A DNA stretch of 64,000 nucleotides. Source: Owenia fusiformis (Eukaryota > Annelida > Polychaeta > Sabellida > Oweniidae). Both the position numbers and the translations under genes were made by a program. Under the pieces are notes generated by a model, which saw nothing but the letters and a program-made list of their open reading frames with translations, did not search any database and was not told the DNA's origin. The stretch spans positions 34,291,375 to 34,355,374 of the forward strand of contig CAIIXF020000005.1 of NCBI GenBank assembly GCA_903813345.2, read 5' to 3'. Position 1 is the stretch's first letter; each line of letters opens with the position of its first letter. Positions 1-64,000 of this stretch are shown piece after piece.

Positions 1-201
1 CTAGCATGGTGTAATTGTGCATGATAGGGGATTTACCTTTGTGAATATTTAGCACATAGCATTTTGATGGATGGAATTTATAATATATACCTGTATATAC
101 CTGTATAATATATAAGATTATATAGTGGTCCCTGTAACAAGTCAAAATATAATTCTCAACCAGAATTACCAATTGCAAAGGGAAAATTAGTCGAAAAAGA
201 G

Positions 202-3200
202 ATGAAAATGGAGTGGAATAGCTCAACTGATCAAGTTTCTAATAAATTATTGGATGAAAAAGGTGAAAACGCTGAAACATGGAAAAGAAACCCTGGGCAA
301 AAAAATGAATTTCCAACTGAACTTTGCAGCAGTGAATATAAAGACAGTTCAGTTTCTTCTGCAAACAGGAAGGATAAAGGATATGCATGGTTGATTGTGT
401 TATGGTCCTTTATGGTCCATGTCTTCATAGCTGGAATTGTCTACACAATTGGAGTGACATTTGTCATATTTCTAGATACATTTAAAGCCTCTAAGGGAGT
501 GACAGCTTGGGTTGGAACCATTTGCAGGAGCGGTTATTCTATCACAGGTAAATCATTCTCATTACAGCACTGTGACATAAGGCTGGTTTTTTAAATGCCC
601 GCAGTGCAAGTCAATTACCTAATATTTATATGAGTTTCTCCTGGGTATCACAAAAAGTTCAATAGGCCCTGCGGAGTGAATAACATGGTCGCACATTTTC
701 TACAAAAACAACTCATCCAAGCACACTAACACAGCTTAATTCCCCTGTGACAATCTTGTTAATCACACTTGCGTTGCCTTGTCGCTGATGCACCACAGGA
801 GTTTGATTGCAATAAACCTAGTCGTCTTTTAAAAGAAGTATGTTAATTGAGGTGTTCTTGGATGAGCTGTTTTTGTTGAAAAGGTGTGACCATGTAATTT
901 GCTCCACTGGACTTGTTCTTTTTCGTGATACCAAAGGAGAAATCTAATTAAATGTTACACACAACTGACTTGTGCCACCGGCAGTTCAAAACGCAGCCTA
1001 AATACTATCAATGGATTAGTTCCAGGAGAATGCACAATTTGAGAACAGAATAAATGTTCCATGTTTTTGAATACAAAAACAAGCTTACTAGCATGCATCA
1101 ATTTTTATTTTTAGCACCAGTAGGCAGTTTGTTGACTAACAAATATGGCAGCAGGCCTGTGGTTATCTTGGGTGGTGTTATATCTGCAATTGGTCTTGGA
1201 ACAAGTGTGTTTTCAACAAATATATACCACCTGTATATCACATTTGGAATAATTACAGGTAAGGAACTGTTATTGGTTGCAAGGAAACAAGGGTTGAAAT
1301 TCAAGATATGATTTTGTTAGATGAAGTCTCACCCCTCCCTTCCCTTTGAAAATTCTTGTGACACCCATTAGTTCACTGGGTGCTTTTGGATAATACTGTC
1401 AATTTAAATCACATATCTAGCATCTTTTTTCAAAATTAAAGAGCTTTGGCGAAACAAAGTGCAATACGGATGGATGGAGTGATGGATTTTATCTCGTAGT
1501 GACGTACCAATTAGGCCACACTACTGTAGCTATTTGATTTGATTTGATTTGATAATCTTCTGTATTTCGTACTATATTTCACGAAAGTATGATATTTGAC
1601 TAGATCAACATTCATTCTAACCACATGCCAAGTCTAAGATCTTACTGACATGATTTAGATAGCGGTTAGGCAAATGTCTTATAGGCAATGAAGTTTAGAT
1701 TTTATGAATTTCGTCGAAACTTCACACATATAAGGATATACTCATGATCTATTCAAATTAGGGATCCCACGATTGCTCGATGCACCGATATAATCGCTAG
1801 AAATCACCTCCGATTCGATTAATCAATATGGATCCTCTATTTTCGATATTATCGATAATCGTTTTTCAAATCAACTTACCCGTTAAGTAAGTAAAAGACC
1901 TCTATTAAACCAAAATTGACACAGCAAAAGTCCGGGAAAAATAAAAAATTGAACATATTTTGAAGAGCTAACATGACACGCCACATATTTTCGTGATTCA
2001 AACCGAACGTGAACTTTTTAGCAATAAACAGATTTTCAATAATTTTGCGAACAATTGTGATTTTAGATGTCCTATGTGCATTTTCACACCAATAATTATA
2101 GCATTAATTATCTTAATACGTAATAAATGCGATAGGGTCCTAGACGTATCTTTATTTTAATGTTTTAAGATCTTTCGAATTTGCGATATATTTAGCGAAC
2201 AACAATCAAACATGACGTTCTAATATTTAATGAATAGCGAAACCTCGGCGAGATTTAAATCCCGTAAATTTGCTGATATTCGTTTATCCCGTGCCAGAAC
2301 GTAGAGATAGTCTTGGAACGAAATAAATATTCGTAATATGGAGAACACCATAGATCCCGGCCAGATTCTTTTGTAGTAGAATCATTTATTCTTTGAGCCT
2401 ATGATCCTGCTACAAAACAATCTGGCAACATCTGTGGAGAACACCATCCATCGCAATAATCACAACCTCTAAGGAAAGAAGTGAGGTGTGGAGGTCTTTT
2501 AAAAACCCAACATTCAATAACAACACAACTTTCTATGCTCAGAAGGGTAACTTTGAAATATTTTTTAGCGTGGGGACCAACCCCCCCCCCCCCCTCCCCC
2601 CCTATGTATACACAGACATTTACATGAATATGTGTATCGAATCGTTTGTATCAAATCGTTTTCATAATATCGAGATACGTATCGAATCGAAAACAAATGT
2701 ATCGTGGGATCCCTAATTCAAATAGACATACCTGGTAAAAATCTAACAGTGTCAAGATATAGGGACAGAAAATATTCTAGCATAGTAAGAGCATTCAATA
2801 TACAGTTAGCAAGTATAACACAGGCCTTGAGTTTATTGATTTTCTCCCTATATCATGACATGTATAAAAAATAGTTATTGATATCAATTTATCAGAATGG
2901 AGAGCATATTTTTGTCACTTCAAAAAACTTATGTAAGGGATGAATCTTCCACTCAGTGTGCACCTTTTCTAGTAACTTATAACACAGAGTTTATTCAAGC
3001 GTAGAAGAAGCGAGTAGCTCCCACAATTCTTTGGTATTGGTATCAGGGGATTCCCCTTAACTTTCCCTATATGATCCTACAAGCCTTATATGGATCTATC
3101 ACATGACATTCAAGATGGCAGACAATAGTAAGTTGAATTCCTATATGGTCCTATAAGCTTTATATGGATCGTTCACATGGAAACTATGTGACCCAATACC

Positions 3201-4824
3201 AACACTGAACTTTGAAAAATCTCGCCCCTGCTGTTGCAGATTAAACTACAGTAAAACCAGAATTCTAATTAGAATATTGCTGTTTAATAGATAAAAAATG
3301 TTATTGCAAATGATAGCAAATATGCTCATTCTTAATGCATTGGCTTAGACAAAACAAACACAAGGCTGCCTATGCCGTTAAGGCTCTGAATGAATGGACA
3401 GGGAGGTTGCCTTTGTCACTTTTTGATTTAAAATTTCAAAATTGTTATGTGTCACATTTAAATTTTCCTAGTCATATTTTGCTGGTTTCATTCATATTAA
3501 GACAATCACAACATTTGGTATAATTAATCATCTGTTATTGATATCATTTTATCAGAATGGAGAGCATATTTTTGTCACTTCAAAAAACTTATGTAAGGGA
3601 TGAATCTTCTACTCAGAATTGTCACTTGCAAGCACTCATTTGTCATATTCAGTTTTTAAATACTCCATAGTTGCATTAAGTCAAATCCTATATGAGACCA
3701 TATCATCTTATCATATACTCCATGGGGAGTTCCATATTTATGTGTGTGTGTAGTCATCATGGGGGTAAATTCCCTGGTGTATCAAGGGGCCATATACTTT
3801 TTGTAACAGGTTTGAATGGACATATGAAATAATGCTAATGCACAATCCAAGTGTCAATGATTTTACTATGTATGTTTTCTATTACATTTTTGCAGGGGGA
3901 GGCTTAGGAATAGCTCATGTTCCAGCCAATACAATTATCAATGACTATTTTGAAGCCAAGAAGACAATTGCGTTTGGAATAGCAAAAGCTGGACTTGGCA
4001 TAGGCTCATTCCTATATCCTCTACTGATTGAAGCCCTAAATGAGGAATATAGATGGCGAGGAACTATGCTTATTTTGTCAGGGATCGGATTAAATATCTG
4101 TGTATGTGGTATGCTAATGCGCCCATTTAGAACTAAAGAATTAATGATGGAGACTGACAAAAATGAAGCAGTATTCAATTTGGGAATATTGAAATCATTC
4201 AACTTTTTAATATTATGTTTCCATTTTCTAGTGTTTTATTTTGGTTTTTCAATTATTTTTACTCATTTATCAGAATATTCTCTTTTGATGGGTATTGGAG
4301 GAAGTGAAAGTGCAATGTTGTTTTCTGTACTTGGTATCACTAATATTGTTGGACTACTTTTGTTTGGAGTCATAGCACATCACCCAAAGGCAGATGCCAT
4401 GCTGCTCTACATTGGTGGTCCTATTGTGTGTGGTGTAGCAACAGTGTTACTACCTTTGCTTACACAATATGGACAATTACTTGCTTATTCTGGATTGATA
4501 GGACTTTGTAGTGCAACAGCTGAAGTACTTTCACCAACAATAATTTGTCAGATCTTAGGGCCTAATGAACTACCAAATGGTTATGGTGCAACATTGGCAT
4601 GTGCTGCATTTGGGATGTTATTAGGTGGACCTGTAGCAGGTTTCATGTATGATTCACTTCATTCATACAATGGCTCATTCTTTGTGGGTGGTGGGGCAAT
4701 TATTACAAGCGCACTTTGCATGGTTGTGCCTTATTTACGCTTGAGAAAAAAACATTCACATAGGCCCCTTGAGGCTGTTATTGAGAAACTGCAACCTCTT
4801 ATGGATGACACACTAAAGATGTAA
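202..4824 (+). CDS. SLC16/MCT-like transporter, tandem copy A (3 exons)
   Basis: Predicted 472-aa major-facilitator protein of the monocarboxylate transporter (SLC16) type, expected to move small carboxylates or related solutes across a membrane; substrate not predictable. Coding exons are 202-547, 1115-1258 and 3896-4824, all with GT-AG borders and phase 1 junctions; the 144-bp second exon is typical of MCT genes. The soluble N-terminus (about residues 1-55) precedes a DKGYAWLIV stretch in the place of the family's DGGWGW-type motif before TM1. The second hallmark, YFEAKKTIAFGIAKAG, lies at residues 181-196, followed by the long central loop and TMs 7-12 in exon 3. ATG at 202 is the first in frame before TM1. 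Intact. It is nearly identical to copy B; the main difference is four extra residues (FPTE) near residue 35. AATAAA lies 60 bp after the stop. Confidence 0.85.
1759..2715. mobile_element. hAT-like non-autonomous DNA element in intron 2 of copy A
   Basis: About 957 bp bounded by perfect 15-bp inverted repeats (TAGGGATCCCACGAT) and flanked by the direct repeat ATTCAAAT at 1751-1758 and 2716-2723. An 8-bp target duplication is characteristic of hAT transposases. No transposase frame is visible. The interior contains AT-rich sequence, a poly-C tract near 2581-2601 and TATCGAAT-type subterminal motifs. It lies within intron 2 and is spliced out. Confidence 0.85.
2875..3617. repeat. 82-bp direct repeats spaced 660 bp in intron 2 of copy A
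   Basis: A stretch of about 82 bp beginning TTATTGATATCA occurs at 2875-2956 and again at 3536-3617 with few differences. The same pair exists in copy B (about 12836-12917 and 13496-13577). The intervening 580 bp hold no recognised domain. It may be an old internal duplication or a relic of an insertion with long direct ends; its nature is unresolved. Confidence 0.6.
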
Positions 4825-4886
4825 TTTATAAACTTTATCGCATAAATCAATTTGTAATCATGGAGCAACATACATTTATATTAATT

Positions 4887-4892
4887 AATAAA
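4887..4892 (+). promoter_or_regulatory. Poly(A) signal, MCT-like copy A
   Basis: AATAAA 63 bases after the stop codon of copy A; the equivalent signal is present after copy B. Confidence 0.6.
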
Positions 4893-5256
4893 GCATAAAC
4901 AATAGACAAAAAAATCATCAATTGATGTATTCCTCAACTGAATAAAAAGAAAAACATGGACGTTTTTAATCATTGATAAATCCTAATCAAGAATTTCCTA
5001 ATCAAGCATTTTACTACAGTACTAAAACAGTCATTTAACAATATGTGAACACATAATTCATTCTTTTGAGTTGAAAAATCCCAGCAATATCCATATTTTG
5101 CCATATTTGGACCATTATCACCAGTGTAAAATTATCCTAATATCAAACTATAGAAAAACATGAGCAAATGTCCACAAATTCTGGTGATATATAGCACTTA
5201 GTTTTGAATAAGAAGAGATAGTTATATGAGTATATCGGTGTGTTGTCATTGCATCA

Positions 5257-7580
5257 AAAAGTTTTGGGACTTTGTGAAGTCGACTGGGCCAAAAATGAAA
5301 TCTGATATACCTATCGAAGTTTTGGATGAAAATGGAAACTCAGTTTTTAATAGGGACTCTGTTATCTCGCAATGGGAAGCAGAATATAAAGCATTGTATA
5401 ATCCGAAACATGATGGTTTTGATAATGAATTTTATAAGAATGTAATGTCGGAGTTTGGAATTTTAGAGCAACATGGATTATCCAATGCTGATATCAATGT
5501 TGGTATCTCATTAGAAGAAATCTCATTGGTTCTGATTAAAGCCAAAAATTTTAAGACAAAAGGTTATGATGGCTTACCAAATGAGGTCCTTAAATTTGAA
5601 AATGTTAAACTTATTTTGCATGCATTTTTTAACTTATGTTTTGAGAGTGGAAAAATCCCTAGTGTTTGGCTGAGAGCAGTTATTTTTCCAATCCCCAAAT
5701 CTGGTAATAAAGATAAGCGTGTCCCTTTAAACTACAGAGGTATAAGTATCTTATCCTGTGTGTATAAATTATATAGCAGTATCATTAATAATAGACTCAT
5801 CTCTTTTTCAGAAGAACATGATCTTTTGGTGGATGAACAAAATGGTTTTAGGAAAAAAAGATCATGTTCTGATCACATATTTACATTAAATGCTATCGTG
5901 CAAGATGCAATAAAGAATAACAATAATGTGTATGCAGGTTTTATAGATTTGCAGAAAGCTTTTGATTTAGTTAACAGGGATTTACTTTTTTACTCACTTC
6001 TTAAACATGGTGTTAATGGAAAAATGTATAATGCTATAAAGAGTATGTATATTGGAACTCTGTCTGCTGTAAAAATTAATGATATGCTGACTAACTGGTT
6101 TCCTACAAAGTCAGGAGTACGGCAAGGAGATACATTATCTCCGAGTCTTTTTGCCCTTTATATTAATGATTTGCTAAAAGAGATAAAACAGTCAAAGCTT
6201 GGCTTAAATATAGATAAAGATACTAATGTATCAGTTTTAGCATATGCTGATGATATTGTACTGCTGTCAGACTCTCCAGAAAAATTGCAGCAAATGCTAG
6301 ATATTGTAAGTAAATGGTGCTTCAAATGGAGATTGAGGACAAATATTGACAAATCAAATATTTTACACTTTAGACCCAAAAGCAATAAAGTAACTGATTT
6401 CATATTTACACTTGAGGGTAAAAGACTTAAAATTGTTAGTGATTATAAATACCTTGGGATTTTCTTCAGCGAGTTTGGAAATTTTGTTAAAACTGCCAAT
6501 ACATTGTCTGATGCTGCAAGCAGAGCCCTTGGTTCTATCATTAATCGTTGTAAGGGTGTCAGTGATATAGGTTTTAAGACATTCACAAAACTTTACAATT
6601 CTTGTGTTATCCCTGTTTTAAATTATGCTGTAGGAGTCTGGGGATATGACCAGCACATGCTTAAAGTATGTAATAATGTTCATAATAGGGCACAACGATT
6701 TTTACTTGGGGTTCATCGCTTTGCCCCTCTAGCAGGTGTTCAGGGAGAGACGGGGTATCTCCCATTAGAGATTGTACATAAGATAGAAACTATAAGATTG
6801 TGGAACAGGTTTGTAAATCTTGAAAGTGGTCGCCTTACTAAAAGAATTTTTAAATGGAGTAAAGACCGCAATAATAACTGGATGAAGGCAGTTAGAAATA
6901 TATTACAATCTGTTGAAATGGAAGCAAAATATGTAAATACTGATTTTGTTGATTTAACCCTTTTAAAAAGGGGGCTCTTAAATAATTATACTCTAGAATG
7001 GTTAAATAATGTAAAGGCAAAACCTAAATTAAGAACATATGCAACATTCAAGACAGACTTTAAAGCAGAAAAATATCTTTCACTTAATTTTACAAAATTT
7101 GAGCGGAGCCTTTCGGCTCAGTTAAGATTAGGAATTTTACCCCTGCACATAGAAACAGGGCGATTTAGAGGAGAAAAAGTTGAAAATAGAATTTGTACTT
7201 TATGTAACAATAATGAGGTTGAATCAGAGGCCCATTTCCTATTTTATTGTGAGGTATATAAGGACCTTCGAGAGAAATATTTTGGTAATTTGAATCATCA
7301 TGTACAGCCTGATGGCTTAAGAATTAAATATCTTTTTGAAAATGAGACTTGTAAAATTGTTAAATATATTAGAGAGGCATATGTAAGAAGACAGCAGCTG
7401 ATTTATAAGGATCCATGAACCTGTAACTTATATTTATATTTTGAATTTGTTATTAAATGTTATTTGAAGTGGTTAATAAGCCCAAGGTGGGCTGGGTTGT
7501 TTTACATAAACTTATTTTGTTTGACTTTGTTGTATAGACTTACCACTATAAATAAAAAATAAAAACAAACAAACAAACAA
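5257..7580 (+). mobile_element. 5'-truncated LINE (non-LTR retrotransposon) with open RT frame
   Basis: An open frame continues to a stop at 7416-7418. The inserted part begins at KFWDFVKSTGPKM, a segment typical just upstream of the RT domain, so the endonuclease end is missing. Reverse transcriptase motifs include GVRQGDTLSPSLFALYIND and the catalytic YADDIVLLS near residue 340 of the frame. A C-terminal CTLCNNN...HFLFYC zinc-knuckle-like segment follows. The tail is AAAC repeats ending at 7580. The apparent ATG at 5226 lies in host flank, not in the element. Precise insertion borders come from copies B and C, where GCATCATAATAATT is uninterrupted; at most 2 bp (CA) is duplicated. The frame is undamaged, so the insertion is probably young. 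LINE clade not assigned. Confidence 0.85.
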
Positions 7581-8446
7581 ACATAATAATTATTTTGGCA
7601 TATTATTTTGCCATGTGTATTCATGTACAATATTACTACAAACAGCAAGCCTCAATACACAAGACACTCCTTGAATATGATAACAGGGATCTATCATATG
7701 TAGGTAGTAATATTAACGGAAGTTAATTTCCTGACAAAGCTGAGGGTCACATACTTTTCGACACTTTTGAAATGGGTCATTATCTTTTATATATACTAAG
7801 TTGATACTCAGCATCTACAAAGTATTGGTGACTGTAAATTTCAACCTCAATGATGAAACTTATGACGCTACATCTGCATTCAAGAACACAACACCATTTT
7901 GACTTACCTGATGCTCAAATCTTGTGTTTATGTTTAATGAAGGACCCACGGTCCTGTGCTCACACAGTTTGGAACCTTCAGAGGAATGTATATCCTGACT
8001 TTCAAACAAAAATATTGATTTGGATTTGTAGTCTCGAACTTTGAGAAACCTAGATAGCACAGTTGTGTGACCTAGTTTGATGACCTTTGACCTTGAAAAT
8101 TTTACTAATTCAGTACATGAGAATGTTTCCTGAAAATGACTAAGTCCTACTTTTTGTCAAATTTTATAGAGTAAACACCAAAAACTGTAATTCCAAGAGC
8201 TTTGAAATCTTCAGAGGACATAAGGTGCACATACAGCAACTACTAAAAGTTGTTTAAAAGTTCTACTTCAACAAAGTGTCTAGTATTTACAGAAAATTTG
8301 ACTTTTTGACGTCAAAATCCGCAATTTCTCGGAAACCGGGCAAACTTGGGAAATGGCCATGATAGGTCAAATAGGCATTATGGATATGCATAAAATGAAT
8401 GTGGATATGACTCAATCCGAATAGCAGTTTTAATTTGTGCGGCCAA

Positions 8447-8520
8447 TGTTGACGGATGGACGGACGGATGGACCAACAGATGGACGGACGGACTTACGGA
8501 CAGACAGACGGATGCCTGGT
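8447..8520. repeat. GACGGACG-type microsatellite
   Basis: Degenerate array of GACGGATG, GACGGACG and GACAGACG units ending GGATGCCTGGTCG. A similar array occurs at 9180-9246 and a short one at 21000-21030, each following a diverged AT-rich block, as if part of one dispersed element family. Confidence 0.6.
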
Positions 8521-8754
8521 CGATCCCATAGGCCCACCAAAATGGATTTGACAGCATTCTTTAACAAGATAATAAAATGTTCATTTCACAAAAACAAATT
8601 AAACTTCATAATGATTCACAAGTTCATCTAAAATGTTTTCATTTCTCAAAACGTTCATGATTCTCGTCATTTAAGATAAAAACTAGACAACAGCAACGCC
8701 AAAGCGTAGCAAAACCCATCGAACAGCCATGGCTGGCATTTTTACAAACGAGTA

Positions 8755-9020
8755 TACAGCAAAAATGGCAGCTATTTTTCGAAATGGCCACCCTCTACCA
8801 AAAGTGTCATAAGACAGTGTGCCATGCTTAATAGTATTCACATACCAAATATGAACAAAATCACTCCACTACTTTTCGAGTTATAGTAAAATATGGTAAA
8901 ATGGTGGCCATTTTTCAAAATGGCCACCTTCTACCAAAAGTGTGTGCCATGCTTATAGAATTCACATACCAAATATGAACAAAATCAAACCACTACTTTT
9001 CGAGTTACAGCAAAAATCGT
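8755..9020. repeat. Two-unit degenerate tandem repeat, about 130 bp
   Basis: Two successive copies share ACCAAAAGTGT, GTGCCATGCTTA, TTCACATACCAAATATGAAC and CTACTTTTCGAGTTA in the same order, separated by about 130 bp. Each starts with a GGCCATTTTTCAAAATGGCC-like palindrome. Confidence 0.65.
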
Positions 9021-9179
9021 AAAATAATGAGTAAAGGCCGCCATTTTTCAAGATGGCTGCCATGTGCTTCTTAAATATCTACATTTCTAGCTTTATAAAT
9101 ATATAATTATATAATTACCTCCATAGGGTATATGTGTACAAAATATTAACAAAATCAGGCCAACGGTATTTGAGTTATT

Positions 9180-9246
9180 GCCTGGACGGATGGACGGACG
9201 TACGTACAGATGTACGGACAGACATACGGACAGATGGACGGAGGCG
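9180..9246. repeat. GACGGACG-type microsatellite
   Basis: Array of GACGGATG, GACGGACG and ACGGACAGAC units directly after TTTGAGTTATTGCCTG. Same type as 8447-8520. Confidence 0.6.
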
Positions 9247-10186
9247 TTCCCCTTTATCCCTCTGAACTTTGTTCGATGGGATAAAAAACAGCGGAACTGT
9301 GATAGCATCCTCCGATCACAGAGCTTCAAAATCCAGAATATATTCTTTCTTTTCCCCCTGCGATAAGCAGTAGCATTTCCCCGATTAAGAACTCGCAATC
9401 TGATTGCGCATAATTAGATCACATGATTCAGTTTAATTGGGCGCTTCCAAATTGGTTATAGCAGGTGGAAGAAGGAGGTACGGATTCTGGATACCTGCTT
9501 AGGAGGATGCTGTGATAGAGAACAGAATGTTTTATTTTTTATTTTCAATACAAAGAAAGAACAAATAGGTTTTTCAGCGTTGGTTGTTTTTTGTTGCAAG
9601 GTATTAAAATTTAAAAAAAAATTTTATGTTAGAGCCTACAGCACAATGGATATATTGTTATTTCAATTTGGTCTTTTTGGAATTTCATTTCATTGTGTTT
9701 CATTTCATTAATACAATACTATTTGCAAGTATTCAGTAAGTAACTGTAAGTTCACGAGTTCATTATAATAGCAAATAAAAATTCTTTTGATTTTGAATCT
9801 TTTCAAAAATCAACTAAAAGGGAATTGCATGTTTCAGAATTCAACATATCTGTGAATAAACTCTAAAGAATGATTTGTATGTATGACAAATACAAAGATT
9901 GCTTTTATGTTAAAAAATGGAACGCAAAATATGATTCAAATGTACAGTCCGAAATTTACAAAAACCAAATTCATTCAAATCATCAAAACAAAAACATAAT
10001 AGCACAGGAGTCTTGGTCAATGACTACAGGAGGTCATATCAGTTTTTATGATGTCACACTTTGGCAGCTGTACCTTTTCTGTATACCTGTATAATATTTA
10101 AGATTGTATAGTGGTCCCTGTAACAATTCAAAATATAATTATCAACCAGAATTACCAATTGTAAAGGGAAAATTAGTCAAAAAGAG

Positions 10187-13100
10187 ATGAAACTGGAGTG
10201 GAATAGCTCAACTGATCAAGTTTCTAATAAATTATTGGATGAAAAAGGTGAAAACGCTGAAACATGGAAAAGAAACCCTGGGCAAAAAAATGAACTTTGC
10301 AGCAGTGAATACAAAGTCATTTCAGTTTCTTCTGCAAACGAGAAGGATGAAGGGTATGCATGGTTGATTGTGTTATGCTCCTTTATGATCCATGTCTTCA
10401 TAGCTGGAATTGCCTACACAATTGGAGTGACATTTGTCATATTTCTAGATACATTTAAAGCCTCTAAGGGAGTGACAGCTTGGGTTGGAACCATTAGCAG
10501 GAGCAGTTATTCTATCACAGGTAAATCATTCTCATTACAGCACTGAGACATAAGGCTGGTTTTTGAATGCCCGCAGTGCAAGTCAATTACCTAATATTTA
10601 TATGAGTTTCTCCTGGGTATCACAAAAAGTTCAATAGGCCCTGCACAGCGAAAAACATAGTCACACGTTTTCAACAAAAACAGTTCATCCAAGCACACTT
10701 ACACCGCTTAATTCCCCTGTGACAATCTTGTCAATCATACTTTCGTTGCCTTATCACTGATGCACCACAGGAGTTCTATTGCAATAAACCAAGGCGTCTT
10801 TCAAAAGAAGTATGTGAATTTAGGTGCACTTGGATGAGCTGTATTTGTTGAAAAGGTGTGACAATGTAATTTGCTCCATTGGACTTGTTCTTTTTCGTGA
10901 TCCCAAAGGAGAAATCTCATTAAATATTACACAACTGACTTGCGCCATGGGCAAATCAAAACGCAGCCTAAATACTATCAATGAATTAGTTCCAGGAGAA
11001 CGCACAATATGAGAACAGAATAAATTTTCTATGTTTTTGAGTACAGAAACAAGTTTACTAGCATGCATCCATTTTTATTTTTAGCACCAGTAGGCAGTAT
11101 ATTGACTAACAAATATGGCAGCAGGCCTGTGGTAATCTTGGGTGGTGTTATATTTGCAATTGGTCTTGGAACAAGTGTGTTTTCAACTAATATATACCAC
11201 CTGTATATCACATTTGGAATAATTACAGGTAAGGAACTGTGATTGGTTGCAAGGAAAACAAGGGTTGAAATTCAAGATATGATTCTGTTAGATGTAGTCT
11301 CACCCCTCCCTTCCCTTTGAAAATTCTTGTGACACCCATTAGTTCACTGGGTGCTTTTGGATAATACTGTCAATTTAAATCACATATTTAGCATCTTTTT
11401 TCAAAATTAAAGAGCTTTGGCGAAACAAAGTGCAATACGGATGGATGGAGTGATGGATTTTATCTCGTAGTGACGTACCAATTAGGCCATACTACTGTAG
11501 CTATTTGATTTGATTTGATTTGATAATCTTCTGTATTTCGTACTATATTTCACGAAAGTATGATATTTGACTAGATCAACATTCATTCTAACCACATGCC
11601 AAGTCTAAGATCTTACTGACATGATTTAGATAGCGGTAAGGCAAATGTCTTATAGGCAATGAAGTTTAGATTTTATGAATTTCGTCGAAACTTCACACAT
11701 ATAAGGATATACTCATGATCTATTCAAATTAGGGATCCCACGATTGCTCGATGCACCGATATAATCACTAGAAATCACCTCCGATTCGATTAATCGATAT
11801 GGATCCTCTATTTTCGATATTATCGATAATCATTTTTCAAATCAACTTACCTGTTAAGTAAGTAAAAGACCTCTATTAAACCAAAATTGACACAGCAAAA
11901 GTCCGGGAAAAATTAAAAATTGAACATATTTTGAAGAGCTAACATGACACGCCACATATTTTCGTGATTCAAACCGAACGTGAACTTTTTAGCAATAAAC
12001 GGATTTTCAATAATTTTGCGAACAATTGTGATTGTAGATGTCCTATGTGCATTTTCACACCAATAATTATAGCATTAATTATCTTAATACGTAATAAATG
12101 CGATAGGGTCCTAGACGTATCTTTATTTTAATGTTTTAAGATCTTTCGAATTTGCGATATATTTAGCGAACGACAATCAAACATGACGTTCGAATATTTA
12201 ATGAATAGCGAAACCTCGGCGAGATTTAAATCCCATAAATTTGCTGATATTCATTTATCCCGTGCCAGAACGTAGAGATAGTCTTGGAACGAAATAAATA
12301 TTCGTAATATGGAGAACACCATAGATCCCGGCCAGATTCTTTTGTAGTAGAATCATTTATTCTTTGAGCCTATGATCCTGCTACAAAACAATCTGGCAAC
12401 ATCTGTGGAGAACACCATCCATCGCAATAATCACAACCTCTAAGGAAAGTAGTGAGGTGTGGAGGTCTTTTAAAAACCCAACATTCAATAACAACACAAC
12501 TTTCTATGCTCAGAAGGGTAACTTTGAAATATTTTTTAGCGTGGGGACCAACCCCCCCCTCCCCCCTATGTATACACAGACATTTACATGAATATGTGTA
12601 TCGAATCGTTTGTATCGAATCGTTTTCATAATATCGAGATACGTATCGAATCGAAAACAAATGTATCGTGGGATCCCTAATTCAAATAGACATACCTGGT
12701 AAAAATCTAACAGTGTCAAGATATAGGGACAGAAAATATTCTAGCATAGTAAGAGCATTCAATATACAGTTAGCAAGTATAACACAGGCCTTGAGTTTAT
12801 TGATTTTCTCCCTATATCATGACATGTATAAATAGTTATTGATATCAATTTATCAGAATGGAGAGCATATTTTTGTCACTTCAAAAAACTTATGTAAGGG
12901 ATGAATCTTCCACTCAGTGTGCACCTTTTCTAGTTACTTATAACACAGAGTTTATTCAAGCGTAGAAGAAGCGAGTAGCTCCCACAATTCTTTGGTATTG
13001 GTATCAGGGGATTCCCCTTAACTTTCCCTATATGATCCTACAAGCCTTATATGGATCTATCACATGACATTCAAGATGGCAGACAATAGTAAGTTGAATT

Positions 13101-14782
13101 CCTATATGGTCCTTTAAGCTTTATATGGATCGTTCACATGGAAACTATGTGACCCAATACCAACACTGAACTTTGAAAAATCTCGCCCCTGCTGTTGCAG
13201 ATTAAACTACAGTAAAACCAGAATTCTAATTAGAATATTGCTGTTTAATAGATAAAAAATGTTATTGCAAATGATAGCAAATATGCTCATTCTTAATGCA
13301 TTGGCTTAGACAAAACAAACACAAGGCTGCCTATGCCGTTAAGGCTCTGAATGAATGGACAGGGAGGTTGCCTTTGTCACTTTTTGATTTAAAATTTCAA
13401 AATTGTTATGTGTCACATTTAAATTTTCCTAGTCATATTTTACTGGTTTCATTCGTATTAAGACAATCACAACATTTGGTATAATTAATCATCTGTTATT
13501 GATATCATTTTATCAGAATGGAGAGCATATTTTTGTCACTTCAAAAAACTTATGTAAGGGATGAATCTTCTACTCAGAATTGTCACTTGCAAGCACTCAT
13601 TTGTCATATTCAGTTTTTAAATACTCCATAGTTGCATTAAGTCAAATCCTATATGAGACCATATCATCTTATCATATACTCCATGGGGAGTTCCACATTT
13701 ATGTGTGTGTGTAGTCATCATGGGGGTAAATTCCCTGGTGTATCAAGGGGCCATATACTTTTTGTAACAGGTTTGAATGGACATATGAAATAATGCTAAT
13801 GCACAATCCAAATGTCAATGATTTTACTATGTATGTTTTCTATTACATTTTTGCAGGGGGAGGCTTAGGAATAGCTCATGTTCCAGCCAATACAATTATC
13901 AATGACTATTTTGAAGCCAAGAAGACAATTGCATTTGGAATAGCAAAAGCTGGACTTGGCATAGGCTCATTCCTATATCCTCTACTGATTGAAGCCCTAA
14001 ATGAGGAATATAGATGGCGAGGAACTATGCTTATTTTGTCAGGGATCGGATTAAATATCTGTGTATGTGGTATGCTAATGCGCCCATTTAGAACTAAAGA
14101 ACTAATGATGGAGACTGACAAAAATGAAGCAGTATTCAATTTGGGAATATTGAAATCATTCAACTTTTTAATATTATGTTTCCATTTTCTAGTGTTTTAT
14201 TTTGGTTTTTCAATTATTTTTACTCATTTATCAGAATATTCTCTTTTGATGGGTATTGGAGGAAGTGAAAGTGCAATGTTGTTTTCTGTACTTGGTATCA
14301 CTAATATTGTTGGACTACTTTTGTTTGGAGTCATAGCACATCACCCAAAGGCAGATGCCATGCTGCTCTACATTGGTGGTCCTATTGTGTGTGGTGTAGC
14401 AAAGATGTTACTACCTTTGCTTACACAATATGGACAATTACTTGCTTATTCTGGATTGATAGGACTTTGTAGTGCAACAGCTGAAGTACTTTCACCAACA
14501 ATAATTTGTCAGATCTTAGGGCCTAATGAACTACCAAATGGTTATGGTGCAACATTGGCATGTGCTGCATTTGGGATGTTATTAGGTGGACCTGTAGCAG
14601 GTTTCATGTATGATTCACTTCATTCATACAATGGCTCATTCTTTGTGGGTGGTGGGGCAATTATTACAAGCGCACTTTGCATGGTTGTGCCTTATTTACG
14701 CTTGAGAAAAAAACATTCACATAGGCCCCTTGAGGCTGTTATTGAGAAACAGGAACCTCTTATGGATGAAACAAAGATGTAA
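10187..14782 (+). CDS. SLC16/MCT-like transporter, tandem copy B (3 exons)
   Basis: Predicted 467-aa paralogue of copy A. Coding exons are 10187-10520, 11085-11228 (144 bp) and 13857-14782, with the same splice sites and phases. The YFEAKKTIAFGIAKAG transporter signature is unchanged. Differences from A are mostly in the N-terminal tail and TM1 (for example the FPTE residues are absent and EKDEGYAWLIV replaces RKDKGYAWLIV) and at the C-terminus (KQEPLMDETKM against KLQPLMDDTLKM). Introns are alignable base by base, including the same transposon, so the duplication is recent and whole-gene. No stop or frameshift was seen, so both copies look functional. Substrate unknown. AATAAA at 14842-14847 is the likely poly(A) signal. 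Confidence 0.85.
11730..12679. mobile_element. hAT-like non-autonomous DNA element in intron 2 of copy B
   Basis: The same element at the same intronic position, with the same 15-bp inverted ends and ATTCAAAT target duplication (11722-11729 and 12680-12687). The shared insertion site shows it was present before the gene was duplicated. Confidence 0.85.
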
Positions 14783-14841
14783 TTTATAAACTTTATCGCA
14801 AAAAATCAATTTGTAAACATGGGGCAACATACATTTATATT

Positions 14842-14847
14842 AATAAA
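14842..14847 (+). promoter_or_regulatory. Poly(A) signal, MCT-like copy B
   Basis: AATAAA 60 bases after the stop codon of copy B, conserved with copy A. Confidence 0.6.
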
Positions 14848-15310
14848 GCATAAACAATAGACAAAAAATCATCAATTGATGTATTCCTCAACTGAATAAA
14901 AAGAAAAACATGGACGTTTTTAATCATTAATAAATTCTTATCAAGCATTTCCTAATCAAGCATTTTACTACAGTACTAAAACAGTCGTATAACAATATGT
15001 GAACACGTAATTCATTCTTTTGAGTTGCTAGTTTTGCCATATTTGGACCATTATCACCAATGTAAAATCATCCTTATATCAAACTATATAGAAAAACATG
15101 AGCAAATATATATATAGCACTGAGTTTTGGATAAGAAGAGATAGTTATATGGGTATATCGGTGTGTTGTCATTGCATCATAATAATTATTTTGGCATATT
15201 ATTTTGCCATGTGTATTCATGTACAATATTACTTCAAACAGCAAGCCTCAATACACAAGACACTCCTTGAATATGATAACAGGGATCTATCATATGTAGG
15301 TAGTAATAGT

Positions 15311-16067
15311 AAAACAGTCATTTAACAATATGTGAACACATAATTCATTCTTTTGAGTTGAAAAATCCCAGCAATATCCATATTTTGCCATATTTGGACC
15401 ATTATCACCAGTGTAAAATTATCCTAATATCAAACTATATAGAAAAACATGAGCAAATGTCCACAAATTCTGGTGATATATAGCACTTAGTTTTGAATAA
15501 GAAGAGATAGTTATATGAGTATATCGGTGTGTTGTCATTGCATCATAATAATTATTTTGGCATATTATTTTGCCATGTGTATTCATGTACAATATTACTT
15601 CAAACAGCAAGCCTCAATATACAAGACACTCCTTGAGTATGACAACAGGGGTTTCACTAGAAGTTCTCACAACAGGCTAAATAAATGAAAATAAGAGGCA
15701 TAATTAATGGACATCATAAATTTAACATGAAAAGTCCCCAAAAACAACAGGCGATTTTTTGAGAGCAACAGGTGAAAATTGCCTGCTGCTAATGAAACCC
15801 CTGGACAAACTGTTCACATATACATATCTATCATATGCAGGTACTTATATTAATGGAAGTAAATTTCCTGACAAAGCTGGTGGCCACATACTTTTCGACA
15901 GTTTTGAAATGGGTCATTATCCTTTATATATACTAAGTTGATACTCAGCATCTACAAACTATTTGTGACTGTACATTGCAACCTCAATGATGAAACTTAT
16001 GTGGCTACATTTACGTTCAACAACACACAGAATTGGTTCAACGCCATTTTGACTTACCTGATGCTAG
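15311..16067. repeat. Segmental duplication, partial third copy C (3' flank only)
   Basis: Starts at AAAACAGTCATTTAAC, equal to position 5025 of copy A, and runs colinear with the A flank to CTTACCTGATGCT, without the LINE. It is closer to A than to the adjacent B flank. A 158-bp MITE (15646-15803) is inserted in it. It contains no transporter exon. Confidence 0.8.
15646..15803. mobile_element. 158-bp MITE in copy C
   Basis: Inverted ends CAGGGGTTTCA and TGAAACCCCTG bound 158 bp absent from the corresponding place in copies A and B. The 5-bp GACAA flanks both sides (15641-15645 and 15804-15808). The CAGGG terminus is hAT-like, but a 5-bp duplication is not, so superfamily is left open. Confidence 0.65.
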
Positions 16068-16188
16068 TTTTACTCTGATGCTTAAGTCAGGGTATTGGAA
16101 AAAAAGTTCAATACTAAATGCTATAAAAAATACTAGAGAATCTTGGGAACACCAGTAATTTGTACAATTATAATTAAGATGTATTTAC

Positions 16189-16288
16189 CCCCTATGTTTC
16201 TCTTGGAGCAGATCTGGTACCACTGTAACCAAGGCAATATACATGAAACCACCCGATGTAAATGGAAGAATCCAGGCTGTATTATCTC
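16189..16288 (-). CDS. SLC39A13: SLC39A13 exon 8 (TM7)
   Basis: 100 bases, acceptor TTCCAG. Encodes [20 protein letters not shown] followed by [15 protein letters not shown] donor GG|GTAAAT is present; if unused, the frame stops at once in TAA just after Arg-Gly. A further exon for the last helix would be expected. Confidence 0.85.
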
Positions 16289-19200
16289 CTGGAAACAAAC
16301 ATGATTCAATTTGAATATCTTATATCCATAAATGGAAATCATAGATTTTTTTCTTTATTCATAGAATTTATTTCACACTACATCTAAAAACATAGTGTAG
16401 CGACTTTCTTATAGCATTATCAACCACTAGAATGAGAATAATATTTGCAGGATGAAGAAAATGTAAAATAGAACTCCAGAGCGAAGTGAGATGTTGGCAG
16501 AGACCTACACATTTGCAAATTTTTCAAGGAATAATGCAGTGAACTTGAGGATTTTCACATTGGTAGATTTTGTTAAGTTTGGATCCCCATATAGAAATAA
16601 TTCTACTTCGTCCATCTTGTATTGAACATATGAAATTAAAATGAAAATTGGTTTGTATCATATACTGGAAACCTGGTGATTTTTGATGTTTTTAATTATT
16701 CACATTTAAACATTGTTTCTCTATTATATTTCAGAAATCAGTGCTTTAGTAGGGTTTCAGAGAAGTGAAATCCCTCAAAATGTGAAATGTATAAAGAACA
16801 CAGCAACTCCCTGGAGTAGCAAATCCAACTGAACAAAAATTATCTACCAAATGATTCGTCATTTGAAACTTTGCATGATAGATCAGGCTGAAAAACTTCA
16901 TCCTTTTGCCAAAAATGCATGTGTGACATATAGTTTTAATTGGGTATCGTATATTCAAGTGATGACAAAGAATTTCTGGTATTTTGGTTTGAGTAGCAAT
17001 TTTGAATAAACACAGTGTCACATTGTCAAACCTTGAGAAAGGTCCTAGGCCTACAAAGTAGCTAGCTATAAAATGTGAACCAAATCTGACAACTGGTATT
17101 GGTATCTCCTGGACACATAAACAGATTGACGAATGACTTATGGACAGAGCTAGCACATGAAAATGACAAGGTTTGCAGTTGTTTATGAACTTAAATTCAA
17201 ATTCAAGGATTTTAGGACATTTCTTAAACATCATTTTTAAAACTCATACTTATCCATTTGAAGTAGATAAAGTGAATAAAATCATATATAATCATACAAA
17301 TATCTTAAAACTTTTCAGGGTTATCAAGAGCAGTTTTTGCATCTACGTATAAAGTACATACCCGCACTTTGCACAGAATCAGCTGCCAGAGCAGTGATTG
17401 CACCTAAAACTCCACCAGATGCTGTCAGCAACTGAAATGTAATAATAGATATCCACCATGATAAACCATGACATCTAATTTCTTCTCAGCCCTGAGATGT
17501 TTCAGGTGAAACAGAAAGATGTTATGAGTATCAGAATGATAGATATCTGGTATTAATTTAACTGACAAATGAAAATACGATAGTTTCATTACTTGTAGGT
17601 CAATTATGCTTATATATCTTTCCATTATTAATATTCCTTTATACATAGCAGATCATTTCTAATTCTCCTTGGTGCTTTTCTACATTTATTCTATGATGAA
17701 GCCAAAAAGTTTAATAGTTCATTTGATAGTTCAATAATGTTTTTTATCTCATATAATGCACTCTTCAAAAAGCTTCAATGTACAACACACCAAGAAATGC
17801 ATTAAAAATGCATCTGAGGATTAAGTAATAATCATTCTTCTTTGGGTGAAATTACTATTATATCATGCATTTTAATATATATTTTTCATCTTGAAATGTG
17901 ATTTTAAAAGTTATGATGTTTTTCAGAAATCATTGAGCCTGTATTTTAAGTTCAAAACATACTTTTTTTCCATTGGGTCATAGTTACTTTACAAAAAGTC
18001 ATGTTTCCACATCTAACTACAATAATGGATTCTGGAAGTTTTATAGATAAGAATAAAGTGAATAAATACAAGAGAAGTTTGACTCAAGTATAAGAATCTT
18101 CTGTAAAGTACTGTAAAACACACCGAATTTGCGGGAGATATTTTCACAAATTTGTACATTTGTTTCTTTTCCTATACAGTATTCATGTTTTCGCAACACA
18201 CAACAAATTGCAAATTCCCCTGGGGTAACTGTATTAAAACTACAGGAAAAAATTGTGTGAACAATTCTAAATTTGCGGCCTCCTGAATAAGTGATCTTAC
18301 GCTCATGCCAATAAACACGAATTCAAGATATCCGCAAATTTAATGTGTTTTACAGTTTTTGTTATTACAACTTCTTCATGACCTTCTTGAAAAATATGAC
18401 AAGTAGTATAAAAGCTGAAATAGAACAGTCCCTGAACCTGTTGAGTTCATATTGTGGAACTTCAGCAAGTGGAAGGAACACTCATATGGAGAACTTAATT
18501 GTGGTCAAAGGCCTTCTACTTAGGCAGGTTTTACTGTACATGTACAATGTAGATATATGCAAGTACATGTAGAAGGAACTTACTTGAGCCTTAGCTGCTT
18601 TCCACCTATCAAATCCAGATCGCAACAGAATGGCAAAGTCGCCAACTTCATGAGGTACCTCGTGAATGAGTATTGCAAAAGTAGTTGTCATGCCAACCTA
18701 AAAGAAATAATGGTATTAAACATTAATGCAAGAAATAAAAGTACATGTTGCAGGCTATTCAGTGAATGTAACCACAAAACCATTTTCATTAATGATCATA
18801 AAATACTGATGAATGAACTAGATTTTCATTAAATATATTCACAACAAACTAAGTATGATACTATACTGTGGTATACTCTACTGAAAACATTATACATGTA
18901 TATTAAATATGTGTATTTTTATTCATAATTTCAATGTGTAACGTTATTATTGTAACTCTCTAGTGATTAGAGGTAAATAAATATACAATACAATTATACA
19001 ATGTAGTAACATTTATATTCCCCAACATGCTTTTAGCTCAATATTCAGAAAATAGATGTCACTATATTACTTTACCTTAGTGCTAATGCTGAAGCTGCCA
19101 GCAACTGCCAGACCATGAGTAAAGTTATCAATTACATTGGCTGCTAAATTTAACCAACCGCTAACCTGAAAAAAGAATTCCCAATGAAAAAACTTCAGTG

Positions 19201-22200
19201 ACAACCCTCATAAATTGGAAGATCCCGAAAAACTGAATGTCTATTAATGTTTAGAAAATGAACACATGAAATTAGTAAAGATTCAGTGATAAAAATATCA
19301 AATCGATGTATTGTTTTTAAGGGAGAAATAAGAATCATGGTATTGGATAACGTGAACATTTTGGACAGGTAAACATGTGCTCTTAAGGTATGATGAATTT
19401 GGAGTAGTATAGATATAGATATCATACTGTATGCTTTGTGTCATGTCTTCTGATCTGGTGAAATGCATTATACTTTGAAGCAGAATTTCTGGTTTATACT
19501 ATCCCCATTTCAATAAGACTATGTCTATCACACAGCCCGATTGAATGTGGTAATAATTATAAGGAATTTAACCAACGATAAGGAATAGAGGCACATTCCT
19601 TCCTCCCCCGCAACTTCCTCTCCCACCCAAGTCCAATGTTTTCTGAACAAGTGGAAGATAGTGATGAATAGGAGATGGTTTAAAAGGTGCATTGATGCCA
19701 CAAAATACATCTTACAAGATCTGTATGACTTAAGGGTGTCTTTCAAAAATTTTGGACAGACGTCGAAGACCTTATTGTTATGATTCACGACCTGCTTCAG
19801 GTGCCCATACCACGGGTTACTATGGCAACCGTGACTCCGACATAAAGTAATATTTGTGACTTGGATTTTGCGGAAATAATAATGAATGTTTGGTGATATG
19901 ATGTATCAAAGGACGATTCTCGGTTTGGAGAACAGTCTCCTGGGCTAATAATTTTTTTCATGAAAAATATAGAAATATTACCCAAATAAAATCATGAATA
20001 TTCAAAAGAGGACATTTAAATCTACAAGATGTAAAAATAACAAATTGGTCTGAAGCAGGGATAACGCTCAATTAGACCGATTCAATAAAATACAAGTCTC
20101 GATTTGGGGAAAAAAGTTCATCAGTGTACTGCGCTAATATTTTTTTGCCAAAAATCTAGAAATATTACCCAAATTAAATTATGACCATTCGAAAGAAGAC
20201 ATTCAAATCTATATTATGTAAAAAAATCAAATTTGTTCGAAGCAGGGATAATGCTCATTTAGATTGATGAACTTCGTTCTCCAAACCGAGAATCATCCTT
20301 TGGTGTTCAATTAGTTTCTGAGATAGGGCTCTATTTGCGTTATTTGTTGATCGCCCCTTGTATATAGAAATATTATCACATCTTACTTGAATTGTTTTCA
20401 TTGTGGAAGGGAGAAATATATTAGACATCAAATCAATAGCCTTATTTGAGGCATTGTTTCCCAATATTGTCCAGAATGTTGAACAATACATAAAAAAGTG
20501 ATTAGGGTTGACACTTTATATTCCTCTTGAGAATATGGGAACAAGTTCTATTGTTTGAATACAGAAAACATGATTTCAATTCGATTCTGTAATATTGAAT
20601 TTCAAAATTTCTTGTGATGCTGACTATTAAAAAAAAATTAGTACTGTGGGTACTGGGCTCACATGATGTTGCTCAAAAGTGAATGATGTCTAAAATGACA
20701 ACAAATAAAAAAAAACGGATATAATTTTTTGCCGGCTTTTTGTAACAAAATTATTTTATACAGCTACTCTTTATAAAGACAAGGCTTTTTACAATGCAGG
20801 ACACGTGGAATTATTTGTAAAGCTAGGAAATGGGCCAAAAGTGAATTCCACGAGACAAAAATGGCGACCATTTTGAAAATAGGCGAGCTTTTGAACCAGT
20901 AGTCATAGGGGAGATTTCTGTATTGATGTTGAACAGAAATAACTTGAAACGGAAATCCTATCGACAGAGGTTTTAAAACATGCCACTATTGTTGACGGAA
21001 GGACGCACAGACAGACAGACGGACAAGTGAGTGATTGCTAACAAGGCATTAACATGCAAAATGTCACTACCTGCCATTTGTTACACATACTGCTGAAAGC
21101 TGTTACAGATGTCAGACACCAACCACAAAATACCAGCCACAAAAAATGTTGGAGACTATAACAATATGTCATCACTTCTGGTGGTGACATAATTTTTGGA
21201 TTCATGTACATCATCTCCAAGAATAATTCAAGAACGACCCTGAGAAGCACACTTGAACTATGAGAAAAATGAAAAATGAAATGATTGGTAGTATAAATAT
21301 GCAACAATAAGACTGGATTAATAAGTTTGATACAAACAGAACATATTTCATTTCCTCAACCTGTGTGTATTCTGAGACTTTATCGTGAAATATTAATTTT
21401 GTGTCACGTCAAACAGACAATACATAGTAAACTCATAACTTTTTTAATATTTAATGTTTAATCTATATTATTAAAAATAACTAATAAAAATTAATTAAAT
21501 AAAAATTAATCAAAATGTATATTGAATATTTCTATAACAGATGTTAAAGGAACAGGAAATTGCGACAGAACAAATATTTAAAGTGTCAGTTTTTGGTTCT
21601 GTTCATTCAAGCATGGCTAATAATTGAACAGTTGAACATCGATCAACTACATCTCCTTATCTTCTTTCATTTAAAGAAGAATCAATCTAATAAAATTACT
21701 TACAAATATGACGTGGTCTTCCAATTCAAAATATGCCAAACGTAAAACAGTTAATGAAAAAATTATTCAGGAGGAAAAATGGAAATAAAGAAACCATATC
21801 ACCGTGAAAGCTTCTGTATGAATAATTTTGTCTTCATATTTGTGTGAAATGGTTTTTTAAGATGTGACGAAAATCGAGAATTCTGCAATTATAAGTAGTA
21901 ACCAGGTTATCTAATTTTGTCATTTAGAGTGGATCGTGGATGAAGATCTTATATTACCTACTGACTTCATTAATATAGTCCATTAGTATATTCTATATTC
22001 TACTTGAAGTCACCATTATTTTCTATTATTCTAGTATTACTAACTAACTTTGTTACAGATGTCGACAGTCAACCGTCGAATGTTGTGCCAAATGTTGGTC
22101 ACAAACAATAATGTCTATTGCAAACACTGTAATTTACTGAAAATCAATTTATGTTGCTCCCAACTGTAAATTGTAAATCAAATGACATCGTCTTGAGAAT

Positions 22201-25200
22201 TTCAAATACGATGAGAAGTTTGAATATTTTGATGTTTTAAAAAATTCCTTACCTTTATTTGAGAGTCTGGATTTTGAGTATTTTGTCCATCTTTTGTTTT
22301 TTGAGTTTTTATGCCTTCTATGGTTCCATTACTGGTACTATTGGTGCCATTACTGGTACTATTGGTGCTATTACTGGTACTTTTTGTGCGATTACTGGTA
22401 CTGTCGGTGCCATTATGTATAGGTGGACGCTGTCTAAGGTTATATGAGGATTTAATTTGACTATTATTTGACTTTAGATTTTTGTTATTGTTTGTTTTTT
22501 CATTGTTTATTATTTCGGTGTCTTCTTCTTCATCACATTCATCCTCCAACTGAAAAATAAATATTTTAGGATAAACTGCCACTTTATTTATTTTACTTGA
22601 TGTCAGACTGATGTCAGGCTGACATTAAGAAGTTAGTATCTCATAAATCCTTCAAAAAATTTGATTGCAAAAACATAAAATTATGTTAAACTTTACATAA
22701 ACAAGTAAACATACAAATATTAATTTGGAGTAAAAAACTACCTTTTACTTTTTCAATATTTTCTTATTTAACAAATAAAGAACAAACTGAAAATTCTTAC
22801 TGCATCAAATTCTCCTTCTTTGGCAAATATTTTTTCAATGATTAAAAAGCTGAGGATTCCTGTTAAAACCCAAAGTCCTATTTTCATTTGGCCCCAGTGC
22901 ATGCCATCACGATCTGAAATGAAGAAAAAATACATGAAGGATGTGGTTTAAAATGCGAGCTTGTTTTGACAACATTAAAACTGGGAATGTAACATAAATA
23001 ACATTAATACGACAAAGTGTTATCACCTGGTTGCATTATCAAAAATGTAACAATTTGTCACAGATGCTGACACCAAACATTGATGCCAGTCACCGAAAAA
23101 ATGGAGCTATAACAATATTTTATCATTTTTTGGAAGTGACATAAAATCAGAACATTATAGAGGGAGAATACATATTCTTATTTGGCCCCAGTAAATAAAT
23201 TGCTAAGTGATATTAGAAATTCAAATATCAATGCAGAATATGAAATATCAAAAAGTGAACCATTCATAACACATGCACTTAATATATAATATCAATGCTA
23301 AGATTATATATGGACATAATCTAGGATGAAAAGTGATAAAATAATCAAAAGCAGGCAACAGATATGGAAATATAATACCTGGATGAAATACCTGTTTACA
23401 TAATGTAATATTTTGATTAACAAAATAAAGTTAGAAAAGGAACATTTAAGAGTATACTTAAAGGTGCAACAAGTAGTGCAGAGGGGCCATTCAACGATCA
23501 TGGACCAGTGTCAAAATATTGGATATTTCATCAAGACTAACATCTATCTTTATTTTCTACAAAGAAACCCCCAAGATAATCATTATTTCAGATTATATTC
23601 CTCTTGAAACATGGTGGATCTTAAAAATATAAAAGTGGACGTGCCCTTTTTGAAGCTTTGAACTGAATTTACACTTTTTAATGCCGAAATTGATAGTTTA
23701 TCCATACATTTTAAGAAAATAGGTATGTCGAAGAAGATGTTAAGCCAACTGTTGCCTTGATAGCTTAGAAAAAGTTTAAATTTTCCTATTTTCTCTCTAC
23801 AAGCCTTATTGCCCCTTTAATTAAATATAGTCCCCCACCCACTTACCATTAGATGTTATGTTATATTTAGGAACTCATTCTTCATGTATATTTTCAAGAG
23901 AATCTTCCACATAAGTAAAAAAACAGACTTTCCTTTTCTTCTAACTCTACAGTTATCTTAGTTTGATTAATGTTACGGAACCAGATAGACTATCATATAC
24001 TGAACAAACATAACCTATTCACCCTTATTTGAAAACAGTTTCAGTAAAACTTCAAATGTTGATTAGTATCAATCCATTCATCACGTGCCAAAATAATTAC
24101 TTATGTAACAGAACAGTACATATTTTCATTTGTCACAGTATAATGTTTAACCAGCACCATCCAAAATACAGAAAATGAAGTCATATTATCTCTTGCCAGG
24201 GTTGATGGCTATAAAATGGTAGATATTGTCTATAAACAGGAATAAGCCTCATCCACAGGTAGCCTGACAAAATCTGTTGGATCTTGACTGGTATTTTGTG
24301 TTAATACTTTGGTAAGTTATATTTCTAAGCCCTTGCCAGGTTAAATGCCAATGCACTTATACATGGCTAGGAAGGAATGCACTTTCACTACATACAGGGT
24401 GTCTCAAAAAAATGTACCCAAAAGTATACGAAGAGCACAGATAAACCAATCAATATTTTCAGACATTTTTTGCATGGTCATGTAGCCGAAACATGAAAGT
24501 TTCCTCCCCAATACACCATTTTTATTTCAGTCTTGTCTTTTTGATGCTTTAACCCTTTACCTTTTACACCACATAATCGATGTAACCTCATATTTGGACG
24601 ACAGGCTGTATCCTTACTGTTAGATTGTTCATCACATTTGATAATAATTCCAGTGGAATGTTTTGGATTTCTCTTTGGATGTTGCCCTTAAGTTGTTTTA
24701 GAGCTTTTTGCTTGGAATGAGCATTAAAACACTCCTTCAAATAGCCACAGAGAAAGATGTTTGAGGATGACGATGGCAGAACAAAAACAGATAATCAGGT
24801 CAATTATCGGCAAATGATTCAGGAGTTACCTTCCAGAGTAAGGCAGGCTAGCCTGGAGACCAAATGATATCCAAATGAAAACACAGTGGTCTCGAATTGA
24901 TACATCAAACAAAAGCTATACTAGAATCCCAACCAATGCAGTTTCTTGAACCTCTGACCTCTCTGTATAAGGGGGCTATAAGACATTGTGAGGGTCTCCC
25001 TATTCACCATATTTGACGGCCCATACCTTTATCTCAGAGGCTATTTGAAGGACCATTTTTATGCTAAACCCAAGCTAAGAGACCAAGAACAACTTAAGAC
25101 CAGCATCCAAACAGAAATCAAAACATTCCACCAGATATATCAAATGTGGTGAACAATGTAGGAGTAAGGATGCAGACTGTCATCGAAATATGAGGTTACA

Positions 25201-28200
25201 TTGAATACGTGGTGTAAAAGTTAATGGGTTAAAGTATCAAAAAGGCAAAACTGAATTAAAAATTGTGTATAGGGGAAAAAACTTTCATCTTTTATCTGCA
25301 AGACCATGCAAAAAATGTCTGAAAATATTGATTGGTTTGTCTATGGTGCTGATATACTTTTGGGTACATTTTTTTGAGACACCCTATATATTGTCACTCA
25401 CATCTTACTCAATCTCAATTCTTCTTCTTATCTTTCTTCCATATGCAGGCTTCTTAATATTTTCATTTTTTATGTTTTTCCTCAAATTTCTCAAATTCCT
25501 CTAGTTTTGTATCATTCTCTGTAAACCAATATCTGACAAGATGTTTGACTCACAGGTAACTAAATTAAGACTATATTTACAGGAATATTTCAGAAACTCA
25601 TAAGCTATGAAGTATAAACACTACAACATTCAGTATAAGCTACATAACAGAGCTCAAGTAGGTTTTCTGAGTGCAAAATCAACATAACCAGCAACTAACA
25701 AATCCAAGAATTAGGACCTACATAGACTGAGATGGTAAATCATACACAGGAATATAATAATTCATCATTAGGTATCTATAACCTGTGTAATGTCAAATTT
25801 TGCTGCTTAATTTTTGGTTGCCATAACAACAGCATTGTTTCCATAGACACCAAGCTGGAAGTAGGAGGGATATCAAGCTCATATCAAAAACTTTACTGAA
25901 TCCAGGATTTGTTCTTTCCATATCTGTGCAGCTAAGCTCAATTAAATGATACAGAGTAAAACTGATTGTTGATAAGGATATTGTTACCATAGAAACCACA
26001 ACAATATGGAAGACTTTTTTGAAGAACATAATCCCCATATGCAAAGATATCAGGTAATGTACAGATGCAGTTAACATTTATATACAAAAATGATCAAAAA
26101 TAGCTATGTAAACTTAACCTTCTATATGCTTTTATCACATACTTGGATGTGTTTGAAGTACATAAAACAGGTATGCAGAGTTCTATTTTCATCATCGGGC
26201 AGATTAGCCTCAGGATAATCTTGATATCCTGCACCTCCAATAGAATAATCTATATTTATTCCATACTTGGATGTGTTTGAGGTACACAAAACAGGTATGC
26301 AGAGTTGTATTTTCATCATCAGGCAGATATATCAAATTAGCCTCAGGATAATCTTGATATCCTGAACCTCCAATAGAATAATCTATATTTATTCCATACT
26401 TGGATGTGTTTGAGGTACACACAGCAGGTTTGTAAATAGTTGTATTTTCAACAGGTAGGATAAGGTTTTACATCCTGACTAGCGAGCAGATACTGTATAC
26501 TATATCTGCCCACTCACTACATTATAATAGCCACCGCATGTTAGTGCATCTCGTTCCGTTCACAACCTAAAGAATATCTTTGTCGTGAAGGTTCTAAAGA
26601 CATTTTTAATCTCAGTAGGTCTGATTTTAATTTATCAGAACAGAACTGGTAAAAGAAGATGACAAATGTGAAATCTATGTGAACACAATATTATATCATC
26701 CCCATAAAACTGACAAATGTGGGGATGGGGACTGTATGATCTTTGCAAGAAAATTTACTAAATCCCTTAACTTTATTCTTTCACTAAATTTCACATGATT
26801 CCTAAGTACATTGTACATGTTGGGAAATGGTCGAGTATCACACTGATATTTTTAGAGTTCTCCCCCTTCCTCTATCTACATTTCATATGATAAATGAATT
26901 GCATTTCCTAAATCCCCTTATTAATGTACTAAACTCCTCATTTGATATATATTGAATACATGTATGTGCAAAATCAATGAAACAGCTGTTCATAGAAATG
27001 AAGAAATAACAAAGGAATAACATGCAAAATGTCACCACCTGCCATTTGTTACAGACACCAAACACAAAACGATACTCGGTGAATGATGAACCTTTCCTGA
27101 CAGCTGGTACTCTGATATCTAAAGCAGACCATGATCCTTTCATATTGACTTCGCATATCCAAAAATGGTACCATGGAAGTCTAAGCATAAGATTAGCAAA
27201 GATACTTATACTAATCCTACCAGAAGAGAAATATCAATTATGATATCCCACTTGTAATACCATCAAAAGAGCAATCCAAAGCCAGTTTTACTGCATCTCT
27301 AGTAGTTGATGAAACATATCGAAAGCTTTCAGGTCGAATTATCTACTTCACTATGTGAAAACAAAATGACAGCTTTGATGTGTTTTTTATTAGACCTGAT
27401 CATTTCCTTATATTCAGTAGCTAACAATAAAGGGCTTTATCCAAGAATTCTGGAACAGTATAGAGCTATGAAGATTAAAATTGTTGTAAATAACTTTTCA
27501 GAGCATGTTGGCACCAATATAACCTTAAAATCGGAATATTTCAAAACCCAGTTTTACAGCCCAAAATGTCTGTATATTTCATGAATTTGAATACTGAATT
27601 TCATGTCTTTAAAAGCAGTTTCTAGATTCTTTGACAAATCTCATATCAATAGGAGCGTGAAATTGGCATTTTTGTCATCAATTTGATCAATGGGTAGATG
27701 CATTTTAAAATATTTATCTTCTACTATCTTCATTATCTTGGGTAAATCATTCTCAATTCTATATGCTTTACATCTTGAGTAAACAATTCTCACATTGATG
27801 CTCCCATATCTTGAGTAAATCATTTTCATCTGTATCTATATGCTCCTTGCCTTTTTCTTGAGTAAACAATTCTCACTTCTGTCTATGCGCTCCCATATCT
27901 TGGGTAAACCATTTTCACCTCCATCTGTATGTTCCCATATCATGGCTTGAGTAAACAATACCTCTATCTATGTGCTCCCATTTCTTTGTTAACATTTCTC
28001 ATCTCTATCTATGCGCTCCCATATCTTGGGTAAACCATTATCACATCTATCTATATGTTCCCATATCTTAGGAATCATTCTTAAATCATTCTTACCTCTG
28101 TCTATGTGCTCCCATGCCTCGGGTAAAAGATGAAGGAAGACATCACCAAGGAGACCACCAACAGCAAAACTCAACAGCAGCTTAAGCCGCGATGCAGCAG

Positions 28201-31200
28201 CTGAAATTATATGTAAAGAACATATAGATAACATTCGAACATGACTGTATTCACCCCTTCTTTAAACTGTGAACAAAGTCAATATTTCACCCAGTTTTTA
28301 TTTGTCGATGCAATACCTGGTCTGTACTGTGTTCTGTTGAGTGCACCAGAAGTAGGAAATGAAGTGACGATTTTGGAAAATTTTGTTGAGTTGTCTTGTT
28401 TGAATCATAATAAAGACCCCAGATCAGGTATTATATTGAGTAATAAATACCTTAGGGCTAGGCACAAAAGCTTTCAGAAAATGTTTGTGCCTAACCCTGC
28501 GGTATTTATTCATCAATATAATACCTGCTCTTTGAAACATGACAGAAATTCTGGTGATAATAAGACCAAAAAAACATTCATATTAATATTATTTATGTTC
28601 AAAGATCCATAGGCTCGTTTAAAAGGGATTAATAGTGTTTTAATATATTTAAAGGGATTTACATTAACTGGCTTCGAGATAATAATGGGATGAGTTTAAA
28701 TAGTTTACTATGTGATACATAAGCTTTAGGGATTACAACTCTAGTTAGATAAGTCTTACAGGATTACCATTGATAAAAGCAGATAAATAAGACACTAGAA
28801 TGAGGCTTTGTCAACCTTCAGCGAGAAAGGTGTAACATTACCTGGATTGTACAATCGATAAATTAAAGAAGACTTTAAAGCCTATAAAGCTTTGAAATCT
28901 CGTTAATCGATGCAATGTTAAAAATATTGGTTTATAAGTTCAACAACCCGAAATTTCATGATTAATCACAATATTTACATTAATAACAGGGTCCGGATCC
29001 CATAGTATGCCATTTAAGTTTTAGTTTTTATGACTCCAAGCAACACTTTTGAATAAATCATGAAATTAAGTGACAGAGTTTTTACGATTGAGGTGTATGA
29101 CAGTCTTGTCCAACCAAAACAAATACATGTGGTGACATCTATTCAGTTTTATTGGTCTATTCTTTGTATTGCTCATTTGCTAGCAATGGTAGGGATTGAC
29201 GCAATCATTAAATTAATGAATCTTTCTATTCCATTTAATCTAAGAACATTCTACAGGTTCATATAACATCTATTTTTCAAAGTCTATTATAGTAATTGAT
29301 GCAGTCAAGGAAAGATTAGATCATTCATTCTATTCTACTAATTTTATTACTAATACTAATCTTCCTTCCATAGAGTCAATTGTACCAGGTCATTCAAACA
29401 ATTTTACTGATTCTATACACCATCTAACTTTTTTAAAGTCTACTAGTATTTTATCGACTGACACATTTGACATGATTGATAAATGAATAGAAGAATTAAT
29501 AGATTATTTCGATTCTATAGAACATCTATACTATCGCTTAATATAATAATCATAATCATCTAGTGAAGAACAGATCATCCATTCAAAACTAATGAATCTT
29601 CATGTACTTGACATCTTCATACATTTCTTATAGTCTACTTTCACTGGCATGTAGCGATTATAGCGGTCCTGTCTTGGCTTATTGAATTGTTACGAAGTTA
29701 CGTATGCGGTGCGGAAGTTAGAGAGCAAATGACCATCATTTCAATGTAATAGTTTATGCAGGAAAATTGAAATTAGGCCATTGGAGTATTTGTTTCATGC
29801 ATTTGTAAAACGTTACCCACTCATAGGTCATACTTATCGTTAAACCAATAACTCAAATATATGCTCTTGTACACCGATCACCTGTTGAAATTAATACAGG
29901 CCGATTTCAACAAATGTAAACGGCGATATATTTAAAATCGTATTCAAGCATGACCACGTCCCAACTTCTTTTGTTTTCTTTACAACTAAGCTATGACTGC
30001 AGTCTATTCAGTGTTGTGTATCGAACCTTGTTTATTATAAAAATAGTGCAACAACAAGCAGAATTCACACATTTACCTTATACTTATTCTCAACTGAAGA
30101 CATTGAATTTATCTCTTAGGTTTTACATTATAAATATCTTAACATGCAGAATACGAAAATAGAGGCTTAGGCCCAACTTTGTATGAATTTTATGAGAATA
30201 ATCTGATTTTAGAGAAATGAAAAGAAAAATGTCCACACACTACACAAAATATTTATGGTTCCCCGGGAATACGTATGTGCTGCTTGTATATTAGAATCGT
30301 ATTCCAGTTACAGAAAGAAGTACATATCATGCTAAACTATATACAACAGTTATGCACTTGGAGGTTTTGGATACAGGGAATATCCCGAGGGATACATAAT
30401 ATGTCTTCCCTTAGTCCCTCGGGAAGAAATATTGTATATCTCTCGGGATATTCCCTGTATCCAAAACCTCCAATTGCATAACCCCTATATATTGGCCAAG
30501 GGATAATCCCAATATCCTGACTATAGGATAATATGTTTATCCCATACCAATCTTGGTCATCTGGTTCACATTGTTAAATCGTGGAAATATTTTAGAATAT
30601 TCATGTCCAGTTTTGTTTTCTTGGCCGTTGGCGGATTTTCATGTTCTCTCAAATAATCCCATATTTATTTTCTCGAATTTTTTATTGATAAAGTGGATGC
30701 TCTTTCCCTTTTTTAACTATCAAACAGACCCTGATTGTCTGTGTTTTCTCCATTGCCGTTTACAGTCATTCCGCGAACGTTACAAATTATGAACAAATAT
30801 GCAAGCGGCGATTATGACGTAGCGGGCAGATATACTACATCTGCCCGCTTGGAGCGGGACGTAAAGCTTTATCCCATGGTTGCAAGGAGGATATAGATCG
30901 AATATCACATGATGATATATTTGATATGTGGATCAAGATATCATATTTTAGCAAACAATTTACAAACCATCGAATATCACTTTTAAACTATCGAATATCA
31001 CATCTTAAATAGAGGATATCCTATGATTTATGAGTGATATGATTTTTATCCACGAATGGATATGATATCTGCACGAGTGAGCGTAGCGAGAGATTAAAAT
31101 CATATCACGAGTAAATCATAGGATGTTCTTTATATTCCATAGTTAAAGTCATCATCAGAATCTTCGGGAATTAAGTGATCTAAAACGAATTTTCCAAACG

Positions 31201-34200
31201 ATACGGCGATATTGACACTTAGCCTCGTTTTGAGTCTGAAGTAGCAAAAATCCATAAACCATGGCATACGGCGCCGCATGTCATGGCTAAAACACCGTAT
31301 GCTATGGTTAAGTGAAAATTTGCCAAAAATATCATATTTTACCACTGATTTCAAAAATACCGTTTTTATTTTGACATGTTATCCTATGGATATCATGCTA
31401 ACTATGGAATAATATAGGAATATCCTATGGCTCTGAAAAAATATCACTTATATCCATGAGTGGATATTGATATCTTCGCGAGTGAGCGCAGCGAATGAGT
31501 GAATATACTGATATCCATGAGTGGATATAAGTGATATTTTTGAAAAACTATAGGATTGTCCGTTTCATCCCATTGGGAATTATTATCCAGCGAACATTGA
31601 ATAGTCAGATAAATTGCAATGGAAATTCCATTTCGTCTGACATTTTGATTGCGATAATTCAACGTGACGTAACAGAGTGGTTTGTATTTAATGCGAACGC
31701 CGTAAAAACAGGATCCCAAAAAATAAAAATATATAATAAATATATAATTCAATTCAATTAAATTCAATTTATTTCATATTTCTTATATAATATACACTAT
31801 AAAAACAAGCCGCTAGACTCCCCAGTGGGTATATGTTGCGGTCTAACAGAAATCATTAAAATGACATCTAGACTACATATAAAAGAAAACACTTATATTA
31901 TGTTACATGTAGGTATATAAAAATGGTATTAACAATTAATCTAAGGATGTACAATGTAAAAATGTTACAAAAATCAGGTATCAGTATAAAATCAACAGTA
32001 TAGTATGATATTGGTATTATACATTATCGATAGATGAGTAGTTTTTTATATGAAGATTTGAAAATATTTAGAGTGGAGCATTTTTTAATATCATGTGGTA
32101 GAGCATTCCAAAGATTAGGACCTAGATAGCGAAGGGAAAGTTTAGAGCATTTAGGGATATGAAAAAAATGCAATTGTCTTGTGTAATGATGATGAATATT
32201 AATGTTGATATCAAACAAGTCTTGAAATAGATTTTTTGGAAGACTGAGGTGCTTATTAAAGATTTTGTACATGAACTGACCAGTACAATATCTGTTGACA
32301 TCAAAAATATTTAATATGTTAAGATCTTCAAATAAGGGAGCGGAGTGAGAAAGTCTATCCTTATTTAAAGCTAGCCTTAAGAATTGTTTCTGCAGTTTAT
32401 GTAGACGATCATAAAATGATTTAAATGTGTTACCCCAGATTATGTTGCAATAATTTAATTGAGAGTGTATCAATGAGTAGTAAATTGTTTTCAAACTGTC
32501 TATTTGAAGTAGATGTTTAATGTGATAAAGAGAACCAATGACGCGAGAAATCTTTGTTTCAATAGATTTTATGTGCTCTTTAAATGTCAAGTTTTTATCA
32601 ATAATAATTCCAAGAAAGTCAATTTTATCCCGGAAATTTATGTTCTCATTGCGTATTTTGAGATTCAGATTTGTTTGATTTTTTGGGGTCCAAATAGAAT
32701 AGCATTGGTTTTGCCAATATTAAGTGAAAGTTTGTTTGCTTTTATCCAGTCATCTATTGAATTCAAGTTTGCATTAGTTCATTTAAATCATAATCACTAT
32801 CAAGAAGATTGGTGTCATCAGCAAACATAATCAATTTTAGATTAGGGTCAACAAAAGGCAGATCATTTATGTAAAGAATAAATAATAGTGGTCCAAGCAC
32901 CGAGCCCTGCGGAACACCACAATTTAGAGATGATTGTTTAGATTCATAATTGTTAATGGTGACATATTGTTTGCGGTCTTTTAAATAACTTTCAAACCAG
33001 GACTTAGCTATTCCTCTGATGCCATAATATTCAAGTTTTTGTATCAAAATGTCATGATTAATAGTGTCAAAGGCCTTGGAAAAATCTAATGTTATGCCAA
33101 TGCTCGTTTTCCCCAAATCAGTTGATTTTCGAATTTGTTCAATGAAATATAAAATGGCCATGTAGGTAGAGTTGAATTTCTGAAATCCAAATTGATAAGT
33201 AAAAATAATTTCAAAACGTTCTAAAAAACCAGTGAGTTTGGCGTGCATGAGCTTTTCTAACAATTTAGAAAATACCGATAAAACTGAAATTGGTCTATAG
33301 TTCGAAGGATTTGTAGTGACTCCTTTTTTAAATACAGGTGTTACTTTGGCCAATTTGAGGGCGTCTGGGAAAATACCAGATTTAAAAGATAAGTTAAATA
33401 TATACAAGAGCGGATCAATTAAAAACTGTCTTACAGACTTAATAAGTGATGGTAGAATCCCATCAGGTCCAGGTGAGGAAGATTTTAGAAGACATATTTC
33501 TAATTCAAGCTCAATTTTTGAGGTCTTTTTGAGATAAATAGATGATTGAACTTTTTGAGCTCTTGCTAGGTATTCACAAACAATCGTTTTGCTGAATTAA
33601 TAAAAAAAATTGAAAAAATCAAAACCATCGAATATCACTTTTGAAACCATCGAATATCAATTTGAAACCATCGAATATCACCTTTCAAAAAGTGATATTC
33701 GATGGTTTCAAAAGTGATATTCGATGATTTGGGAATTGTTTGCTAAAATATGATATCTTCATCCACGTATCAATTATATCTTCACGTGATATTCGATCTA
33801 TATCCTTGTAACCATGGGATAAATAAGGGTTATGTACTGGGAGGTTTGGGATACGGGGTTTTTCCAGAGGGAGATATGCATATCTACCTGAGGGACCGTA
33901 GGGACAGAAAGTAGATGTGCATATCTCACGAGGGATGAACCCAATATCCAAACCGACCGTACATAACTGCTTTATCCTATACCAAGTAGAGTTTTCAGTA
34001 GTACAAGGTGTAAAAAATAAACAAATCATTCATATGCAAAGTCATTTTATTGCATTTCCACTTTTTGGAAGCGGGAAGATACGCCCCGAAGCGGGAAGAT
34101 ATGCACCGAAGCGGGAGATATGACGGGAGATGTGGAGGTCTTGATATGGAAACCTCAAAATCAGGATACGGGATATATCTTACCAACTTATCTCCCTAAA

Positions 34201-37200
34201 ACCCTACTTGGCATAGGATAAATCAAGATAATTTCTACTCGCATCTAGTCTATTCCACATGTTTGGGGAAAGTGTACAGGAAAATCTCCATGTTCAATTG
34301 ATGTATGATCAACCCTCATAGGGGTCAATCCAGTTGTCCGAAACCCAGTTGTCCGAAACTCAAATCTCCGAAACCCAGTTGTCTGAAACCAAGTTCTCCA
34401 AAAATTAGGGGATCTTATCAAAAAATACAATTTCTTAAAACGAATCTTGTCGCAACCTCTGCGAATCACGACAGCATAACATTTGAATCACGTTGACATC
34501 ATTGCAAAATTAGGCTAAATATGCTAAGTCAAGACGTTAATTAGCCCACGAAAGTTCATGGGTAACTTGAGAACTACAAAATACAACCAAATACTTTTCG
34601 AACGTACAATAGCAATATTTCTCACCCAACGTCTTCATAGTTTTAGGAACGTATTTTAAACGCATGATAGCCAAATATATCAAGATACTATATCTGCCTA
34701 AATGAAGTTATCTAGTGTTGACAAAGTTTTGAAATATATTTTATCCAGATCCATCAGAAATTAACTTAGCCAATACATTTGTTCATGAGAATTCTTTAAT
34801 TCTACCTCGTTCCCAATACGTCCTCAGACAGACAAGAAATTGAAGTCACACCCGTTTGTTTGCGTGGCATATTTATACGTATACGCACTTTCTCTGATTA
34901 TTGTCAAACAAATACATTTCAGGAGAAGAACATAAAAAACAAATGCCTGAAACGAATGCCGAAACATAAATCCCAAGTGATTAAGTTTAGAATGTTTTAT
35001 TCTTTTACGATTTGATAAGAGACTGAGACTAAGAAATTAAATGCGACGAAATATTTTGACAACGTAATTTGTATACTGTTTTATTCTTAAAGTTCTATGC
35101 GATACCTTATTTTATCTGTTTCAAAATGTTTCATTTTATTTTGCCTATATAAAAGAGATTGAAGAAGATAAGATAAACTGTTCCGTAATATATATTGTGT
35201 TTTAATAACCTTTTTTAGAATCACAATGTAAAATAAATCTCCCGTTCCTGCCATTCTGGTAACGCCATGCAATGGATGCAATTCAAAGTGAGAGAGAGAG
35301 ATCTATGAATATCAGAATGCGTCCATGCCATTAATTTGGCCAAATACATGGCATGAAACTGACGTAAGCTTAAGTAAGCTACGCCCCCCCCCTTTCTCTG
35401 GTAAATTATGACTTTATTTTTCGGAGTAATGGGTTTCGGACAACTGGGTTTCGGGGAATTGGGTTTCGGACAACTGGGTTTCGGACAACTGGGGTGTCAA
35501 TATATACGAATCGAATGTATTCTCGTGTGCATTACAATATCCCCATTGAAACATTTTTGGCCTGCAATGGACGTATAATGAATTAGAATATGAGGCCGTG
35601 TTATCATTCTAATGTAAAGTCATGGTATTTACTGTAGTATTGGGTTGCAAGTTAATATCAGATTCAATGCAAATTAATCATCTAATATCAGATGCGCGAT
35701 CAGTCCAATAATCTAATTTCAGGTCATCAGTTCGATATCTAGCACTTGTTCTAACGACACGGTATTACTAGACTATCATATTATAAATACACACACATAT
35801 AAAACAATCAAACTGGTACACGATATAAGCACGACTGCTCTTTCAATTGAGTATAAATGTTGATAAACTTACCCGGAAGCCAAGACATACACGTTTAGAC
35901 GATGCTATTTTCAGTTCAGTGTAAGAGTAAATGCCCGGATATCGAGGCTTTTTCGTGTAAAGTTTTAACCAAGCATCTAAAATCGGGTTATATTGCGTGT
36001 AGAATTTATCGATATCAGGGCCGCTACATGCCAGTGTACTTTAGTATCAATTTATACAACTGACACAATCAAGTGGTACCCCTACTTACTTATTGGGTGT
36101 CATATGCAAATTCATTGAATTTTTCAATATGTAATATTAATGTGTTCAATAACCAGTTTCACCACCAGGTGGCTCGTTCAGGTCAGATAGCATGGTGGGT
36201 ATAGTAGAAAGTTCCCTTTAACTTAAACATGCATCTGTTTTAGTGGTTTAGTGTATGTAATAGTTATGCAAATTAAAAATGCCCAGTAAAATAAAATGTT
36301 ATCTGTCCAATACAAGAAAAGATATTTCCCATTTTGTGATTTTATAACATGGGGTCTATGATCTCTCTGATATAGAAGTCACATTTTCAAAAAAAATTAA
36401 AGGACGATTCTCGGTTTGGAGAATAGTCTCCTGGGCTAAAATTTTTTTTCATGAAAAATATAGAAATATTACCCAAATTAAACTTTGAATATTCAAAAGA
36501 GAACATTTAAATCTACAAGATGTAAAAATAACAAATTGGTCTGAAGCAGGGATAATGCTCAATTAGACCGATTCAATAAAACACAAGTCTCGATTTGGGG
36601 AAAGAAGTTCAATAGTGTACTGCGCTAATATTTTTTTGCGAAAAATCTATAAATATTACCCAAATTAAATTATGACTATTCAAAAGAAGACATTCAAATC
36701 TATATTATGTAAAAAAAATCAAATTTGTCCGAAGCAGGGATAATGCTCATTTAGATTGATGAACTTCGTTCTCCAAACCGAGAATCGTCCTTTTCAAAGT
36801 TGATCAATTATTTTCGAAACCATATTTTGAGATGAACTTTTATATGTAGATTTCAAATATGATATCTCTTTCACTGAATTTTGAATATTTAATGACATAA
36901 ATCAAAATTATTTCTACATTGAGTCAATTACAATAATAGCCAGGTAATAATATTTTTCATGTTTTATGTTGCAATGTTTAAACTTTGTAATATTTATGAG
37001 CCAGAATGTGATGTCTAAATAAAAGAGATAAATGAATAATTTCAGTGACCAATCAATATATACTAAGTACAAGTAATAAACAAGACAAATGGGCAATAAC
37101 AATAGCTCCCCCATGTGAGCTAAAAATGATAAATAAAAGTAATAAAATTGTTTCAAACACATGTTGTTACCATATGTTGGTATTCATTTCCCGTTTCTGT

Positions 37201-40200
37201 CATCACTATCAAGGAAGATCTGGTGATGTATATTCAAATAATTTAATGATATAATGCTAATAACTTGTTCTAGCTTTAAAAAATAGTACTCTTGCATCAC
37301 TCCCATATACATATACATTATACCAAAACTAGACAATGGGTTTCATTCAAAAACTAATTTTCTAAAATTTTGTTTAATATCATTTCAAGGTCAGGACTTT
37401 GCAGCCTCTTGTATATCCCAAAGTCTCCTTGAGGAGAAGCTTAATACCAGTTCAAATATCAGTTTTCACAATCTACTCTGGGCTGATCCATGGCTATTGA
37501 TGCATTTCTTATTCAACAACATTTCTAATCTAAAACAATTCTGTTATTTTCTAATTTTCCCGAGTCAACTGATAAACTTCAATAAGATACCTGATTGTTT
37601 ACATGCAGAGCCCACCCCCAACTTGTATGAACTAGGTGTATATGAGGTTATTTTTAGGTTTGGGAAACTATAAGATATTCTGAAGTAAATCAAGATTTTA
37701 TTTTTAAGTGATCGTCAAGATAGAAGAAAATAATACATATATAAATAGCCAACAACACTTTTTCCTTATTTGTAATTTTCAATAACCTTAACAACTTATG
37801 TAGGTGAAACTAATATACTGGGCGTTTAGTCTGCATGTACAAGATAATATTCAGCATTACTAGGCTGGTGTCATGTTTCAAGTTCAGCACCATACAACAA
37901 GGTCAAACAGATGATCTTAATTGGTCAACTATAGCACAGGCTCAGTGCATTTATACAGGTCAAGGTCATCAAAGGTCATGATTCAAAAATGTCATTGGAT
38001 AATCATAATATTACAGGAATATTATTGCAATGGTAATTTTGGAAATATTTTTTAAGTAACCAAAACACCTTTTTGGTCGAAACATCACTATAAAAGCCAT
38101 GCTTGTAAGCATCAATGAGCCTATATATTTTATTTTTTCATGATTTTATTTTAAACCATGATGAACCATTATATGAGAGTAACCTTCCTTATGAAACGGT
38201 AAGTGTTAATTAGTATCTTGTCTCTATATATACCCCTCCTTCCTAATTGCCAGTACTTCAATATATACAACAACACCAGCACTTGCTAAGCGGTGCACTA
38301 ACCTCCAATAAGCTAATCCCCTGATAATCCCTTTACAAATCTGCATAAGTAATACAGTAGAATTACAAATGAGAGGTGATTTACAAGCTCCCAAAATGTG
38401 TTTCTTTTTCTTATGGTGCATATACATGGAAACTAAACAGGCATTCTGACATAAACCTATCTGTATTTTTTATACTCAAGGGGTCATTCAGATCCTAAGT
38501 TTTTGTGGTATCTAGTGCAGAAGGATTACCAGTTGGCAGGTATACCTGTGTGAATTTATTGTGGATATAGCACTGTAACTCTGGACCAGGATATACTATG
38601 AATATGATCAACACAACACCGGTAAGACAAGACAAAATAATTGTTATACATATAAATGTCTATTTGTGTGTAGCATGGGGTTGTTTTCTACTGTACCTGT
38701 AGGCCTAGATTGATTAAGATTTTTTCAGTTGCTTGATTATACTCGTTCAACACTGGTGAGTCATAGAAGTTAACAGATACAGAGCATTCTCTGAATCAGA
38801 AAGCTCATAAAGCTATCTCCATCAGAGACTCAGGTTTAATAGTATAATACACTATACTTAAAAGCTGAACCAATCCATAGAACCTACCTACTACAGAGGC
38901 CCGAAGCCACCTTTTGCCAGGGGGGATTCACAATTGACAATTTTGGCCCAAAGTTTGAATTTTGCTCAGAGAGGGTGGGGGGGGGGTTAAGGGGATTTGG
39001 GCCTACTACTGGGCCAACTTTAATGCCTAAGGCTCAAGTACTGTCAATAAACATGTAGTTTCAATAAAGCAACCATAAAAACAAAACTAGTATGAGAACT
39101 TCAGTGCAATCATATCTTCAACATAATAAATGGCACTCTGTGAAATACAGACCCATACCATAAGCTCGCTAATCTCTTCATGTAAGACTAGTTCTGAAGT
39201 GACAGGTCCAAATTGACAGTTATTCAAATGTCAGGTATTCAGTAGAAAGGTATTCAGTAGAAAGGTTTTCACCTGTTAGGTATTCAACTGACAGATATCA
39301 TCAAGGCCAAGGAGGAGGGACCATTTCATGATAAATCCCCACAAAAAGATTCTCCATCTTAAAGCTTCTTCTGATTTTCACTAGGGCTTTAGACTCCGGA
39401 GATTCTACGGGGTCTGATGTCTTTAGACCTTCTTGCTCCAGAGTCTAATAGGTTTTCCGGAGTCTAAAGTGTTTTTTCCGGAGTCTGATTTTACATTTTT
39501 TGTCACATTATATGTGGTAAAACACTCGAGAAAATACATAAAACTGGATACAAACAAGGAATAGGAAGTCAGAAACCTTTTAGCAATGTACATGTACATG
39601 TATACTGTATTGTGATTAAAATAGGAAGATAATCTTAAGTTGTATTTTGAAAAGTATACTAATAGGATATCTCAGAACCAAAGTTGGACATTTTAAAGGA
39701 TGATAAAATTTTGAGTAACACTAGCCATAATATTACTTACTCTGAGACTCAGAGTCTGGTAGTAACAAAAAGAAACTCTCCTTAAACAAGCAATGTCAAA
39801 CTATTGGAAAGCATAAATATTACTAGGGATATCAATCATAGTATGAGAATATCAAAGTACCTCTGAGATAATACGAAAAACCAGCTTGAATAACAAAAAC
39901 ATCTGTCTTTTGACTTTTCCATATTACTTTGCTATACTGTAAGACCCCAATATGAACATGTTGCCCTTTGTGAAAAGAAAGGGCAAGAGAACCAAGGAAG
40001 CATCAATATTCTGGTAAGGTAATTCATAGGATTGAACACTATGTGAGGAATTAATTCAATTCTATCATAGACCACAACACAGGCAGCAAACATTGCCTCA
40101 TGGGAATCCATGATTAAATAAATGCCTGAACGCAGCAAAATCTCATATAAAGTGAATAATTCATTTCGCCAAAATACAAATCACATTATAGTATACTTTA

Positions 40201-43200
40201 AAATAGTTTCATCTCACTTCTTCTAAAAGAGAACTTCATCGACATATTTAGTGCATGTATTATGCACCAGGATAATGATAGAAGCTACTCAGTAAACTAA
40301 GAAAAAATCCTAAAATAATGATGATCTGCAAAAATTTTCCATATCTGCAAAAAATTCGAAATTGTTTAATCATTGTACAAATAACTGTAATCACCAAGGT
40401 ATTAAGAATAGGAATTACAACTTCATGTCGGGTACATTTTGTAGTTAAAGCATCTTTTTGAAGTGACATGTTGTAGTTATTACAAGTTAATATCAAACCC
40501 CTAAAAATCATTAAAATGATGAAAGCTTCTCATCTAGGTAGATTCTCTTCAACCACTTACCAACCTTAGAGGGTACAGCGTCCTGGGATAACTTATATAA
40601 ATGTACATATACACAGTAGAATCTGTCTTAGTGAACACCTCTCTCTGGTGAATACCCGTCTCTAGTAGATACTAGCCCCGACCCGAAGAATATCTGACCC
40701 GTGACACCTCTAGTAGACACCCTTCCTCCACACATACTCCACTTACTCTATACATTACCGAGGCTATAGTGAACACCTACAAAGTCCAACACCAAACAAT
40801 TTTTCTTGGGAAAATTTGTTTACTATTCAGGTTTTACTGTATTACTTTAGACCCCAACAGTGTTAGTCTAACCAGCAACAACCTTGAAAATGTTACCAAA
40901 TGTTTCTCAAATGTTAATCTCTCTCAATCAAGAATCATCAAGTCCCTAACCATAGGGTTCTTAAAGAAACTCCATGCTCAAATCTTACTCTACATGGAGG
41001 GTGTGCAGAGGGGGGGGGGGGAGACATTTTAGATACTTGACATTAGGCTATCAGAGAGCTCTTTTATATTTGATTAAGCCACGCTTGATTCTTCCATGGG
41101 ACAGTGATTCTAGAAATCTATACTGGACTACATATTTGCCTGCTTTATCTATAAACATAAATATAGTGTGGGATATTACTTTTCAATGTTCTGTTTTTAT
41201 TGATCGAGCTAAAACGAAGTTCCCATGAGGTAACACATTGTCCAAACCTGTGCAAAATGTTACTCCTATACAGCATGATGTCTAATTATCTCTCAATATT
41301 TTTCTTACAAATTGTGAACTTCAAAGGGTCGTAATTCTTGAATTCCATAGATGATAGACAATAGTGCTTATTTTTCATATATTCAACTCTACGTTTTTCT
41401 TAATTTAGAATTTTTTATTAGGAGTAGCATGGTTGCAAGATAATATGTATCGCAATATTCACAGTCGTTTCTGACAATATGCTTTTAGAATCAATTTAGT
41501 TGTTCATTCCCCACTCAGAGACAATACATCATGAAATAATCTTTCTGCAAATCATTGAATTTGCAGTTGTTTAAATTAACAAGAAGGGGTTACTTGAAAT
41601 TATTTATGTATAATTAATATACAATGGGTTTTATCAAGGGGATGTTTTGCTTTATTGAATAGATTATGTCTGATTTGATTATGACTGATTTTACAGGGCT
41701 GCCACAAACAGGGAAAAGTCAGAGAAACCAAAATGGAAATTTTACAATGAGAGGAAAATAAATGGAATTTGAAATAAGTGAAATGAGTGGGCGCGGGCCG
41801 ATGAATCAGAGCAAATGTGACCCAGGCATAAAAGGGTTGTTTGGTCTCAAAAATAAAATGTTTTCAAAAAGGATATGAAGCAATCAATGCTTGGCATCAT
41901 TTAGATAGTGACATACAGTAAAAGACTCCAAACTTTTAGTTTAATATATAGTTATATATATCTATAGTTATTACAGTTGATCTTAAAATACATCATCAAA
42001 TATTTGATTTCAATATCAAAATTATCTCTATCACAGGAAATAATGAAACCACAGATTATATACATCTATTTTAAACCAATGAGTGTAGAATGCCATAAAT
42101 TACTACTCAAAGTTTTTTTTGGATCTCTCATCAAAATACTACCAGAAGGTTAAGAACTAAACTTTACCCTCAGATCTCAAGGCATCTTTCAAGACCTACT
42201 TTAAAATACTTTAAAATACTGTGTTTAGATATTTGTGTATTAAGAATCTGTACACTTAAAAAACAATTTATTTTTGAAAATGTATATCTTCCAGATAAGA
42301 TGGAGTGTATCATATAGACTCAAGCATAAAGTATGCAGAATAGTGTGAAATGGGGGCATGAAATAGTATAGAATATTTGGATTATGTAAAAAGGAATGTG
42401 TAAGGTGCCATCCTAAAAATATATGTCTGGATGATGATGGTCTAAAAATAATAAATATGATATAAATATGCATCTTTGAATGCCAAGGTTGTATAGAAGT
42501 TGGAGCAATTTGAAACTTTGAGAAGCAGTCTGCTAAAAATAAAGAATTTGAAATATAACCATCCATACCCCGTACCCCCTCTGGACCCTCTAAACATACT
42601 CTAGATGAGAATCATGAGATATCTAATTGAAGGCAAAGAGTATTGATCTAATTTTTATTTATGTATACTCAATCACTTGAACTTGAGAGAATAGAAATGA
42701 TTTGGGTGTAATTTGGGTTGGTCAAAAGTGACCTCTATTTGATGAAGTTAACATATTTTTGTGTTCAGAAATTAGGAATATGATGCAAAATAGAGAATAC
42801 GAAATATTACCAATCATGCCTTACCCTCTCCCGTACCTAAATAAACATCCCTCAGGAAATCAGGGGAATCGCTTGAAATATGACCGAAGGAACAAAACTT
42901 ATTGTTTTGAATTTATTATTGTACATATACCATCACTGAGAAATGGCACAAGTAGATGCAGTCTCATGTTTTTTGTGTTTTCATCATAAATAAATGTTAA
43001 ATGACTCAATTTAGTTAGATAGATGAAATAAAAAATGTGCTTTGGGGCATATTGTGAAATAGGTGATGAGATGTTTAATTGAAAATGTGATTATATTTTC
43101 AACATCCAATAAATATGCAATCTATTTAATAAGGCCTTTAATCAGAGACTGACATTAATTTCACAACCATGGTAACATTAATAAAAGTTTATGGAAGCTG

Positions 43201-46200
43201 CGTTTGAGATTATTGAGATATTTTCAGCATAAACAATATAAACAGTATGTAGTAACCAAAGGGTAGTATGACTAGATAATATGGTGCTCTTTTAACAGAC
43301 CCATCAGCCAACCCCACCCCCACCAGAGGATCTAGACGGGGGCGTGATAGGCGCATGCCCCCCTTAAAAAGTCAGAAAATTCGCGTTTTGCCTCATCGCT
43401 TTTTACAAAATTTGACTTTTTCGCTCACATTTATTATCACACGCCCCCCTCCCCCCCAACACAAAATCCTGGATCCACCCATGACCCCCCCCCCCTTTAT
43501 TGGCACCATCTCTTAGACTAGTAGTCGCTATGACACTGAAGTTGATGACAGGATTTCAAAAGGGAGTTCAAAAAATCATTTTAAATATTTTGTTATTCCA
43601 ACAAAATTGTTTTAACATATATTATGCAAAGCTTTAGATCAGGGCTATTATTATTTGGATGGGGGCTATCATTATTTTGATTAGGCTATTATCATTTGGA
43701 TTAGGCTCCGATTAGGCTATTCATCCTCTGCTCCAGCATGTAGACAATGCCACATTTCAAAGCATTATGAGTATAGTTTATGAAATGAATCCTTCTCTAC
43801 AAAATTTGGTGATCAAACAATTGATGGCCTGTACTTATGTATTAAGTTATTAGACACAACAAAAGACTTGAACTAGAAATGCAGACAATACTTGAAATAC
43901 TTAAAATTCAGACACTGGTAAGGCCATCAAGTTATAAGTACAATACTATAAATTAACTATTAACTTTGGATTTTCTTTTGATTTTTACAACATTGCCTTA
44001 GGTTCATGTATATGTAATAAGTGTAAGCAGATCAATATAAGTATATTGACTATATACATTCTGCATATTTGATTTGTTGATTTAATATAACAAAAATATT
44101 TGATCTTAGCTATTTAGGATTGCCAAGGTATGAGGATTGAAAATCAAACTGGTAAATGAGTATGGAACTTAGCCAGCAGGATAAATTATGAATATATTCA
44201 AAATTCAATTCAATTCAATTTAGCTTCATTTCCTTATATAGTATTGATACCATAATTGAAACCAGCAGAACATATTTGTCAATAGAGCCAGTTACAAAAG
44301 TTGAACAAAAAATCTACAAGCATTCAAAATCCAGCACCATATGACAAACACTACAATGTGGAAACTATATCATGGAAAGGGTTGTCTACAATCGAAATAC
44401 TGTATTCTGGTCAAATCAGTTTGATAAGTTAAACAAACATAACACCCAAACAACAAATTAAAGAATTCAAACACAAGCAACTGTCAACACAAACCCCCCC
44501 TGTTCTAAATGAAGCCATATGTGTGAAACTCTTGTCTCGCCCAGTTTCACACCAAATAATTGTTTTCTGGTGTTTCTATGCAACGAAACATGTTGACTTA
44601 AAAATTTCTTTATTACACTATTTCTTGGTACGTTCCTTTGCTTAACAGCTCTGCATGTAAGGGTTTAGTAACCAGAACAATGTTTTTCAAAATAACTCTT
44701 CTATATTTTGTGCAGTAGAATTCAGTATGGGAAATGCGTTCCTGTTTAACATATCATTCTCACCCACGCCTCCCATACTCCTAAAACTTTCTCTATAGAT
44801 ATGCATCCAAAAATTATAATTTAAGCAGTAGGTTTAATCATACAAGAAAAACATTTGGCTAAAATATGTGAAATATACATTTTCAGTATGTTAAAATATA
44901 AAGATAGCAACTTAGTTATAAATAATCTGTTTGGTGCCCTCTAAAAACATACTGGGTAAAAATAGAGTACTTTTTTACCTCATGATAAATGACTGCCTTC
45001 AACATTGGTAGAAAAATATATACATTGTTTCTTTATGCTTGATTTTTGCAATTTAAGAATATATTCTGCATTTATATACATGCATATTTCTAAATCTTAA
45101 AAGTTCAATTCAATATTCGTCATGTAATTCTTTAAATTATAAATATTTTTGACAAATTTGAACAATGATAGAATGGCTGGTACAAAAATCAGGTGAAATG
45201 TGAAGTGTATCTACTGGAGTAAACTTGATGGAAATATTATCAGAAGAAGCCAAAAGAGTTCACTGCATCTTAGGCTTGCAAAGAAACACATGTTTCTGGA
45301 TATTCTATGAGTAAATGTGGCTTTACATCTATGAGAATGAAGCCACTGAAGTATTTTGGGGATGTCATTTTACTTCCAGAAAATGATGGCAGACTACTTA
45401 AGTAATTTCCCAGAGGAACTGGAAGACTGTCTTATAGTTTTCCAGTTTCTTATTTTAACCCGCATACTGACAATTTGAACAATACAGTAATATAGATTCT
45501 TGTATTGTGTACTAGAAATGTGACTTTATTATAACCCACATCATTTGCTTTCTTAGTCTTGAGATGTCTTTCAAGTCACAAGACCATGTGACGAGTATCA
45601 GAATTGAAATTTCTTACTAGAAAGACCCAGATTTGATAACCATACCACACACTTACACCATTGGGAAAAAGATGCTTTTTTCATCATGTTCATATTTCTG
45701 TTATTATCTGAATGAAGATATTATTAGCGGAAATAGATTAAATAGTGCTGGCATTTAACTAAACACATTGGAATCAAATGTCACAGGTGGGAAAATATTG
45801 AATATACTGTACATTCCATCTACCCTGAATTTTCAGAGCCAACCTAACCTCTGACAAATATTCTAAATTAAAAATATTAAATAATTTTTCAATTGTGATG
45901 CTGAAGAAATCTTTCAATTTCAAGTGTGGCTTTCAATATATGACTTTTATGGAAGTGTGAATGTGAAATAAGTGTGAGCAACACGTTTAAAAGCGAAAAT
46001 TCATGATTTTTTGTGATACATTCTGATCAGATATAGATTGATCAAAGAATTAACTCTCATTCAAAGAGCACTGATAGGACTGAGCTCTTAAATTCAAAAG
46101 TATCTTGTGTCCAAGTAAATCGTATATTTTTTAACACATTCTGTCTTTTTTACTGTCCTGTTCCCCTTTCTAGGAGTTGTATGTACTTTTAGAGAATATG

Positions 46201-48518
46201 ATCATCTAGATCCTGATGTGCTAGACTTTAACATTCACAATACTGTCCTGTTTGATTAAAATTGAAAAACTGACATCCAGGGTATTATTTGTTTTCAGAG
46301 TCAGCTTAACCCTAAATAATATTTACTTTCAACACCATCATAATTCACCATATAACTTTTTATGTGGTGATTGAACTCATTCTGATTTATGTCCCCCTTT
46401 AAATCTAAAGCTTGTGAGAGTTGTCTCTTTTATAGGATAGTATAGACTGTACATAGACTGTACTGTAGATGTTTGATCTACAATCAATAATCAGAGATCT
46501 TTTAGCAATTTCAAGTACAATTGCTTGTCTACTTAGGAGATTTTCTTATATATTAAAAGTTTAACTGGATTTTCTAAGCAATTTAATAATTTCAGTGATA
46601 TCCTTAAGATTTTTCTTAGCATAGAGATTCATGCTTTAACTGTTTAAAATATCTCTAATTCGATCATTTTGGGAGTGTGAAAAAAGATTTTCAATCAATG
46701 GGGTAGAATATAATTTGACTGGAGATATGACTATAAGTTATGATTCCCACCTCTGGGACAACTACTTTATAAGTAGTCAACTGGCCAAAAACATTTTAAG
46801 ATGAAAATGAACTTGTAAAAGAATTTGTTTACCTTTAATGAAAGTGAAGAATTTCATTTAGTGTTTTCATAAACCAATATTTAGCATGTGTTTTGGCATG
46901 TTGACATAATGATGACAAGTTATAGAATGTGTTATAGGCAGACCGTTATCTGAAATCCAAATTTTACTGAGAAAAAATGAAAAGGGAAGATATTTAATTG
47001 TCTATGGTTCTAGCCAGGATAAAGATACCAGTTCTTCAACTCGACAATGGGAAGAACTGCTCTACCTAAGTGACTAATATGTCATGATATGACATCTAGA
47101 GTCGATAAAATATATATTTAAGCTGTTCTATAAACATTGACTTTGTTCTGGAAAGTTCGCCTACTTCAGACATAAATAAAAACAGTTCTTTGAAATAAGC
47201 CATATTTTTACATCCTGTTTTTAAAGTCTAACCACTTACAAGTGCATTAAGACGTATGACATTTCATTGACAGTATATCTCATTACATATAACAGCTGAT
47301 GGGCTCTCTCATTGTAGGACATGTTTACACTTGGTATTTGCACTTAGTAAGTGTATAGATTCTGGGTCAAACTTAGTACTATCTCATAGAGTTATGAAAT
47401 GTGATATAAGCTAAGATATGATATGCTATACAAGAAATTTGCTTTCTTGAGTGAATCCATAAAAATCATGAAGCATTTTTCATAACATCTCTTATCTTTG
47501 AAGGAGTAGCATCAATGTCAATTGACCATACTTTATCTGGAGTTGGGCATATGGCCTTTGCGTGGTCTACAAGTCTCCTTATCAATGATTTTATCAGAAC
47601 AATATACATGTACTACCCCATGTAATGAGCCTTCACTGTCTCATGGTCAAACTATTAGAGATCTAGATAATCACTTAGGGCCATTTTGGGTCCAGTTGTC
47701 TAAATATATTTCACATGCAATTTAGATTATTATTATCATTCATTCTTGCTGACCTCCAGCCTGATTTTTCATGACACCATAAAATATTGAGAACAGTATG
47801 GGACATCATGATAATTTTAGTCTCCATCACCAGTTTTAATCATCAATGTCCATTAACTCTAACACAATTAAGTGTGTAACCATTACTACTTATAAATGGA
47901 TTTTGACAACATTACTTAATATAATTGGAAATTTGGCATTTGTCACAGCTTGGGTCGTGACAACAGTCGGTCAACTGGAAAAATATTTACCATTTAGTAG
48001 TTCAAGATTTTCACTGATGTGTTACTGGAATATTATCCAATATAAATTTATGATGAAAATAATCATATGTTAGTCAGTGAAATTAATATTATCGTCACCC
48101 CCATTGCACCAGTCAAGAAGTATACCTAATTTGATCTGCATGAAGAAGACACACCCCTCCCTCCTAACACATGATTCATGGAAAATGTAAACAAAGTCCT
48201 ACCTCCATGTTTTAAAGATGGTCCCGCTTCGATCGGTATCACTAATAGTGGAAAAATACCACTTAGACCCACTAAGATAGCTCCTGCTATAGAATACATC
48301 CATGTTGTATATACAGTGTTTGTATTTTCCATATATGTTGAGTCTGGATTCAATCCATGAAGATGCGTCGAGCCGTCCATTGAAGTTGAAGATCCAGACG
48401 GGTGAAGTTTCGAACTCACTTTACCACTCGATACCTTCGCTCTGTGTATCTCTGCGCTACTTATACTGATAGCGAGATAAAGAATGCACACTTGGACAAC
48501 AATTGGTTGTCTTCCCAT
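16189..48518 (-). CDS. SLC39A13: ZIP13 zinc transporter gene, at least 8 coding exons
   Basis: ZIP13 moves zinc from Golgi or vesicle lumen to cytosol. Eight exons splice in one frame to 401 codons: 48518-48203, 28200-28096, 22913-22801, 22549-22253, 19165-19076, 18697-18584, 17431-17362 and 16288-16189. Features in order: a hydrophobic signal-like start (residues 1-22), TM1 ([20 protein letters not shown]), TM2 ([20 protein letters not shown]), TM3 ([15 protein letters not shown]), an acidic and Asn/Ser/Thr-rich loop (about 179-277), TM4 with D290-N-F-T-H294, TM5 with H319-E-V-P-H323-E324, then [11 protein letters not shown] and [29 protein letters not shown] and [10 protein letters not shown] match ZIP13 rather than other ZIPs. 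The loop lacks the usual His cluster. The final helix exon was not found (see findings). Confidence 0.9.
17362..17431 (-). CDS. SLC39A13: SLC39A13 exon 7 (TM6)
   Basis: 70 bases, acceptor TTTCAG, donor CGG|GTATGT. Encodes [20 protein letters not shown] followed by QSA, a Gly/Ala-rich helix as in ZIP13. Ends in phase 1. Confidence 0.82.
18111..18355. mobile_element. MITE, CTGTAAAACACA ends, intron 6
   Basis: Ends CTGTAAAACACACCGAATTT and AAATTTAATGTGTTTTACAG are inverted repeats with small differences, 245 bp apart. A TA precedes the left end, compatible with a Tc1/mariner-type insertion, but the right side does not show a clean TA. Confidence 0.55.
18584..18697 (-). CDS. SLC39A13: SLC39A13 exon 6 (TM5, HEVPHE site)
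   Basis: 114 bases, phase 0, acceptor TTTTAG, donor CAA|GTAAGT. Encodes [20 protein letters not shown] followed by [24 protein letters not shown] is the second metal-binding motif of the ZIP channel. Confidence 0.92.
19076..19165 (-). CDS. SLC39A13: SLC39A13 exon 5 (TM4, metal site)
   Basis: 90 bases, phase 0. Encodes [18 protein letters not shown] followed by [12 protein letters not shown]. The D-N-F-T-H of TM4 is the conserved metal-binding motif, intact. Confidence 0.9.
19908..20301. mobile_element. MITE family AAAGGACGATTCTC, copy 1 (intron 4 of SLC39A13)
   Basis: About 394 bp with 26-bp inverted ends starting AAAGGACGATTCTCGG. The interior is a diverged tandem pair of about 190 bp, each half containing GAAATATTACCCAAAT, GAAGCAGGGATAA and GCTCA. 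A second copy is at 36399-36793. No coding capacity. Confidence 0.75.
22253..22549 (-). CDS. SLC39A13: SLC39A13 exon 4 (variable loop)
   Basis: 297 bases, phase 0, acceptor TTTCAG, donor AAG|GTAAGG. Encodes [13 protein letters not shown], then Asn/Lys-rich sequence and a tandem of S-T-S-N-G-T-like hexapeptides with repeated N-x-T/S sequons, ending NPDSQIK. This is the TM3-TM4 loop, usually His-rich in ZIP proteins; here few histidines are present. The DNA under the repeat is an 18-21 bp minisatellite. Confidence 0.8.
22801..22913 (-). CDS. SLC39A13: SLC39A13 exon 3 (TM3)
   Basis: 113 bases, acceptor TTTCAG, donor GCA|GTAAGA. Encodes [19 protein letters not shown]... to FAKEGEFDA, corresponding to TM3 of ZIP13. 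It restores phase 0 after the two phase 1 junctions. Confidence 0.88.
23462..23816. mobile_element. TTAA-flanked MITE, copy 1
   Basis: 355 bp starting AGGTGCAACAA and ending TTGCCCCT, flanked by TTAA at 23458-23461 and 23817-23820. A TTAA duplication is the piggyBac hallmark. A 352-bp copy lies at 60956-61307, sharing GACCAGTGTCAAAATAT, CTTGAAGC or TTGAAGCTTTGAACTG, and AAAATAGGTATGTC. Confidence 0.75.
24395..25386. mobile_element. Foldback derivative of a mariner-like element
   Basis: Ends CAGGGTGTCTCAAAAAAATG and the complement of TTTTTTTGAGACACCCTA, flanked by TA. Inverted arms of about 350 bp (24395-24745 and 25040-25386) enclose about 300 bp. On the + strand 25039-25149 reads [20 protein letters not shown] followed by [12 protein letters not shown], resembling the C-terminus of mariner transposases, with SPYSPYLT just before it in another frame. 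The left arm carries the reverse of the same coding tail, so the element is two opposed transposase 3' ends, not an active copy. Confidence 0.7.
26138..26460. repeat. Tandem repeat, about 130 bp, 2.5 units
   Basis: ATACTTGGATGTGTTTGA starts three successive units at about 26138, 26261 and 26396; each continues with ACACAAAACAGGTATGCAGA-like sequence and CCTCAGGATAATCTTGATAT. It lies in intron 2 of SLC39A13. Confidence 0.75.
27731..28090 (-). repeat. Minisatellite derived from exon 2 end plus splice donor
   Basis: On the - strand, eight to nine degenerate units of 38-52 bp repeat the last bases of exon 2 (ATGGGAGCACATAGACAGAG) and the following donor region. Donor-like GT is kept in about five units (near 28044, 27959, 27918, 27881 and 27794) and lost in the others. 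The unit nearest the exon is still in frame with it. See findings. Confidence 0.75.
28096..28200 (-). CDS. SLC39A13: SLC39A13 exon 2 (TM2)
   Basis: 105 bases between TTTCAG and GAG|GTAAGA, phase 1 at both ends. Encodes [16 protein letters not shown]... through [12 protein letters not shown], the strongly conserved TM2 of ZIP13. Its 3' end and donor site are repeated downstream in the intron (27731-28090). Confidence 0.9.
28425..28527. repeat. 103-bp hairpin MITE
   Basis: Near-perfect palindrome starting CAGGTATTATATTGA and ending TCAATATAATACCTG, with arms of about 44 bp and a short centre around AAGCTTTCAGAAAATG. An open frame of 123 codons runs through it on the + strand, but it reads the palindrome and is not considered a gene. 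Confidence 0.7.
28700..30340. other. Intron 1 of SLC39A13, no feature recognised
   Basis: AT-rich sequence with no exon-like frame, no long repeat and no RNA gene that I could recognise on either strand. Confidence 0.5.
30350..30481. repeat. 132-bp full palindrome
   Basis: TATGCACTTGGAGGTTTTGG on the left and its complement at 30461-30480 on the right extend into arms of about 50 bp; the centre also folds (CTTCCC with GGGAAG). Related GGAGGTTTGGGATACGGGG sequence occurs at 33839-33860. Confidence 0.75.
30823..30849. repeat. Short GC-rich hairpin
   Basis: GCGGGCAGAT and ATCTGCCCGC flank ATACTAC. A degenerate relative, GCGAGCAGATACTGTATACT with TATCTGCCCACTC, lies at 26483-26516, so it is a repeat family rather than a lone hairpin. 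Confidence 0.6.
31418..31560. repeat. Palindrome inside the foldback element
   Basis: AAAAATATCACTTATATCCA at 31436 is complemented at 31523-31542; the arms extend outward through CCTATGG and CCTATAG. The centre contains GCGAGTGAGCGCAGCGA, matched by CACGAGTGAGCGTAGCGAG in the neighbouring palindrome near 31074. Confidence 0.65.
31741..33600 (-). pseudogene. Degraded LINE, Jockey/CR1-like reverse transcriptase
   Basis: Reading on the - strand from about 33536: [15 protein letters not shown], then [69 protein letters not shown] and the catalytic [11 protein letters not shown], down to 32763. After a frameshift the thumb region continues ([20 protein letters not shown]), a second shift follows, and 32590-32024 encodes the conserved C-terminal part ([12 protein letters not shown] ... 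[14 protein letters not shown]). The 3' end has an ATTGAATTGAATT-type tail near 31741-31765. It is 5'-truncated, with frame breaks, and not functional. Confidence 0.85.
34330..35492. mobile_element. DNA element with repeated-unit inverted ends
   Basis: Both ends are short tandem arrays of CCAGTTGTCCGAAAC units (about four on the left, 34330-34395; five on the right in the opposite sense, 35425-35492). The flanks GGGGTCAAT (34321-34329) and GGTGTCAAT (35493-35501) look like a slightly diverged 8-9 bp target duplication. The 1.03 kb interior is AT-rich and has no open frame of note. Confidence 0.7.
35502..40600. other. Intron 1 of SLC39A13, mostly unique AT-rich sequence
   Basis: Apart from the MITE at 36399-36793, I see only minor features: AGGTCA half-site clusters at 37895-37980, a poly-G run near 38975, a 16-bp tandem pair at 39238-39270 (AGGTATTCAGTAGAAA) and a TTTCCGGAGTCTAA-like cluster at 39390-39490. 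No exon recognised. Confidence 0.5.
36399..36793. mobile_element. MITE family AAAGGACGATTCTC, copy 2 (intron 1 of SLC39A13)
   Basis: The same element as 19908-20301, in the same orientation, with the same inverted ends and internal duplication, differing by scattered substitutions. Confidence 0.75.
40616..40842. mobile_element. Small DNA transposon remnant, CAGTARAAYCTG ends
   Basis: Starts CAGTAGAATCTGTCTTAGTG and ends CAGGTTTTACTG next to TA. Internal GTGAACACC and AGTAGACACC are repeated. The same end type appears at 57832 (CAGTGAAACCTGTCTAAATG), suggesting a pogo or Tc1-like family. No coding sequence. Confidence 0.5.
40850..48120. other. Intron 1 of SLC39A13, no gene
   Basis: AT-rich sequence without convincing exons. 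It contains G and C homopolymer runs (41011-41021; 43440-43496), a C-rich repeat at 43320-43500 with GGATCTAGACGGGGGCG and ACGCCCCCCTCC in opposition, and a possible LINE 3' tail at 44203. Confidence 0.5.
44203..44260 (-). mobile_element. Possible LINE 3' tail
   Basis: ATTCAATTCAATTCAATTTA then TCATTTCCTTATATAGTA resembles the 3' end of the LINE at 31741 (ATTCAATTCAATTAAATTCA, then TCATATTTCTTATATAATA). No coding part is recognisable beyond it. Confidence 0.35.
48203..48518 (-). CDS. SLC39A13: SLC39A13 exon 1 (start, signal segment, TM1)
   Basis: 316 coding bases from ATG to GGAG|GTAGGA. Encodes a signal-like N-terminus ([18 protein letters not shown]), a Ser/Thr-rich luminal segment of about 50 residues, and TM1 followed by [12 protein letters not shown]. 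The methionine is followed at once by a hydrophobic stretch, supporting this start. The splice ends in phase 1. Confidence 0.85.
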
Positions 48519-48899
48519 TGTGATAAACTGTCAGACACTTGATAACTAGTCAACTTTGATCGCGCATCTTCGATGTGTTTGGTACGTACGTTGAACTCTG
48601 ACCTTGAACTTAAAGATGGCGCATTATTTTCTGGTTCTTCACGTAGGCAGTTTTATTACAAACTCTGATGTTATCTGTCATCTGTTTAAGAATTCGTGAA
48701 TTCACTTTCAAATAATAAGAGTATATATAATATTGGTATTATTACAGGACTAAAATTATATTGAATAAGTAATAAAGAGAAAAGACATAATTATACGAAA
48801 CATTTAGAAGAATCCACTACTAGCTATAGCAGACAATTTCTAAATTGGAAAAGTTTTGAAGTTACTAGCTCCGGAAAAAGTTAAATAAATCGATGGAAA
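48519..48899. promoter_or_regulatory. Likely SLC39A13 promoter region, possibly bidirectional
   Basis: The 380 bp upstream of the SLC39A13 start is inferred to hold its promoter. A possible start in the other direction is at 48900 (ATGGCTCGGAGG; frame of 56 codons beginning MARRPSIFNVCGDMSSSHYA). No TATA box or initiator stands out, so this is positional inference only. Confidence 0.35.
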
Positions 48900-50809
48900 A
48901 TGGCTCGGAGGCCTTCTATTTTCAATGTTTGTGGAGACATGTCATCTTCACATTATGCTGAACATGCGACACAACAGCACAGACCCAGCGTTTATTCCTT
49001 ATCCAGCATTCAATACAGCCTTGTGGTCAGAATTTGGAAATACTTTAGCATGGGTTTGGAATGGAAGTGATACTAAAATATCTTCAAATGTTACAAGACA
49101 GAGACATATAGTTTGATAGTGCATTATGTAGAGATCTTAGGTACAGTATTAACTACTTAGATGTTACTAGTATAAACTAATATTGTTTTCAAATGTATCT
49201 CCTGTACCTGGCATCTATACTACATTTGTGTATGAGATTTTTGATTATTCATTGAAATTCTGGATTTCTAAAAAATATATGGGAGATTTGAAGTTTCAGA
49301 AAAAATTCAAAGTTGAGAAACAATATCAAGATTAACGGTACAAAAAGCTGGGTTTCAGCTCATTAAAAGATTTTATAGAATATTATCAAAATTTATTAGA
49401 CATTGCATGGCCTTTCAACTAGAAATTGAAAGCCCATGGACATTGATACGACATTCAAATGCTGAAGTGTTCATTTATCTTTGCTTGCAATTAGACATGA
49501 TATGCTTTGTATTCACTAATGAAATAATATTAAATTTGAAAAAAATCAGAAACTTGGAAGTTCCTCAAATAATGAAATTTCTGACAAAAATGTTCAGGAA
49601 AAAATTTAGGTAAGCACCAAAACTATCCGACAAAATGAAGGAAACATCCCATATGTAGTTTTACAATGCTAGGTTTTGCAATAAATTTCACAATACTGTA
49701 ATAAACATTCAAGATGGAATGCTTGGAATGGTTTTTGATGCATGTTTTTCCTTCAAATGGTTTGCATCATGTTTGACTTAAAGCTGTGTTATAGGCAACC
49801 AAGATGTAACAATATTGTTAACACTATTTCAAAGGTTCTTACAGAACATCAATCAAAATCCAATACATATTGAAATTCATGTGGCCCTGCGTTAGGTTTT
49901 TCATCAAAGATTTAGCTAGTGACAATGATGTGTCAGTTACTTGTACTTTATATTATATGATGAGATGCCTTTCATATCTTCCTTGCAGGAGAGATAAAAC
50001 ATATGTAATAGCAATGGATCATGTAGTTTAGTCTCTATTATAAAAATGTTTTATCTGTTAGAGCACACATTTGGCAGTAAAGCAAGATGCAATTTATCTC
50101 AAGACTGATGTCTGTTGTGAGAAATTCTGCTTCCATGAGCTGTTAATTTTCATTGCAAATCTCTCACAGAGCCCATATATGAACTAATGAGAAAACAGCA
50201 GGCCCATAGCCAGCTCGCCAAGAGGGAATGGGGTTTACTTTAAAATATACTAGGGGGTTCACTTAAGACAATTTTGGTCCAAAATCACTTAAAAAGTTCT
50301 AGGAATGGTTCTTTGGGTCCCCCCTGGTTGTGGACCTGCATAGCCTCTATCATCTTATATTTTAGAAATAGGTTACTTATGTCGATAGTTTCCATTTTAA
50401 ACTTCACCTTAAAATGATGTAGCACTATAATTTTTGGGTAACCTTGATATATGAGTGATTCATGTTACAATCTATCTTGTATTTTCACCTATTTACTAGA
50501 CATATTTGTTTTTTATTAGAAGTAGTGAGTATAGTAACTCTATTTGCCTATGTAATGCTCTTAGTTGTATTTAGTCAGTTCAGGTCAAATGATTTCCTGC
50601 TGCATGAATATTTGAAGCAGATGTAATCCTCTGATATGATTACTTCTAGGTCAGGGCAACACCTGGGATTTGGGATACCCAGAAACTTAAGAAGAGGAGA
50701 TAGGGAAAACTCATTGATAAGGCCCATCTTGTTATGATCATTACACAAAATTAGTTCAAGATTTATGATTTTTAAAAGCAGTTTTTCGGAGTTCTTTGAA
50801 CTCCCTGAT

Positions 50810-51120
50810 GTTGCTCATCATCGTGCTTTTTGATGCTATACATTGTGCTTTCTGATATTGTTCTTTTGTTGTATAATGTTGTTCATTATGCTTTCTGATG
50901 TTGTTCATTGTGCTTTTTGCCTTTGGTATTGTTCATTGTGCTTTCTGATGTTGGACATTGTGCTTTCTGATGCTATACATTGAGCTTTCTGATTTTGTTC
51001 TTTGTGTTATATGATGTTGTTCTGATGTTGTTCATTTTACTTTCTAATGCTGTTCATTGCACTTTCTGATGTTCATTGTGCTACTTTCTGGTGTTCACTG
51101 TACTTTCTATACTGGTCATG
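50810..51120. repeat. Degenerate minisatellite, GTTCATTGTGCTTTCTGATG
   Basis: About 12 imperfect units of 20-27 bp based on TTGTTCATTGTGCTTTCTGA. The motif TGCTTTTTGATG is shared with the array at 58628-58745. Confidence 0.7.
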
Positions 51121-52629
51121 TTGTTAGGACTGTTAGACCCATGCCTGTAGGTCAGACCTCCAGTAGATGAATAACTCTCTTATTTATGAGACATTTATAC
51201 AAGCCACTTGAGCTGTTGAACTTTTAGTGGAAATATTGTGTAAACTTGAGATTCTTACTTCCATTTCCTCAGAAATTCTTAGTTTTGAAAGTTTTAGTTT
51301 TTCATTGATTGAGACAATACTAAGCTTGCTTTGACACTCAAGAGTGGCATGATAATATTTTACTTGAATATTCATGGCCTTGTTTTTTGACTTTTCAATG
51401 ATATATCAAATAAGGAAGCTCTGTCTATGATATTATGTACAGTATAACATGTTGTTTTTGCGACAATATAATTTTTAATCCTTTAATAATGACTTCAATT
51501 TTGTAAATTAAATCATTTAATTAGGTGTTGCGAAATCCTTCTTCTATTGTCTGCATTAAAACAAATCAGAAAAAAGCGTTACATGACTAAAGGCAATGTC
51601 ATGAAAATGACTTGCTTTACTGTACAGTATGTTTCTCTGATAGTAGTAAGGACATACTTGCCTTTTTAGTGCTTTTAGTGCTTTAGTGCCATTTGAATTT
51701 ATTGTTTTAAGTTATTTCGCTCTCTAATGAGATGACCCAAAATTCCCTAGGATAAGATATAATGATCTAAGAGATATTTTAGATATGAGTAGAAGTAGCA
51801 GATTTTTGGTTCTTGAACATTTTATCATACTTGTAAAGAACTATATTGTAGTCTTTTTGTGCTTATTGGTGTGCAGGCTGGTGGCAAAAGAAATCTTGTT
51901 ATTAAGATAGCAAAAAATCATTCATAGATGTTCAACATGAAAGGAGCATGTAGGTTATCGCAAACAATTTCAAACGATTCTATCTTGAATTATGAATATT
52001 TTCTGATCATGAACATGGGTGTATCTTTTAGATCCATTCATTATCTTCAAGAAAAGTATATATAATGATAATTTAGTTAATCAGACCTAAGTGATATTGA
52101 AGGGGCAATGGACCAATCAACATACTTTTTCAAGAATGTTGACCTAATTTTCATCAAAAATGCAACCTTTTTATTATATTGTTGAATGCATAATTAGAAT
52201 GTGCTTTGAGACATGTTCAATTTCCTAAAAGGAAAAGTTGATTGCTCCAGGGACTTTAAAGATACTGAATTTGGATGACCAAAATGAACTGAAACTAATG
52301 GATACCATGAGATTTTTCAATGGAGAAATAACATGGGGAACACTTATCTTAAAGCTGGACTGCGCTCCGAAACGCAATCTTGGGTTGTTTCGGGGATGAA
52401 CTTTATCATTTTGAGCTTAATGAAAGATTATAGAATGATGAACAAATGGGGCAAATCTTGTGTAGAAATACTTACGATAAATGTGTCATTTCAAAGATTA
52501 TTCATTGAATTGCTTCGATCGGCGCCGACAATATGATTTTGGAAAAGTTTCTAAATGAAGAACGTGACGTCACTTCCGAATCATAGCATTCAAAATAAGT
52601 AGCGTTTAATTACTTCCAACATTCATAAG

Positions 52630-52700
52630 AAGACGGTGGTCTAGGGGTACAATTCTCGTTTAGCTCGCGGGAGGCCCGGGTTCGAATCCCGCATCACCTT
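52630..52700 (+). tRNA. tRNA-like sequence (probable tRNA pseudogene or SINE head)
   Basis: TGGTCTAGGGG fits an A box and GGTTCGAATCC a B box, with TTTTT after the 3' end as a Pol III terminator. The body resembles tRNA-Gly (ATTCTCG...CGCGGGAGGCCCGGG). With stem CTCGT/GCGGG, the 7-base loop TTAGCTC would expose anticodon AGC (Ala). The acceptor and part of the T stem pair poorly, so it is unlikely to be a working tRNA. Confidence 0.55.
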
Positions 52701-52703
52701 TTT

Positions 52704-54165
52704 ATCGCACTTTGAAAAAGTGCTATATTGTCGTCGTCTTGTGCTGTTGGGCGGGCGTGCGGTTGTGCGGGCGTGCGGGCGTGCGGGCGGCACATAAACC
52801 AAATCTTGTCATCAAATTTCCAGGATAACTGCTTACCTGTTCAACTTGAAATTTTTACAGATGCAAGAGCAGACTAGTACCAAGATCTGATTAGGTTAAG
52901 GGCATGCTGGGTAAACTACGTGGCGGCCATTTTGAATTTTTCAACAAATCTTGTCATCAAAATTCCAGGAAAACCACTTATCCGTTCCACTTGAAATTTT
53001 TACAGATGCAAGAACAGACTATTGTCAAGATCTGATTAGGTTTTGGGTATGCTGGCTGAATTACATGGTGGCCATTTCGAATTTTTCTATTTGGCGGCCA
53101 TTTTGAATTTTTCAACTTGCTCCAAATTGACCAATTTTTTTTTTTAAAAACATCTACAAGTTCTCAGAAGTGCCATTTTGAATTTTTCAACTTGCTCCAA
53201 ATTGACCAATTTTTTTTTTTAAAAACATCTACAAGTTCTCAGAAGTTCAAATCTGACCTTAGATTTCAGATTTGACCTTTCATCCACCTTCAGTGACCTT
53301 GGAAAGGTCAAAAAAGTTGATTTTCTAAATTGATATTTTGGATTTAAATTTAGGTCAGCTTAATTACAAAACACCTACTGAGGTCTGAAAAAGTGAAATT
53401 TTCAAAGTCGAAGGTCAAGGTCATTAAACTAGGTCACAAATGATGTTATCCAAGTTTCTCAAAGTTTGAGACTACAAATCAATTCTTGTCATCAAAATTC
53501 CAAGAAAACCGCTAACCTGTTCAACTTGAAATTTTTACACATGCAATAGCAGACTAGTGCCAAGATCTGATAAGGTTTAGGGCATGCTGGGTAAACTACG
53601 TGGCGGCCATTTTGAATTTTTCAACAAATCTTGTAATCAAAATTCCAGGAAAACCACTTATCCGTTCAACTTGAAATTTTTACAGATGCAAGAGCAGACT
53701 ATTGCCAAGATCTGATTAGGTTTTGGGTATGCTGGCTGAATAACATGGTGGCCATTTTGAATTTTTCAATTTGGCGGCCATTTTGAATTTTTCAACTTGC
53801 TCCAAATTGACCAATTTTTTTTTTAAAAACATCTACAAGTTCTCAGAAGTTCAAATCTGACCTTAGATTTCAGATTGGACCTTTCGTTGACCTTCAGTGA
53901 CCTTTAAAAGGTCAAAAATCTGATTTTCTAAATTGAAATTTTCAAGGTCGAAGGTCATCAAATAAGGTCACAAACAATGTTATCTAAATTTTCCCAAAGT
54001 TCAAGACTACAAATAAATTCTTGTCATCAAAATTGCAGGAAAACCGCTAACCTTGTCAACTTGAAATGTTTACAGATGCAAGAGCAGACTAGTGCCAAGG
54101 TCTGATTATGTTTTGGCCATGCTGGGTAAATTGCATGGTGGCCAGTTTGCTCTTCAAAGTGCGAT
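52704..54165. mobile_element. Younger copy of the TIR repeat, internally expanded
   Basis: Perfect 13-bp inverted ends, ATCGCACTTTGAA (52704-52716) and its complement (54153-54165). A GCGGGCGT array follows the left end (52750-52792). The interior has about five copies of a 150-bp unit (starting near 52801, 52946, 53476, 53626 and 54012) of the type AAATCTTGTCATCAAAATTC, then ACAGATGCAAGAGCAGACTA and GGGCATGCTGGGTAAA. The first two groups are followed by blocks rich in TGACCTT. Confidence 0.75.
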
Positions 54166-54729
54166 ATTTATCACTGTGTGTCTTGTTTTAACTAAATGAT
54201 TGTTCTTTGATATAACGCAGAAAAAAACAATTTTTATTTACATAAACTTTATATTAGAGCTTAAAAATGTAAAAAACAATATATGTCAACATATTGCGTT
54301 TTGGAGCGATGTGCAGGTTTAAAGCAATTAAGTTTTTCTTTCAAGAACTATTTGATGCATCAAAATAAAGAATAGTTATGCATTAAACATTGTAAAAAAT
54401 GATTGCATTTTTGGTGAAAATGGGGTCAGCATCTTTGAAAAAGTGTGTTGATGGGTTGATTGCTAGTTAAATATCTCCGAGTTTATTTGACTTAAATATT
54501 ACTGTATATAATTTTCTTTGAGATAATGAATTGATCTAAAAGATAAACCTGTCTTCATTGTCAGAAAATAGTCATTATCCAAGATATAACCTTGTGAAAT
54601 TGTTTGCGATAACCTACATGCTCCTTTTGTACAAATGCAAAAGCTGACTAGTGGGGTGGTGTCTTCACCTGATTAGGTTCTGGGCATGCTGGGTAATTTA
54701 CATTTGCTCTTCCTATGCAATATTTGTCA

Positions 54730-57700
54730 CTATGTATCTTGTCCTTGTTATCACTCAACACTTTCTGTTTAGTTTATTGATTTCGCTATGGAACTATGGT
54801 TGTCAAAGTGCTGTAACATTATGACTTACAGTCTGATGAAATATCATAGGCTGGTAGGAATTTGAATGTTGTACAAATGTTTCAAATATCAGAGAGTAAT
54901 TTCCTAAAATTACAGAGATGAGGAAAATGCTGGGTTTCCATATTTTTGACCACCCAGCATTTATAACCTTTTTCAAATCTGTTTTCAAAGTATCACTTAT
55001 AGTCCAACATGAGCAATGATCCGAGAATTTCGTTAATTTTGTTTAACTAATGGGATTTGCTACTCCAGTGAGTTGCTGTTCTCATATCTGCCAAATTCTA
55101 ACCTCAATTTATCTGTTTTACTTCTCTCTTATCTCACAGAAATCAATCTGAATAATCTGTTTCAATCAATCTTCATATCAAAGGTAAAATATTTAATTCT
55201 GGTCTAAACGGGCAATATAATTAATGGTTCTAGGTTGGGCTCATCAATAAACATTCAATCAGACTTTAGGAGAGAAAAACCTTTCCCCATTCTGTACTAT
55301 TTTTAGAAATTTTAAAACAAGGTTAGAGTTTGGAATGATGTGTGGTTAGAATCATTTGACAGAAGAAATCTGGATTTCTGCCTCAAATAGATTTCAGCCT
55401 TCAGTTTAGATAGGATAGTACTACAGATGCTTAAAACACTAGCGGTTCTGCATTGATAAAACAGATAGGCTTTCATACTAAGTGAAATAAAAGAATGGCC
55501 ATGAATGTGTGTTCGGAGATGGATTGGAAAAATACACAACCATAGTGTGGGGAGGCGAAATATATTTTTTCAAAAATCTCAAGAAGCTTTTTTATTACAA
55601 ATAAGGCCTATTTTCAGGCCCAAAATGAAAAAATATGCTCCCCTCAGAATTGCCAGTGAATTTCAAAATATCTTTGGTCTAACTGGTTTTAAGAAATCTC
55701 AAGTAAGATCTGTGGACCATATGTTGATGTGGTTAACACAACACAAACAACATGAATTCTCTTAGTAATAAGGTGATTTTTGAATTCTCAGCTGATCGTT
55801 TTAATACCGAAGGAACTATCTTCTTTATACAACTCATGCAATTTCTAAATCAATCCAATATTGTGTGTAAACATCCCTGCTCTGGCCAGAAGTAAGGATA
55901 ATTTGAATACCTGGAGAATCTGTTGATTCTATTTCAGGCGCTTAGATTTATTGGCATATCCACAAAAATATTTTGGCAGTTATGATTTCAAAGGCAAATT
56001 GTGTAGAATAGTGTGAAAGATCATGGATGAATTCTATATGTAAAGTATCTCAAAAATGATTAGAAATACCAGAAAATGTTGTAGTTCATTCACATTTTGA
56101 AGAGAAGTCAAGTGAACTAAGAGTGGAATGAATGAGATAGAGTTTAAGCACAGGATATCACAGTAGTATAAATGGTATTTGATGAAATCCTAACATCTTC
56201 TTACAACTGTCCTTAAAGGCCCTCTGTAAGGTTTGAAAATATGTTTTTATTATTCATTTTTAGAGATTTTTGAAAACAGAAAAAAGTTGTCAGTTTTTAT
56301 TTCTCAAATATTCAACTTTTAAATTATTTCTGTGTGTGCATATCTTTAAGATGGCGAATTGACCTTTCATAGAAATCTTTACTTTAGATAATCATGTTAG
56401 AAAGCTTTTGATATTGTGTATGCTTATTAAACATCGTTCTGACATCACTGACAGATGAGTGTAAAACAGTTGGGAAAAAATCAGAAATGAGTTTCCCTCA
56501 AAAACCTGGAAAGTGAATTTCAGATTTGTTAAAAATGGCTTGAATAATGAGGGAATTTTAGCAACTGAAAAATGAATTTTAATTCTGTAAAATGTCATTT
56601 TGATTCACAATGTTTCAGTTGTTCCTACCTCTAGACCCAGTGGAAAGCTGACGATGGTAAAATGTTGTGTGGTTTGAAAATGAAACATTTTTATTTATGA
56701 TATTTATGCCTACAGAAAACATAATAAATTGATTTATCTAGCATTTGCAATATAATACATGACCACCATTACATGACATATATAATATACCTATATATAA
56801 ATCAGGATAATTCAAGGATGAAAGTGGGGAGGCTAATTAAGATAAGGCAGAAGAGCTGTTAGGCTAGGTAACCACTACCAGGAATAATCTCTCCAGCATA
56901 AAGAAACTGGGCACGGCCCCCAGTTGAGAATAAGATGAATTACCTTGTATTGTACCCAGTTAAAAACTAATTGCACCCAGTTCAGTAGATCATGATTAGT
57001 TTAGGAAATCATGATTTGATTGATATGATTTGACCAATTTTCAAAACTTCCTTGCAAGGATAGGGTAAAATTATTATTTTACGCCACATTGATTATTTTC
57101 TTGTTAAAAACGCTTTTCAGGATTATGTTATTGTTTCCATGGTTTCCTGACCATATCTATGGAAACAGTGTGTAGAAGATAGTAAACAAACATAACTTTA
57201 GATTTGTGTAAAACTTCAAAAACCATTGCTTTCACATCATTCGAATCACAGATGAAAGTATAGTACAAGGTTGTACATCGTAAACTATTATGTCCGGGAG
57301 ATCATTTGGGAAGATACAGAGATCATGGTTGTTATAGTTACCATACACATCACAGAAGGAAGATAACCTGGAGAAGCAGATCAGAGAAAAATCAATTTAG
57401 ATTTTCAATGTAAATCTATCGTGATAGGTACTTCAGGTTATATTGGTTTTCATAGATTAACCCATCCTCTGAATTCCATGTTTCTTCCATTCTATAAATG
57501 GAATTTCTGTAAAATAGGAATGAGTGTTTTATCTTCTTGCATTTAATATGTACCCGTTTTGTATTTTTTGCCTGTTTGTTTTGATTAAAAGTTCTTGCAA
57601 ATTATCCCAGTTACCACTATTTCATGTTTAAAAACGCAAATGCTTTGGTATTTTATCCATGGGAGATTGTGCTTACCTGATTTACTTAAAGCTGCATCAA

Positions 57701-57820
57701 TTTTAAAGAGATCACCAGTCTGGGTTTATTCTATCTGTATTTAGGTTAAATAATGATTTCTTAACATTTTTCTTAAGGTGAGATCAGACCTTTCTTTAAG
57801 AGCTTTGCATATAGCATGAG
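54730..57820. other. Region without recognised features
   Basis: AT-rich sequence upstream of, or within, the first intron of the F-box gene. Several frames of 60-86 codons exist (for example 55505-55765) but none resembles a known domain or has convincing splice context. Confidence 0.5.
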
Positions 57821-57828
57821 AAAAATGT

Positions 57829-58220
57829 ACAGTGAAACCTGTCTAAATGGAACACCTAGTTTGGTACCTCGAAAAAGTGTTCCAAATGGGAGGTATTCCA
57901 CTAACAGAGGTTAATTTGACAATAAGTCAATAGGTTGCAGGACTTTGAAAAGTGTTTGATATATGGAGGTGTTCCACTTACAGAGGTGTTCCACTTTAGC
58001 TATTTAATTCTCAGTATTTAACAGCTGCTGGAACTGGAAAATTTCTCATAAAGGAAATTTGAAAATGTATATTGATGAAAATGCATTGAAGGGTGTTTGT
58101 CTGAGAAAGGTGTTCACATAAATAGGTATCACATGACATAGATGTGCGAAAAGACTTTGGAGCAGGTTCACCAATTAACCGTACCTCTCTCATTCCAAGA
58201 AAGGAGAGGGGTGCCATTTA
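57829..58220. repeat. CAGTGAAACCTGTCTA-type transposon remnant
   Basis: Begins ACAGTGAAACCTGTCTAAAT and contains repeats of GAGGTGTTCCACTTACAGAGG-like sequence (57890-57995). Related to 40616-40842 and 63248-63350. The right end is not defined. Confidence 0.45.
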
Positions 58221-58627
58221 GAAACTATGTTTGATGTGTTAAATTATAGGATACGATCTGTAAGTTAATCAACTGTGTGGTTGCTGATTGATAAGTCAGG
58301 ATGTTGTCTAATAGATACTCTGGGTATATTATGAGATCAAGCAAGGTCATCAAGATAAGATATGAACTAGAAAAATTGCAACTCAAATCCAGAGTAGCTT
58401 TCATACATTAGAAATATGACTTTTGTATGAATGAAATGTCCTTTGGTGTTATGGTACTGGATTGTCATAATGAAACTTGATTTTTAGGGGGAGGAGGTAT
58501 TAGACATTTTTTCTCTCCACACACGTTGGATTATGGTTTGGGATAGTTGGGGTTTGTTTTCCTTATGACTATTGTACACTTAGATGTTTTCCTTTTTGTG
58601 TTTTTCCTTTTTCCTTTGGCACTTTTC

Positions 58628-58745
58628 CTTTTTGATGTCATCAATTGTTCTTTTTGATGTCATCAATCATGCTTTTTGATGTCATCAGTTGTGTTTTTTG
58701 ATGTCATCAATCGTGGTTTTTGATGTCATCAATTGTGCTTTTTGA
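58628..58745. repeat. Minisatellite, CTTTTTGATGTCATCAAT
   Basis: Five to six units of 22-24 bp: TTTTTGATGTCATCAATTGT with small variations. GATGTCATC is itself near-palindromic. Similar in motif to the array at 50810-51120. Confidence 0.75.
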
Positions 58746-60307
58746 TGTTACCATTGTTCTTTCTAATACTCTCCTTTGTGCCATCAACAAATGATAAAGA
58801 ACACATAATTGATATCAATGTCACACGTTTTAGGTCTAGTTCATCATAAAAAAACTGGACATTTTATGACAAAATATCACTACTTAGTTTAGTTATTACA
58901 AATGTCTCCAAAGGTGGAACAGTTTGTTGATGCTGACTGTTGACACCAAATGCCACCAAAATGTCACCACTTTTTGGTTATGCATGGCACATGAAATTCA
59001 ATATTTATACGACAATTACGAGTATATATTGATGAAACATATTTTTAATTTGAAGATAAATTGAATTTGTATTTGAATTAATTCAATATGACCAGCTGTT
59101 GTCTATAAGAAAACAAGCTATTCAAGTTTCAATTTAATCCAATAGCTATCTACCTTGAGTGCAGAACTTAGTTCTTATCTAGTTGAAGTTTACTGGAGAT
59201 GAAGCTCTCTTTTAAGAAATGAAGACAAACTAATGTGAATTGTAATACATATCCAGTATATAAGGATCATATGTCACCAGAGGGCCACCAGATAATCTAT
59301 GAGCTAGACACAACAACATCTAGTTTTAACAGATATAGTTTTTTATTAGATATTAGTGGATTTTCCAACCATTACCAATTTTGAAAATAGACTTGCACCC
59401 AGCTGAAAATCCTTTTGCACCCATTTGAAAATGGGAAAGATCATGGGGAATTCTATATCAAATAGGCAAATTTGACCAATTTTGGTCTAAATTGTAAAAA
59501 TAAGAAAAGGCAGGGAGAGCACTAGTGGCATAAAGTTAAGTCCCCATCCATCAAACAGTTTGTCCATAGGTAGAGTTAAACTGGTTAATAACTCATATAC
59601 CAGTGGACTGATTATCTTCAAACTTGATAGAAAATTGAACCATAGAAAATAGTTTAACGCAATCAATGTTTTTCAAGATGGCGCCCAAAGTTTTACATTT
59701 AAACCAAAGTAATAATATTAATACAAAATCTTGGTAGAAGACCGTAGCTATGCACATTCCTATTTACCAGACCTCTATTGCGTTGAATATTATAAAGTCC
59801 GTTCCTCTTTAAGAAGATGAAGGAAGAGGCCACAGCAATGGCCTAAGGAGCCTCAATAAAAGTACAAATGTCTTGTGGATTTATGACTACCTTTTATATT
59901 GTGCATCCATATGAAATACAAAAAAAAGTAAATTAAAATGCTTTTTAAGACTGAATTATAATTAGAAATACTCAGCTACTGTATTTCTATAACATAAAAC
60001 ATGGCTGTAGGCAGCAGTTGGTGTGTTAATGTTCAAAGGTCAAAGCATGCCAATGTCAGCTTGTCCAGTGCATGAGTTTTGTATGTTGATGTTTTGGGTT
60101 TTTAGAAATGCAGACTTCAAATAAATAAATAAAAGAAATTATAGGTACCGTGAAAGTTGTTCAAAAAATATTTTTGATTCAAGAGGTTAATGTCTGTATC
60201 TGTACTGAATATAATTGGACAAGTAAGTTTCTTCTTATATTCAGGTATTTTATGTTTATATTTTCAATGAAGGTTCTATTTTCAAGTCTTTAATTTTCTA
60301 TTTGCAG

Positions 60308-62990
60308 AACTACATTGAGAACATCCCAGAGAAGCTTATTCTGCACATATTTTCGTATCTCCATCTGAAAGAGCTGGGAAAGATCGCACGAGTATGCCGA
60401 AAATGGCGAAACCTTGCATACGATCCTCGTCTTTGGGAATGTGTCTCACTACGACCAGAGTACAATGGATTATCAATCAACCACACAGACTATTTAATGA
60501 ATTTGATCCACAACAGGTTTGGATCAAAACTTCGCTACATCGAAATGCCATCAGATTTGATCACCCCAAGTGTGCTCCACGATTTAGCTGCCAAATGCCC
60601 CAGTATCAAATACATGACTCTGGATTTCTCCAAGGCGATGCAGTTGCATGATTTTAACGATCTTAATTCCTTCCCATGCAATATGAAGTCACTGTGTATA
60701 TGTCTCAGTGAGGTCATCTTTATGGAGGGGTTCATGAGGAGGATTTATCAATGCCTTAATACCTTGCAGGTTCTCCATCTCATAGGTAGGTTGAGGCACT
60801 TACTTAACACCTTATGTGTACTTAATATCATAGTTGTTCATATGCTTGAAGGCACTTACTTAACACTTTGGATGTACTTGGTCTCACATGATTTGATATG
60901 CTTAAAGGCATCTCATGTGTGTTCATATGCTTAAAGGCACCTTGCATGTACTTAAAGGTGCAACAATTAGTGCAGGGGGGGGGGGCAATCAACAATCATC
61001 GACCAGTGTCAAAATATATTTAAGTTTGGATATTTGGGTATTATCTACAAAGAAACCCCCTGGATGAACATTATTTCAGCTGATATTCCTCTTGAAACGT
61101 TGTGAATCTTAAAAATCTATGTGGGACTCCCTTGAAGCTTTGAACTGAATTTACACTTCTTTAAAGGCTGAAATTGAGAGTATATCCATAAATTTTAAGA
61201 AAATAGGTATGTCAAGGAAGATATTAAGCCAAATATTGACCTGATAGCTCAGAAAAAATAAAAAATTTGAATTTTCTCTACAGTCCTTGTTGCCCCTTTA
61301 ATCTCATGTGCGTTCATGTGCTTAAAGGCACTTACATAACACCTTGTATGTACTTAGTCTCATATGTGTTCATATGCTTAAAGGAACTTACATAACACCT
61401 TGTATGTACTTAGTTTCATATGTGTTCATATGCTTAAAGGCACTTACATAACACCTTGTATGTACTTAATCTCATATGGGTTCATATGCTTCAAGGCACT
61501 TACATAATACCTTGTATGTACTTAGTTTCATATGTGTTCATATGCTTAAAGGCACTTACATAACACCTTGTATCTACTTAGTTTCATATGTGTTCATATG
61601 CTTAAAGGCACTTACATAACACCTTGTATGTACTTAGTCTCATATGTGTTCATATGCTTAAAGGCACTTACATAACACCTTGTATGTACTTAGTTTCATA
61701 TGTGTTCATATGCTTAAAGGCACTTACATAACACCTTGTATGTACTTAGTCTCATATGTGTTCATATGCTTAAAGGCACTTACATAACACCTTGTATGTA
61801 CCTAGTTTCATATGTGTTCATATGCTTAAAGGCACTTACATAACACCTTGTATGTACTTAGTCTCATATGTGTTCATATGCTTAAAGGCACTTACATAAC
61901 ACCTTGTATATACTTAGTTTCATATGTGTTTGTATGCTTAAAGGCACTTACATAACAACTTGTATGTACTTAGTCTCATATGTGTTCATATGCTTAAAGG
62001 CACTTACATAACACCTTGTATGTACTTAATCTCATATGGGTTCATATGCTTAAAGGCACTTACTTAATATATTTTATCTACTTGTTGGGTCTCATTCATA
62101 TGGTTAAGGCACTTTCTCAACAGTCTGCATATACTATATCTCATATGTGTTCATATGCTTAAAGGCACTTACTATAGATCATCCTGGCATGATTCATATA
62201 TAGGTACATGCACATATGCTTAACATCCTACAGGTGCTTTAAATACTCTCTTTAACTACTCATACTTCATCATAGATATGTCTACCTGGATATATTGACC
62301 TGTTGAAGGAATATGTATGTTGATATATTTCATTGAGCTCTCGATTCACTGAGAAGCACATTATATCTTGACAGCTGCTAAAGTACGATTTATTAAAGTG
62401 GAAAAGTCAGGTATTTCATTCATGTTTTGAGGAAACCGTGTGAAATAGAGCAATTTGACTGTTTTCCTAGGTTCCTTACATAATCCTTACAGCTATTATA
62501 GAAAAGAAAATTATATCGATATATGTTTTCTTGTTGCTGGTCATAAGAATTATCTTATACATTATAAACATCATACGATATCATAAGGAAAACAAACCCC
62601 AACTATCCCAAACTATAATCCAACCTATATTAAGTTTTCAATAAATAGAATTTTTTTCTACAACAGTAGAAAAAGACATTTTCACTGGCTTACGAATCAA
62701 AATGATTCATTTTATGTTTTCAGGCACATTTGAACTGTCCAATGAGGAAGAAGAGGAGATATTTGAAGTGATCAACATAGCAAAGATCAAGGCTCATACG
62801 CCAAATCTACGTCTTGTTAACTTATATGGTATTAATTTCGTTGACGACTCCCATGTTGAATTACTCGCCTCAAACTGCATCCATCTTGAATGCCTTGCGT
62901 TGAATTTTTGCCTTCGGGTAAAAGGTGCTGCTTTCTCAACGTTGATCCAAAGATGTCGGAAACTCACTAGTCTGCTGTTACATCATACAA
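60308..62990 (+). CDS. F-box/leucine-rich-repeat protein, internal exons (partial)
   Basis: Expected substrate receptor of an SCF ubiquitin ligase. Exon 60308-60785 starts after TTTGCAG and encodes an F-box at once (ENIPEKLILHIFSYLHLKEL ... VCRKWRNLAYDPRLWECVSL), then MPSDLITPSVLHDLAAKCPS and MQLHDFNDLNSFPC. It ends ATAG|GTAGGT in phase 1. Exon 62724-62990 starts after TTTCAG, continues in frame (GTFELSNEEEEEIFEVINI), and carries LRR-type segments (VNLYGINFVDDSHVELLASN, CLALNFCLRVKGAAFSTLIQ), ending ACAA|GTAGGT. From memory it resembles the insect F-box protein FipoQ, unverified. The first exon with ATG is not identified and the 3' exons lie beyond the right edge. Confidence 0.82.
60780..62180. 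repeat. 56-bp minisatellite in F-box gene intron
   Basis: About 14 well-kept units between 61311 and 62070 of the form CATATGCTTAAAGGCACTTA, CATAACACCTTGTATGTACT, TAGTCTCATATGTGTT. Degenerate units lie on both sides (60780-60950 and 62080-62180). The first block is separated from the rest by the TTAA MITE. The array begins just after the splice donor at 60785. Confidence 0.85.
60956..61307. mobile_element. TTAA-flanked MITE, copy 2, splitting a minisatellite
   Basis: 352 bp, homologous to 23462-23816 and in the same orientation, flanked by TTAA at 60952-60955 and 61308-61311. It sits inside a unit of the 56-bp minisatellite at its TACTTAATCTCAT motif, so neighbouring units supply the empty site. 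Confidence 0.8.
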
Positions 62991-64000
62991 GTAGGTTACA
63001 TCAAACGAGTAGATTAAACGATACTCAAGATTCCAACAGATTTTTTAACATTAAATTTCACTCCTTTTGAGTCTGTTCTAATGAGTAAAAACTAATTATT
63101 TATTTCAAATTATTTAATTTCAAAATTGCCTGTCTTTAGGAATCATGAAGTAAGTAACATCATATTGGTAGATTAACATCATACATGTAAGTCTTACATC
63201 AGACACAAACCACTTTTCATATTTTTTATCAGCACTTATTGAATACCTGTACAGTAAAAGTTGAGAACAAGGAACGGTCTCCAGTCTGGCCAAAAATTGT
63301 TCATTGGAGACAGGTGTTCCCTACAGAGAGAGTCATGTTTTGGGCCAGCCCCATGCAAAACTAATTTGCCGAATAAACATTTAATTATTGTAGATGATGA
63401 ATTACATAGGTGATAGTAGAGCAATGTTTCTTGTGCCTATATTCAAGTTCCATCAACCCCATTTTGTTGTAAATACAATCTGCAAGTTTGGCTCTTTAAA
63501 AGATTTAGCTCAATCACACAAATACATTTCTATTATCTCGTAAAACAGTTGTGTCAGTCCCTAGAATAGCCCAACTTGTCAGATATATGAAATCAACTTT
63601 CGTTGAAAGAAAACATTTGTCAATTGGTAGTTTATAACAAACAAGTTAATTTTAAAAAAATGGATTAACAACAGCTTTCCAATAATCGGTTTATCCTAAT
63701 CTCATTCATATTAATCTAAGCTCTTTAGAATCAGATATTGGCTTAAGACTTCCACACCTCTGAAAAACAATAGGATGTACAGTGTGACCAATTTTCCAAG
63801 TTCTTTGTAAACAGTTGAATTTTCCAAATATATTACAATTTTGAAATTTGAATTTATTTTCCATTTTGTGATGGGAATTGAATTGTCCTGTATCCATTTA
63901 TAATATGCTCAAAAACATTTATGAATTTTTTAGTGTATTTCCCCATTTCCTAACAAAAAAAACAATGTTCAGATTTCACACATGCCAGATAGATACTAAT
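62991..64000. other. Intron of F-box gene up to the window edge
   Basis: After the donor at 62991 no further exon is recognisable. 63248-63350 carries a fragment (ACAGTAAAAGTTGAGAACAA, GACAGGTGTTCCCTACAGAG) related to the CAGTARAAYCTG family. Confidence 0.5.

Follow-up and report, generated by a model that had tools for sequence, protein, structure and literature searches.

Two separated sequences in the 64-kb window (the whole stretch of DNA that was analyzed) are the two parts of one single-unit copy of a repeat, split by a palindromic element that has another copy of this repeat in its spacer (Table 1). The initial annotation had proposed that a repeat is nested here, through a palindromic carrier, within an older copy of itself, and the outer copy, being continuous across the break, bears this out. 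We interpret the locus as layers of known kinds of mobile DNA, in which a Spy-type element sits inside an old HINE and has another HINE of that family in its spacer, and we give this reading a probability of roughly 0.7.

The outer parts align to the inner copy. When joined (51800-51942 plus 54626-54760), they matched the inner repeat, reduced to one unit, with a local score of 152; 1,000 dinucleotide-preserving shuffles averaged 25.6 and did not exceed 46. The alignment of the joined halves to a single repeat unit, whose absence had been named as a refutation, lies above all 1,000 shuffles, and the outer halves do form one diverged repeat copy, as had been claimed. Taken alone, the 5′ half scored 59 (maximum of 37 in 1,000 shuffles) and the 3′ half scored 83 (maximum of 40 in 1,000 shuffles).

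We postulate that a single-unit HINE, a nonautonomous Helentron, occupied the locus first. A Spy-type nonautonomous cut-and-paste element with long inverted arms would then have entered this HINE between AAA and TTT, leaving the target unduplicated. The HINE of the same family now in the spacer would have joined a T-run just after a tRNA-like sequence, and its ~145-bp units would have been enlarged through duplication. The palindrome was presumably mobilized by a Spy transposase and the HINEs by rolling-circle transposition, with the inner HINE probably inserting between Ts. Present in the DNA are the interruption, the AAA|TTT junction without duplication and its intact paralogous counterparts, the arms, and the majority of the HINE substructures.

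Table 1. Features of the nested locus, by position in the 64-kb window
Feature	Position	Strand	Basis
Interrupted older HINE-like copy, 5′ part	51820..51942	+	Alignment to inner copy
Left half (AAA) of the palindromic element's AAATTT target	51940..51942	.	Comparison with inner units
Palindromic, Spy-like nonautonomous element, 2,682 bp	51943..54624	.	Arms; termini
Left arm	51943..52246	+	Arm alignment
tRNA-like sequence (Ala, anticodon AGC)	52630..52701	+	ARAGORN
Inner HINE-like copy, better preserved, 1,487 bp	52699..54185	+	Alignments; repeats
5′ subTIR ATCGCACTTT	52704..52713	+	Sequence; motif search
Inverted repeat AAAGTGCTAT facing the 5′ subTIR	52717..52726	-	Sequence; fold
Microsatellite, G+C-rich 8/16-bp unit	52741..52789	+	TRF
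Central region, five ~145-bp units and two intervening segments	52797..54150	+	Repeat comparison; TRF
3′ subTIR AAAGTGCGAT	54156..54165	-	Exact reverse complement of 5′ subTIR
Right arm	54323..54624	-	Arm alignment
Interrupted older copy, 3′ part	54625..54741	+	Alignment to inner copy

The palindromic element and the contents of its spacer

A palindromic element of 2.7 kb had been described as filling the break, and both its position and its size agree with our delimitation. It begins with GGAGCATG and ends with CATGCTCC, without a target-site duplication, and its 19-base terminus occurs in the 64-kb window at the two ends of the element only. The arms are identical at 234 of 302 aligned positions (77.5%), with 2 gap columns. 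The outermost 30 columns are identical, compared with 204 of 272 (75%) in the remainder, a pattern that has a probability of 2.5e-4 if mismatches are placed at random. A further paired stretch of 30 bp lies at 52349-52378 and 54293-54322, and the ~102 bp between the left arm and 52349-52378 are found on the left side only.

Identical termini on diverged arms fit ends that were maintained for a transposase; much of the divergence between the arms would then predate this insertion. Either the ends were under selection before the element inserted and the inner parts of the arms drifted, or those inner parts had been unequal from the start; on both accounts, the divergence of the arms overstates the age of the insertion. 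Of the 45 stop-to-stop frames listed, 6 were scanned for a transposase remnant and had no Pfam match at E values up to 5, as expected of a nonautonomous element. Exact-match scans of viral and prokaryotic contig collections returned no further copies, as expected of DNA from an animal, and this absence says little.

In the spacer, the inner HINE starts within a T-run that directly follows the tRNA-like sequence, which had gone unmentioned in the initial annotation. This tRNA-like sequence probably represents a pseudogene or a SINE head. At the gathering score, Rfam returned no match in the window, and at E values up to 1, the interval 52560-52760 gave only sub-threshold matches to SpF41_sRNA and tmRNA, both over the TTCGAATCC arm. 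We rejected an intact tRNA gene, given an ARAGORN call that lacks Rfam tRNA support. Two further candidates were also set aside. A tRNA-like head that is a fixed part of the repeat family, as in a SINE-like composite, was rejected on the upstream flank of the outer copy, which shows no match to the tRNA-like sequence (172 of 1,000 single-base shuffles scored as well). The search for a target-site duplication around the block formed by the tRNA-like sequence and the repeat yielded just 7- to 9-base words, such as CTAAATGA at 52551 and 54192, which we judged to be chance.

If the inner HINE is taken out, CACC followed by a T-run remains, an arrangement that resembles the terminator of a polymerase III gene. 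The position of the inner HINE between Ts after a tRNA-like sequence would agree with the published habits of HINEs. A search for Helentron insertion at tRNA genes or poly-T found no mention of Helentrons among the literature matches listed.

The arrival of the inner HINE in the spacer may have preceded or followed the landing of the palindrome. It is possible, albeit not what we favor, that the inner HINE, together with the tRNA-like sequence, was already cargo of the spacer when the palindrome jumped, a variant of the main reading that concerns order only. The inner HINE lies wholly inside the palindromic element, and the identical 30-bp termini would also fit a fairly late landing that left room for earlier cargo; however, the inner HINE retains an exact pair of 5′ and 3′ subTIRs and may equally be a later, independent insertion into the T-run. 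The "clear order of events" that had been announced survives for the outer repeat, which came first, and the palindrome, which came second, but not for the place of the inner repeat. The outer HINE is the older of the first two because the palindrome interrupts it.

A more far-reaching proposal, which we consider unlikely, is that a Spy-type element with a captured tRNA-like sequence and a Helentron-derived repeat spreads as a composite and, because HINE units bear AAATTT, readily enters other HINE copies. If true, such spread would amount to a self-reinforcing nesting loop between two unrelated transposon classes. Were the HINE a regular cargo, rolling-circle transposition would be joined by a second route for the spread of satellite-like repeats.

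The junction at AAA|TTT

Once joined, the outer copy has the sequence CATGAAA|TTTTGTACA at the break, with the right-hand TTT at 54625-54627. The inner copy supplies paralogous unbroken target sites, since the site homologous to the break stands whole, as GAAATTTTTACA, in four of its five units and differs by one base in the fifth (GAAATGTTTACA). Given that AAATTT is whole in four of the five inner units, the palindrome sits between AAA and TTT without a target-site duplication. The joined flanks of this single insertion equal the consensus target, with no duplicated bases. The locus offers one well-resolved Spy-type junction, for which the unbroken target is kept in paralogous units within the element's own spacer.

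The same junction could be read as the work of another TIR transposon, not Spy-like, with the TIR AAAGGAGC and a 2-bp TG duplication. TG does stand on both sides (51938-51939 and 54628-54629) if AAA and TTT are counted as parts of the element, but the target must then have lost AAATTTT, a 7- to 8-bp deletion, exactly at the junction. That history is less parsimonious given GAAATTTTTACA in four of the paralogous units and the one-base difference in the fifth, and we regard the TG reading as improbable.

For the preferred Spy-type insertion, one AAATTT within the repeat is enough to account for the nesting, and homology is unnecessary. The presence of this word in the HINE unit, as a target of Spy, suggests a plain reason for the nesting of two transposon classes. 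AAATTT occurs 76 times in the 64-kb window, with 9 occurrences in the 1,487-bp inner copy and 67 elsewhere, a density per base about 5 to 6 times that of the rest of the window. This high density at most hints at a cause of nesting, because the inner copy is internally duplicated, so that its sites are not independent, and because the outer copy, the one that was hit, has just one (interrupted) site.

The two repeat copies and their surroundings

A second, better-preserved, and expanded copy in the spacer of the palindrome had been noted at 52704-54165; the copy is as described, but its extent is greater (Table 1). Its flanks are ...CACC and TTTTAACTAAATG, and its exact ends are not fixable inside T-runs; it lies between the CACC T-run and TTTTAACT. 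The outer copy starts with TTTT and is followed by T. The 5′ end of the inner copy, 52699-52726, reads TTTTT-ATCGCACTTT-GAA-AAAGTGCTAT, where GAA is the spacer and the inverted repeat is complementary to the 5′ subTIR at 9 of 10 positions, giving a hairpin of -7.2 kcal/mol (RNA parameters). The 3′ subTIR lies 20 bp before the end of the copy, and the candidate 3′ palindromes fold only weakly, at -2.0 kcal/mol in the inner copy and -2.4 kcal/mol in the outer copy (RNA parameters).

The ~145-bp units of the inner copy occupy 52797-52941, 52942-53085, 53477-53621, 53622-53765, and 54012-54150. An internal duplication pairs 52796-53171 with 53476-53850 at 94.7% identity, and a perfect (100%) 75-bp tandem duplication spans 53097-53246. 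Elsewhere in the window (8023-8113, minus strand, and 8451-8512), a stretch that has 79 to 85% identity to the sequence intervening between 145-bp units of the inner HINE lies a few hundred bases from a GACG microsatellite. It possibly belongs to another HINE family with a common module.

The 5′ part of the outer copy consists, in order, of TTTT, a decayed 5′ subTIR with its inverted repeat, a short GT-rich stretch, and the first half of one ~145-bp unit, whose final bases are AAA. The 3′ part begins with TTTT, of which TTT is the right half of the AAATTT target, and ends in ...GTATCTTG. Over four chosen segments, the two copies agree at 163 of 212 aligned positions (76.9% identity, 25 gap columns); the microsatellite between the first two segments (51868-51885 and 52750-52795) is left out of this count, as are the inner copy's extra units. 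Both copies share TATTTRTCACTRTGTRTCTTG at 18 of 21 columns (score 30, matched by none of 1,000 single-base shuffles). This sequence lies mostly beyond the 3′ TIR as drawn earlier, and the likeness of the copies runs on to ...CTTG. Since ~20 bp past the 3′ repeat are shared, the repeat unit is longer than first drawn; the two-part structure previously assigned to the outer copy stands, and its previous ends (51824-51938 and 54628-54721) do not.

The "TIRs" previously ascribed to the repeat are better read as the subterminal repeats of a HINE. A 14-bp inverted repeat (TATCGCACTTTGAA) is exact at the 5′ and 3′ subTIRs of the inner copy and occurs without mismatch nowhere else in the window; with up to 3 mismatches, the window holds 14 matches to this 14-mer versus 8.7 expected, and 4 of 100 shuffles reach 14. 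The exact repeat places TA on each side of its inner 12 bp, as would suit a TA-flanked mariner-type MITE with 12-bp TIRs (TCGCACTTTGAA) in place of a HINE. We find that classification quite unlikely, given that the copies remain alike for ~20 bp past the 3′ repeat, an extent that none of 1,000 shuffles equaled, and that the 5′ repeat, its own near-complement, the microsatellite, and the ~145-bp units follow the layout of HINEs in the published excerpt (PMC7492417).

The homology-driven route put forward in the initial annotation, in which the palindrome would enter through homologous recombination, or through gene conversion, of the outer repeat with the spacer repeat, is extremely unlikely: both repeat copies are of one family, but self-comparison at E values up to 0.01 found no match between the arms and the repeat, and the break lies at the arm ends, with an exact AAA|TTT target kept, not in sequence common to arm and repeat.

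The surrounding window is A+T rich (30 to 36% G+C in 2-kb steps), and its open reading frames (ORFs) include two LINE-type reverse transcriptases, one major-facilitator transporter, and one F-box protein. The DNA probably comes from an animal, and its repeats are reminiscent of those of molluscs. A tandem duplication relates 315-5073 to 10288-15027, with ungapped blocks 91 to 99% identical at a spacing of ~9.95 to 9.97 kb. Its first copy contains an MFS transporter ORF (3769-4821; Pfam MFS_1), its second copy contains a near-identical ORF (13730-14782), and a LINE-type reverse transcriptase ORF (5208-7415) follows the first copy. At 24393-25389 lies an inverted-repeat element of ~1 kb, which we take to be mariner/MITE-like, with ends like CAGGGTGTCTCAAAAAAATGTACCC and TA on both sides.

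Farther along, at 30888-33806, 100-bp inverted arms (91%) surround a LINE-type reverse transcriptase in two ORFs, one of which has a Pfam match, and 22-bp tandem repeats lie near both arms. Two inverted arrays of a 15-bp unit (CCAGTTGTCCGAAAC), about 1 kb apart, occupy 34330-35493. Tandem repeats of 56 bp, a length that is not a multiple of three, occur at 60794-60910 (2.1 copies), where they overlap the end of the F-box ORF (60227-60934), and at 61298-62172 (15.7 copies).

Comparison with Spy transposons and HINEs

The original paper on Spy is reportedly that of Han et al. (2014). In the excerpts of later accounts that we consulted, Spy transposons insert between AAA and TTT without a target-site duplication, have TIRs of 5 to 691 bp, and are represented by few elements in Mollusca (PMC11304231; PMC4482050). 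Part of a survey of bivalve transposons exempts Spy from its duplication test (PMC10294476). The palindromic element resembles Spy, a member of the PIF/Harbinger-ISL2EU-Spy (PHIS) superfamily, as an inverted-repeat element flanked by AAA and TTT that lacks a target-site duplication, and its long arms fall inside the range of 5 to 691 bp given in those excerpts, as does cgSpy at 467 bp. Unlike Spy, it has no transposase match in the six frames scanned, its spacer is full of a tRNA-like sequence and a HINE, and the overall likeness of its arms is only 77.5%, with the outer 30 bp identical. The element may be called Spy-like, an assignment that goes no further than its target site, at one junction, and its inverted ends.

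HINEs are described, in the excerpted sources, as nonautonomous Helentrons from mites, flies, and oysters (PMC4067079; PMC7492417), and pearl-related elements are reported in the available part of a study of clams (PMC5139131). The layout given there has a 5′ subTIR near a T-rich 5′ end, with a complementary inverted repeat within 1 to 12 bp (PMC4067079; PMC7492417). According to the same partial texts, mite HINEs have their 5′ subTIR 2 to 4 nt from the end and their 3′ subTIR 38 to 60 bp from the end (PMC4067079), subTIRs are usually 11 to 12 bp long (PMC7492417), and insertion takes place between T and T (PMC4067079).

The repeat differs from HINEs in that its 3′ palindrome is unconvincing, its 3′ subTIR is 20 bp from the end, compared with the 38 to 60 bp excerpted for mite HINEs, and its subTIRs are 10 bp long in place of the excerpted 11 to 12 bp. 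Unlike Cg_HINE of Crassostrea gigas, it has extra segments between its 145-bp units. Like HINE and pearl elements such as Cg_HINE, it has T-run ends, a 5′ subTIR with a facing inverted repeat, and a 3′ subTIR. Its microsatellite unit, read as 8, is within the 3 to 8 nt stated for HINEs in the published excerpts, and its satellite-like central units of ~145 bp are within the 140 to 180 bp stated there; its tail after the last unit is about 35 bp, compared with an excerpted 60 bp for the right flank of Cg_HINE. Judged by structure, the repeat is HINE-like and pearl-like, with most of the published HINE parts in order.
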